Shown in pieces: positions 1-41,448 of a stretch of DNA of 41,448 bases. Under the pieces are notes generated by a model, which was given only the letters and a program-made list of their open reading frames with translations, was not told the origin of the DNA and searched no databases. How positions within the stretch are numbered: the stretch's first letter is position 1; every line of letters begins with the position of its first letter. A program made the position numbers and the translations under genes. This stretch comes from a virus: IMG/VR virus record IMGVR_UViG_3300032307_000519, positions 1-41,448 of that record. One strand, written 5' to 3'.

Positions 1-885
1 AGTAGTATTGTTATTAGGATTAGTTGGGTTATTTGGATTGGTAGTTGTGTTTGGATTAGTAGTTGTATTTGGATTAGTAGTTGTGTTTGGATTAGTAGGA
101 TTATTTGGATTAGTAGTTGTGTTTGGATTAGTAGTTGTGTTTGGATTAGTAGGATTATTTGGATTAGTAGGATTATTTGGATTGTCAGTAGTATTTGTTT
201 GATTAGTAGTAGTATTTGGATTAGTAGGATTTGTTGAATTATTAGTATCGGTAGTAGTATTTGAATTATTTGTATTGCTTTGATTAGTAGTATTTGGATT
301 AGTAGGATTATTTGGATTGGTAGTAGTATTTGAATTATTTGGATTGGTTTGATTAGTAGTATTTGGATTGGTAGTCGTATTTGTATTAGTTTGATTAGTA
401 GTATTTGGATTGGTAGTTGTATTTTCTGTTTGAGTATTTATAACATCATTATTTTTTTTGTTATTAGATGAATTTGTTTTTTCCTTAACCTCAATCACAC
501 CTATAACACTATTACCACCAATACTGTTAATATTATCAAATGAGGATATTACACTTGTTAGAACCGCAATATTATTCTGAGTAATAATAGCATTCATTGT
601 AGTGTTCTGAATCAATGCGACACCACTACATGGCCCATAAGGATTTTGAGAATTAATTTGATTAACCCACTGTTCTAAAGACCCTGACGTTAATTCAATA
701 GGTGTGAAACTTCTAATTGAACCATTATAAATTAATACAACATTTCCGTTTGGGTTATCTATAAAAATTTCTTGTTGTTTAAGAGTACAGGGGTCTGTAA
801 ATGAATACGAAAACCCCTGTCCCATTATTGTATTTATAGAGAATAAAAAAACAATTAAAAATATAATTCTTACAAAAATATTCAT
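1..885 (-). CDS. Asn/Thr/Pro-repeat secreted protein (3' end outside window)
   Basis: Open on the minus strand from an ATG at 885 to the window edge, 295 codons seen, so the protein is partial. It starts with a hydrophobic signal peptide (about residues 1-22, ending near MGQG). A globular part of about 115 residues follows, with two Cys (CTLKQQ and GPCSGVA), then a Lys/Asn linker. From about residue 150 the chain is only low-complexity units such as NPNTT, NTTTNPN and NPNNP. Such a tail is an extended spacer like those of surface proteins. It lies just downstream of the CsgG-like gene and probably shares its transcript. No family is recognised; exported surface protein or repeat-stalk adhesin is an inference. 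Confidence 0.75.
   Translation of the reverse strand, partial: MNIFVRIIFLIVFLFSINTIMGQGFSYSFTDPCTLKQQEIFIDNPNGNVVLIYNGSIRSFTPIELTSGSLEQWVNQINSQNPYGPCSGVALIQNTTMNAIITQNNIAVLTSVISSFDNINSIGGNSVIGVIEVKEKTNSSNNKKNNDVINTQTENTTTNPNTTNQTNTNTTTNPNTTNQTNPNNSNTTTNPNNPTNPNTTNQSNTNNSNTTTDTNNSTNPTNPNTTTNQTNTTDNPNNPTNPNNPTNPNTTTNPNTTTNPNNPTNPNTTTNPNTTTNPNTTTNPNNPTNPNNNTT
9..435 (-). repeat. Degenerate short tandem repeat coding for NPNTT/NPNNP units
   Basis: The plus strand here is made almost entirely of variants of ggattagtagttgt and ggattagtaggatta blocks, with unit lengths that are multiples of 3, so the minus-strand reading frame stays open. Units are imperfect (agtagt, gttgtg, gattgg changes), which fits repeated slippage and drift inside a coding sequence. 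The array runs up to the left edge and may continue. Confidence 0.85.
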
Positions 886-908
886 GTTTTTTTTAAATTT
901 GGTATTTT

Positions 909-1625
909 TTACTGTCTAAAAATACCTTTTTTAATTAATTTAGTAACAACTCTTGAAGAAGCAGTTTCAAGTGCTTTTTTTGTTGATGTTCCTATTGTTG
1001 ATTGATTAAATTTAATTTCATCAACATTGTCTAAAATTGAAGATGTTTTGACAGTCGTTGCTTCACCTAAACCACTACCAGTAATAATCTCACCAGTTTG
1101 AGCATCAACAAATCTAACCTGTAAACCTAATCTAGTTGTCTGAGTAGCGGTTGCGCCATCAGCTAATTTAACTACCTCATCTTCTGAAACTGAAAAGTCA
1201 TAAACCTCAATATAAACAAAATATTTAGCAAGTATTACATTACCTTTAACCTCAATTTTATTTTGTGATATACCTTTATCAGAAGCCTTATCTTGAGCAA
1301 TCATTCTTTGTTTGATTTCTTCCTTATCTTCAGTAAAAATAAATCTTTCAGTTTCTTCCAAATATGATAAAACTATATTAGCAACCCCTAATCCAACTCG
1401 TTTATCTTTAAGCTCAGGATACATTTCATATACGGTTTCGTTAATACCAATTTGTAATACCTGAATTGGTATTACGATAGTATCAGTATAGTCCGATACA
1501 ACTGAAATGGATTGCTTTTTTTCAAAATCGGCTTTATATTCTTCAGTCTTAACTACCCCAATCTGACTGGTGGCATTACAAGACAAAATAAATAAAGGAA
1601 GTATTAATATTAATAAACTTTTCAT
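909..1625 (-). CDS. CsgG-family outer-membrane lipoprotein
   Basis: 238 residues. The N-terminus is a lipoprotein signal with lipobox LFILSC, so the mature protein would begin at Cys16 and be lipidated. The body follows the CsgG plan: a central RVGLGVANIVLSYLEE helix and strand, a YVYIEVYDFS-like strand pair, a VRFVDAQTGEII strand with GxGEA after it, and a C-terminal helix STKKALETA before a closing LIKKG. CsgG forms the oligomeric outer-membrane pore for curli subunits. Here it may form a pore or an envelope assembly factor. Start chosen at the ATG at 1625, whose A is shared with the TAA stop of the upstream gene (TAATG coupling). An alternative TTG start lies 6 bases upstream. Family call is moderately firm; function on a phage is unknown. 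Confidence 0.72.
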   Translation of the reverse strand: MKSLLILILPLFILSCNATSQIGVVKTEEYKADFEKKQSISVVSDYTDTIVIPIQVLQIGINETVYEMYPELKDKRVGLGVANIVLSYLEETERFIFTEDKEEIKQRMIAQDKASDKGISQNKIEVKGNVILAKYFVYIEVYDFSVSEDEVVKLADGATATQTTRLGLQVRFVDAQTGEIITGSGLGEATTVKTSSILDNVDEIKFNQSTIGTSTKKALETASSRVVTKLIKKGIFRQ

Positions 1626-1960
1626 TACCAACTTTCTTCTTGAACCTTAGCGGGTTTATCAGGTTGTGGTTGTGTTTGTGGTTGAACAACAGTAGTTTCT
1701 TTGATGATAGTATTTGTACCACCTTGTTGTTTTTGTTGGTTAGTGTTATTATTTTCAAGATTTAAATTAATAACAGGTTGTTGTGCCGGTGCTACTTGTT
1801 CAGTTTTAGGGCTTTCAGCTTCATCTGAATGTCCCCCAAATAATAATGTTGATACCCACACACCTCCACCAGCAATTACTGTTGTTAATGTGGCAATTAT
1901 TGTTTTCTTTAAACCTGACCAAGTACCGTCATTAGTTTCATTTGTTGTTTCGTCTGACAT
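1625..1960 (-). CDS. Single-pass membrane protein with Gln/Pro-rich tail
   Basis: 111 residues. A short acidic, Thr-rich N-terminus is followed by one transmembrane segment (about residues 19-41, KKTIIATLTTVIAGGG onward). A long polar tail rich in Gln, Pro, Asn and Thr follows. No family is recognised. Its stop codon overlaps the start of the CsgG-like gene, so the two are probably translated together. The topology resembles small phage membrane proteins that present a flexible arm to the periplasm, but that is a guess. Confidence 0.65.
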   Translation of the reverse strand: MSDETTNETNDGTWSGLKKTIIATLTTVIAGGGVWVSTLLFGGHSDEAESPKTEQVAPAQQPVINLNLENNNTNQQKQQGGTNTIIKETTVVQPQTQPQPDKPAKVQEESW

Positions 1961-1982
1961 TTTGTTTTTTTTTATTTATAGT

Positions 1983-3887
1983 TTATTGTAAAATTATTTT
2001 TTTTGAAATTTGTTTTTCACTTCTCTTTAAAACCGCAATGTATGTTCCTTTTGGTAAATACCCTAAACTTGTTGTATATTGATACTCACCTTCAGGCATT
2101 TCACCATTAACCACAACATTAAATTCTTTACCATTAATATCATATACAGATAATCTAATGTAACCATATTCCATGACATTAAATTTAACTGTTACATAAT
2201 CATCAGTCGGTACTGGAAAAACATTAATATTTTCCAATTCAGTTAAGTCCGCACTTTCATTAATTTTATATACTTGTACGATACCGTTTGTTGGTGTTAT
2301 TTCTAAATCCACACATTGATTATTTCCAGCGTACTTGTTAGTAGTCCATAATGGGCTAACTTCCCATAGATTTTGAGGTTGTTTAGCAATAAATTGTAAA
2401 GTAACAACTTCATCATTATCTCTTAAAGGATTTGTATGGTTATTCACATCAAATCCACCCCAATCAATCTGATTATTATTTGTGTTAAGGTAAGTCATCC
2501 AACTTGATGTGGATGACTTAGCCTCAATACCTTTGAACTCTAATAAAGTATCATTAAAATTTAAACCAAATTGAAGTGAACCTATGTTAATACCGTTAGT
2601 ATAAACTTTAACAGGTATGTTAACAAGATTACCTGATTGAACAGATATTCTTGGAACATTTACCTCAATTGAACTTGTAGGGAAATCATATTCAACTCTG
2701 TTATCAATAACATTATATATTTGGTGTTCAATACCTGGTTGTGGGGTAATTAAAACCTCAATAGGTGTTATACGAGCCATGTGATATCCTGTTCCATTAG
2801 CATCACCAGGAACTAATACATAATATGTAACTGAGTCAGGTTGTGTCGCTACAATATCAAAAGTGAAATTAGTTACACCAGGGATAGTTGATGTATAGTT
2901 AGTATTTGATTCGTTAATAGTGTTAAATTCAGAAACTGTAAAGAATTTAACGTCCTTAACACTGTTCGGCCATTCTGTAAATCTTCCAGAAATTCTACCA
3001 AACACACCCCAAGCATCTGATATTGTTAAGTTATTATCACCATTAACGTCAGATGAATAATAATCAAAACCTGCAGGTATTTGAGTACCAACAATATAAT
3101 CTTGCACTTTTTGAGCATCTGCCGTCGAAATAACATTACCAACTGCCATAGTATCACCTTGTACATTTAATCTAACAAAATAACCTGTAGTATCGATTGC
3201 CAAATCATTAAAAACAAAGTGTCCATTTACATCTGTTAAATCTGATGTAACAGGAACCCATTGACCACTTGGTTTAAGTTTCTTCTCTAATCCAACTGTT
3301 AAGTTTTTAGCTGGTGTTCCAGTTACGTTTCTAAATGTACCATGATATGAAAATGTTTGTGGTAAAATAACACCACCAAAGTTTTGTAAAGTTAACAAGT
3401 TATCAGTACCATCTTGTTTAGAAGCAATTGCCGGATATACCACAGGACTAAAAGTCATATTACCGATTGATGTTAATGAGGCAAAACCTGAAACATGATT
3501 CAACTTAACATTAACTATCGGACCATCAGGTATTTCAAACGAAGATAAAGTACCTGTATAAGTTAAAGTAATTGTTACATAACCCTGAGAAGGATTATCT
3601 AAAAACTTTAAATTTTGTGAAAAAGTCGTATTCAAAGACGATACAATTTCAACACCTGAAAAGGCGTTATTATCATAATAAACTCTGAACTGAAAAGCGG
3701 TAATCTTTGTTGTAGTTGTATTTTGAAAACACAACCCAACGTTGGTATACCCCTGTTGTACAGTACCAGCTAAATATGATTCATCAAGTGTTATAAAAAC
3801 ACCATCGGTAGTTGGTGTCGGACAAGTTTGTGAAAAACTTATAAATGACGCCAAAACTAAAGCAAAAGAAATAATAATTTTTCTCAT
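1983..3887 (-). CDS. Secreted multidomain protein with cohesin-like and dockerin-like modules and T9SS type A sorting domain
   Basis: 634 residues. Signal peptide at 1-19 (cut near FSQ). Residues about 30-165 look like a beta-sandwich of cohesin type. About 185-255 resembles a carboxypeptidase-regulatory-like sandwich. About 255-305 holds a dockerin-like stretch with the calcium loop DVNGDNNLTISD near 277-289. About 405-525 is a second cohesin-like sandwich. Residues about 555-634 form a type A T9SS C-terminal domain (NVFPVPTDDYV, then YDINGKE, then LPKGTYIAVL and a lysine-rich end). T9SS cargo is exported through the host outer membrane and anchored or released. A phage product with this tail would need the host T9SS. 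Domain limits are by eye. Confidence 0.8.
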   Translation of the reverse strand: MRKIIISFALVLASFISFSQTCPTPTTDGVFITLDESYLAGTVQQGYTNVGLCFQNTTTTKITAFQFRVYYDNNAFSGVEIVSSLNTTFSQNLKFLDNPSQGYVTITLTYTGTLSSFEIPDGPIVNVKLNHVSGFASLTSIGNMTFSPVVYPAIASKQDGTDNLLTLQNFGGVILPQTFSYHGTFRNVTGTPAKNLTVGLEKKLKPSGQWVPVTSDLTDVNGHFVFNDLAIDTTGYFVRLNVQGDTMAVGNVISTADAQKVQDYIVGTQIPAGFDYYSSDVNGDNNLTISDAWGVFGRISGRFTEWPNSVKDVKFFTVSEFNTINESNTNYTSTIPGVTNFTFDIVATQPDSVTYYVLVPGDANGTGYHMARITPIEVLITPQPGIEHQIYNVIDNRVEYDFPTSSIEVNVPRISVQSGNLVNIPVKVYTNGINIGSLQFGLNFNDTLLEFKGIEAKSSTSSWMTYLNTNNNQIDWGGFDVNNHTNPLRDNDEVVTLQFIAKQPQNLWEVSPLWTTNKYAGNNQCVDLEITPTNGIVQVYKINESADLTELENINVFPVPTDDYVTVKFNVMEYGYIRLSVYDINGKEFNVVVNGEMPEGEYQYTTSLGYLPKGTYIAVLKRSEKQISKKIILQ

Positions 3888-3980
3888 TTTTTTTATTTTT
3901 TTTTTATTATTAAGTATTGACTATAAATATTATTATTTTATGATAAACCAATTTTTTTTTAATATTTATAATTAAAAAAA

Positions 3981-4454
3981 ATGAGATTAGTCATTATATT
4001 CCTTATATTAATATGTTCAACACAAATTAACTCACAGATTAAAATCGACGATGTTGGTGATGATTGGAAATTAAAAGTAGAAAAATCACTATCATTAATA
4101 AAAATGTATGATGTTGAAAAATATGATTTAATTAATAACGTATGCGAACATATAACTTATTGGAATGGCCCGTTTTCAACAACCGAAGACTCAGTAACAA
4201 TTATGATTACCCAAAAAGATATGATGTCCTCAATTAACAATATAGCATCAATACTAGTTCATGAGTCCCAACATTTATATTTTTTAAAAATGGGTATTAA
4301 ATTAAATCCAAATATTGAGGAGGTACTTTGTTATAGTTACGAATTAGATTTTTTATTTAAAATACCAAGCGTTGAGGAATGGTTAATTCGAAACGCCAAT
4401 AATAAAATAATTTATTATCAAAATTTAAATAAAAATAAAACCCCTCAAAAGTAA
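3981..4454 (+). CDS. Secreted HExxH metallopeptidase-like protein
   Basis: 157 residues, one of the few plus-strand genes. Signal peptide at about 1-18 (ends near INSQ). The helix SILVHESQHLYFL contains HESQH at 94-98, the zinc-binding HExxH pattern. A downstream acidic pair, IEEVLCYSYE, could give the third ligand or a structural contact. The arrangement suggests a gluzincin-like secreted or periplasmic peptidase, but the small size and lack of other motifs leave this open. It is divergent from the T9SS gene and convergent with dnaK, with which it shares a hairpin at its stop codon. Confidence 0.6.
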   Translation: MRLVIIFLILICSTQINSQIKIDDVGDDWKLKVEKSLSLIKMYDVEKYDLINNVCEHITYWNGPFSTTEDSVTIMITQKDMMSSINNIASILVHESQHLYFLKMGIKLNPNIEEVLCYSYELDFLFKIPSVEEWLIRNANNKIIYYQNLNKNKTPQK

Positions 4455-4464
4455 GGGGTTTAAT
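4437..4464. terminator. Bidirectional intrinsic terminator between convergent genes
   Basis: Perfect 7-bp stem AACCCCT/AGGGGTT with an 8-base loop. On the minus strand it is followed by TTTTATTTTTATTT, a good U-tract for ending the dnaK transcript. On the plus strand the tail is weaker (TTTAAT) and the stem overlaps the stop codon at 4452-4454. Confidence 0.8.
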
Positions 4465-4481
4465 CGTTAGTAGGGTATGAA

Positions 4482-6353
4482 CTACTTACCTACTTCTTCA
4501 AAATCTACATCAGACACTTCAGAATCGTTATTCATCGTTTCATTCATTTCAGAAGATTGACTATAAAGATTTGCGGTAATACCTTGGAACACATTATTAA
4601 TGTTCTCAATACCTTCCTTAATCTTCTCAATGTCTCTTGATGAATGAGCTGATTTCAATTCTTCAAGAGCTGTGGTTACCTCTGACTTTTGTTCTTCAGT
4701 GATTTTATCTTCAATATCTTTTAAAGATTTCTCCACTTGGAAGATTGTTGTGTCAGCCTGATTGATAACTTCAGCATCTTCTTTTGCTTTCTTATCTGAT
4801 TCAGCGTTCATCTCCGCCTCTTGTTTCATCTTTTCAATCTCTTCTTTCGAAAGTCCTGATGATGATTCAATACGGATATTTTGTTGTTTGTTAGTTCCTT
4901 TGTCAAGAGCAGATACATTAATGATACCGTTAGCATCAATATCAAATGTTACCTCAATTTGTGGAACACCTCTCATTGCTGGTGGAATACCATCCAAGTG
5001 GAAACGCCCAATGGTTCGGTTGTCTTTCGCCATCGCTCTCTCACCTTGTAATACATGGATTTCAACTGTTGGTTGGTTATCAACTGCGGTTGAGAATACC
5101 TGTGACTTCTTGGTTGGGATTGTTGTGTTTGCTTCAATCAACTTTGTGAACACTCCACCCATTGTTTCAATACCAAGTGATAGTGGTGTTACATCTAATA
5201 ACAATACATCTTTAACATCACCCGCCAATACTCCTGCCTGAATAGCCGCTCCAAGAGCAACAACCTCATCAGGATTAACACCCTTTGACGGTTCCTTACC
5301 GAAGAACTTCTTAACCGCTTCCTGAATTGCCGGAATACGTGTTGTTCCTCCAACCAAGATGATTTCGTCAATATCACTTGTCTTAATTCCTGCGTTCTTT
5401 AATGCCGACTTACAAGGAGCAATTGTTCTTTCAACCAAACTATCAACAAGTTGTTCAAACTTTGCCTTAGTTAAAGTTCTTACCAAATGTTTCGGTATAC
5501 CATCAACAGGCATAATGTATGGTAAGTTAATCTCCGTAGATGGTGAAGAAGATAATTCAATCTTCGCCTTCTCAGCTCCTTCACGAAGACGTTGAAGAGC
5601 CATAGCGTCTTTTGTTAAGTCAATTCCGTTTTCATCTTTGAACTCAGTTACCAACCAGTCAATGATTGCTTGGTCAAAGTCATCACCACCAAGGTGTGTA
5701 TCACCATCAGTAGACAATACTTCAAATACACCATCACCAAGTTCCAACACAGATACGTCATGTGTTCCACCACCACAGTCAAACACAACAATCTTCATAT
5801 CTTTAGATTGTTTGTCCAATCCGTAAGCAAGTGCCGCAGCAGTTGGTTCATTAACAATTCTCATTACTTTCAAACCTGCAATCTCACCCGCTTCTTTCGT
5901 AGCCTGACGTTGAGCATCGTTGAAGTATGCCGGTACGGTGATAACCGCTTCAGTAACTTCACTTCCCAAATAGTCCTCAGCAGTTTGTTTCATCTTTTGA
6001 AGAACCATTGCCGAAATTTCTTGTGGAGAATACTTTCTATCCTCAATCTCAACACGAGGAGTTCCACCATCACCCTTAACTACTTTATAAGGAACACGTT
6101 TAACCTCATCTTTACTTTCATCAAAACTTGTTCCCATGAAACGTTTGATAGATGATATAGTCTTATCAGGATTAGTAACCGCCTGACGTTTAGCCGGGTC
6201 ACCAACCTTTCTTTCACCACCATTTAAGAAACCCACAATTGAAGGGGTGGTTCTTTTTCCTTCACTGTTTGTAATTACAACTGGTTCGTTACCTTCCATT
6301 ACGGCAACGCAAGAATTTGTAGTCCCTAAATCCACGCCTATTATTTTTCCCAT
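4482..6353 (-). CDS. dnaK: DnaK (Hsp70) chaperone
   Basis: 623 residues, full length. The ATPase domain starts [17 protein letters not shown] and includes [14 protein letters not shown] and the phosphate-2 loop. The substrate domain has [14 protein letters not shown] and the usual GERAMAKDN and [13 protein letters not shown] segments. The alpha lid runs to the end, closing with VDFEEVGK, like the conserved bacterial EEVD-type tail. Hsp70 binds unfolded peptides in an ATP cycle with DnaJ and GrpE; neither partner is in the window, so host co-chaperones are probably used. The loop reads DCGGGTHD at 192-199 instead of the usual DLGGGTFD; the Thr is kept. It ends at a strong terminator and follows the HNH gene by 12 bases. 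Confidence 0.98.
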
Positions 6354-6365
6354 ATTTAATATAAT

Positions 6366-7046
6366 TTATTTATTTATTTTTTTATTAAAGAATTCAATCC
6401 AACATTCTCTGTTATAATTTGTCTTCCCGTGACAACTATAACATAAAGAAATTAAATTATCAAATCCAATATTATCTTTATTATAATCAATGTGATGTAT
6501 TGCCAATTTTTGAGTTTCTTTATCGCAAATTCCACATTTAAATTCATCCCTTATTTTAACATTTTCTTTAAGAATTTTATTAAACTCAAATGGGTACGGT
6601 TCATTAGATGTACCGCCATTCCAATTAGGATGTTCACTACCCTTTGGGGTGTTTTGATTTTGTCTTTCAAATTGTTCTTGATTGTAGGGCCTCTTACCCT
6701 TTTTTTTATTAGATTGTCCAACTTTATATTCATCAGAATGTTTTTTTCCATAAAAAGGATTTTTTTCACCTGTTAATGGATTTAATTTTCGGTGTTCTTT
6801 TAAAGATTCTGAAATTTTCTTTGCAACATCAGGGTTAGAAGACGGATTATTATTTTTGAATTTCTCACTTTGCTTCAATCTTCTATCATTCGCAGTACTC
6901 TCATCCATAATCTCTTCCCAACGTTTTCCAATATTTGATTTATTCCTGAACTCTAAATTTTCTTTCAAAACAACGTTATAACATACCCTTGAGCAGTATT
7001 TTTTATTTTCAGGAATTTCAACGTTGCAAATTAAACAATTTTTCAT
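6366..7046 (-). CDS. HNH homing endonuclease with NUMOD3-like repeats
   Basis: 226 residues. The N-terminal zinc-binding segment has CLICNVEIP and YCSRVCYN (four Cys). The middle is basic with NUMOD3-like pieces (GEKNPFYGKKHSDE, then a similar region near GSEHPNWNGG). The C-terminal HNH core has CGICDKETQKLAIHHIDY and ISLCYSCHGKTN, i.e. the zinc Cys pairs and catalytic His. Free-standing homing endonucleases cut intron-less or element-less alleles and spread through phage genomes. It sits directly upstream of dnaK on the same strand. No disrupted host gene is visible around it. Confidence 0.88.
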   Translation of the reverse strand: MKNCLICNVEIPENKKYCSRVCYNVVLKENLEFRNKSNIGKRWEEIMDESTANDRRLKQSEKFKNNNPSSNPDVAKKISESLKEHRKLNPLTGEKNPFYGKKHSDEYKVGQSNKKKGKRPYNQEQFERQNQNTPKGSEHPNWNGGTSNEPYPFEFNKILKENVKIRDEFKCGICDKETQKLAIHHIDYNKDNIGFDNLISLCYSCHGKTNYNRECWIEFFNKKINK

Positions 7047-7165
7047 AATAGTTCTTTACCAATAAATATCAAATATTTTATCAAAATCCTAAAACAATAC
7101 CAATAAAATATTATCCAAAAGTAATCTATTAAACAATGTGCCAAAGAAAAAAGTATGACAAATTG

Positions 7166-8350
7166 TCACGCAAATAAAGCCCTTGTGTCAAAATAGTTTT
7201 GGTATATGTCAGCAATTTCAGTAGCACTTAATACTCTGTTATACACCAATAAAACTTGTAGACCACCATAATAAGTCTTACCTGCAGTATTTCCTGGGGT
7301 ACTTTGACCTATTTTCCAATTAGGTGATGATGGCGACCAAGAAGCAGCGGTAAAGGTTTCTGTATTAGTTTCAGATAATGTACCATCAAGATAAAAACTA
7401 GTTGTAGTAGTTCCTCCACCATTAGGTTCAAAAACATATGTAAATTGATGCCAGCTTATAGTATCAATATTTGCAGTTCCAATTCTTGTTTTAGACACTC
7501 CGGCAGAATCTGTAATAGCATAATAAAATCTAATATTACCCTTTTCATTGTAAAAACCAACACTTTGATTTATAGGAGTTCCTATAGTTGGAGCACAAGA
7601 AAAAACATACTGCGATGCTCCATCAGCATTGTATGTCGGTTTCGCCCAAAATATTATAGTAAAACCACTCCCAAGATTTCTATTATAAGTCGTATTAGTA
7701 AAAACCTCTAAAGGTTCAATAACCCCATTATCAATAAAATCAAAAAAGAAACTAGTCTCATCAAAATGACTAATAATTCTTGAACTTCCTGAAAAACCAC
7801 TCATAGCTGATTGGGTAAAATCATACCAAGTTGGATTCATAAATGGATATGAGGCGGCATGCCCCGCATCCAAAGCAAATGTTAACCCACTCGTTGGTAT
7901 GTTTGGATAATTCATATTAACACAAACATTTGAACCTCCTCCACCTCTACCTGATGTTCCGTTTCCAGCAGAAGCATCATGTTTAAACCAATTTAAAGCC
8001 TCTGGAAAATCCGCAACACTAAAACCCGCCTGTGAATTAACAAAATTAATAACGTCTTGTGTGTCAGTATATTGAACACATCTATAATAATCATTAAGAT
8101 TATTAGTTTTACCTGTTGTTGTACCCGTATAATATATTGTATAGGTAGCGTCATCTATTGTACGATTATCAATCCCTTGATACCACCCTGATTTTGATGA
8201 TGTTCCATAATTCCGATTAACATCTATACCAAAATACCAAGTATTAATATTTAAAAAATTGGAATCATAATGAAGATTATTAGAATTACCATTTGAGGTA
8301 TAATCTATTTTGATTTTGTTTGGATTAATACTGTTGTATATCTCTGCCAT
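7166..8350 (-). CDS. LamG/concanavalin-like fibre or adhesin protein
   Basis: 394 residues without a signal peptide, which fits a virion protein better than a secreted one. The N-terminal 130 residues are unrecognised. A Gly-rich linker (GTSGRGGGGS) leads to a laminin-G-like jelly roll: LTFALDAGHAASYP, then FTIIFWAKPTYN, then WHQFTYVFEP, a FYLDGTLSET strand, GQSTPGNTAGKTYYGGL and the closing helix LSATEIADIYQNYFDTR. This module is common in phage tail-fibre and host-binding proteins, where it binds glycans. The tail assignment is inference. Confidence 0.75.
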   Translation of the reverse strand: MAEIYNSINPNKIKIDYTSNGNSNNLHYDSNFLNINTWYFGIDVNRNYGTSSKSGWYQGIDNRTIDDATYTIYYTGTTTGKTNNLNDYYRCVQYTDTQDVINFVNSQAGFSVADFPEALNWFKHDASAGNGTSGRGGGGSNVCVNMNYPNIPTSGLTFALDAGHAASYPFMNPTWYDFTQSAMSGFSGSSRIISHFDETSFFFDFIDNGVIEPLEVFTNTTYNRNLGSGFTIIFWAKPTYNADGASQYVFSCAPTIGTPINQSVGFYNEKGNIRFYYAITDSAGVSKTRIGTANIDTISWHQFTYVFEPNGGGTTTTSFYLDGTLSETNTETFTAASWSPSSPNWKIGQSTPGNTAGKTYYGGLQVLLVYNRVLSATEIADIYQNYFDTRALFA

Positions 8351-8361
8351 ACTAATAAGTA

Positions 8362-8742
8362 TTATACTACAGATTTAATTTTGTCATATAAAGTGGTAAC
8401 TTCAGGATGACTATTTTCAATCCATTTGATTAACTGTTCATGCCACCTACCCTCACCAAATAAACCATCAAGTTTTTCTTTAATAAAATCCTCAATAAAT
8501 ATTTTAGGAACAGTATCATCATAATGATGTCTTATACGTATCTTAAAAAGATTTTCGTAACTTTCTGCATCATAAAATAAAACCGAATCAATTTCATTTA
8601 TATCATCCACATCATTCAAATCACTATGATAATAACCATCAACATACTCAACATTAATATGTTCAGGCATCATATCCTCAATAACATTATAAATCATGTT
8701 CTGAAGTTTCTGATATTGATGTGGTGTTAATTTATATTTCAT
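8362..8742 (-). CDS. Hypothetical protein with KLTPHQYQKLQ-type N-terminal tag
   Basis: 126 residues, acidic, no family recognised. The first residues (MKYKLTPHQYQKLQNM) match in spacing the MKVVITEEQYKRLL-type starts of several other proteins in this window. The rest has an Asp-rich stretch (about 38-55) and a basic helical C-terminus. It overlaps the upstream metallopeptidase-like gene by 4 bases (ATGA), indicating translational coupling. Confidence 0.65.
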   Translation of the reverse strand: MKYKLTPHQYQKLQNMIYNVIEDMMPEHINVEYVDGYYHSDLNDVDDINEIDSVLFYDAESYENLFKIRIRHHYDDTVPKIFIEDFIKEKLDGLFGEGRWHEQLIKWIENSHPEVTTLYDKIKSVV

Positions 8743-9833
8743 CTTAAAGAATAAAGTTTTGAAACTCTCTTTAACATATTATTAGCCGTGAATTTAAACT
8801 TTCTTTCAAAGTATTCAAAAAACTTCTTTGGGTCTTTTCTAACCGCCAATGGTATTGCGTCAATCTTAGACGGACTAACACCATTCGCAACCGTATGTTC
8901 CACAATCTTTTCCAAAATATCATTCCATTCAAAAATCCATTCATAAGCCTTCTCAACCGCCACCTCTTTAAATATCATATCTTGGAGGCTATTAATCTTT
9001 TTTAATGATTCAAATAAATCATCCGCTGAGAAATCTCTTAATTCTTTAATCTCTTTAAAAACCGATGTACCCCTTAAAGCTTCAATGAAATCTTCATAAC
9101 TATCAATCTTAGTCCTTCTTAAAATATGTGACACCTGTGGAATACGAGCGTCTTGCTCAAAGTTCAAACTCAAATAAATCAAATGTAAAAAATTATTCCA
9201 TTCAGGTAAGAACTGACTTTTAATAGCATTAACCAATACATTTGTTGCCTGACCCTTACCAAATCCTACCTGACCCTTATTAGTATATCTCTTATACAAC
9301 TGATAAGCATGTAATAACTCATGTGAAATAACTGACTCCAACGTTGGAGATAACAATTCCAAATTATCCCACGTTTCCTCATCCATTCTAATATGGAATT
9401 CAAACATACTAATATCAAACACATCACCACTCTTAAAGTCAGCAGCATCAAAACTATGTGACGCATCAACATTAAGATTACTTTTATAAACCGCCTGTAA
9501 AACACCCTCTTCAAAGATTTCAAACTTAATATCAATAGGATTTTTATACATCGGAAACTTACCCCACTCCTGTTCATCAAAGCTTTGAGTTTCCTTAACC
9601 ATGTTCCAAGATTTATCACCGTCAATTTCAATCTCACCCCTACGCATAACACTTTCACCAATGGTTTTAACATCAATCTCAACCTCGTCTAAAGGTTCGT
9701 TGGATGATTTGAAAGAATAGAGCAGTTTTTTAACGACCTCAGCGAATACCGAAGTCATCATTTCAATATCAGATGGAACACCTACCGCCTCACGAAGTAG
9801 GTTTCTTATTTTCAGTTTGTTTGATACGGACAT
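8739..9833 (-). CDS. HELLH zinc-metallopeptidase-like protein
   Basis: 364 residues. The motif VISHELLHAYQLYKR, near residue 168, is a HExxH helix. The surrounding beta-rich N-terminal half and helical C-terminal half match the gene at 28187-29230 in size and motif position, so the two are probably paralogues. Start taken at the ATG giving MSVSNKLKIRNLLREA; a TTG three codons upstream is also in frame. The last third is helical and basic. A structural or maturation protease role would fit a phage, but only the zinc motif supports peptidase activity. Confidence 0.62.
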   Translation of the reverse strand: MSVSNKLKIRNLLREAVGVPSDIEMMTSVFAEVVKKLLYSFKSSNEPLDEVEIDVKTIGESVMRRGEIEIDGDKSWNMVKETQSFDEQEWGKFPMYKNPIDIKFEIFEEGVLQAVYKSNLNVDASHSFDAADFKSGDVFDISMFEFHIRMDEETWDNLELLSPTLESVISHELLHAYQLYKRYTNKGQVGFGKGQATNVLVNAIKSQFLPEWNNFLHLIYLSLNFEQDARIPQVSHILRRTKIDSYEDFIEALRGTSVFKEIKELRDFSADDLFESLKKINSLQDMIFKEVAVEKAYEWIFEWNDILEKIVEHTVANGVSPSKIDAIPLAVRKDPKKFFEYFERKFKFTANNMLKRVSKLYSLR

Positions 9834-9936
9834 TTTTCTCAAATAATTCTTTATTCCTTTCGTATAAAGATAAGTCAGTAGAAAACATCAGTTTCTTAAT
9901 CTGTTCCTCTGTAAAACCTTCAAATGGATTTTTCAT
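9790..9936 (-). CDS. Small hypothetical protein (48 aa)
   Basis: Starts MKNPFEGFTEEQIKKLMF and ends with a polar NKKPTS tail; highly charged, helical, no family recognised. A longer reading frame would run back into the tRNA-Leu gene, so the ATG at 9936 is preferred. Its 3' end overlaps the start of the HELLH gene by 44 bases in another frame. The FTEEQ segment echoes the ITEEQ tag of other proteins here. Confidence 0.5.
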   Translation of the reverse strand: MKNPFEGFTEEQIKKLMFSTDLSLYERNKELFEKNVRIKQTENKKPTS

Positions 9937-9969
9937 AATACGAATATAATGATAAATATTAATAAAACC

Positions 9970-10000
9970 AAAAAACCCCCTAAATAAATTAGAGGGTTTG
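9970..10000 (-). terminator. Intrinsic terminator after tRNA-Leu
   Basis: Minus-strand hairpin of AAACCCTCTAA with TTTAGGGGGTTT around a short AT loop, followed by a T-run. It lies just 3' of tRNA-Leu(TAA), so it ends the two-tRNA transcript. Confidence 0.75.
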
Positions 10001-10005
10001 TTTAG

Positions 10006-10089
10006 TAGTCGGAGCGGGAATCGAACCCGCACGGACGTTAGTCCACAGCATTTTAAGTGCTGCGTGTCTACCTGTTCCACCATCCAACC
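10006..10089 (-). tRNA. tRNA-Leu (anticodon TAA)
   Basis: Acceptor GGTTGGA/TCCGACT with discriminator A, anticodon loop CTTAAAA, long variable arm closed by GGAC/GTCC, T-arm GCGGG-TTCGATT-CCCGC. The class II variable arm confirms Leu. No encoded CCA. Confidence 0.93.
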
Positions 10090-10095
10090 AACAAG

Positions 10096-10169
10096 TGCGC
10101 CCTACAGGACTCGAACCTATGACCTTCTCGTTATGAGCGAGCTTCTCTAACCAACTGAGATAAGGGCGC
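10096..10169 (-). tRNA. tRNA-Met (anticodon CAT)
   Basis: Acceptor GCGCCCT/AGGGCGC, discriminator A, loop CTCATAA. A standard class I body with elongator-like features. A CAT anticodon could also be tRNA-Ile modified to lysidine; sequence alone does not decide. Confidence 0.88.
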
Positions 10170-10170
10170 T

Positions 10171-10509
10171 TTACTTCCAAAACAACTGAACCATCAGTAT
10201 CAAAAAACTCAAACCTAAACACACCCCCGTTTTAACCGTTATAGGTTCACCAAACAATGTAATAGATAAGATTGTAAACATAATTGTTCCCAACACAAAT
10301 CCTATCAACCTTGATGGCCACAACTGTCCGTTGAAGTGTTCAACCATCAAACCAACTGATGTCATAAACAAAATTGAAATCGGAATACCCATTAGTACGA
10401 CCAACCATTGGTTGTTTTTCATCCAATCATACTTCCATCTTCCTTGTAGTTGTAAGAAGGTTAGTACTTGAGCGAGTAACCCCACTAACATTCCTAAAAT
10501 CAATTTCAT
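10171..10509 (-). CDS. Four-helix membrane protein, DMT/SMR-like
   Basis: 112 residues with four hydrophobic helices. The last begins after the motif LFGEPITVKTG, which resembles the FxEPIT turn between the last helices of drug/metabolite transporter and small multidrug-resistance proteins. Its partner and substrate are unknown. Start is the ATG at 10509; it lies only 3 bases after a promoter -7 element, so the mRNA would be essentially leaderless. The stop codon abuts the 5' end of tRNA-Met. Confidence 0.65.
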   Translation of the reverse strand: MKLILGMLVGLLAQVLTFLQLQGRWKYDWMKNNQWLVVLMGIPISILFMTSVGLMVEHFNGQLWPSRLIGFVLGTIMFTILSITLFGEPITVKTGVCLGLSFLILMVQLFWK

Positions 10510-10512
10510 TAA

Positions 10513-10543
10513 CAAATATAAGATAAAACTTTTAAATAATCAA
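10513..10543 (-). promoter_or_regulatory. Bacteroidota-type promoter, leaderless
   Basis: On the minus strand TTG, 20 bases, TATATTTG, then TTA and the ATG of the membrane-protein gene. This matches the -33 TTG / -7 TAnnTTTG pattern of the primary sigma factor of Bacteroidota. Confidence 0.75.
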
Positions 10544-10544
10544 A

Positions 10545-11099
10545 TTATCTTGGTTGTCTAAATGAAAGATTATACTCATCTAAATCAACGGAACCTCTAA
10601 GTTCATCTTGTAACTCATTTTTAAAATCTCTCCAATCGTCAAATTGTTCCTTTGTTAAATTAGTAAATACGATTCTTAGTTCAGGATTGTTGTCTCTATC
10701 CCAATTAAATTCTGTATTGGGATAGTTTGTTCTCTTAATTGCGTCTTCAATCTTATCATTGATATCTGATAAGTAATCATAATTAATGAACTCATCATAA
10801 ACTTTATAATATTCTTTTGGTAATCCTGTTGAATTAAAAAACTCATTAAATACACCTTCAAACTTTCTTGACCAATCATATGTAAACCTTGGGATTCCAG
10901 TTATTTTTTTTGTTGAGGGTCTAAAAAACTTGGTGTATTCTTCATCATATTGTCCACTGTTTTTATCAGTCTTGGCAACATCAGTATAAACCTTCAATGC
11001 TCGTTTATTATCCAAATCAACAAACTCATATTTAACATCTTTTGGGATGTTCATTTTAGTTTTTAAAAAACTACTCAATATTTGTTCTTTCTTTGTCAT
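10545..11099 (-). CDS. Hypothetical protein (184 aa)
   Basis: Start taken at MTKKEQILSSFLK (ATG 11099); upstream in-frame codons lie within a terminator-like region. The protein is soluble, mixed charge, with Trp/Tyr-rich helices (FTYDWSRKFEGV, then YPNTEFNWDRDN). No family recognised. A TATATTTG element lies upstream but I see no TTG at the right spacing. Confidence 0.6.
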   Translation of the reverse strand: MTKKEQILSSFLKTKMNIPKDVKYEFVDLDNKRALKVYTDVAKTDKNSGQYDEEYTKFFRPSTKKITGIPRFTYDWSRKFEGVFNEFFNSTGLPKEYYKVYDEFINYDYLSDINDKIEDAIKRTNYPNTEFNWDRDNNPELRIVFTNLTKEQFDDWRDFKNELQDELRGSVDLDEYNLSFRQPR

Positions 11100-11124
11100 A
11101 TAATTTATAAATACAAATATAAAC

Positions 11125-11153
11125 AAAAAACCCCATCATTTACGACAGGGTTT
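11125..11153 (-). terminator. Intrinsic terminator of the coiled-coil gene
   Basis: Minus strand AAACCC...GGGTTT hairpin with loop TGTCGTAAATGATG followed by TTTTTTG; 32 bases beyond the stop at 11185. Confidence 0.7.
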
Positions 11154-11184
11154 AATAGTTTTTATACAAAAATGTTTTACCAAT

Positions 11185-11805
11185 TTAAGGTATTAACGAT
11201 GGTGCTAACGGAACAAGAGCTGGGGCAAAAGTGAAAAATGAAAATACAGCAATTATGTCAAGTAGGAGTATTAATAAACCTCTTTTAGCCTTTCTTTTTT
11301 CCTCAGGTGTTAACACTCTTCCAGTTTGTTTTAATTCTTCACCTTTTTGTTTAAGTGCTTCAAATTTTTTATTTAATTCCTCAGCCTTTTCAATCTGACG
11401 TTTAACCTTAACATCTTCAATTTTATTACCAAGTTTAGTTTTAGTTTGTTCAATTTTTTCATTAATTGAATTGATGATGTTTTCAGCAGTGTCTACCGCA
11501 TTTTCGGCAAACGTACTAATATCTTCTTTTTCATTATCAATAAATTCTTTAACTTTATCAATAAATTGCGCAATATTTTCTTTTTTATCGTCAACAATAG
11601 TTCTAAGGTTTTGACCTCTAGTTGCCATAATTTCTTTACGCTTAATGTCTATTTGATTTTTTAAATCTTGATTCTGTGATTTAAGTTCATCGCTTGACAT
11701 ATCAGTTGGCTCTGTAACTTGTTCTGAAATAACCATACCTTTTTTATAACCAAAAAGATATTTCATTTGTGATATTTCTTCAGATAACAATTCTTTATTT
11801 TTCAT
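11185..11805 (-). CDS. Coiled-coil membrane-anchored protein with LLSEE N-terminal tag
   Basis: 206 residues. The N-terminus MKNKELLSEEISQMKYLFGY shares the (I/L)-x-E tag pattern. Residues about 45-165 are a long amphipathic helix rich in Glu, Lys and Ile (typical coiled coil, apolipoprotein-like heptads). Residues about 172-200 are hydrophobic (LLILLLDIIAVFSFFTF), ending in Pro-rich SLIP. A tail-anchored coiled coil suggests a scaffold or membrane-associated structural role; this is inference. Confidence 0.62.
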   Translation of the reverse strand: MKNKELLSEEISQMKYLFGYKKGMVISEQVTEPTDMSSDELKSQNQDLKNQIDIKRKEIMATRGQNLRTIVDDKKENIAQFIDKVKEFIDNEKEDISTFAENAVDTAENIINSINEKIEQTKTKLGNKIEDVKVKRQIEKAEELNKKFEALKQKGEELKQTGRVLTPEEKRKAKRGLLILLLDIIAVFSFFTFAPALVPLAPSLIP

Positions 11806-11840
11806 AGTTTTTAATTTTATTAATAAATATATCGAAAAAT

Positions 11841-11869
11841 AAAAAAACCCCTCACATCGGAGGGGTTAA
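11841..11869 (-). terminator. Intrinsic terminator of the zinc-ribbon gene
   Basis: Perfect stem AACCCCTC/GAGGGGTT with loop CGATGT, followed by TTTTTTTATTTTT on the minus strand. The left copy of a 19-bp inverted repeat abuts it. Confidence 0.85.
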
Positions 11870-11884
11870 TGAAACCTTGTTGAT
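11866..11884. repeat. Left copy of 19-bp inverted repeat flanking the zinc-ribbon gene
   Basis: TTAATGAAACCTTGTTGAT on the plus strand. The exact reverse complement is at 13007-13025, upstream of the same gene. In the minus transcript the two would pair, linking the 5' leader to the 3' end. Confidence 0.85.
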
Positions 11885-11890
11885 ATTTTT

Positions 11891-12916
11891 TTAGTCAATG
11901 ACAATAGCTCTCAACGAGTCGGATGTCAATGAATCTGATTTTATGTAAATTAGTTTATTTTCATTTCTCTTTAGGAAATTATCTAAAGTGTCATTATATG
12001 TTAACATAAAATAATGTTTACCATCAATACTTACTTTAGTGTCCATAGTATAATGAATTTCAGTTTTGGTTCTAACCATTTGTTTTCCACATTGAGGACA
12101 GAATTTCCAAGATGATTTTTTTATCTTGGTTCCACAATTTGAACAATGTGTAATATTCACTTCGGTTGCGGTCAATGGTTTTTCCGATAAAGGTAATATT
12201 TTCCATGTTGAATAGTTTGATGGGAATGAATTAAAATTCATATCAACTGATTCAAACTCTTGTTTTGAGTCTGAACCTTTCTCAATTCTACCAGTCTCTT
12301 TGAACCTGTCAGTTTGTAATGATTTTTTTAAGTTTTGTGAACTGTTCGTATTATACGAATCGTTGGTATAAAAAGCATTTGAGTCACCTGCGAAAGTATT
12401 ACTGTTAGATGTTAAATTAACGTTTGTGTTATAATACTTAGCGTTTTGACCCCAATTTATACTATACGTACCTGTGGTTATAGTGTTTATATCACCATGC
12501 CATTTATCATTAGTCCAAGTACTATTAGCACCACCCGCCAACGTCATAATTGGGTTAGTCAAATAAACATTCTCATCATAGAATTCAACGACAACCTCAC
12601 CATTGTTTTGGATGGCTTCTTGGACTTCCTTTGATGATGAGTTAACCTCATACACCTCAAATTTGAACTTCCTTGCTTCGTTCAAATATCTTTCCAAGAA
12701 TACTCTTTGGCCAGGTTTGATAATAATACCACCACCTGATAGGTAATTCCCATTGATTTTTATTTTTGCTAAAACTGAAATTGATTTTGGGTTGAAGATT
12801 TCTACCTCAAATTCTTCCCCGTTGTTAAGATAAACGTTTGAGCCGTTTTGTTTTAATCTTTGTTTCCCTGTCGTAATATAAGCGGACGGAAACTTCTTGA
12901 GTTTTGTGTAATACAT
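11891..12916 (-). CDS. Zinc-ribbon protein of unknown function
   Basis: 341 residues, not secreted. The first two thirds are beta-rich with Asn/Ser/Thr-rich loops and a run of NTNVNLTSNSNTFAGDSN-type repeats. Near residue 256 there is a two-knuckle zinc ribbon, HCSNCGTKIKKSSWKFCPQCGK. A beta domain ends the protein. The ribbon resembles zinc_ribbon_2 tails of otherwise diverse membrane and regulatory proteins. The beta-rich body suggests a structural protein. Its 5' leader folds into a three-way junction (12953-13002) and the gene is flanked by a 19-bp inverted repeat. Function unknown. Confidence 0.6.
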   Translation of the reverse strand: MYYTKLKKFPSAYITTGKQRLKQNGSNVYLNNGEEFEVEIFNPKSISVLAKIKINGNYLSGGGIIIKPGQRVFLERYLNEARKFKFEVYEVNSSSKEVQEAIQNNGEVVVEFYDENVYLTNPIMTLAGGANSTWTNDKWHGDINTITTGTYSINWGQNAKYYNTNVNLTSNSNTFAGDSNAFYTNDSYNTNSSQNLKKSLQTDRFKETGRIEKGSDSKQEFESVDMNFNSFPSNYSTWKILPLSEKPLTATEVNITHCSNCGTKIKKSSWKFCPQCGKQMVRTKTEIHYTMDTKVSIDGKHYFMLTYNDTLDNFLKRNENKLIYIKSDSLTSDSLRAIVID

Positions 12917-12952
12917 TTTTTTTCCTTATTTTATTTTTTATGTTTATTGAAC

Positions 12953-13002
12953 CCCACTTTGTTGGTATTTCTCCAACTCAACTGTCTCACAGGACAGGTG
13001 GG
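12953..13002 (-). promoter_or_regulatory. Three-way-junction 5' leader structure
   Basis: Three helices with intact pairing: CCCAC (12953-12957) with GTGGG (12998-13002), GTTGG (12961-12965) with CCAAC (12973-12977), and CTGTC (12982-12986) with GACAG (12993-12997). They form a compact junction just upstream of the zinc-ribbon start codon. Riboswitch, ribozyme or stability element are all possible; I did not find a hammerhead core. Confidence 0.5.
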
Positions 13003-13006
13003 CCTC

Positions 13007-13025
13007 ATCAACAAGGTTTCATTAA
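13007..13025. repeat. Right copy of 19-bp inverted repeat
   Basis: Exact reverse complement of 11866-11884, sited immediately upstream of the three-way-junction leader. Confidence 0.85.
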
Positions 13026-13056
13026 TAACTATAAGGTAATTTGTTTTTTTGTAAAT

Positions 13057-13086
13057 AAAAAACCCCACCTTGTGAGTGGGGGTTTA
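13057..13086 (-). terminator. Intrinsic terminator of the Met-Glu-Tyr tRNA transcript
   Basis: Minus-strand stem AACCCCCAC...GTGGGGTT followed by TTTTATTTAC. Confidence 0.85.
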
Positions 13087-13286
13087 ATTTTAACAAACCA
13101 TCTACGTTCACCGTAGTTGTAGATTTGACTGAACATAATTTACTGTTCACCTGTTGTGTGGCCACACAGAGCAGGGTCCATCACAGCTTACCTTGGGGCA
13201 TTTAAACTTCGGTTGTGGTAGCTACTCCACGGTGAAGCCAAGGTTTCTTTCAACGGTGCTAATCCGTCTTCTGTAAGGTTTGTTTG
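13057..13286 (-). ncRNA. Candidate structured RNA between tRNA-Tyr and a terminator
   Basis: A 200-base gap without a gene, downstream of tRNA-Tyr on the minus strand and ended by the hairpin at 13057-13086. It contains intact hairpins: CTAC...GTAG (13102-13116), TGAACA...TGTTCA (13130-13149), and the 14-base palindrome TGTGTGGCCACACA (13155-13168). Nothing in it matches an RNA family I know. Confidence 0.45.
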
Positions 13287-13368
13287 TTGTGGTGGACGGA
13301 CTCGAACCGCCAAGTCCATAGGAACCTGTTTTACAGACAGGCGAGCCAACCAATTGCTCAACACCACA
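13287..13368 (-). tRNA. tRNA-Tyr (anticodon GTA)
   Basis: Acceptor TGTGGTG/CACCACA, discriminator A, stem CCTGT/ACAGG with loop CTGTAAA, long class II variable arm, T-arm GGCGG-TTCGAGT-CCGTC. Second in a transcript Glu-Tyr after Met. Confidence 0.93.
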
Positions 13369-13374
13369 ATGTAG

Positions 13375-13446
13375 TAGTCGGTAGGGGATTCGAACCCCTA
13401 TGACAAGAATGAAAATCTTGTATCCTAACCCTTAGATGAACCGACC
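13375..13446 (-). tRNA. tRNA-Glu (anticodon TTC)
   Basis: Acceptor GGTCGGT/ACCGACT, stem CAAGA/TCTTG with loop TTTTCAT, T-arm AGGGG-TTCGAAT-CCCCT, discriminator A. Confidence 0.94.
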
Positions 13447-13450
13447 ATAG

Positions 13451-13525
13451 TTGCGGGGACAGGAATCGAACCTGTGTCGTTTGGCTTATGAGACCAAGCT
13501 GGTACCATCTCCAGTCCACCCCGCC
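13451..13525 (-). tRNA. tRNA-Met (anticodon CAT), initiator-like
   Basis: Stem TTGGT/GCCAA with loop CTCATAA; T-arm ACAGG-TTCGATT-CCTGT. Position 1 (G) faces A72 and does not pair, a hallmark of initiator tRNAs, but the three G-C pairs of the initiator anticodon stem are absent. The D-arm seems to have a bulged A. Initiator status is therefore tentative. Confidence 0.85.
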
Positions 13526-13570
13526 ATTTAATATTTCAATTTAACATTCAGTCGTTCCTGAATTGTTTTA

Positions 13571-13601
13571 CAAATGTAAGTAATAAATACTCTTGTGTCA
13601 A
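13571..13601 (-). promoter_or_regulatory. Promoter of the Met-Glu-Tyr tRNA array
   Basis: Minus strand TTGACAC, then TACATTTG with exactly 20 bases between TTG and the -7 box, followed by TAAAAC. A near-identical 30-base second copy lies directly upstream (13602-13631) but its -7 box is damaged (TACATTCT). Confidence 0.8.
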
Positions 13602-13631
13602 GAATGTAAGTAATAAATACTCTCGTGTCAA
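13572..13631. repeat. Tandem duplication of a promoter-sized unit (2 x 30 bases)
   Basis: AATGTAAGTAATAAATACTC followed by TTGTGTCAAG, then the same unit again with TCGTGTCAAA. The copies differ at few positions; only the gene-proximal copy keeps the TAnnTTTG box. Confidence 0.85.
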
Positions 13632-13639
13632 AAAAAATC

Positions 13640-14122
13640 TTAGTTAACTTCCCAAGAATACAAAATAACTCGTTTTTTCATCTTAGAATCTTCTGTGTTT
13701 CCAACAACAACTCCATCAATGATTGAAAAAGCGTGTCCACGAACAACAACAAGATATCTACCTTTTGGGAATTTCTTAATGAACGTTCCTGTGGTCATGT
13801 TACGTTTAACAATCTGACCTTTAACTTTAACATCATATTTCATATGTCCGTGTTGGTCACCCAAGTTGGAGAATGACTTACCATTAATCAAAACTCCTTT
13901 ACTAACCATACCACGCATACCACCAATGAAGTTTCTTGTTCCCTCACGATTTCCACGAAACCATTTTTTCGCAACGAACTTGTGTGCTTCATCGTAATGC
14001 ATTTCAAACGAAGATGCAATAGCTCTAACAACACAATCATTACTTTCACTTTGAGCGATTTTAGAATCACTGTATCCAATAATTGCGTCTTTTGTAGGTA
14101 TGTACTTTATTTCGTTATTCAT
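13640..14122 (-). CDS. Papain-like cysteine peptidase-fold phage protein
   Basis: 160 residues. The motif ESNDCVVRAIASSF puts Cys30 at the start of a helix, as in papain-like and C39-like domains often seen in phages (NDCxVRA). A late strand-turn GRYLVVVRGHAFSIIDG (about 121-137) offers the catalytic-type His followed by a DG turn. The region between is helical, with basic residues. Whether it is an active peptidase cannot be decided. The start codon is 4 bases after a -7 box, so the mRNA is predicted to be leaderless. Confidence 0.65.
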   Translation of the reverse strand: MNNEIKYIPTKDAIIGYSDSKIAQSESNDCVVRAIASSFEMHYDEAHKFVAKKWFRGNREGTRNFIGGMRGMVSKGVLINGKSFSNLGDQHGHMKYDVKVKGQIVKRNMTTGTFIKKFPKGRYLVVVRGHAFSIIDGVVVGNTEDSKMKKRVILYSWEVN

Positions 14123-14126
14123 ACCA

Positions 14127-14157
14127 CAAAGATAAGGTGAAATACTTTACCCCACAA
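14127..14157 (-). promoter_or_regulatory. Leaderless promoter of the papain-like gene
   Basis: Minus strand TTG, 20 bases, TATCTTTG, TGGT, ATG. Same geometry as at 14780, 21503, 30799 and 40786. Confidence 0.82.
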
Positions 14158-14196
14158 ATTTTTTTGTAGTGCGTTTTCTCATTACGCAATACCTAA

Positions 14197-14418
14197 CTAT
14201 TTTATTTTAACAGTTGATGTAATCTCTCCAGATAAATTAACACGAACATCTAAAGCGTGTAACGAATCAATAACTATATATCTTTCGCCGTCTATTCTAT
14301 ACACAACACCATTAGGGTACTTTGTTTGTATCATCTCCGTGTCTTGGGATATGGTGGTTTTATCTGAACAACCAGTTAAAAACATACCGATACCTAATAT
14401 CACAATTATTCTTTTCAT
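14197..14418 (-). CDS. Small lipoprotein (73 aa)
   Basis: Signal peptide with lipobox GMFLTGC; the mature part of about 56 residues is polar, with IDGERYIVIDS and VNLSGEITSTV beta strands. No family recognised. It follows the tRNA-like element at 14434-14538 on the same strand by 15 bases, so the two are probably on one transcript. Confidence 0.65.
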   Translation of the reverse strand: MKRIIVILGIGMFLTGCSDKTTISQDTEMIQTKYPNGVVYRIDGERYIVIDSLHALDVRVNLSGEITSTVKIK

Positions 14419-14433
14419 ATCTTTTATTTTTTG

Positions 14434-14538
14434 TACTCAGAGAAGGACTTGAACCTTCACGTCATTTCTGACTCGGGTAGGTTACCCTAGCGTCTATCCA
14501 TCGGACTAATGCATTAGCCTCGCTTCCGCCACCTGAGC
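14434..14538 (-). tRNA. tRNA-like element, Leu-type body with expanded D-loop and odd anticodon loop
   Basis: Acceptor GCTCAGG/TCTGAGT with discriminator A, T-arm GAAGG-TTCAAGT-CCTTC, and a class II variable hairpin GTCA-GAAA-TGAC. The start GGTGGCGGAA and the later TAGACGC are the two sides of a Leu-type D-arm, but about 23 extra bases lie inside the loop, including the palindrome CTAATGCATTAG. The anticodon hairpin GGG-TAACCTA-CCC has A where U33 is required; read literally the anticodon would be ACC. Either a decayed tRNA-Leu or a tRNA mimic. Confidence 0.6.
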
Positions 14539-14544
14539 TAATTT

Positions 14545-14775
14545 TTATTTTACAAATCGGTATGCCGCTTCTTTGAATAGGTTGGTTTGAGATAAGAACA
14601 AATGAGTTGACATATCTGTACCTCCTAAGATTTCACATACTTGTCCGGCTAGTTTTCTAACCCATCCATCTGTTCGGATAATTCCCAATGGCTCATCTTC
14701 TTTCATTTGTAAGATGGCTTCTCTTAACTGTTCATCAGTTAAGTTTGTGTAGAGTTCAGTTATTGCGTTTTTCAT
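14545..14775 (-). CDS. Hypothetical protein (76 aa)
   Basis: Soluble and mostly helical: LTDEQLREAILQMKEDE, then GIIRTDGWVRKLAGQV. Such short LTDEQLR proteins are frequent in phages of Bacteroidota, but no function is known to me. Leaderless promoter geometry upstream. Its stop lies 7 bases before the tRNA-like element. Confidence 0.6.
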   Translation of the reverse strand: MKNAITELYTNLTDEQLREAILQMKEDEPLGIIRTDGWVRKLAGQVCEILGGTDMSTHLFLSQTNLFKEAAYRFVK

Positions 14776-14779
14776 ACGA

Positions 14780-14810
14780 CAAATCTACAACATTCTTTTC
14801 AGTTACACAA
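14780..14810 (-). promoter_or_regulatory. Leaderless promoter
   Basis: Minus strand TTG, 20 bases, TAGATTTG, TCGT, ATG of the 76-residue gene. Confidence 0.8.
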
Positions 14811-14820
14811 ACTTTTTTTA

Positions 14821-15543
14821 TCAAATTGATAACACACTTTTCTTGTAGTAGTCATCAAACCCATCAAGCATTTCAGTGATTGTTTTGGTACCATCAGTTT
14901 TGATAACCTCGTCAATCAAACCAAACTCTTTTGCTTCATCTGAATTATACCATCTGTCACGTGCAGAGAACTCCAATACCTCATCAATAGTTTTTCCACA
15001 ATTCTCAGCCAACATCTTAAACAAGATATAGTTATACTTCTCAGCTTCCATTTGATTGATACGAGTGTCTTGGATGTTACCACTTGTTCCGTGACTGACT
15101 TGGTGGGTCATAACCTTTGAATACACAAGTGATGAACGTTTACCTTTGGTACCTGATGAAAGTAACACCGAACCCATAGATGCGCACATACCAATGTTTG
15201 TGGTAACAACATCTGATTTAATGTAGTTCATCAAATCCACAATACCAAGTCCACACAATACAGAACCACCAGGTGAGTTGATATATAAGGTAATATCTTT
15301 CTGTTCAACCGAATCCAAGAATAACATCTGAGCTTGAACAATATCGGACATACGTTGGTTCACCGCTCCTGATACCCACAAGATACGTTCCCTCATCAAT
15401 CGTGAGAAGATATCAATCTGTGTTGCTCTCATCTCTCTTTCCTCTAACACATAAGGTGTTAATGAGTTCTCAAACGCATCAAGGCTCGTTGATGAAATCC
15501 CTTCACTTAACGCAAACTTTCTAAATTCTTTTCCGTAATTCAT
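14821..15543 (-). CDS. clpP: ClpP-family serine protease
   Basis: 240 residues, slightly longer than usual host ClpP because of a 35-residue N-terminal extension. The catalytic triad is intact by position: Ser122 in GMCASMGS, His147 in VMTHQVS, Asp196 in SARDRWYN. The oxyanion/glycine loop INSPGGSV and the closing EAKEFGLIDEVI are present. ClpP forms a double-heptamer chamber and needs a Clp ATPase; none is in the window, so it may use host ClpX/ClpA or act in virion maturation, as ClpP-fold proteases do in some phages. The Ser motif has Cys where the family usually has Ala (GMAAS). It follows two small genes on the same strand. Confidence 0.93.
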   Translation of the reverse strand: MNYGKEFRKFALSEGISSTSLDAFENSLTPYVLEEREMRATQIDIFSRLMRERILWVSGAVNQRMSDIVQAQMLFLDSVEQKDITLYINSPGGSVLCGLGIVDLMNYIKSDVVTTNIGMCASMGSVLLSSGTKGKRSSLVYSKVMTHQVSHGTSGNIQDTRINQMEAEKYNYILFKMLAENCGKTIDEVLEFSARDRWYNSDEAKEFGLIDEVIKTDGTKTITEMLDGFDDYYKKSVLSI

Positions 15544-15549
15544 GTTATA

Positions 15550-15711
15550 TTATTTTATTCCTTTACAAATTTGTTTATCGTCCGATGTGTCCCATAGTTT
15601 GGGATTAACCATATGACAGGTATGTTTTCTACCTGTTCGTTGTACAAAGTTTCTTAACTTACTATTGTGATTATTTTCAACCTTCCAAGGACATTCCTTA
15701 CAACAAGACAT
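15550..15711 (-). CDS. Small Cys-rich protein, DUF6283-like
   Basis: 53 residues from the ATG at 15711. MSCCKECPWK and later KHTCHM plus a C-terminal Cys give five to six potential metal ligands. The CPW segment followed by NxH and a CHM motif resembles the DUF6283 phage proteins; this is from memory. A longer start at 15741 would overlap the upstream gene. Lies 7 bases before clpP. Confidence 0.55.
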   Translation of the reverse strand: MSCCKECPWKVENNHNSKLRNFVQRTGRKHTCHMVNPKLWDTSDDKQICKGIK

Positions 15712-15712
15712 A

Positions 15713-15922
15713 TTATATCTTTTCGTATTTAATATTATCAAGTTTTTCCATGAGTTGGTAATAGATGGTAAGGTCTATACTTACAATTTCTTTTTCATAT
15801 TTCGCAAGATATAGTTTTACCAATTTCTTCGCAGCAACTCCCTGTAAGGGTGTCTTACAGGACTTTATTACCTCCTCAACCCATAATAGGGTGTCATACC
15901 AATTCTTTCCTTTTGCCGCCAT
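15713..15922 (-). CDS. Hypothetical protein (69 aa)
   Basis: Start at MAAKGKNWYDTLLWVEEV; any longer frame would read back into tRNA-Phe. Helical, basic; contains KTPLQGVAAKKLVKLYLAKY. No family recognised. Next gene starts one base away from its stop. Confidence 0.55.
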   Translation of the reverse strand: MAAKGKNWYDTLLWVEEVIKSCKTPLQGVAAKKLVKLYLAKYEKEIVSIDLTIYYQLMEKLDNIKYEKI

Positions 15923-15936
15923 AATTTTAAAATTTG

Positions 15937-16010
15937 TGAAGAAGACGGGAATCGAACCACGTGGCACAAGATGTTTCAAACCTTTGCTCTACCAACTGAG
16001 CTACTTCTTC
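15937..16010 (-). tRNA. tRNA-Phe (anticodon GAA)
   Basis: Acceptor GAAGAAG/CTTCTTC, discriminator A, loop TTGAAAC on stem AAGGT/ATCTT, D-arm GCTC...GAGC. The T-stem pairs only with a bulged T, so this copy may be less stable than the second Phe tRNA at 23738. Confidence 0.85.
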
Positions 16011-16019
16011 ATATAAGTT

Positions 16020-16065
16020 AAAGGTCGTCTTCTCTATCCGTGTGGTATTTCACGAGACGACCTTT
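16020..16065 (-). terminator. 10-bp hairpin between structured RNA and tRNA-Phe
   Basis: AAAGGTCGTC with GACGACCTTT around a 26-base loop. It lacks a U-run longer than three, so it may be an RNA processing or 3'-end-stabilising stem rather than a true terminator. Confidence 0.5.
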
Positions 16066-16520
16066 GGTGTAGTATTTACCATCAATAGTATTTCTTCGGA
16101 TATGCCCCAAGAGAGTGAGACCGTAGTAACCATCCACCGAAGACTTGTACTCTTACACTCCGTCCATATTTACTCGGTTAATCAATTTCGTCATAACCTT
16201 TCAGATATAGCGTTCAGTGCTACCCTCAAGACATCTTCACCCTACCCCCAAAGTTACGTGGGCGGTCTCACTCGGAAGATGAGTGTATATTGTAGAATTG
16301 TCTAGTATTTCTACAACTTGTGGATTACGACACGACTAATTAAAGCCCCTTACCCTCTCAACCCATAATGAGGGACCATTTTTGAACTACCATCATACGC
16401 TCTTTTAACTTCATATGATTTCCATTCCTGTGTATCTTTCCCCCATAGCCCTGGAGACTTCTCGCCGGGTTCACACTGTCCATCAGACTGGTACATCTGA
16501 CATTGTGGGGTCTTCTTTGC
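16066..16520 (-). ncRNA. Candidate structured RNA of about 450 bases
   Basis: A 500-base stretch without a plausible gene. The 11-bp pairing GAGTGAGACCG (16113-16123) with CGGTCTCACTC (16263-16273) closes a 140-base domain. A long hairpin is at 16472-16507 (CACA and TGTC with their partners around CAGA...TCTG). It starts right after the stop of the 121-residue gene and ends at the 10-bp stem before tRNA-Phe. Length and density of helices fit a large phage RNA but no family is assigned. Confidence 0.5.
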
Positions 16521-16523
16521 AAA

Positions 16524-16889
16524 TTAGATTACTTCGGAGATTGCATCGTCAGCAAAATCCATCATCACATCGGATTCAATACTCTCAAAAGCCGCTACAA
16601 AAGCATCTCTTAAAGCATCTTCATCAATTCCTGTAGTGATTTCACGACCATCGACTTCAATCGACACAATATTATCAGTGTCAAGTGAATTATACATCTC
16701 ATCAAAGATAAGTTCGTTTATTTTACTGGTGTACTCAAACAAGAAGTTTTCAAGTTGCTCTCTTGTGAAAACGATATCCGCTTCTTCCACTACGAAACCT
16801 GCGTCAGATTTAACTTCATTTAATTGTGATTGAATTTCATTTAATTTTTCAATCAACTCTTCGTTTTGTTTTTTATTCTTCTTAGCCAT
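16524..16889 (-). CDS. Hypothetical acidic protein (121 aa)
   Basis: N-terminal basic coiled coil (KKNKKQNEELIEKLNEIQSQ) then an acidic domain with VFTREQLENFLFEY and DEDALRDAFVAAFESIES. No family recognised. Preceded by a promoter with an about 25-base leader; followed directly by the candidate structured RNA. Confidence 0.65.
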   Translation of the reverse strand: MAKKNKKQNEELIEKLNEIQSQLNEVKSDAGFVVEEADIVFTREQLENFLFEYTSKINELIFDEMYNSLDTDNIVSIEVDGREITTGIDEDALRDAFVAAFESIESDVMMDFADDAISEVI

Positions 16890-16919
16890 AATTTTTATTT
16901 TTTGTTTTTATTTCTTTTA

Positions 16920-16950
16920 CAAATATATAAAGTATTTCTGATACTATCAA
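16920..16950 (-). promoter_or_regulatory. Promoter of the 121-residue gene
   Basis: Minus strand TTG, 20 bases, TATATTTG, then TAAAAG; about 30 bases before the ATG at 16889. The TAAAA after the -7 box is shared with the RNA promoters at 13571, 25297, 35765 and 35867. Confidence 0.78.
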
Positions 16951-16953
16951 ATT

Positions 16954-18519
16954 TTATCTTATCAAAGTTACATAACCATTCTGAATATGTCCAACACCTT
17001 TATCATCTCGATAATATATTCTCCAATTATAAACACCATTTTCACAATAATACCCACCATTAAAATAACTTCCTGTCCATACTTGGTTTGGCGATTGTAT
17101 ACGACAAACAACATCTCCCCATCTATTAAAAATTTCAAGGTTAGGTTCAAAAATATTAAACCCTTTAAATGTGAATACGTCATTTAACCCATCACCATTT
17201 GGTGTAAATGAATTTGGTACGTAAATTCTATAACAAGATTTTGTCTCAACTATAATTGAACTTTCCGCACTCATACATCCGTGGTCATCAACACCATAAA
17301 CTTCAATAGTATGAACTGTGGTAGTATCGGGCCAAAATAAAGAAATCTGATTTGTATTATTATCAGATAATATGTTATCAATTGTCCAATAATACGTAAC
17401 AGTTGCCGAGTCCTCAACAGAATATATATGACTACCAAAATCACTACATAAATCCAAAGACAAGAAATCATAGGTTATTGGAAATGGTGGGAACTCACCC
17501 CTGACGTTAACATCAATAGAATCCGTAACAGTACAATTATATTGTGAAACAGTATATGTGGGATAAAAAATACCAGGAACCACTGGCTGAAAAACATTTC
17601 CATTAACATATTGGGAATTCCATGTTCCTCCTTGTGGTGTGGCATTTAATACAACACTCTCCGATGGACATAAATAATATGAACTATCAAAAACAATCGT
17701 AGGGTCAACCAATGTAATATCCACACTAACAGGTTCACCAATACATCCTTGCGAATTAGTTTCAGTAACTGATAACGTATAGGTCCCAACAAGATTACCC
17801 CAAACAACTTCAGTAAACGGTTGTCCGTCAGGTGATAAATTACCACCATTAACAGTCCAATCATATGTTGAACCAAGAGTCGGTATTACAAAGTAATCTT
17901 CCGTAGTATTAACACATAATGTATCATTTGAAAATGAAATAGGTGGAGTTACAACATTATTACCATCAACAACACCGTTAAATACTTGGTAAGGGGAATC
18001 AAAACAAGATTGAGTACCCCAACTACCCATAGTTCCATCAGCAAATGTTTCAACTTCAATTAATAACGATAAAGGGTCACATTGGTCTGTAACAACAAGG
18101 TTAACAGAAAAAGTCCAATCACATATGGTTCCAAAATCACCCCAATCATTTCCAGGGTTACCATCAACAGGCCCCTGTGGTCCTTCATGGAAATAACCAG
18201 GACCCTCAGTCAATCCTGTGGAACTTGATGTCACACTTTCCACCCAAAGCCATGTTCCATTTAAAGAACAATTGCCGGGTTCAGAAACAGGAGAATAAGA
18301 AACCCAACCATTCCCCAAATTAAGTGAAAACCCCTCAACCCAATTAGAACCAAACTGAGTCCCGTTCCAACCATTCATGGTGAAGGTCATAGTAACAACA
18401 GTACCAGGTAAATAACCTCCACCAACAGGTGCGGGGTTAAGAACCGCTGATTGAATCCCAACACATTGTGAAAACACAAACGATGGGATAAGTAATAGTA
18501 AAAATAAAAGTTTTTTCAT
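16954..18519 (-). CDS. Secreted protein with T9SS type B (gliding-associated) C-terminal domain
   Basis: 521 residues. Signal peptide 1-17 (cut near VFSQ). The body is a series of beta domains with SVxITLVDP and PKD-like segments (FSNDTLCVNTTEDYF, YDWTVNGGNLSPDG, YYWTIDN). The last about 90 residues are the gliding motility-associated type B sorting domain: YVPNSFTPNGDGLNDVFTFK near 436, EIFNRWGDVVC, NGVYNWRIYYRD and a GHIQNGYVTLIR end. Type B cargo is delivered by the same T9SS and usually attached to the surface through SprF-type partners. No partner gene is in the window. Confidence 0.85.
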   Translation of the reverse strand: MKKLLFLLLLIPSFVFSQCVGIQSAVLNPAPVGGGYLPGTVVTMTFTMNGWNGTQFGSNWVEGFSLNLGNGWVSYSPVSEPGNCSLNGTWLWVESVTSSSTGLTEGPGYFHEGPQGPVDGNPGNDWGDFGTICDWTFSVNLVVTDQCDPLSLLIEVETFADGTMGSWGTQSCFDSPYQVFNGVVDGNNVVTPPISFSNDTLCVNTTEDYFVIPTLGSTYDWTVNGGNLSPDGQPFTEVVWGNLVGTYTLSVTETNSQGCIGEPVSVDITLVDPTIVFDSSYYLCPSESVVLNATPQGGTWNSQYVNGNVFQPVVPGIFYPTYTVSQYNCTVTDSIDVNVRGEFPPFPITYDFLSLDLCSDFGSHIYSVEDSATVTYYWTIDNILSDNNTNQISLFWPDTTTVHTIEVYGVDDHGCMSAESSIIVETKSCYRIYVPNSFTPNGDGLNDVFTFKGFNIFEPNLEIFNRWGDVVCRIQSPNQVWTGSYFNGGYYCENGVYNWRIYYRDDKGVGHIQNGYVTLIR

Positions 18520-18566
18520 AAGAAATTAATATTACACATTAGACTACATAAAGTCAAAAAAAGTTG

Positions 18567-18638
18567 AGGTCGGAGTTGGAATCGAACCAACGTGGATGGT
18601 TTTGCAGACCACCTCCTGAGCCACTCGGACATCCGACC
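18567..18638 (-). tRNA. tRNA-Cys (anticodon GCA)
   Basis: Acceptor GGTCGGA/TCCGACC, discriminator U (the Cys identity base), stem GTGGT/ACCAT with loop CTGCAAA, T-arm GTTGG-TTCGATT-CCAAC. Confidence 0.95.
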
Positions 18639-18647
18639 TTATTAAAG

Positions 18648-18720
18648 TACCCCCGGAAAGATTCGAACTTCCATCTTATCGTCCGTAGCGATAGGTTCTA
18701 ATCCATTGAACTACAGGGGC
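18648..18720 (-). tRNA. tRNA-Arg (anticodon ACG)
   Basis: Acceptor GCCCCTG/CGGGGGT, discriminator A, stem TATCG/CGATA with loop CTACGGA. An ACG anticodon needs host TadA to become inosine. Confidence 0.94.
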
Positions 18721-18724
18721 AAAG

Positions 18725-18812
18725 CGGAGAGCAGTGGACTCGAACCACGCCCAACTTAATGGGTTACTGTTTAGCAAACAGTCGGGGTCACCATTACCCT
18801 CCTTTACTCTCC
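18725..18812 (-). tRNA. tRNA-Ser (anticodon GCT)
   Basis: Acceptor GGAGAGT/GCTCTCC with discriminator G, stem ACTGT/ACAGT with loop TTGCTAA, long variable arm CCCA...TGGG, T-arm CGTGG-TTCGAGT-CCACT. Confidence 0.95.
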
Positions 18813-18819
18813 ATGTTAG

Positions 18820-18891
18820 TGTGTCTAACCAGATTCGAACTGGTGCTAACAGAACCACAATCTGTCGTGCTCGCCTCTACACCATAGACAC
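18820..18891 (-). tRNA. tRNA-His (anticodon GTG)
   Basis: Acceptor GTGTCTA/TAGACAC preceded by the encoded G-1 at 18892, stem ACAGA/TCTGT with loop TTGTGGT. Base 73 is A rather than the usual C opposite G-1. Confidence 0.93.
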
Positions 18892-18892
18892 C

Positions 18893-18994
18893 GTGTAAAA
18901 AACACACTCTCAAGCATTCTACTCCCTGCATGACGGAATTGTATCTTACTTAGCCCACCGTCCTCAGTATGGGTACTTGAGTTTATGTGTTTTG
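18893..18994 (-). ncRNA. Candidate stem-closed RNA between tRNA-His and tRNA-Leu
   Basis: The ends of this 100-base spacer pair (AAACACA with TGTGTTT, then CTCAAG with CTTGAG), enclosing CCCA...TGGG and further short helices. Could be a processed spacer RNA or simply the fold that separates the tRNAs. Confidence 0.35.
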
Positions 18995-19077
18995 TACCCC
19001 TTGTAGGAGTCGAACCTACACGTCTTTAAGACAATGGTTTCTAAGACCACCCTGGTTACCAGTTACAGCAAAGGGGT
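18995..19077 (-). tRNA. tRNA-Leu (anticodon TAG)
   Basis: Acceptor ACCCCTT/AAGGGGT, discriminator A, stem GTGGT/ACCAT with loop CTTAGAA, long variable arm GTCTTAAAGAC, T-arm GTAGG-TTCGACT-CCTAC. Confidence 0.93.
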
Positions 19078-19084
19078 AAATAAG

Positions 19085-19171
19085 CGGAAGAGATAGGACT
19101 CGAACCTACACATCAGTTTCCCGATACCGGTTTTCAAGACCGGGGCGATACCAATTACGCTTTACTCTTCC
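19085..19171 (-). tRNA. tRNA-Ser (anticodon TGA)
   Basis: Acceptor GGAAGAG/CTCTTCC, discriminator G, stem CCGGT/ACCGG with loop CTTGAAA, long variable arm, T-arm GTAGG-TTCGAGT-CCTAT. Confidence 0.95.
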
Positions 19172-19435
19172 AAAGTTCCCCACCTGAGATTCCAGTGAGT
19201 AGATTTTAACGGGTTTCTCTAACTGTTTCGAGAACCATATCCCCTTCTGCCTTTCGCTCAGTAGGTCTTTTTCATTAGTGTCTTACCACATAAAAACTTG
19301 TCAATCCTATACGTCGGAGCTGCGGATATGCTTCACTTTAACCCGAATCGATTCCCCATTAAGGTCGGGGGCTTTTTACTACCACTACTTTTTTACAGAA
19401 TGTAGCCAATCTTACTGAGTATCTCTTACTCATTG
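19172..19435 (-). ncRNA. Candidate structured RNA inside the tRNA array
   Basis: 264 bases without a gene between tRNA-Ser and the tRNA-like element at 19436. Intact hairpins on the minus strand include TGAGTA-AGAGA-TACTCA at its 5' end, CCCC...GGGG around GACCTTAAT, and TTCTC...GAGAA. No family recognised. Confidence 0.4.
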
Positions 19436-19516
19436 CAATCAGAACAGGATTCGAACCTGCATTGTCACCCCTTTATAGTGTACACCGCGAGCTGCGTTAC
19501 CATTCGCCACCTGACT
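19436..19516 (-). tRNA. tRNA-like element 1 of the AGTCAGG family
   Basis: Acceptor AGTCAGG/TCTGATT, D-arm GCG-AATGGTAA-CGC and T-arm GCAGG-TTCGAAT-CCTGT are good. The 33 bases between D- and T-arms do not give a normal anticodon arm; the best hairpin is CACT-ATAAAGG-GGTG after the palindrome GTGTACAC. No anticodon can be assigned. Confidence 0.6.
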
Positions 19517-19595
19517 ATATTGTGGTAAGTCACAACCTACATATCCCTGACATTTAGTTAACATTTCAGCTCAGGTATTTGTTACACTGTATTTG

Positions 19596-19686
19596 AAGTC
19601 AGGAGAGGAATCGAACCTCTCTATAGGGCGCTACCCGTTGCCACAACCTTCCATCGGAATCCAACCGACCTTGTACCAACCTGACT
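19596..19686 (-). tRNA. tRNA-like element 2, Ser(GGA)-like but without a D-arm
   Basis: Acceptor AGTCAGG/CCTGACT and T-arm AGAGG-TTCGATT-CCTCT are perfect. The anticodon arm GTCGG-TTGGATT-CCGAT is also good and gives GGA. Only ten bases (TTGGTACAAG) separate acceptor and anticodon stems, so the D-arm is missing. The variable region has two small hairpins, GTTG/CAAC and GGG/CCC. Base 73 is U, not the G of normal tRNA-Ser. Confidence 0.6.
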
Positions 19687-19795
19687 ATTTCTTTTTCCAC
19701 GGATTGTCTTTATCTGTATCAAACCCTCCACAAATCCCAACTGTAAAATATAGTACAGTCGTAAACATAATTCCATAAACCATTATCTCTTCCAT
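19685..19795 (-). CDS. Tiny membrane protein (36 aa) overlapping a tRNA-like element
   Basis: Starts MEEIMVYGIMFTTVLYFTVG: one transmembrane helix, then a polar end GFDTDKDNPWKKK. The TAG stop overlaps the first two bases of tRNA-like element 2. A longer frame would run into element 3, so the ATG at 19795 is preferred. Function unknown. Confidence 0.5.
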   Translation of the reverse strand: MEEIMVYGIMFTTVLYFTVGICGGFDTDKDNPWKKK

Positions 19796-19812
19796 ATTTA
19801 TTTGTTTTTTTG

Positions 19813-19882
19813 TAGCCAGGACAGGTAACGAGCCTGTAATCTTCTCACTATGAGAACGTTTTAACAATTAAACTACCTGACT
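19813..19882 (-). tRNA. tRNA-like element 3 with shortened anticodon loop
   Basis: Acceptor AGTCAGG/CCTGGCT, D-arm GTTT...AAAC, T-stem ACAGG/CCTGT but with T-loop CTCGTTA instead of TTCGANT. The anticodon arm is TTCTC-ATAGT-GAGAA: a 5-base loop, two short of normal, without a usable U33. Probably not a decoding tRNA. Confidence 0.6.
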
Positions 19883-20099
19883 ATATAAAAACACCCTTAT
19901 CTATCCAACTTACAGGTGTTATGGCTGTCCTCATTGCTGAGTTAGGAATAAACTGTCTTGCTCCCCTTCGTGATGGGTTTTACCGACCTTAGTAGTCAAC
20001 TAGAAGGTAATATATATACAAACCTTCAACTCTCCCCTATGGTTATCACACCATTTCTCATCGTATGGGGCATACTATCTGATGATTAGTCAGAACGTG
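19883..20099 (-). ncRNA. Candidate RNA spacer with terminator
   Basis: 217 bases without a gene between tRNA-like elements 3 and 4. Its minus-strand 3' end is the hairpin at 19887-19920. Internal complementarity such as GCCCCATACGATGAG with partners, and GAAGGT/ACCTTC around a TATATATA loop, suggests structure. No family recognised. Confidence 0.35.
19887..19920 (-). terminator. Weak intrinsic terminator
   Basis: Minus strand AACACC...GGGTGTTTTTAT: 5-6 bp stem with a 20-base loop and five T's. Confidence 0.45.
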
Positions 20100-20166
20100 T
20101 AGTCAGAACAGGATTCGAACCTGCAATCTTCCTTGTTAGGAGCTTTGCCAATTAAGTTACCTGACT
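20100..20166 (-). tRNA. tRNA-like element 4 with truncated anticodon arm
   Basis: Acceptor AGTCAGG/TCTGACT, discriminator A, T-arm GCAGG-TTCGAAT-CCTGT and an almost normal D-arm. Only 17 bases lie between D-arm and T-stem; the hairpin there is TCCT-AACA-AGGA. The whole element is 67 bases, too short for a standard tRNA. Confidence 0.6.
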
Positions 20167-20170
20167 ATGA

Positions 20171-20299
20171 TTATCCTAATAACTTAACTATGACGGGACA
20201 TAATAACGCTATTGCCATAAACAAATAAACCGGAAATGGGTCTATTGGATAACAAGCCTCCTCTATCGCCGTGTGAAAACTTTTAATTAGTTTTTTCAT
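20171..20299 (-). CDS. Small membrane protein (42 aa)
   Basis: Begins MKKLIKSFHTAIEEACYPID and continues into one hydrophobic helix (VYLFMAIALLCPVIVKLLG). Lies between two tRNA-like elements; its stop is 5 bases before element 4. No family recognised, but the intact frame with N-terminal basic residues and a C-terminal helix is plausible. Confidence 0.5.
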   Translation of the reverse strand: MKKLIKSFHTAIEEACYPIDPFPVYLFMAIALLCPVIVKLLG

Positions 20300-20312
20300 A
20301 ACTTTTAATTTG

Positions 20313-20403
20313 TAGTCAGGGCCGGACTCGAACCGGATACCGTTCTCGACGGATTAGACAACCTTACGGATTTGGGTCCCTCCCTCATTACGTCCACCTG
20401 ACT
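20313..20403 (-). tRNA. tRNA-like element 5 of the AGTCAGG family
   Basis: Acceptor AGTCAGG/CCTGACT, discriminator A, T-arm CCGG-TTCGAGT-CCGG, class II-like variable hairpin CCGT-CGAGA-ACGG. The D-arm and anticodon arm cannot be folded normally; the best helix is GACCC with GG-TT-GTC around a 10-base loop. No anticodon assigned. Confidence 0.58.
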
Positions 20404-20409
20404 ATATCT

Positions 20410-20616
20410 TTACAACGTTTTTCGGTAATCTTCAATCAAGTCATTTGAATGCCAAGTACTAACCATCAAGTCATCCCCATTTTCAATAAGGGTATACTTA
20501 CGTTGATTGTCCTTTGCGAATTGGATAAAATTAGATTCAACAAATCTTTTTTTATCTTTTCTGAGGTCAGACAATTCTGAATATCTTTTTGCGATTTCTT
20601 TTACCGAATGTTCCAT
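20410..20616 (-). CDS. Hypothetical protein (68 aa)
   Basis: Charged helical protein: VKEIAKRYSELSDLRKDKKR then a beta-like end (YTLIENGDDLMVSTWH). No family recognised. Promoter at 20654-20684 gives an about 35-base leader. Followed by tRNA-like element 5 on the same strand. Confidence 0.6.
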   Translation of the reverse strand: MEHSVKEIAKRYSELSDLRKDKKRFVESNFIQFAKDNQRKYTLIENGDDLMVSTWHSNDLIEDYRKTL

Positions 20617-20653
20617 ATACTAATTATTTTATTTATCTCTTAATGAACTTCAA

Positions 20654-20684
20654 CAAAGATATAACAACTTTCTTATTCAGCCAA
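20654..20684 (-). promoter_or_regulatory. Promoter upstream of the 68-residue gene and tRNA-like elements
   Basis: Minus strand TTG, 20 bases, TATCTTTG. It may drive the gene at 20410 and the tRNA-like/tRNA array that follows. Confidence 0.75.
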
Positions 20685-20692
20685 ATCTTTTT

Positions 20693-20755
20693 TTATTCTT
20701 CTCTTCCCCATATTAACCATCCTATGAAGATTCCAATTACAATACCTGATGCCAT
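20693..20755 (-). CDS. Tiny membrane protein (20 aa)
   Basis: MASGIVIGIFIGWLIWGREE: a single hydrophobic helix with a charged end. It begins 8 bases after the stop of the 101-residue gene and ends before the promoter at 20654. Short, but the position in a tight operon makes it credible. Confidence 0.4.
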   Translation of the reverse strand: MASGIVIGIFIGWLIWGREE

Positions 20756-20762
20756 ATTTTTC

Positions 20763-21068
20763 TTATTCCGCTAAATCTTTTTCCACATCTTCATACCATT
20801 CTTCAACCGCAAAGATTAATTGAATAAACTCGCAACCATCTTCATCCGATTCATATTTTACGTGGAACCCACCTGTTGATACATCTGTTTTTTCTTGGAA
20901 CGCCATCTTTAATAATCGTCTCGCTTCTTGTCTCAATTCAGGAACAGTTGGAATACCTTCGTCAGAAGGCGCCCACTCCCAATTCAATACTTCCATTACT
21001 TTTCGGACTTGTTCAAACTTGAAGTAGTCCATTATACTATCAATTGCGTCTTGTTGTTTCTGTGTCAT
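20763..21068 (-). CDS. Conserved phage protein (101 aa)
   Basis: Acidic protein with IMDYFKFEQVRKVMEVLNW, TVPELRQEARRLLKMAF and STGGFHVKYESDED. This pattern (DYF..KV..VM, ELR.EA..LL, TGGF) recurs in hypothetical proteins of many phages, as far as I recall; no function is known. One base separates it from the upstream gene's stop, so they form an operon. Confidence 0.65.
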   Translation of the reverse strand: MTQKQQDAIDSIMDYFKFEQVRKVMEVLNWEWAPSDEGIPTVPELRQEARRLLKMAFQEKTDVSTGGFHVKYESDEDGCEFIQLIFAVEEWYEDVEKDLAE

Positions 21069-21069
21069 A

Positions 21070-21498
21070 TTATTTATCTAAATCTTTATCGTTATCCATC
21101 AACTCAATAAGAGTCTCCTTTTGTTTCTCTTTCTTCGCCATCTCAATCATCTTCTTGATTACCTCAATATTTCCTTCTCTCTTATCTTTGAAGAAATCAA
21201 AATACATCGGTGGAAACTTCCAACTCTTAATCGTATAGTCAAATCCCAAAATCTCATTCGGTGTGGTATCAGTTTTAATATCCACAAAGTATGAATAATT
21301 ATCTTCAAACCATCCGAACACTTGTTGGTGTGGTGGTGCGGAACATCCGATTTCAGGTTGTGATTCTCTATTTGAATAGCAAAACGCATACCCAATACTA
21401 TATCCCTCATCAATATCGTAATACCCCCAACAAGGTTCATTAAATCCAAGTTTCTTGAGTTCTAACGCAATTTCGTATGTAACAAATTCTTTATTCAT
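21070..21498 (-). CDS. Conserved Bacteroidota hypothetical protein (142 aa)
   Basis: FVTYEIALELKKLGFNEPCWGYY then SAPPHQQVFGWFEDNY and a highly charged helical tail (EMAKKEKQKETLIELM). The first half resembles a small protein common in Bacteroides and its mobile elements, from memory; its function is unknown. Predicted leaderless mRNA. Confidence 0.65.
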   Translation of the reverse strand: MNKEFVTYEIALELKKLGFNEPCWGYYDIDEGYSIGYAFCYSNRESQPEIGCSAPPHQQVFGWFEDNYSYFVDIKTDTTPNEILGFDYTIKSWKFPPMYFDFFKDKREGNIEVIKKMIEMAKKEKQKETLIELMDNDKDLDK

Positions 21499-21502
21499 AG
21501 GA

Positions 21503-21533
21503 CAAAGATAAGGTAAGTTTATTAATAAAACAA
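21503..21533 (-). promoter_or_regulatory. Leaderless promoter
   Basis: Minus strand TTG, 20 bases, TATCTTTG, TCCT, ATG at 21498. Confidence 0.83.
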
Positions 21534-21534
21534 A

Positions 21535-22638
21535 TTAATCTATATTACACAATATATTTTCAACTTCAGTTTTTGTTAAGTTTGTTGAATTTAATAATTT
21601 TTCAACTTCATCAGTGTTTTCAATTAAAAAATTATAAAGTTTTCTTAAAATATTAATATTTTCATGTGTAACATAAATGATATGATTCTCAAAAACGTAT
21701 TCATTATTTTCAATTAATGAAAATCTAATTTTTTTAGATGACGTTCTTGGAAATACGATAGCATTTTGAATTAAATTAACATCATCTAAACTTATATGAC
21801 TTTTTTTATCTTTATTTTTATTTTCTATTTCAATAATTTGATTATCTGAAATAAACGAAGAATATAGAATTTTATAACCTATTTCATTGTTATTCAAAAG
21901 TTCTTTATAATGTGACCAGCAATAATTACCAACACCAACTTTAAATCCAAAATCTTTAATAGTTTTTAAATTAGTTTGGTTTGTTTTTTTATTAGTTATT
22001 TGATAAACATTATTTTTTTTAATAATGTAATTATGTTCACTAGATTTTATTTTTTTTATAATTAACAATAAAACTTGTATTGAAACCCCTTTGAATTGGA
22101 CATCTTCAATCAGTTCTTTAATTTCAAATTCATGATATATTTTTTCTCGAATATCGTTATACCATGGGGAAGTTAAAAATGAAGATGGTAGTAAAAAAGA
22201 AATAATACCCTCATCCTCTAAAAGGTCAAATGATTTGTCAAAAAAAGCATGTATTAAATTAATTCGACCCCGACCTTTTTTACCATATTTTTTTTTAAAT
22301 TCAATTTGATTTTTTTCATCATAAAATGAATAAACTAACTCAATATATGGTGGATTACCGATAATTAAAGAGTATTTTTTAGAGATATCTGAAAAAAGAA
22401 AATCACCTAAAACACAATTAGAGTTTTCAATATCTATAAAAACTTCGGGGTCGATTTCATAAGCATCTATATTTAAATTTGGGTTAATTTTTAAAAGTGA
22501 TTTAATAAATTGTCCATCACCATATGAAGGTTCAAGTACATTATTAATATTTTTAATATATGTTAAACTTTTTTTAACAATTTCATCAGTTAATTTTTCT
22601 TCAGTAAAATACTGCCCGTATTCATGTTTTAAATCCAT
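21535..22638 (-). CDS. Type II DNA adenine-N6 methyltransferase
   Basis: 367 residues. LEPSYGDGQFIKSLL (35-49) is the SAM-binding motif I; GNPPYIE (94-100) is the catalytic motif IV of N6-adenine methyltransferases. The start LKHEYGQYFTE is the YGQYFTP-type opening of gamma-class enzymes. The C-terminal half would carry target recognition. Two bases after the restriction-like gene, same strand. Codon use is markedly more AT-rich than in neighbours such as dnaK or clpP, which fits recent acquisition of the pair. Confidence 0.88.
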   Translation of the reverse strand: MDLKHEYGQYFTEEKLTDEIVKKSLTYIKNINNVLEPSYGDGQFIKSLLKINPNLNIDAYEIDPEVFIDIENSNCVLGDFLFSDISKKYSLIIGNPPYIELVYSFYDEKNQIEFKKKYGKKGRGRINLIHAFFDKSFDLLEDEGIISFLLPSSFLTSPWYNDIREKIYHEFEIKELIEDVQFKGVSIQVLLLIIKKIKSSEHNYIIKKNNVYQITNKKTNQTNLKTIKDFGFKVGVGNYCWSHYKELLNNNEIGYKILYSSFISDNQIIEIENKNKDKKSHISLDDVNLIQNAIVFPRTSSKKIRFSLIENNEYVFENHIIYVTHENINILRKLYNFLIENTDEVEKLLNSTNLTKTEVENILCNID

Positions 22639-22640
22639 AA

Positions 22641-23240
22641 TTATTTTATTTTTTTCAAAACTTCTTTAACACTTTCAAAAAGAAGTTCTTTATTATATTC
22701 ACCACAATCAATCAACATTGGTCTTGGGTAATGATTAAACACTGTTCCTTCAAAATTTCTTTCACAATCTTTCTTATTTTTTTTCAATATTAATGAATAT
22801 TCTTCTTCTTTACCGCCATACACTGGATGGTCTTTACCTAAAAAAATAACTCTACCTAGTTTTTCACTATCAAAAATATATAAAATATTATCTTTAGGAA
22901 AACCAGTATTCCATGATATTTTTTTACCTTTAGCTCTCTTCAATTCAATCCAAACAACCCAACCGTCAATTATAACAATAAAATCCGGTGTTTTTTGAGA
23001 GCCAAATGGTTGATATAGAAATAAAAATTTTCCTTTATAAACATCAGAAAATTTAAGTTTTTCCAATTTTTTAATAGTATCCCAATTTTCATCTTTCTTA
23101 ATAACTTCACTAAAATTTTCATTTAAAAGAAAACTTTTAAAGTTTTTTTCATGTGAATTATTTTTAAATTCATTACTCTCATTAGAGTATGAATTTTTTA
23201 AAAAATTAACAAATTTTACTAAATTTTTATTTTTTTCCAT
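22641..23240 (-). CDS. PD-(D/E)xK restriction endonuclease-like protein
   Basis: 199 residues. The segment SQKTPDFIVIIDGWV...IELKRAKGKK puts Pro85-Asp86 and Glu99-Leu-Lys101 in the spacing of the PD-(D/E)xK nuclease core. The Lys-rich N-terminus may bind DNA. It is the first gene of a two-gene unit with the methyltransferase, the usual layout of type II systems, though no sequence specificity can be read. Promoter at 23262-23291 with an about 20-base leader. Confidence 0.75.
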   Translation of the reverse strand: MEKNKNLVKFVNFLKNSYSNESNEFKNNSHEKNFKSFLLNENFSEVIKKDENWDTIKKLEKLKFSDVYKGKFLFLYQPFGSQKTPDFIVIIDGWVVWIELKRAKGKKISWNTGFPKDNILYIFDSEKLGRVIFLGKDHPVYGGKEEEYSLILKKNKKDCERNFEGTVFNHYPRPMLIDCGEYNKELLFESVKEVLKKIK

Positions 23241-23261
23241 AGTTTATTTATTTCTAATATA

Positions 23262-23291
23262 CAAAGATAACCATAAATTTCAATCAAACAA
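23262..23291 (-). promoter_or_regulatory. Promoter of the restriction-modification pair
   Basis: Minus strand TTG, 19 bases, TATCTTTG, about 21 bases before the ATG at 23240. Confidence 0.7.
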
Positions 23292-23298
23292 AAAAAAG

Positions 23299-23369
23299 TT
23301 GTCCCTGATGGATTCGAACCACCATTATCTGAACCAAAATCAGATGTCCTGCCTTTAGACGAAGGGACA
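23299..23369 (-). tRNA. tRNA-Gln (anticodon TTG)
   Basis: Acceptor TGTCCCT/AGGGACA, discriminator A, stem TCTGA/TCAGA with loop TTTTGGT, T-arm GGTGG-TTCGAAT-CCATC. Confidence 0.94.
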
Positions 23370-23372
23370 ATA

Positions 23373-23412
23373 TGGAGCGTAGTGGGGCTGCAGTCCCCTG
23401 AGGCACCTACGC
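23373..23412 (-). ncRNA. 40-base tRNA-like mini-hairpin ending in CCA
   Basis: Minus strand GCGTAG pairs with CTACGC; inside, GGGG and CCCC enclose the 7-base loop ACTGCAG. The 3' stem is followed by T and then CCA. This is the outline of an acceptor stem plus one anticodon-like arm, without D- and T-arms. It sits between tRNA-Asp and tRNA-Gln. May be a spacer fold. Confidence 0.35.
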
Positions 23413-23429
23413 AAGTTACTCCTCTTTAG

Positions 23430-23502
23430 CGGCTCCAACGGGATTCGAACCCGTACCACACGGCGTGACAAGCCGGCATTGTAGCCATTCAACCATGGAG
23501 CC
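23430..23502 (-). tRNA. tRNA-Asp (anticodon GTC)
   Basis: Acceptor GGCTCCA/TGGAGCC, discriminator G, loop TTGTCAC, T-arm ACGGG-TTCGAAT-CCCGT. Confidence 0.94.
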
Positions 23503-23507
23503 AAAAG

Positions 23508-23580
23508 AGCGGGTGGGGGTAATCGAAACCCCGTCTACTGGTTGGAAGCCAGTCATAATAAGCCGTTATACGACACCCGC
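23508..23580 (-). tRNA. tRNA-Gly (anticodon TCC)
   Basis: Acceptor GCGGGTG/CACCCGC, discriminator U, stem ACTGG/CCAGT with loop CTTCCAA, T-arm GGGGT-TTCGATT-ACCCC. Confidence 0.94.
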
Positions 23581-23737
23581 AGTTTGGGTGGAATCAGAGG
23601 CCTTCTGTCCACCGAGACCTCGTCGTTGACTTTCGTCAGAGCGTACCGAGACACTTTTTAAAAACCCCATCTTCGTCGGATTAACGGACCGACTGCCATA
23701 TCGGAGGTGGGGGTTGTCCTGTTAATTCAGAACCTCG
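23581..23737 (-). ncRNA. Candidate pseudoknot-containing spacer RNA
   Basis: 157 bases without a gene. On the minus strand GAGGTC (23616-23621) pairs with GGCCTC (23597-23602), and GGTGGA (23608-23613) pairs with TCCACC (23587-23592): the order gives an H-type pseudoknot. A GNRA hairpin TGAC-GAAA-GTCA precedes it, and a branched ACCCC...GGGGT domain with GTCGG/CCGAC inside is further 5'. Confidence 0.42.
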
Positions 23738-23810
23738 TGGAGCGGGAGAGAATCGAACTCTCATAAAACGATTTTCAGTCGTTCACCTTGACCACGTTGG
23801 TAACCGCTCC
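23738..23810 (-). tRNA. tRNA-Phe (anticodon GAA), second copy
   Basis: Acceptor GGAGCGG/CCGCTCC, discriminator A, stem AACGA/TCGTT with loop CTGAAAA, T-arm GAGAG-TTCGATT-CTCTC, D-stem ACC/GGT. Its body is unrelated to the first tRNA-Phe. Confidence 0.9.
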
Positions 23811-23883
23811 ATATTTCGTTTGCTAATATACAAACTTTTTTGTTGTTCCGGTAAAAATAATACTGATTTATACCGAATTAATG

Positions 23884-23957
23884 TAGCCCCTGTGTGAATC
23901 GAACACACGACCTATTGTTTGTAAGACAATCGCTCTAAACCACTGAGCTAAGGGGCT
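23884..23957 (-). tRNA. tRNA-Val (anticodon TAC)
   Basis: Acceptor AGCCCCT/AGGGGCT, discriminator A, stem ATTGT/ACAAT with loop CTTACAA. Confidence 0.95.
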
Positions 23958-23963
23958 AAGTTG

Positions 23964-24038
23964 TGGAGATGGTCGTAATCGAAACGACCTCAGAAACATT
24001 GCAAGTGTTTCTCGCCAAGCCTTGGTACATGCACCCCC
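23964..24038 (-). tRNA. tRNA-Ala (anticodon TGC)
   Basis: Acceptor GGGGGTG/CATCTCC includes the G3-U70 pair that alanyl-tRNA synthetase reads; discriminator A; stem AAACA/TGTTT with loop CTTGCAA. The D-arm is weak. Confidence 0.9.
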
Positions 24039-24045
24039 ATCATAG

Positions 24046-24122
24046 TCGAGTAGGCAGGATTCGAACCTGCGAGTTCTCTTGCTCCCAAAGCAAGCGGGGT
24101 AACCGGACTCCCCAACTACTCG
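24046..24122 (-). tRNA. tRNA-Pro (anticodon TGG)
   Basis: Acceptor CGAGTAG/CTACTCG, discriminator A, stem CTTGC/GCAAG with loop TTTGGGA, T-arm GCAGG-TTCGAAT-CCTGC. Confidence 0.94.
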
Positions 24123-24130
24123 TTATTAAG

Positions 24131-24205
24131 TTCTCACGGTTGGAATCGAACCAACGACCTTTTGTGTATCAGACAAACGCTCTAAACCAACTGAGCTACG
24201 TGAGA
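24131..24205 (-). tRNA. tRNA-Ile (anticodon GAT)
   Basis: Acceptor TCTCACG/CGTGAGA, discriminator A, stem TTTGT/ACAAA with loop CTGATAC, T-arm GTTGG-TTCGATT-CCAAC. Confidence 0.95.
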
Positions 24206-24212
24206 ATGTTAG

Positions 24213-24286
24213 AGCCTCCAGTCGGAATCGAACCAACGACCTACTGATTACAAATCAGTCGCTCTGACCTACTGAGCTATGGAGGC
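24213..24286 (-). tRNA. tRNA-Thr (anticodon TGT)
   Basis: Acceptor GCCTCCA/TGGAGGC, discriminator U, stem ACTGA/TCAGT with loop TTTGTAA. Confidence 0.95.
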
Positions 24287-24292
24287 TTGTTG

Positions 24293-24364
24293 CACGTCTG
24301 GAGAATTTCGAAATCCCGACACCTTCTTTTGGAGAGAAGTGCTCTGCCCCTGAGCTACAGACGT
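24293..24364 (-). tRNA. tRNA-Trp (anticodon CCA)
   Basis: Acceptor ACGTCTG/CAGACGT, discriminator G, stem CTTCT/AGAAG with loop CTCCAAA. T-stem has one mismatch. Confidence 0.92.
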
Positions 24365-24368
24365 GTGT

Positions 24369-24827
24369 TTATTTTTTCCTTGATTTACCCGCATATGTCG
24401 GGGTTTGTGAATGACAATTAGGACAAAGAAATCTCAGATTTTCAATTCTATTATCGTCATTTATACCATTCTTATGGTCTAAATGTAATGATAAATCATT
24501 TCCCTCCCATTGCCCACTATTATTACATTTTTCGCATATATAATCAATTATTTTATTATTAATAATTCTTTTTTTAAGATGTTGTCTTGGAAACTGAGAA
24601 TTCTCACAAAAAACATTTTCATCATTATGTCTTCTTTTTTTAGAACCCTCACCAAAGTAATTATACTTTGGGATTTCTAACCCAAGTTCCATTATTTTTC
24701 GTTTAATGTTCCGATATCCCCCGGAACCATTAGGTTGTAATCCAAATGAAAGAATAACTTCTCTCATTGATTTTGATGAAGATAATACTTCAAACATTTG
24801 TTCTTTTGTTACTCCTGATAATTTCAT
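24369..24827 (-). CDS. HNH endonuclease inside the tRNA array
   Basis: 152 residues. N-terminal helix-turn-helix-like part (MREVILSFGLQPNGSGGYRN) is followed by a basic linker and the HNH core: YICEKCNNSGQWEGN, HLDHKNGINDDNRIENL and FLCPNCHSQ (four zinc Cys, catalytic HLDH). It lies between tRNA-Trp and tRNA-Lys and does not interrupt either, so it is a free-standing mobile endonuclease. Confidence 0.9.
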   Translation of the reverse strand: MKLSGVTKEQMFEVLSSSKSMREVILSFGLQPNGSGGYRNIKRKIMELGLEIPKYNYFGEGSKKRRHNDENVFCENSQFPRQHLKKRIINNKIIDYICEKCNNSGQWEGNDLSLHLDHKNGINDDNRIENLRFLCPNCHSQTPTYAGKSRKK

Positions 24828-24903
24828 AATTCATTTATTAATAAATATCAGAAAAATTAGTAAAGTTCACCTGAACGTATGTTTTACCACCTAATTAAAA
24901 AAG

Positions 24904-24978
24904 TGACCCCGGTGGGACTCGAACCCACGACTCCCTCATTAAAAGTGAGGTGCTCTAAACCTGCTGAGCTACGAAGTC
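24904..24978 (-). tRNA. tRNA-Lys (anticodon TTT)
   Basis: Acceptor GACTTCG/CGGGGTC with two G-U pairs, discriminator A, stem CCTCA/TGAGG with loop CTTTTAA. Confidence 0.93.
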
Positions 24979-24987
24979 ATTAAATTG

Positions 24988-25059
24988 CGGTGATGGGGAA
25001 TTTCGAAATCCCGACCCTCTGATTAACAATCAGATGCTCCACCTCTGAGCTACATCACC
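24988..25059 (-). tRNA. tRNA-Asn (anticodon GTT)
   Basis: Acceptor GGTGATG/CATCACC, discriminator G, stem TCTGA/TCAGA with loop TTGTTAA. Confidence 0.94.
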
Positions 25060-25095
25060 ATTTTCCCAATACGTCAAAGAACCATTTCTAACACC

Positions 25096-25131
25096 AAAAA
25101 AAAACCCTGAACTTTTTGTAGTCCAGGGTTT
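25096..25131 (-). terminator. Strong intrinsic terminator of the 25.15-25.29 kb transcript
   Basis: Minus strand AACCCTGGACT...AGTTCAGGGTT followed by nine T's. Confidence 0.88.
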
Positions 25132-25153
25132 CCTTATATATTTGATGATACGA

Positions 25154-25267
25154 TTACATCTTATTAAGAACCCTGAACTTACGGCAATCCTGCCCCTTAA
25201 TCGTAAACCACGATTGGCCCACGTTTGTCGGGAGATTACTTGCGTTATGTTTTGAGTTCTGTTTCAT
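25154..25267 (-). CDS. Short basic protein (37 aa)
   Basis: Starts MKQNSKHNASNLPTNVGQSW and ends QDCRKFRVLNKM. The frame is open, with a canonical promoter 30 bases upstream and a strong terminator downstream, so the transcript is real by sequence logic. The same RNA has hairpins (AATCGT...ACGATT), so it could instead be a non-coding RNA or a dual-function one. Basic and Cys-poor; no family recognised. Confidence 0.45.
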   Translation of the reverse strand: MKQNSKHNASNLPTNVGQSWFTIKGQDCRKFRVLNKM

Positions 25268-25296
25268 TGTTTTCTTATTAAATATCAATTGTTTTA

Positions 25297-25327
25297 CAAA
25301 AGTACTACTATTTTTGAGTTATGTCAA
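25297..25327 (-). promoter_or_regulatory. Promoter of the 37-residue gene / small RNA
   Basis: Minus strand TTGACAT, then TACTTTTG with 20 bases after TTG, followed by TAAAAC. Divergent from the plus-strand gene at 25383. Confidence 0.82.
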
Positions 25328-25382
25328 GTTTTTTTTCATTTTAGTTTCAAATTTTAAATAAAATTATTACTATTTACATAAT

Positions 25383-26048
25383 ATGAATACTAGTGAATTA
25401 CAAATAAAAAGATTAATGGACACTGTTGTTAAAATGTTATCTGTAATTGACGCAGATGGTATAACATTGCGTTTAACAGGTGAAGAAAAAAAATCATTTC
25501 ATTACAAAAAAGTACCTGTCTATACAATAGACAACCCTAAAAACTTACCATACACCCATGAAGCTCTCTCAGGTTACATTGATGAAGAAATACATTCGTT
25601 AAGAAAATTTTTTCCTGAGGTTAACGTAGCTCCTCAATTTTTATATTATTTAGATTGCGATGGTTTATATATTCCACAAAAAAGTTTAAATGAAATTAAT
25701 AGTTGTCTTGTGGGAAAACCATTTAAATTAGATTCCCAATATGAACGTAAAAAAATAACGATTGAAGGTCGTTTTTCTAAAGACTTTTATTTTGAAGTTG
25801 ATGCCGAAATGATTGTCATAGACGTTAATTTATTAGTTAAATCTATGGAAATAACATTAGATGGTGAAGTTTACTATGGATTTGATGAAGATGAAATACT
25901 TGACATACTTCACGATAAGTTTGACCACCATATTGATGAGCTAATATGGGGATGTCTAACTGAGGATATAACAAACAACAAATCTTTCGTTGATTTTAAC
26001 TGGATGGGTTGGCATGTGAATACTAACTATATGTTACCTTACTCCTGA
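25383..26048 (+). CDS. Hypothetical protein (221 aa), plus strand
   Basis: Acidic soluble protein with several DxDxD-like segments (VIDADGITL, YLDCDGLYI, FDEDEILDILHDKFDHHID). No family recognised. A possible plus-strand TTG-N17-TATTTTTG box lies near 25290-25317 but its spacing is short. It overlaps the 3' end of the convergent gene at 26039 by 10 bases. Confidence 0.65.
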   Translation: MNTSELQIKRLMDTVVKMLSVIDADGITLRLTGEEKKSFHYKKVPVYTIDNPKNLPYTHEALSGYIDEEIHSLRKFFPEVNVAPQFLYYLDCDGLYIPQKSLNEINSCLVGKPFKLDSQYERKKITIEGRFSKDFYFEVDAEMIVIDVNLLVKSMEITLDGEVYYGFDEDEILDILHDKFDHHIDELIWGCLTEDITNNKSFVDFNWMGWHVNTNYMLPYS

Positions 26049-26596
26049 ATAATAAGTGTTTCTAAATCCACAACAACACCAGTCTTATAGGTAATTTCTT
26101 CTGTAAAAATTTCATCAATAATTTCCTTCACTTCACTTTCAATTTCAAATCCAATAGATTGGTCGTTAAGAGCTTGTTTTAAATCACGAACTCCTTCATC
26201 TGTCATTACTAAATCCACCTCACCACCCGGTAAAATATAAACATCTACTTTAAAATATTCCCCATCTTCTTGGTCTATTATTTTAGCTTTGAAATCAAAA
26301 CTGTATCCACCTGAAAAGTTATATCGGTCTGTTTTGAAGGTTTTCTGTAATAGTTCTTCAGTCAATTTAACCGATTGTTCCCTACCCAAGAAATCCCTTA
26401 ATAATTCAATAAGGATATTAAAGTCTTTTTCCCACACATCAACTTCAAAGAAATCCATAATCATATTATCAATATGTGGTTGTTCGCCTTTCCTAACTTG
26501 TTTCTCAAACAATTTCTTAATCAAATTTTTAAAATTTGGTTTATCCAACTCTTCCTTCAAAAATTTATTTTGTTCTTCTGATATTAGGTATTTCAT
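26039..26596 (-). CDS. Hypothetical protein with LISEEQ N-terminal tag
   Basis: 185 residues. MKYLISEEQNKFLKEELD matches the ITEEQ-type start of other proteins here. The rest is mixed helix and beta with acidic patches (YFKVDVYILPGGEVDLVMTD). No family recognised. Convergent overlap with the plus-strand gene. Confidence 0.62.
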   Translation of the reverse strand: MKYLISEEQNKFLKEELDKPNFKNLIKKLFEKQVRKGEQPHIDNMIMDFFEVDVWEKDFNILIELLRDFLGREQSVKLTEELLQKTFKTDRYNFSGGYSFDFKAKIIDQEDGEYFKVDVYILPGGEVDLVMTDEGVRDLKQALNDQSIGFEIESEVKEIIDEIFTEEITYKTGVVVDLETLIIQE

Positions 26597-26608
26597 ATTA
26601 CATAAATA

Positions 26609-27181
26609 TTACCCTTCCAAAAAGGATAACACCTTTTCTTTAACTCCAAGTTGTTTGATACCCTCATTGTTCAAAGGTGTTAAAACAAAGTTATCAAGTC
26701 CCCATTCGTGTTCATATTCCATTGAGTAATGTAGTCCGGTCTTTCCCATATCCAAATCATCAATTGCAACCCAATGTGTAACTTCGGGATGTTCCTTTAA
26801 CCATTCTTGAATTTGTACACTTCTTGTTCCTTCCAAATCCCAATTTCGGTGCCAGGTAACTTTTTCACCATCAATTGTATTGGTTGTAAAATCAATTGGC
26901 CGTTTGATGATACCTTGTTTTTCGTAGTAATCACCCATCTCTTCAACTGAACACCAAACTTTCCAATCGGAAGATACAACGATTTCTGCGCCAGTCTGTT
27001 CCAAGATTTCATTCAATACTTTGATTGCCTTCTTGTCAAAGTTATCAAAACGAGCATCAAGAGGCATTGTCATTACTGATTGACTCAATTTTTTTCTATA
27101 CTTTTTTTGTTTCTTAAATCGTGACCCCCAGTTATTGGATAGACAGATAACTCCATCGTGGTCTAAAAATATTACTTTCAT
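26609..27181 (-). CDS. HAD-fold phosphatase (HAD domain of RNA-repair type)
   Basis: 190 residues. HAD motif I is FLDHDGV (Asp7, Asp9), motif II is VVSSDWK, and motif IV is VAIDDLDMG. The size and the HWVAIDDLD late motif fit the stand-alone HAD domains seen in phage and plasmid nucleic-acid repair systems. Such enzymes remove phosphates from nucleotides or polynucleotide ends; the substrate here is unknown. Its ATG overlaps the TGA of the upstream 56-residue gene. Confidence 0.82.
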   Translation of the reverse strand: MKVIFLDHDGVICLSNNWGSRFKKQKKYRKKLSQSVMTMPLDARFDNFDKKAIKVLNEILEQTGAEIVVSSDWKVWCSVEEMGDYYEKQGIIKRPIDFTTNTIDGEKVTWHRNWDLEGTRSVQIQEWLKEHPEVTHWVAIDDLDMGKTGLHYSMEYEHEWGLDNFVLTPLNNEGIKQLGVKEKVLSFLEG

Positions 27182-27348
27182 TTTTTCTTTGAGTATTTTT
27201 CCCTGTTGGAAAGTTTCCTGTCAGGGTCGTATTTGTATTTGATGTCAACAGAAATCGGGCCGTTCTTGAACTTATCCAAATCATAAGTCCAAACAGCAAT
27301 GGTCTCGTCCGTTTCGTAGGTTCTTGTAAATTTAGTTTTGTCGCTCAT
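27178..27348 (-). CDS. Small basic protein (56 aa)
   Basis: MSDKTKFTRTYETDETIAVW then YDLDKFKNGPISVDIKYKYD and a Lys-rich end. Translationally coupled to the HAD gene by ATGA. A near-consensus promoter (TTG, 19 bases, TATCTTAG) is upstream. No family recognised. Confidence 0.62.
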   Translation of the reverse strand: MSDKTKFTRTYETDETIAVWTYDLDKFKNGPISVDIKYKYDPDRKLSNREKYSKKK

Positions 27349-27373
27349 AAGGGAGCTAAGATACGAAATTATT

Positions 27374-27781
27374 CTAACTTGGCAAAATAATTAATGGAAC
27401 AAAATCTTTTGATGGGGTAAATTCTAAGTTATCAACAACGACAGGCATATCAATACTAAAGAATTTAAGGAATTCCTCAATGTCATGACCTATTTGAACT
27501 GAAAACTCATACCATCCTTTATTAACACGGTCTCTCCCAATTATTTTTTCTTTATTACCAAACGCACATAAGTAATAATTAACCATACCTTCACCATTAA
27601 CCAATTTAACCGATACAAAAAGGTGGTCTTTCATTTCACCAATACTTATTAACTGAGCAACTTTATCTATATGAAATTGATAATAACCCTTTTGAGGTTT
27701 TTCACTGAAACTAACACGGTGGTCATAACCAAAAGTTTTACCCTCAAGAAATTTATTTATCCCGTTAAGTTCTTTATTCAT
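27374..27781 (-). CDS. Hypothetical protein (135 aa)
   Basis: Beta-rich: GYYQFHIDKVAQLISIG, LFVSVKLVNGEGMVNYYL, GWYEFSVQIGHDIEEFLKFF. No family recognised. Overlaps the lipoprotein gene by 4 bases. Confidence 0.6.
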   Translation of the reverse strand: MNKELNGINKFLEGKTFGYDHRVSFSEKPQKGYYQFHIDKVAQLISIGEMKDHLFVSVKLVNGEGMVNYYLCAFGNKEKIIGRDRVNKGWYEFSVQIGHDIEEFLKFFSIDMPVVVDNLEFTPSKDFVPLIILPS

Positions 27782-28206
27782 CGTCTAACACCAGGTTTAG
27801 AATTACCTCTCTGTGGTTCATTATTTCTTTTATAATGAGTTACATTTGGTTTAGGAGTGTTAATGGTCGGTGAAGGATTGTTGTGTTGTGGTGGAGGTGG
27901 TGGTAATGGTAGTGTCGTCTGTTGATAGTTATAGTTTGAATAATAATTGTTGTTTCTATTATAGTAGTTATAGTCAGGATAGTTGTTGTAATATGTTACA
28001 GGTAATACAGTTCTGTTACCATAATAATCCTCACTTGATACTGTTCTTTCCTTTGGTTCGTGATTAGTTACCCAAAACTCTTCAGTCCTGTTCCAATACA
28101 TCTCATCATCTTCAGGTCTTGTTCTGTCATCAGTTAGATTTTCAAAACTAGTACAAGATGTGAATAATAAGATAAAAAATAATATGTTAATATTTTTCAA
28201 TTCCAT
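27778..28206 (-). CDS. Lipoprotein with Asn/Tyr- and Pro-rich mature part
   Basis: 142 residues from the ATG at 28206. Lipobox LLFTSC. The mature protein has a run rich in Tyr and Asn (YYNNYPDYNYYNRNN) followed by a PPPPPP segment and a basic end; low complexity, likely disordered. It overlaps the end of the upstream metallopeptidase-like gene by 20 bases. Envelope role inferred only from the signal. Confidence 0.6.
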   Translation of the reverse strand: MELKNINILFFILLFTSCTSFENLTDDRTRPEDDEMYWNRTEEFWVTNHEPKERTVSSEDYYGNRTVLPVTYYNNYPDYNYYNRNNNYYSNYNYQQTTLPLPPPPPQHNNPSPTINTPKPNVTHYKRNNEPQRGNSKPGVRR

Positions 28207-29230
28207 AAACACGACCTAAATTTCTTTTTAATTTTTTACCAGCTTTGTTAATTCTTGGTTCATACATTTTAAACAACTCGTAAATACTATTTGTTTTCTC
28301 TATATTTTGTGGAACAGGTTTACCACTTTGTTTAGCAATTTGTCTATACTGTTTCATATAGAACTTATGTAAATTACTTAAATGATAAACAAGAGTATCC
28401 TCACCACTTCTTTCTTTGATAACATCTACCAACCCGTCAAAAAACTTGTCAGCGTTAAACTTTTCCATTTTATCAGCTGCAATCCAATAAGGTGATTTTG
28501 TAAACTCTTCGGGTGTCATCTTAAATGATTTAGAATAAGCTTCTTGTGACATAGCATTCAATTCATATGGTTCAGAATAATAAACCAAATCTAAAAATTC
28601 ACTATAATATTTGAAAATCTTTTTAGGGACATTCGGATTAATTCCACCCGCAAATGTTTTTGTTAAATCAATCTCACCCTTACCTGTTGACTCCCATCTT
28701 TTGTAAAACTCATATAGATGTAACATTTCGTGAGTAATACTATCCCTTAAATCATCAATCAAATCACCAATATCTTCAGGTTCAAATGTAGGTGTTATTA
28801 AAACTTCAACTTCCATTTTACCTATGATAGTTTTATTAATTTCTTTCAGTATTTTTTCAGGTATTTCAAGTGATGGAAGTTTCATATAAGATTCACCTTC
28901 AGATTCTTTTTTAATCTGATACATCGCTCCACCTGTTCTAAACTTAGCATTACTATTCGGTTTTTTCACATAGCCAAATTTAATCTCAATGTCCATCCCT
29001 TCAACAGGAAACTCAATAAATGAATCCGGGTCTGACTTAACAACTTGTTTCATTGTATTATAATCTAAATTAATTGACTCCAAATCATTTTTTTTATTGA
29101 ATGTCATATCTTCAACAATTGGCGTAACTTCATTAAGAACAATATTAATATATGGAATTGTCGCACGACTAACACCTAAATCTTCATTCAGTAATCGTTT
29201 ATATTGTTCTTCCGTAATAACAACTTTCAT
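28187..29230 (-). CDS. HEMLH zinc-metallopeptidase-like protein with ITEEQ tag
   Basis: 347 residues. It starts MKVVITEEQYKRLLNEDLGV. The motif SITHEMLHLYEFYKRW, near residue 166, aligns in place and context with HELLH of the gene at 8739-9833 (L-x-x-x-YKR after the motif). The C-terminal half is helical. Likely paralogues; peptidase activity unproven. Start of an operon with the next two genes: its ATG overlaps the stop of the gene at 29230. Confidence 0.68.
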   Translation of the reverse strand: MKVVITEEQYKRLLNEDLGVSRATIPYINIVLNEVTPIVEDMTFNKKNDLESINLDYNTMKQVVKSDPDSFIEFPVEGMDIEIKFGYVKKPNSNAKFRTGGAMYQIKKESEGESYMKLPSLEIPEKILKEINKTIIGKMEVEVLITPTFEPEDIGDLIDDLRDSITHEMLHLYEFYKRWESTGKGEIDLTKTFAGGINPNVPKKIFKYYSEFLDLVYYSEPYELNAMSQEAYSKSFKMTPEEFTKSPYWIAADKMEKFNADKFFDGLVDVIKERSGEDTLVYHLSNLHKFYMKQYRQIAKQSGKPVPQNIEKTNSIYELFKMYEPRINKAGKKLKRNLGRVYGIEKY

Positions 29231-30111
29231 TATAACAATGTATTAACTAAATTTTTAAATTCTTCTTTATTTTGTTCTATCCAATTTAAAATATCAGGTC
29301 TAATCTTACCACCATAAGGGCCAAAAATCTTGGCAACTTCCTCATCTCTTTGACTTACCTCCAAATATTCTTTACGTTCTTCATCACTTACTATTGGTTT
29401 AATAATATCAAAAGAACTTCCTTTTTTGATAAAAACATCTGACGAAACTCTTAACTCGTTGGAACCCAATTTTCTAGGTTTTCTTATATTACTAGCATCT
29501 GAAAACAATTCAACCGCATTTTCTTTTGTTAAATAATATGTCTTTAACCTATCCTCAGATTCAAATGTAATAGATGTTATATCAACAAGTATTTTTCTTA
29601 AAATTTCTTTTTTATATTCAGTCAAACTATCGTCATTAACCAAAAATAAATTGGTTCCTGTCATATCATATTTTGATAGAGTATTTTTTATATCCATAAC
29701 CGCATCTACACCCAATCCATTTAATGCTGTTGTGAAACCTCCTATTGATGGACTTTCAGTGTTGTCGTTTAAAAATTTTTGTTCAACCTCACCCTGATTT
29801 ATTTTATAATCCCAAATACCACTTTTACTTTCATTGAGTGTTCCATTAAATAACCCAGCCATCAATCCTTCAATTGCGTGCCCTCTAATCTCTTTATACT
29901 TAACAATACGATTAATGTAATCTTCAAATCTTAATCGGTTAACAACATTTAAACTATTCAAATCAACATCTTGTCCCCAATTATAATTTAATCCATAAGC
30001 ATCTAAAATGTCTTGAATAACAATAACCGCCTCCTGTTTAACAATAGGGATAGGATTGTATAGATAAAATTTATTTTTACCTTCTTCAGTTATAAGTTTT
30101 TTCTTTTTCAT
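29230..30111 (-). CDS. Hypothetical protein with LITEEG tag
   Basis: 293 residues, N-terminus MKKKKLITEEGKNKFYLYNP. The rest is helical and basic/acidic mixed, with EGLMAGLFNG and VDAVMDIKNTLSK segments. No family recognised, but the tag and operon place it with the metallopeptidase-like gene. Confidence 0.62.
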   Translation of the reverse strand: MKKKKLITEEGKNKFYLYNPIPIVKQEAVIVIQDILDAYGLNYNWGQDVDLNSLNVVNRLRFEDYINRIVKYKEIRGHAIEGLMAGLFNGTLNESKSGIWDYKINQGEVEQKFLNDNTESPSIGGFTTALNGLGVDAVMDIKNTLSKYDMTGTNLFLVNDDSLTEYKKEILRKILVDITSITFESEDRLKTYYLTKENAVELFSDASNIRKPRKLGSNELRVSSDVFIKKGSSFDIIKPIVSDEERKEYLEVSQRDEEVAKIFGPYGGKIRPDILNWIEQNKEEFKNLVNTLL

Positions 30112-30428
30112 TACTTACCAATAACAATATCACTGTAGTTTAAAGTTTCCATACCTTTCATATCATCAATCACTTCGTCATACATGTAAGCTTTAACTAC
30201 TGAAACGATTGATTGTTCAGCTTGAGCAATTTTAGATTCCATCCAGTCATCTAACTGTTCGTCATCTTCTAAAATCTCCCACATTTGTAATGCTAACGTA
30301 CCAATGGTGAACAGTTGTTGTTTAGCCATGTAATTACCATCTTTATCTTCTTTAATAGTTTTACTATTTTCAGATAAAGCTTTTTTTAATTGTTCAAGTT
30401 GTTTTTCTGTGATAATAATTTTTGACAT
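30111..30428 (-). CDS. Hypothetical protein with IITEKQ tag
   Basis: 105 residues from the ATG at 30428 (an upstream start would add a hydrophobic stretch that reads like leader sequence). MSKIIITEKQLEQLKKALSE is the clearest tag example. The rest is helical and acidic. Overlaps the start of the next gene by 1 base. Confidence 0.6.
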   Translation of the reverse strand: MSKIIITEKQLEQLKKALSENSKTIKEDKDGNYMAKQQLFTIGTLALQMWEILEDDEQLDDWMESKIAQAEQSIVSVVKAYMYDEVIDDMKGMETLNYSDIVIGK

Positions 30429-30462
30429 AACTATAGTTTTATATATAAATACAAATAAAAAG

Positions 30463-30490
30463 AAAAAAGGGAACAATAATGTTCCCTTTT
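30463..30490 (-). terminator. Intrinsic terminator of the 86-residue gene
   Basis: Minus strand AAAGGGAAC-ATTATT-GTTCCCTTTTTTC, a strong stem with a T-run. Confidence 0.85.
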
Positions 30491-30533
30491 GAGCCTAACC
30501 CGGAAGTCAGTCCACCACTTTGTTTAACAAAGA

Positions 30534-30794
30534 CTATTTAACCTCACCTACTTTAGCCAATACTTGGTCAGAAAATGTTACCAACTCCATTTCAGTTGTG
30601 ATTAGAGATTCAACTAAAATCTTGTTTGGAATATGTACTAATGTGTCAGTCACATTGAAGTATCTGAACGCAACTCCATTATCAATAGCATCATTCACAA
30701 GTTTTAAGAACAGCTTTGTCTGAATTGCGTCGACAAAAGACATTGATAATACTTTACCGAATTTTTCGTGTTGGATGTTTAATGTTACTTTCAT
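30534..30794 (-). CDS. Hypothetical protein (86 aa)
   Basis: Small mixed alpha/beta protein (SMSFVDAIQTKLFLKLVNDA). No family recognised. Leaderless promoter geometry, partly inside the end of the RmlB gene, and its own terminator. Confidence 0.62.
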   Translation of the reverse strand: MKVTLNIQHEKFGKVLSMSFVDAIQTKLFLKLVNDAIDNGVAFRYFNVTDTLVHIPNKILVESLITTEMELVTFSDQVLAKVGEVK

Positions 30795-30798
30795 AACA

Positions 30799-30829
30799 CA
30801 AATATAAATAAACTATTCTTCACTTCCAA
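30799..30829 (-). promoter_or_regulatory. Leaderless promoter overlapping the RmlB 3' end
   Basis: Minus strand TTG (within the TTTGGA codons of RmlB), 20 bases, TATATTTG, TGTT, ATG at 30794. Confidence 0.8.
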
Positions 30830-31781
30830 ACTTTTTAAAATAAAAATCAATAGTTTTATCTAAACCTTCGTCAAAATTGACTTTAGGTTCCCACCCAAGT
30901 TGTTCTTTCGCTTTAGTTGAGTCAATAGAGTATCTGAAATCGTGACCCTTTCTATCTTCAACAAATGTAATTAAGTCCTGTGAGTTCTGTTCCCATTGTT
31001 TAAAATTATCAATTTTATCACAAATCAACCTAACAAGCCTTAAATTATTTAGTTCATTACCTCCACCAATACAATAAGTTTCACCTACCTTTCCTTTATG
31101 AAATATCATGTCAATCGCATCTACATGGTCTTGAACATATAACCAATCTCTAACATTTTGCCCGTTACCATAAACTGGTATTGGTTTACCATTAAGAATA
31201 CTTTTAATAATTGTTGGGATTAATTTTTCTTGGTGCTGGTTTGGTCCAAAATTGTTTGAGCAGTTTGATATCACAATAGGTAATCCGTAAGTGTGATGGT
31301 AAGCTCTAACAAAATGGTCAGATGATGCCTTTGAAGCCGAGTAAGGACTTCTTGGGTCGTAAGCGGTTTTTTCATCAAAAGAGCCTACTGAACCTAAATG
31401 ACCAAAAACTTCATCCGTTGATATGTGATAGAATAACTTAATACCATACTTAACCGAAGCATCCAACAAATTCAATGTTCCAATAATATTTGTTTGAACA
31501 AACTCCATCGGATTTAGTATTGAATTATCAACATGTGATTCTGCCGCGAAATGTATAACTGAGTCAAAATTATAATTTTCAAATAATTTAAATAATCTTT
31601 CTCTCTCAGTAATGCTGAACTTAATTATTCTTGCGTTTTGACTATTCTCAATATTACCCTCATCAGCCGCATATGTTTCACTATCAAGGATAACTAAATT
31701 ATAGTCAGGATATTTTTTTTTAAAGGTATTATAAAAATTAGAACCAATAAAACCTAATCCACCAGTTATTAATATATTCAT
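30813..31781 (-). CDS. rmlB: dTDP-glucose 4,6-dehydratase
   Basis: 322 residues, short-chain dehydrogenase fold: NAD-binding GGLGFIGS (7-14), active-site STDEVFG and YSASK (Tyr/Lys) motifs, FAAESHVDNSI and the substrate loop SNNFGPNQHQEKLIPTII. The enzyme converts dTDP-glucose to dTDP-4-keto-6-deoxyglucose, the precursor of rhamnose and other 6-deoxy sugars. No other rml gene is in the window, so the phage may complement or redirect host sugar nucleotide pathways, e.g. for glycosylation. Stop overlaps the start region of the gene at 31778. Confidence 0.95.
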   Translation of the reverse strand: MNILITGGLGFIGSNFYNTFKKKYPDYNLVILDSETYAADEGNIENSQNARIIKFSITERERLFKLFENYNFDSVIHFAAESHVDNSILNPMEFVQTNIIGTLNLLDASVKYGIKLFYHISTDEVFGHLGSVGSFDEKTAYDPRSPYSASKASSDHFVRAYHHTYGLPIVISNCSNNFGPNQHQEKLIPTIIKSILNGKPIPVYGNGQNVRDWLYVQDHVDAIDMIFHKGKVGETYCIGGGNELNNLRLVRLICDKIDNFKQWEQNSQDLITFVEDRKGHDFRYSIDSTKAKEQLGWEPKVNFDEGLDKTIDFYFKKFGSEE

Positions 31782-32041
31782 TTCTCTATTTCTATTTTAA
31801 ATTCAGTCTTGTTCTTACTGAAGTTTTCTTTAATGATAGAATTCCAACTCAATTCTGTTACGAATTTTTTGAACTCCTCGTCTTTAATTTTCTTAATATA
31901 AGAAAGTAATTCCTGTTCGGTACAATTTGGATTAACATCCATAAACTGTTTAATAATCGGAAATTTGTCCAAGTCAATTTCCTCAAATTCCCTAACACCT
32001 TCGTATTGGTGTTTCTCAACCACACCCATTTTAATTTTCAT
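31778..32041 (-). CDS. Hypothetical protein (87 aa)
   Basis: Charged protein from the ATG at 32041: KHQYEGVREFEEIDLDKF then CTEQELLSYIKKIKDEEF. A TTG start 6 bases upstream is possible. Overlaps RmlB start by 4 bases. No family recognised. Confidence 0.58.
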   Translation of the reverse strand: MKIKMGVVEKHQYEGVREFEEIDLDKFPIIKQFMDVNPNCTEQELLSYIKKIKDEEFKKFVTELSWNSIIKENFSKNKTEFKIEIEK

Positions 32042-32052
32042 ATTCAATATAA

Positions 32053-32084
32053 AAATTATAATCCCCCATGTTTCAGGGGGATTT
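32053..32084 (-). terminator. Intrinsic terminator after the T9SS gene
   Basis: Minus strand AATCCCCC-TGAAACAT-GGGGGATT followed by ATAATTTTTAT. Confidence 0.8.
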
Positions 32085-32086
32085 TA

Positions 32087-33136
32087 TTATTTAATAATTC
32101 TTGTTGTGTAAAACTTACCACTATCGTCAGTAAGAGTAATAACATAAGTTCCATTACTTAATGTTTCAGAATCAAACTGAATGTTGTTAGTGAAATATTT
32201 TTCTTGGTGAACACATCTTCCGTCGATAGACATAATTCTTAACATTCCACTATTTGACGGTGTGTTTATATTAACAATACCTGATATAGGATTTGGCCAA
32301 ACTTTAACATTATTGGTTAATTCAGTAACACCAACAGTATATTCAGGAACAACGTGTAAAGTATAATCATTTAAAATTCCACCCGGTGTCCAAACTCCAT
32401 TACTATCAATTGAAAAGTTTATTGAGGTATAAACCTGACAACCATTAATGGAAATTGCGTATAGGTTAATCGGGAGCATTTGTGAAGTAAACGTTGAGGT
32501 AGGGAATGTAATGGTTGGGTATTGTTCGTTTGAACTCGTCCCATTTCCTCCATTTCCAAAAAACCATTCCCATTCTACAGTATTTGAACCTTGGTAAACC
32601 ACGTAAATAGTGTTTGGTTCAGATACAAGTGAATCAGCAACAAAGTACAGAGTATCAATTGTCGGCATTGCCTCAATCAAACCATCACAGTTGTTATCAA
32701 TACCATCATAACATAGTTCAGGGGCTCCTGGATAGATATATGGGTCAAATGGATTACAGTCAATGTTATCCATGAACCCATCAAAATCTGAGTCTTGGTT
32801 TTGAAGTACTATTGTAAATGTCTGAACACCTTGACCAGAACCAAGATATAATGTTTCATTTATACAAGTCTCACCTAAACATGGTGAAGTATAAATTGCA
32901 CAGATACTAACATTTAGACTATCAATTGCTGGTACAACTGCAACATAACTTCCTGTAGGTTGTTGTGTTAAAGTAATACTACCTTGAATACCACCTCCAT
33001 AATAGTTTCCGAACAATGTGTATGGACATCCTCCGAGGTTAATAATATCAACGTTAAAAGACGTTAATACTTGTGATGACGCACTCAATCCAATGAATGC
33101 AAAAAGGGTTAAAAGAAATAATTTAATTTTTTTCAT
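32087..33136 (-). CDS. Secreted protein with MopE-like metal-binding motif and T9SS type A domain
   Basis: 349 residues. Signal peptide about 1-21 (ends ASSQ). Near residues 115-155 is the MopE-like motif DSDFDGFMDNIDCNP...PGAPELCYDGIDNNCDG, a Ca/Cu-binding-type loop found in surface proteins. About 160-240 resembles a PKD-type sandwich (VEWEWFFGNGG). The last about 75 residues are a type A T9SS domain (VKVWPNPISGIVNI, SIDGRCVHQEKYF, LSNGTYVITLTDDSG). Signal peptide and sorting tail together imply export by the host. Confidence 0.82.
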   Translation of the reverse strand: MKKIKLFLLTLFAFIGLSASSQVLTSFNVDIINLGGCPYTLFGNYYGGGIQGSITLTQQPTGSYVAVVPAIDSLNVSICAIYTSPCLGETCINETLYLGSGQGVQTFTIVLQNQDSDFDGFMDNIDCNPFDPYIYPGAPELCYDGIDNNCDGLIEAMPTIDTLYFVADSLVSEPNTIYVVYQGSNTVEWEWFFGNGGNGTSSNEQYPTITFPTSTFTSQMLPINLYAISINGCQVYTSINFSIDSNGVWTPGGILNDYTLHVVPEYTVGVTELTNNVKVWPNPISGIVNINTPSNSGMLRIMSIDGRCVHQEKYFTNNIQFDSETLSNGTYVITLTDDSGKFYTTRIIK

Positions 33137-33147
33137 AGTTTGTTTTT

Positions 33148-33420
33148 TTATTTTTTATTACTTGAATACAATTTTGTTGGTTTGTATGGAATGACCGGAG
33201 CATCTATATATCCTTGCCCGATAGTGTCATCTTGGAACTCACCTTCCAACATAAAAGGTATCAATTCTTTCATCGCTGAGTCATAGTATGGATACGTAGT
33301 ATCACACTTTTCTTTAACACAACAATCTTGTTTAGGAGTTTCATTTGTCTTATTGTCTTTACAGCTATTAATGAATAGCGTAATAAATAAGAATACTAAT
33401 AATAGTTTAATTTTATTCAT
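33148..33420 (-). CDS. Small lipoprotein (90 aa)
   Basis: Lipobox LFINSC, then KDNKTNETPKQDCCVKEKC with further Cys, and a C-terminal Pro/Tyr-rich end. No family recognised. Twelve bases upstream of the T9SS gene on the same strand, so possibly co-transcribed and co-exported. Confidence 0.62.
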   Translation of the reverse strand: MNKIKLLLVFLFITLFINSCKDNKTNETPKQDCCVKEKCDTTYPYYDSAMKELIPFMLEGEFQDDTIGQGYIDAPVIPYKPTKLYSSNKK

Positions 33421-33478
33421 ATCATGTAATTTTATCTAATAATAGAATAATAGAATGATATAATCAACATATTAATCA

Positions 33479-33504
33479 GAAACCCCCTTTTTCAAGGGGG
33501 TTTA
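33479..33504 (-). terminator. Intrinsic terminator of the endolysin gene
   Basis: Minus strand AAACCCCCTTG-AAA-AAGGGGGTTTCT, just beyond the stop at 33507. Confidence 0.8.
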
Positions 33505-33506
33505 GA

Positions 33507-34343
33507 TTATTTAAGTAGGTTATAATACTCGTTGAAGTGTTTTATTCTATCTGGTAGACCTATCGTACCACCATTTACTCTCTTGGTAACTGCCGTGACA
33601 GTCGCAACATCAGCACCCTTATCACAAATAGACCAAAGTTTGTTTGAATCAAAGAAAAACGCCGCAGAAGCCAAAGGATATTTAGTAGCAACTAAATCAG
33701 GATTAGACACAGTATCTTCACCAATGAACTTAGCAAAGTTTGTATAGTTATTCTTACCAGTCAATTGGATATATCCTCTTCCACGAAACTTGAAACCTTC
33801 ACCTGTTGACTCATCACCATTACCCATTCTTCCACCATAAACACGTGAAGCAATCTTTTCAGGTTGACGAGCGTATGACTCGTTTAAGTTACCAGGGAAA
33901 TACTTACCAAAGATTTTCTTAAGTCCGTCAGCAGAATAGTTAAGGTTTTCAGAAACAGCTTTAAACCCTCCTGACTCGTGACCACACTGAGCCAAGAAAT
34001 GAGCCAATCTTAATGGGTTAGTGATATTGAATTTTTTAGCAGTTTCAGGGATTTGAGCAATCACTGCGTCAGGAATATGTCCTTTAAGATTTTGTAATTT
34101 GAATTCAGAACTTGCTGGGATAACAACATCTTCTTTAATCACTTGAGCTGTTTGAGTTGTTGTTCCAAACATTTTAGACCAAGTTCCTTCACCAACAATA
34201 CCGTCAGCAGTTAATCCGTTAGCCGCCTGCCATTCTTTAACTTTAGCCGCAGTTCCGTTACCGAAAATACCATCGGCAGTTAATCCTAGTTTTGCTTGGA
34301 GTTGTTTAACGTCTTCTCCTTTAGACCCAACTTTTAGTAACAT
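33507..34343 (-). CDS. Endolysin with peptidoglycan-binding domain and GH19 muramidase/chitinase domain
   Basis: 278 residues from the ATG at 34343. N-terminal PG_binding_1 repeat (VGSKGEDVKQLQAKLGLTAD, FGNGTAAKVKEWQ, GEGTWSKMFG). The catalytic part begins at about 90: HFLAQCGHESGGFKA with Glu123 as the likely general acid, and FRGRGYIQLTGKNNY later, both marks of glycoside hydrolase family 19. These enzymes cut the glycan chain of peptidoglycan or chitin; phage members are lysins. No signal peptide, and no holin next to it is certain, though the small membrane protein at 34385 is adjacent. Confidence 0.92.
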   Translation of the reverse strand: MLLKVGSKGEDVKQLQAKLGLTADGIFGNGTAAKVKEWQAANGLTADGIVGEGTWSKMFGTTTQTAQVIKEDVVIPASSEFKLQNLKGHIPDAVIAQIPETAKKFNITNPLRLAHFLAQCGHESGGFKAVSENLNYSADGLKKIFGKYFPGNLNESYARQPEKIASRVYGGRMGNGDESTGEGFKFRGRGYIQLTGKNNYTNFAKFIGEDTVSNPDLVATKYPLASAAFFFDSNKLWSICDKGADVATVTAVTKRVNGGTIGLPDRIKHFNEYYNLLK

Positions 34344-34384
34344 AATCAATAATTTTTATTATAAATATGTTTAAAGTAAGGAAA

Positions 34385-34570
34385 TTAAGCCGCCATAATC
34401 CAAGTTAAGAGCGAAGCAAATATGAAAAAGAATAAAATTCCCACCCAGATAATACCAGAATTAGAATTTTTTTTATTATTTTTTTTATTGTAAAATTTTC
34501 TAACTTCCTCTCCTAACTCATAATTGTTAGGATATTTTTTAACCAATTCTTCAATATCTTGTGGTATCAT
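34385..34570 (-). CDS. Small membrane protein (61 aa), possible holin-like
   Basis: MIPQDIEELVKKYPNNYELG then a Lys/Asn-rich linker and one transmembrane helix (IIWVGILFFFIFASLLTWIM). It sits directly upstream of the endolysin on the same strand. Single-pass proteins next to lysins can be holins or spanin parts, but a late C-terminal helix alone is weak evidence. Confidence 0.5.
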   Translation of the reverse strand: MIPQDIEELVKKYPNNYELGEEVRKFYNKKNNKKNSNSGIIWVGILFFFIFASLLTWIMAA

Positions 34571-34572
34571 AA

Positions 34573-34797
34573 TTATTTTTTTGTATAAATATAAAAGTGT
34601 TCACCAATGTCTACCGTATATCTTTCCATGAACTTACCCTGACAAGCCTCCTTAAGTTTTGGAGTTAAAGCAAAATGTTCATCCTCATCCAATGTAGGTT
34701 GAAGTCTAATCTCATACTCCATCTTATATGGAAGTTCCTTTTGTGTCACCACCGCCCATGATGGTAATACCTCTTTAAGATTTTCTAATATTGTCAT
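34573..34797 (-). CDS. Hypothetical protein (74 aa)
   Basis: Beta-rich small protein (VLPSWAVVTQKELPYKMEYE, IRLQPTLDEDEHFALTP). No family recognised. Lies between the endolysin operon and the terminator of the upstream large RNA. Confidence 0.58.
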   Translation of the reverse strand: MTILENLKEVLPSWAVVTQKELPYKMEYEIRLQPTLDEDEHFALTPKLKEACQGKFMERYTVDIGEHFYIYTKK

Positions 34798-34814
34798 AGT
34801 TTATAAGTGTCTAT

Positions 34815-35760
34815 AAATAAAAAAACCCGTCAATTGACAGGTCAGATTAAAAAAGCCTGAGATTACAGCTTATGTTGAGAATCTTTTGAAGTATTATTGT
34901 TTCACTTCGTATCCACTTCCTTTTGAGAAGTACTTCTCAGTCACGGTCTTTTAGGTTTACCACTCCTTGAGGTCTAAGTTACTCTCTTCTTACTCAACTC
35001 TTTCCGAGGTTGCCACCCCAGTTCGTCCTTGCGGGATTAAAGGTTTTTCGTAAAACTACAGTCAGACTTGGGGTCTTTCTGTGCAATGAACGGCTCATTA
35101 CTATGTAGTGACCTTTCACCTAAACCTGATGGACACTTTTCCTTAGTTATTTTGTAATAATGTTAGGTTTGTGTAGTAGATGTGTCAGAGTAGTGGTCCA
35201 CCGTAAGCTCCGTCTCCTTTTGGGCGACAGAATACTAAACTACTCCGTGAAGTGTCCCCACCTCCATATTTCAAGATTACTTCATAAAGAGACCTTGGTA
35301 GGTCTTCCTTAAGGATAGTAGCGACACCACTCGTTCTCCATCTTACCTTTCGGTTTTAAGTCCTCTATCATATTGGGACCCGCAATAGTGTAACTGGATG
35401 GTCACATTTCTTACAGAGTTCCTATGGGTTATTCTTATTGTTCTTCCGAACTCAACTTGAGAATCTACTTTCCCAAGTCACCCTCCCATTTTCCCTACGA
35501 AGTTATCCTCGGTACTAAAGGTTTGGTGATATCCCACTTGTGTACTTGAGTTCTCTACCCCTCACGGGGTTTCGAACCGCAGTCTCCTCAACACAGGGGA
35601 GACCACTTTATCCTACTTTCGTAGTTTATTTAAGGACCATACACGGCCCATTATCGTTTATCAGATTAAATGTCTCATAATCAACCCGAAGGTCTCATAA
35701 TCAACTACTGAATGGATAATCTTTTTGTTTCAAAGAACGTATCGGACATTTCCGATTTGT
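34815..35760 (-). ncRNA. Candidate large ornate non-coding RNA (about 0.9-1.0 kb)
   Basis: No plausible gene lies in these 950 bases. Seen directly: two consensus promoters upstream (35765-35795 and 35867-35897); an intrinsic terminator (34818-34842); and a dense set of hairpins. Examples are CTAC-GAAA-GTAG (35613-35624) and CCCC-GTGA-GGGG (35558-35569), both GNRA tetraloops; ACC-GAAA-GGT (35345-35354); GAGTAGT/ACTACTC (35188-35194 with 35239-35245) enclosing a smaller stem; and an AGACC/GGTCT stem. The shape and phage/tRNA setting recall giant phage RNAs such as GOLLD and ROOL, but I cannot assign a family. A tRNA-like T-loop segment (GGTTCGAAACC) lies near 35570. Confidence 0.65.
34818..34842 (-). 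terminator. Intrin terminator of the candidate large RNA
   Basis: Minus strand CCTGTC-AATT-GACGGG followed by TTTTTTTATTTATAG. Confidence 0.88.
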
Positions 35761-35764
35761 TTTA

Positions 35765-35795
35765 CAAACTTACGACTTTTTTTTCAATCTGTCAA
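35765..35795 (-). promoter_or_regulatory. Proximal promoter of the candidate large RNA
   Basis: Minus strand TTGACAG, then TAAGTTTG with exactly 20 bases after TTG, followed by TAAAAC. Predicted start about 35759. Confidence 0.82.
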
Positions 35796-35866
35796 GTAAT
35801 TTGTGAACTTTTTTTTTGATTTAACTACCGAGTATCTTTCATTCCCTATAAGTGTTAAATCTTTTA

Positions 35867-35897
35867 CAAACTTACAGCAAATATTCCGTAGTGTCAA
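35867..35897 (-). promoter_or_regulatory. Distal promoter of the candidate large RNA
   Basis: Minus strand TTGACAC, 20 bases after TTG, TAAGTTTG, then TAAAAG. Same -7 box and same downstream TAAAA as the proximal promoter, 102 bases away. Confidence 0.82.
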
Positions 35898-35915
35898 ATA
35901 AATATATCGAAAAAA

Positions 35916-36326
35916 TCAAAAATTTAACACGTCAGTTAAAACTTCCTTAATACCTGATGACATATTAAGTTCTTTAATCTCTTCTAAAGTCATATAATCA
36001 CATTCTGTGTGCTCAAAACCGTCCATAGCATTCTCTAAATCAGGAATGATTTTGGTGTCAGTCTTTAAAAGGAATACATGTAGAATAGTTTTTATCCCAC
36101 CTAATTTATTATAACGATTAATTTTACCCAAAGGTTTAATATCTTCCTCAACTGGAACACCCATCTCCTCATAGAACTCTCTATACGCTGCATCCTTTGG
36201 GTCTTCACCTTCTTCTATTCCACCCATAGGTATTGCCCACTTTGATGGTTCATTAATCTCAGCAGTTCTCTTACAAACTAAACATTTATCATTTACTTTC
36301 ACAATTATTCCAGCACTTTGTTTCAT
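35916..36326 (-). CDS. Nudix hydrolase
   Basis: 136 residues. The Nudix box G-GIEEGEDPKDAAYREFYEEMG (35-57) has the conserved Gly, REFYEE and hydrophobic positions. Nudix enzymes hydrolyse a nucleoside diphosphate linked to another group; the substrate cannot be read. Phage members often act on RNA caps or nucleotides. Divergent from the DUF192 gene. Confidence 0.92.
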   Translation of the reverse strand: MKQSAGIIVKVNDKCLVCKRTAEINEPSKWAIPMGGIEEGEDPKDAAYREFYEEMGVPVEEDIKPLGKINRYNKLGGIKTILHVFLLKTDTKIIPDLENAMDGFEHTECDYMTLEEIKELNMSSGIKEVLTDVLNF

Positions 36327-36346
36327 AGAAATATTTATTAATAAGT

Positions 36347-36694
36347 ATGTTGTTAAAAATAAATAAAAATAGTTTTAATGTCAAAGTATTAATTGAAAGT
36401 TCTGAAACCAGTGAAGGTATGATGAACAAAACTTTTGACAATTTTGACGGTATGTTGTTCATCATGGGTGATGGTTCACATAGTTTTTGGATGATGAATT
36501 GTATTATCCCTTTAGATATAATCTTTATTGATAAGAACTTTAAAATAACTAAAATACATCATAACTGTGAGCCATGTGAGGTTCAACCTTGTGAAAGGTT
36601 TGTAGGTAAAGGAATGTATGTCTTAGAACTTGAGGGTGGTTCTTGTGAAGAGTTAGGTATCAGAGAAGGACAAGTTTGTGAATTCTTTAAATAA
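36347..36694 (+). CDS. DUF192 family protein
   Basis: 115 residues, plus strand. Typical family marks: FDGMLFIMGDGSHSFWMMNC, then IPLDIIFIDKNFKITKI and a Cys-rich CEPCEVQPCERFVG, ending VLELEGGSCEELGIREGQ. The family is a small beta-fold of unknown role found in bacteria and phages; secreted versions have signal peptides, this one does not. Cys-rich spacing suggests metal or disulfide but is not proof. Confidence 0.85.
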   Translation: MLLKINKNSFNVKVLIESSETSEGMMNKTFDNFDGMLFIMGDGSHSFWMMNCIIPLDIIFIDKNFKITKIHHNCEPCEVQPCERFVGKGMYVLELEGGSCEELGIREGQVCEFFK

Positions 36695-36695
36695 A

Positions 36696-38099
36696 TTACT
36701 TACTTTCTTCAATCTTCTGTTGTAAAACATTAACAAATCTATTCTGTAACATCTTCAAAAACTTGATATAAGGTGAGTCTTCTTTTTCAGCCTCGTACTT
36801 ATACTTACCTTGTGGTGGTCTCTTACTTCTTCCAATATAGTTTAACCCAGATATATTTGTAATACACTTGTGTCCTCCTGAATTTGCTTGGATAACTTCC
36901 CATACAGGGACTGAATACTGGTCGAGAATACTCCATTCGTCCTCTGTTAGTTCAGAAGATTTCTTTTCCATAAGAGATTTAACATCCATCAATTCTTTTA
37001 CACCATCTTTCTTGTCCAAATATTTTTCACCATAGATGGCCGCGAAATCTTTGAATGTAAATCCAACCGATTCAGGTCCTGCCGCAGTTTCAGAAACCCA
37101 TTTAATTGTTGATAGTGGAACTTGTTTTTCTTTTAATTGTGACTCCCAATGTCCTAATACTTCTTGAGCAATCTCTCCCAAGTTAACACCTTTAAGTTCT
37201 CTTTCTTTTTTGAAAGGATTACAAGAAGCCTGTAATAAACCAAGTGGCCAAGCAATAACAAGGAAGTCTGCCTCAGGGTTGTTTCTAAATGGTGTGTATC
37301 TGTCGTATGAACCTGGTTTCATCATACTTCCACCACCGTATTGAACAATGATATTATCTTTAACCTGAACATTCTTATGTCCTTTCATTGTCTGAACATA
37401 ATCTTCTTTGTTTTTCTCTAATGAAGATATGTCAGCGTATCTGTTTGTCTTCATTAATTCCTTAATCTTATTGAAGATTGAAAGAATAGAAGGTTTACAA
37501 TCTAATACTAATGTCTCTAAAAACCCTGGTTTACTTTTGAATGCCAGTAGTAATTTGTTAGTAACCAAACCTAATAACATTCTATTTTCTTTAGCACTCT
37601 TTTCTTTTGATGTCCCGTATAGGTAATTCATTACTATTTCAGGTGTAATGTTTTTGGAAGCGTAATCGGCACTATCAACCATCGATATAGTAGCAACGTC
37701 TTCAGGTGTAAAAATCTCTGATGAAGGGACAATCTGTGATAGAGTTTCAACATTTGAACGAGCCCCTCTGAACTGAGTTGACTTAGTTTCCTCAGCACCT
37801 GCCTGTCTATCGTGGTGGTCGGTATGAACTACGAACATTGGTTTTCCGTGAGCAAAGTCAACAAGAACTGGCATGATTTCACCTTCAGCATCTGCCTTCT
37901 TAACGGCAAATTCCTTATCTCCATATTGGATTACTTCAACATCAACAACTTTGATTCCGTTGTCTTCCAAGTATTTCTTCATCGCTAATGCAGTTGCTAC
38001 ACCATCTAAATCTTGGTGGAAGTATATCTTTGCTTTTTTGTATCTATCAGAAAGTTCTCTTATGTTTCTGATACCACCTTCGGAAATTATCTTTTTCAT
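36696..38099 (-). CDS. DHH-family phosphoesterase
   Basis: 467 residues from the ATG at 38099. Motifs: IYFHQDLDGVATALAM (His28, Asp30/32), then VDFAHGKPMFVVHTDHHDRQ with the DHH triad. The C-terminal half has a GGH motif (ANSGGHKCITNISG) like the DHHA1 substrate domain. DHH proteins are RecJ/NrnA-type 5'-3' exonucleases or nanoRNases, or c-di-AMP phosphodiesterases; which of these is not decidable here. The start KKIISEGGIRNIREL carries the same I-S-E tag pattern. A TTG start 21 bases upstream is possible. Confidence 0.85.
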   Translation of the reverse strand: MKKIISEGGIRNIRELSDRYKKAKIYFHQDLDGVATALAMKKYLEDNGIKVVDVEVIQYGDKEFAVKKADAEGEIMPVLVDFAHGKPMFVVHTDHHDRQAGAEETKSTQFRGARSNVETLSQIVPSSEIFTPEDVATISMVDSADYASKNITPEIVMNYLYGTSKEKSAKENRMLLGLVTNKLLLAFKSKPGFLETLVLDCKPSILSIFNKIKELMKTNRYADISSLEKNKEDYVQTMKGHKNVQVKDNIIVQYGGGSMMKPGSYDRYTPFRNNPEADFLVIAWPLGLLQASCNPFKKERELKGVNLGEIAQEVLGHWESQLKEKQVPLSTIKWVSETAAGPESVGFTFKDFAAIYGEKYLDKKDGVKELMDVKSLMEKKSSELTEDEWSILDQYSVPVWEVIQANSGGHKCITNISGLNYIGRSKRPPQGKYKYEAEKEDSPYIKFLKMLQNRFVNVLQQKIEESK

Positions 38100-38118
38100 T
38101 AATAATAAATATTGTGAC

Positions 38119-38150
38119 AAAAAAAAAGTTCATCATTACGATGAACCTTT
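38119..38150 (-). terminator. Intrinsic terminator after the ferritin-like gene
   Basis: Minus strand GTTCATC-GTAAT-GATGAAC followed by nine T's. Confidence 0.85.
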
Positions 38151-38174
38151 TAAAGTAAAAAAGTAATATACCTC

Positions 38175-38546
38175 TTATTTTAAAGTTAACAAGTATTTCA
38201 ACTTGTTAATTTCCGCTAACATTTCGTCTCTAATATTTAATAAATCTGAATCCATCTTTGGGTCATAGTCTTCAGACAATCCAACCAAATATTCACACAC
38301 TGAATTAATATATTCAGTCAACTCAAGGTCTTCAATATCACTACCACCTAAAGTATAACCACCTGAAAAACTAGGTCTTCCGTGTTTACCCATACAAACT
38401 TCAACAAACTTATCAATCAAATCATCAAGTGATTCGTATATTCCACCATAAGCAGAATGTCTAGCAAATGATTTTGTTTGCCAATGTAATACTCTGAATT
38501 GAGTTTGTGTTTCTAATAAAAATTTAACAACTTCCGAATTTTTCAT
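38175..38546 (-). CDS. Ferritin/Dps-like helical protein, DUF5856-like
   Basis: 123 residues: VVKFLLETQTQFRVLHWQT then SFARHSAYGGIYESLDDLID and a VEVCMGKHGR loop. The HWQT, H...Y..LDDLID pattern recalls Dps-like four-helix proteins and the phage DUF5856 family. Metal binding or virion role is inferred from family only. Confidence 0.65.
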   Translation of the reverse strand: MKNSEVVKFLLETQTQFRVLHWQTKSFARHSAYGGIYESLDDLIDKFVEVCMGKHGRPSFSGGYTLGGSDIEDLELTEYINSVCEYLVGLSEDYDPKMDSDLLNIRDEMLAEINKLKYLLTLK

Positions 38547-38580
38547 TACAATATTTTATTATAAATATATCAATAAATGA

Positions 38581-38607
38581 AAAATGGTGGTTATTGACCC
38601 CCATTTT
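38581..38607 (-). terminator. Hairpin terminator at the methyltransferase 3' end
   Basis: Minus strand AAATGG...CCATTTTTC with GGGTC/ACC closing pairs; it overlaps the stop region at 38591. Confidence 0.55.
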
Positions 38608-39448
38608 CAAATTCTAATTTCTGTTGACTCTTTTGGTCAACAAAACTTTGTATTCGTTGTTTAGCAATTTCACAATAGTTTTCACTCAATTCAATACCAA
38701 CCCATCTTCTGTCATGAACAACTGCCGCCACACAACTGGTTCCTGAGCCATTGAAAGGGTCTAACACCACATCGTTTCTGTATGACAATATCTTGATTGC
38801 CTTTTCAGGAATATCCATGGAGAACGTTGCCTTTGTTAATGAACGGGTATCTGCAAAGTATTTCCATTGTCCAAATACTAATTCCATAAACTCTTTCTTA
38901 TCTTGTTCAGAATAAGCAACTTTATTCTTCCCTTCTTCAGTTAGATAAGGTTCCCCTTTCCATTGTGGTTCACCTTTAACTTTCTTAATATGGTTTTTCT
39001 TATATGCAAGTATCACACATTCTTTTGGGTTGTAGATGTAAGGAGCTGACGGACTCATCCAAGAACCCCAAGCGGTTGTCTTACTTCTATGTGGTGAATT
39101 CTCTTCAAGGTCAACAATACCATAAAACTTAAACCCAACTTTTTTCATCACCTGATAAAGTTCTGAAGCGAAGAATACTCTACCACCTCTGTCCTGTACG
39201 TTAACTTCATAGGGTATGTTAATCGCAATCCTACCGTCATCTTTCAATAAACGATAAGCCTCAGTTAACCATTTCTTCGACCACTTCCAATATTCATCCA
39301 TAACAATTTCATCGTTATGTGTATCGTATTGGATACCTACATTATATGGTGGTGATGTAACAATCAAATCAACCCAACCTTCGGGCATCTCACTCATCAC
39401 CTCAATGGTATCACCATTCAGGACTCTGTTAATATAATTCTCAATCAT
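38591..39448 (-). CDS. DNA N4-cytosine/N6-adenine methyltransferase
   Basis: 285 residues, beta-class. Catalytic TSPPYNVG at 31-38 (SPPY), AdoMet motif LDPFNGSGTSCVAA near 235-250. The order (catalytic motif first, SAM motif last) is that of PF01555 enzymes. No restriction partner next to it, so a self-protecting or epigenetic role is likely. Overlaps the upstream DUF3310 gene by 8 bases. Confidence 0.93.
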   Translation of the reverse strand: MIENYINRVLNGDTIEVMSEMPEGWVDLIVTSPPYNVGIQYDTHNDEIVMDEYWKWSKKWLTEAYRLLKDDGRIAINIPYEVNVQDRGGRVFFASELYQVMKKVGFKFYGIVDLEENSPHRSKTTAWGSWMSPSAPYIYNPKECVILAYKKNHIKKVKGEPQWKGEPYLTEEGKNKVAYSEQDKKEFMELVFGQWKYFADTRSLTKATFSMDIPEKAIKILSYRNDVVLDPFNGSGTSCVAAVVHDRRWVGIELSENYCEIAKQRIQSFVDQKSQQKLEFENGGQ

Positions 39449-39671
39449 TTTGTAATTTTTCTATCTTTTTTTCAATATACCATATGGCTTTCTTCAGGTC
39501 CTGAACCATGTTGTCTTTCTTACCAGCTCGTGATAGGTATTTTACCGCATTACCCAAATAAAAATCCTTATCCAATCCCCATGCATCTATCACTTTTATT
39601 GCCTCATATTCATTATTTTTCCCAAATTTATAGTGTTCGGGATGATTTACCATTTCTTTTTCTACCATCAT
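39441..39671 (-). CDS. DUF3310 family protein
   Basis: 76 residues. VNHPEHYKFG and EYEAIKVIDAWGL, GNAVKYLSRAGKKD are the conserved blocks of this phage family, often noted near nucleotide-metabolism or replication genes. Exact start (MMV or MVE) is open. Overlaps the methyltransferase and the HNH gene ends. Confidence 0.85.
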   Translation of the reverse strand: MMVEKEMVNHPEHYKFGKNNEYEAIKVIDAWGLDKDFYLGNAVKYLSRAGKKDNMVQDLKKAIWYIEKKIEKLQND

Positions 39672-40363
39672 TTTAAAATTTGTGGTTTATATTTTTTTAG
39701 AAAATTATAACAAAAATCAATCATATCGTCAACTCTTTGCCCCGGTGGTTGTGATTTAACCCATAATTCTAAATTTTCTTTCGAATTATCATTTCTAATT
39801 CCATTTTTGTGATGTACTTCCTCATTTGATTCCAAATATCTACCTAAAACTTCTTCCATAACTAACCTATGTTCTAAAACATAACCTATAATATTGTTAG
39901 GATGTTCGGGGGCATGTTTTTTCACATACCCATATTTTGTAGTTATTTTACCCCCTTTCCAATTATGATTTTCTTCACCTTTTCTTACACAACCACAAGA
40001 TTTAGTTTTACCCCGTCTGAGAGTTCCTGTTGATACAACAACTTCATTACCACACTCACATTTGCAAACCCAATGATTAAAATATTTACTATTATTATGT
40101 TGTACTCTTTTTATTGGGGTTAATTTACCGAATTTAATACCTTCAATATCAATTCTTTTTAGTTTTGAAATTGTCTCTTTTACTAAACATCCGCAAGATT
40201 TAGAACTCCCATTATTCAAATGGTACGCCTTAACATCTTTAATAGTCCCACAATCACATTGACATTTATAATATCTCTCACCTTTCTTACTTACAAAATC
40301 AGATAATGATAATATTGTCCAATAATTGTATTTATCCCCAATTTGTAGTTCAAGTTTTTTCAT
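39668..40363 (-). CDS. HNH endonuclease with two Cys-rich zinc-binding repeats
   Basis: 231 residues. Two related segments (CQCDCGTIKDVKAYHL...SKSCGC and CKCECGNEVVVSTGTL...TKSCGC) precede an HNH_3-type core: LEHRLVMEEVLGRYLES, VHHKNGIRNDNSKENLEL. Free-standing homing endonuclease type; the repeats probably recognise DNA. It overlaps the DUF3310 gene by 4 bases and may have inserted into this operon. Confidence 0.9.
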   Translation of the reverse strand: MKKLELQIGDKYNYWTILSLSDFVSKKGERYYKCQCDCGTIKDVKAYHLNNGSSKSCGCLVKETISKLKRIDIEGIKFGKLTPIKRVQHNNSKYFNHWVCKCECGNEVVVSTGTLRRGKTKSCGCVRKGEENHNWKGGKITTKYGYVKKHAPEHPNNIIGYVLEHRLVMEEVLGRYLESNEEVHHKNGIRNDNSKENLELWVKSQPPGQRVDDMIDFCYNFLKKYKPQILK

Positions 40364-40444
40364 AGTATTATTTAATTATAAATATCCCCATACTACGATT
40401 TTTACAACATACTATGAAATTATTTTTTATAATGTGATGGGTGA

Positions 40445-40645
40445 TTAACCATTTCTTTTTGCTCTGACATAATATTCTTTTCCATATTTACTTTCTTCAA
40501 GTACACCCTCACTTACAAGTTTTTCAATTCGTTTTCTTGTTTCATCGATTCCGACTCGTAGGATATAATCACAAATGTAATTGATATGAACTGGAGTTTC
40601 AAGTTTTCTTAACAGAACTTCATTAGGGTCTACATTGTTTCTCAT
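40445..40645 (-). CDS. Small winged-helix-like protein (66 aa)
   Basis: Start at MRNNVDPNEVLLRKL. HINYICDYILRVGID, then ETRKRIEKLVSEGVLEESKY and a strand GKEYYVRAKR: the layout of a small winged helix that could bind DNA. An ATG 24 bases upstream is also in frame. Overlaps the 52-residue gene by 23 bases. Confidence 0.55.
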   Translation of the reverse strand: MRNNVDPNEVLLRKLETPVHINYICDYILRVGIDETRKRIEKLVSEGVLEESKYGKEYYVRAKRNG

Positions 40646-40781
40646 ACTCTTTAAATTTTTTGGCAACATCGTTATTTGTGAAAATGATTGAATCCGCTTT
40701 AAGATAGTGATTAATAGTGGTCAAATCTTTTTCTAAACTTTTGATTTGTTCTTCCCCTATTATTTTTTTGTTGAATCCCAT
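40623..40781 (-). CDS. Small hypothetical protein (52 aa)
   Basis: MGFNKKIIGEEQIKSLEKDL then a helical basic end. Frame open with leaderless promoter geometry upstream. Contains the GEEQ motif at position 9, close to the ITEEQ tag form. No family recognised. Confidence 0.58.
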   Translation of the reverse strand: MGFNKKIIGEEQIKSLEKDLTTINHYLKADSIIFTNNDVAKKFKEYEKQCRP

Positions 40782-40785
40782 ATTA

Positions 40786-40816
40786 CAAAAATACTAATCT
40801 TTTTTTAGATTTACAA
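40786..40816 (-). promoter_or_regulatory. Leaderless promoter inside the neighbouring gene's 3' end
   Basis: Minus strand TTG, 20 bases, TATTTTTG, TAAT, ATG at 40781. The TTG falls within the coding end of the gene at 40794. Confidence 0.8.
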
Positions 40817-41447
40817 TTGTTTTTTTCTGAATTATGTAACTTAATACCTTTCTCTTAAAGATTGGTAGAAGTGTGTTTTCAAATGGTAGGTCGTTGGATG
40901 ACATTAATTCAAAGATGGGTAAACTTATATCTTGACTTAAATCATTTAATATTGTTCTAATAACTTTTTTGCTTTCACCATCAAATATTAACTGAACGGC
41001 AAACTTACTGTCGTGTTTAACCGTGTCAATACCACCAGTCGTATACTTCCAAATCTTTTTGTTGTTTCCGTTAAGTGTGAAGAAGTAACCTCTTTCTAAA
41101 TCCTGTTTCTTATTTTCGTTGGTGTGTTTGATTGAAACCGAGTCGTAGGTTAGTGTCCAAAGAGCTTTGATAACATTAAAGTATTCAAAAAACTTAGGTC
41201 CGGCATATTTTAATATCTTATTTAATTCTTCCAACTCATCATCATTTAATGATGGGATGGGTGTAAATTTAAGTTCATTAATTAATATTTCATCGTCGAT
41301 AACTTCAAACTTCTTATTAACAACGATGTATTTGAATTCCGAAGACATCACTTGTAGATTAGCCAAGTGTAATGACATTTCACTAAATAAGGGGTATAAC
41401 TCAAACTTCTCAATCTTATCGTCACAGAACTTTAAAAAGTCCATCAA
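40794..41447 (-). CDS. Hypothetical protein, possibly running past the window edge
   Basis: At least 216 residues; the ATG at 41444 may be internal. Mixed helical protein with PSLNDDELEELNKILKYAG and AVQLIFDGESKKVIRTIL. No family recognised. Whether the true start lies beyond the window cannot be told. Confidence 0.6.
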   Translation of the reverse strand: MMDFLKFCDDKIEKFELYPLFSEMSLHLANLQVMSSEFKYIVVNKKFEVIDDEILINELKFTPIPSLNDDELEELNKILKYAGPKFFEYFNVIKALWTLTYDSVSIKHTNENKKQDLERGYFFTLNGNNKKIWKYTTGGIDTVKHDSKFAVQLIFDGESKKVIRTILNDLSQDISLPIFELMSSNDLPFENTLLPIFKRKVLSYIIQKKTIVNLKKD

Positions 41448-41448
41448 C

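Follow-up and report, generated by a model that had tools for sequence, protein, structure and literature searches.

The window analysed here corresponds to a virus record of 41,448 bases. Positions 909–1625 (minus strand, stop included) are filled by one intact open reading frame with an ATG start, which encodes an exported protein of 238 amino acids and is referred to as csgG1. Its start codon overlaps the stop of the preceding gene, mem, by one base (TAATG), and no other csgG1 copy was found in the record. Relatives with 55–87% identity were recovered by tblastn, with 74 loci in viral contigs, and a profile search based on a 28-row alignment detected at least 587 viral-contig loci, 80 of them among the matches listed; csgG1 is therefore no chance reading frame. 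The alignments of csgG1 and of its neighbour sec1 contain 28 rows each, hand-picked from the 74 loci and from 110 sec1 open reading frames, respectively. The preliminary description of this DNA had proposed a search for homologues in other phages of Bacteroidota, and the cultured relatives found were Flavobacterium phages immuto only: among 50,697 phage records searched, four immuto records matched csgG1 (74.4% identity), the counterpart being gp017, annotated as “hypothetical protein”. The host of Immutovirus is Flavobacterium sp. LMO8. The csgG1 family is nearly confined to phages. It was identified in 1 of 149 Flavobacteriaceae genomes and, around the Ignavibacteriales locus L081, in 1 of 119 genomes of its class and 2 of 395 of its phylum; every one of these counts includes the genome around which its sample was drawn.

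For the analysis of the neighbourhood, the open reading frames of 128 loci were compared and 125 csgG1 loci, grouped into 46 clusters at 95%, were counted; L075 (the window itself) and L076 (the same phage as L047 and a duplicate of immuto) were left out of the synteny counts. Among loci with at least 3.5 kb upstream and at least 4.5 kb downstream of csgG1, the gene order coh, mem, csgG1, sec1, csgG2 on one strand was observed in 82 of 88 loci and, with one locus per cluster, in 30 of 34 clusters. The four clusters lacking the full order are represented by L063, L066 and L071, which belong to a divergent group, and by the bacterial locus L081. Counted per cluster, mem was present in 38/39, coh in 34/39, sec1 in 36/38 and csgG2 in 33/38. 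The divergent group, described from L072 and L066 over about 5.7 kb upstream to 3 kb downstream of csgG1, carries a lectin-cohesin protein in place of coh, together with two to three small lipoproteins (one weakly similar to a T9SS tag), further barrel-like proteins and several small membrane proteins. Beside the cassette of the window, positions 3981–4454 (plus strand) encode a 157-aa exported protein with an HExxH-like motif recognised by eye (HESQH); 21 of 46 clusters have relatives of this protein close to the cassette, in either orientation.

The csgG1 protein was modelled with AlphaFold from the 28-row family alignment (pLDDT 68.8, pTM 0.61). When the model was compared with the PDB by Foldseek, the first 14 rows were all CsgG or curli-complex chains (best E-value 5.9e-8), and VIA-align superposed it on CsgG (4uv2) with a Z score of 12.2 over 147 residues at 2.8 Å. 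PelC, FlgT, LptE and TraT follow with Z scores of about 7.5 to 10.2, which places the fold within a broad class of adaptor proteins of the periplasm and outer membrane. A search of the viral structure library matched one protein named CsgG (4.1e-8), followed by an unnamed protein (1.7e-4). The assignment of a CsgG fold rests on the model, because plain sequence searches of the window protein against Pfam, PHROGs and PDB sequences returned no CsgG, with no PF03783 match at E ≤ 10. PF03783 was matched weakly by 5 of 28 relatives (best 8.5e-5), and L081 is the only relative shown above the cut-off (28.4 bits against 20.8). A comparison of the csgG1 family with 12 CsgG sequences by hhalign gave a probability of only 1%. 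The CsgG-like character suggested in the preliminary description thus holds at fold level, as modelled, and the sequence link is thin.

The membrane barrel of CsgG is built by two amphipathic hairpins. In the csgG1 model, a long first hairpin is kept (strands 135–153 and 157–174). The segment of the second hairpin was delimited by conserved motifs, a pattern that fits 30 of 31 phage-family sequences and 9 of 12 CsgG references. Its length was 25.2 residues in the 30 phage sequences, compared with 36.0 in the nine CsgG references and 36.2 in all twelve, which leaves the second hairpin of the family about 11 residues short. It also appears, from sequence, to have no lipid-facing side, the best face on the interface scale scoring −0.12 in the phage family and −0.39 in the nine references. 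The tip of hairpin 1 has 21.5 residues, 33% of them charged, in the phage family, against 26.0 residues and 22% in CsgG; over the whole of hairpin 1, core strand included, the best-face scores (−0.52 and −0.46) do not tell the families apart. With respect to lipidation, the window protein has a cysteine at residue 17 in a lipobox-like setting, and a cysteine near the mature start or cleavage site was observed in 25 of 44 scorable csgG1 clusters and in none of the remaining 19. It is plausible that the window copy is a lipoprotein; lipidation, as judged from these sequences, is not a trait of the family.

The preliminary description had read csgG1 as a CsgG-type outer-membrane pore lipoprotein. 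This reading is favoured by the PDB ranking, in which the best matches are all CsgG, by the first hairpin kept in the model and by the PF03783 matches of the relatives, including that of L081. We nevertheless consider it very improbable, since the second hairpin is short and not amphipathic, the tip of hairpin 1 is more charged and the cysteine is not constant; the hhalign result points the same way. Of the structural test set beforehand, which asked for the CsgG fold or its pore loops, the fold was recovered and the pore loops were not supported by the sequences. We read csgG1 as a CsgG-fold protein that is probably not itself a CsgG-type pore.

The gene mem (1625–1960, minus strand) encodes 111 amino acids with one hydrophobic stretch, which is preceded by KK and followed by an acidic, proline-rich C-terminal tail ending in Trp; the membrane protein of the preliminary description is thus real. 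Members of the family have a length of about 110 aa. The TAATG overlap with csgG1 and the terminal Trp were both found in 42 of 42 cluster representatives. With topology taken from the charges, mem would be a one-helix inner-membrane protein. The Trp is exactly the last residue in all 42, often after acidic residues, which would suit a binding motif at the free C-terminus.

On the other side of csgG1, sec1 occupies positions 1–885 (minus strand) as an open reading frame of 295 amino acids that runs beyond the window edge. The preliminary description regarded it as a secreted repeat protein; complete relatives, in which a signal peptide is followed by an N-terminal domain, a linker of low complexity and a C-terminal barrel part, identify it instead as the N-terminal portion of a barrel protein of the outer membrane that the edge truncates, with the signal peptide, N-terminal domain and linker inside the window and the barrel outside. 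The linker ranges from 61 to 505 residues (median 195, n = 44). In the AlphaFold model of the relative L065 (pLDDT 63.0, pTM 0.55), 12 C-terminal strands were observed, and the model aligned with EspP at a Z score of 17.8 over 219 residues; other barrels match too. The modelled barrel is closed and the last residue is mostly hydrophobic (L, F or I in 36/44, Q in 8/44), as expected of an outer-membrane β-barrel.

Downstream of sec1 and beyond the window, the relatives encode csgG2, an exported protein of about 150 aa. A csgG2 profile free of csgG1 sequences matched csgG1 proteins, among 5,186 open reading frames, at 6.9e-9 and weaker, and hhalign aligned the two families with a probability of 97.5% and a score of 78.1, compared with at most 18.9 in 50 column shuffles. 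By these sequence comparisons, csgG2 is a paralog of csgG1. At L081, csgG1 and csgG2 lie side by side (csgG2 profile 1.6e-12), surrounded by chromosome-like genes and no phage genes. At positions 8001–15437 of this locus, the pair precedes genes for an 825-aa protein and a CHASE2-cyclase, and an exported protein of 428 aa is also encoded after the pair. In phage HTVC008M, too, the curli genes have a CHASE2 gene after them. The tests made detected no homology between the sec1 barrel and either the 428-aa protein of L081 or the C-terminal part of Flavobacterium CsgG.

The first gene of the cassette, coh (1983–3887, minus strand), encodes an exported protein of 634 amino acids with a Cohesin domain and a Por_Secre_tail, the C-terminal sorting domain of the type IX secretion system (T9SS) (Pfam 1.8e-8 and 3e-8). 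After exclusion of a 136-aa coh fragment of L054 from the scan and the alignment, the T9SS type A sorting domain (PF18962) was present in 37 of 37 coh proteins and cohesin in 34 of 37; dockerin was detected at E 0.001 in just four of the 37. The sole Por_Secre_tail match (E ≤ 1e-3) of 18 of 19 long relative records is this coh, which lies 0.3–1.6 kb upstream of csgG1 and shares its strand. In immuto-like phages, the parts of coh are split over three proteins, the first of which carries a C-type lectin domain. The outer proteins differ by Pfam, with Lectin_C in L047, L029 and L072, GEVED in L049 and none recognised in L031. The window is an exception in that, besides coh, it encodes a second Por_Secre_tail protein and a CHU_C protein outside the cassette: an exported protein with a MopE-type metal-binding motif (32087–33136, minus strand) and an exported, T9SS-tagged CHU_C + PKD_6 protein (16954–18519, minus strand).

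These results bear on the envelope secretion unit suggested in the preliminary description. A conserved multi-gene envelope unit is supported by the gene order; a secretion function was not supported, coh bearing the tag of the host's T9SS and so not needing to leave through this unit. An alternative is that the cassette acts as a secretion unit independent of the T9SS, in which the sec1 barrel would be the pore, gated by the CsgG-fold pair, and coh or a different product of the cassette would be the substrate. In favour of it, sec1, the sole channel-shaped outer-membrane protein of the cassette, has a barrel fold with a helix-bearing N-terminal part, its best matches are autotransporter translocators (FapF among others), and the genes for exported proteins and the barrel keep a constant order. 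Matches of a barrel fold say little on function, however, coh is already tagged for another route, and no other constant exported substrate was observed; we therefore regard this alternative as improbable.

The gene set, its order, the domains and the modelled folds describe a five-gene set that is conserved among large viruses infecting Flavobacterium-type bacteria. Its products are expected to extend to all layers of the host envelope, and it may let the virus rebuild or break open the host surface. Our main reading, to which we assign a probability of about 0.4, is that the cassette encodes a trans-envelope complex by which a protein exported through the host T9SS is displayed on the cell surface. 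In this proposal, mem would anchor the complex in the inner membrane and reach into the periplasm, where csgG1 and csgG2 would form a ring or adaptor without crossing the outer membrane themselves. The sec1 protein would contribute an outer-membrane barrel of 12 strands, carried by its long flexible linker, and coh, exported via the host type IX secretion system, would sit on the surface of the infected cell, its cohesin modules carrying variable outer domains such as C-type lectin or GEVED. The likely use would be a phage-made surface on the infected cell, for adhesion, aggregation or exclusion of other phages. We infer contact among the five proteins from gene order alone; ring formation, topology, surface role and timing are likewise put forward as parts of the model.

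A T9SS protein within the unit, with outer domains that vary and inner parts that are constant, is as expected of a surface structure, and the occurrence of the csgG1-csgG2 pair in a bacterial chromosome-like locus without phage genes is also in favour of it. Against the surface reading, the host by itself might suffice to export and anchor coh, in which case the other four genes need not serve it. The second Por_Secre_tail protein and the CHU_C protein lie elsewhere in the window, the divergent clusters L063, L066 and L071 yielded no coh, dockerins are rare in coh, and the csgG1 and L065 models are of middling confidence. Further points against it are the endolysin genes and small membrane proteins near the cassette.

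In the window, a GH19-type endolysin with a peptidoglycan-binding domain (33507–34349, minus strand; PG_binding_1 and Glyco_hydro_19, PHROG endolysin 4.5e-69) lies about 32 kb from csgG1 and would be part of the system only if the cassette served lysis. Each of the 19 long relative records encodes such an endolysin, 18 of them in a single copy and one in two copies. In 11 of the 19, it is at most 6 kb from csgG1, and the two genes share a strand in every case; in the other 8, immuto among them, the distance is about 30 kb or more. By hand-drawn lineages it is near in 7 of 12 (binomial 1.6e-4 when the largest chance value is used); among 13 protein clusters at 95%, six are near, one is mixed and six are far (binomial 0.0023 for 6/13). 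In 22 of 34 clusters, the cassette contains or adjoins small proteins with two transmembrane segments (2-TM), and holin families were observed in 7 of 46 clusters within the flanks examined. L031 shows a run of csgG2, a 2-TM protein, the endolysin and a Phage_holin_4_1 holin, the last three corresponding to immuto gp192–gp190, located about 30 kb from the cassette in that phage. The cassette might accordingly be a lysis module that, after the endolysin has cut peptidoglycan, bridges and disrupts the outer membrane and does the work of spanins, with mem in the inner membrane, the CsgG-fold pair in the periplasm and sec1 in the outer membrane. The overlap of the mem stop with the csgG1 start is consistent with such a module. 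We consider lysis unlikely on balance and keep it as the chief, strong rival because of the endolysin neighbourhood and the small 2-TM proteins by the cassette. Against it stand the distant endolysin in the window and in the 8 far records, 2-TM proteins of the cassette that gave no holin match, a constant T9SS surface protein that has no place in a lysis step, and the immuto cassette, which adjoins replication genes. If lysis were its role, the cassette would reveal the means by which phages of Bacteroidota rupture the outer membrane.

Should the surface reading be correct, a wider statement could be made for Bacteroidota phages: a nearly phage-exclusive machine of two non-pore CsgG-fold paralogs would link the inner membrane, the periplasm and an outer-membrane barrel and, via the T9SS, plant a cohesin scaffold with exchangeable outer domains on the living host. 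It would represent a separately evolved T9SS counterpart of the pelagiphage curli module, making the infected cell sticky or closed to rivals. In this full form we regard the statement as speculative and doubtful. Phage genes that build the host surface are known from pelagiphages (curli), and a second, unrelated toolkit in Bacteroidota phages would suggest a general strategy of aquatic phages. Since cultured carriers exist in Immutovirus, the question of why phages carry envelope-assembly genes is directly testable. Among the other genes of the window, we observed 24 tRNA genes (10005–25059), a large set for a 41-kb phage fragment, as well as a full-length phage-borne Hsp70/DnaK (4482–6353, minus strand) and a phage-borne ClpP-type protease (14821–15543, minus strand).

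As described in the preliminary account, the cassette lies outside any curli operon. CsgF (PF10614) and curlin (PF07012) were each found in 0 of 19 long relative records, which may be fragments, and the control phage HTVC008M was positive in both searches. A query with E. coli CsgG retrieved the pelagiphage and Melnitz CsgG and not immuto. In the passages covered, CsgF and CsgG are reported in pelagimyophages with “sibling capture” proposed (PMC7029224), CsgGF of Melnitz is proposed to regulate lysis (PMC9004378), and pelagiphage modules with curlin repeats, FecR and adenylate cyclase are described (PMC9599517). T9SS-tagged cargo was reported in Cryophage and termed “a unique occurrence” (PMC7468147), and the passages of PMC10013915 covered use T9SS for host genes only. 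In a study of Baltic Sea Flavobacterium phages (PMC7077304), a term search met none of the words immuto, cohesin, secretion, lipoprotein and outer membrane. Curli operons of phages and T9SS cargo of phages are thus each known on their own; judged by titles and the openings of abstracts, we did not find the present combination described in the literature covered, which mostly excludes subscription journals.

Among known systems, the E. coli curli channel CsgG (PDB 4uv2, 4uv3, 6l7a) shares with csgG1 its export and the fold over most of the protein (Z about 12), and csgG1 differs in its missing Pfam CsgG match, short second hairpin, inconstant lipid cysteine and lack of CsgF and curlin partners. 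PelC, FlgT, LptE and TraT are periplasmic or outer-membrane adaptors of similar fold; no sequence relation to csgG1 was found for them and their partners differ. Flavobacterium CsgG, present in 9 of 41 Flavobacterium genomes, has a CsgG domain and the Bacteroidota host range in common with the family, but it is about 450–490 aa long with a C-terminal extension unrelated to sec1 by the tests made. The T9SS cargo of Cryophage (PMC7468147) resembles coh as variable phage cargo tagged for the host T9SS; it consists of endoglucanase, GH39 and PA14 proteins, and a CsgG-fold cassette is not mentioned in the passages of that paper covered. The curli (T8SS) modules of pelagiphages and Melnitz, as in HTVC008M, likewise have a CsgG-fold gene as part of a multi-gene set for the envelope that lies near replication genes, in phages of aquatic Gram-negative hosts, and the curli genes of HTVC008M and Melnitz adjoin a gene for a single-stranded DNA-binding protein. 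These modules contain a true CsgG with CsgF, curlin repeats, FecR and CHASE2, whereas the cassette combines a T9SS cohesin protein, a barrel and two CsgG-fold paralogs.
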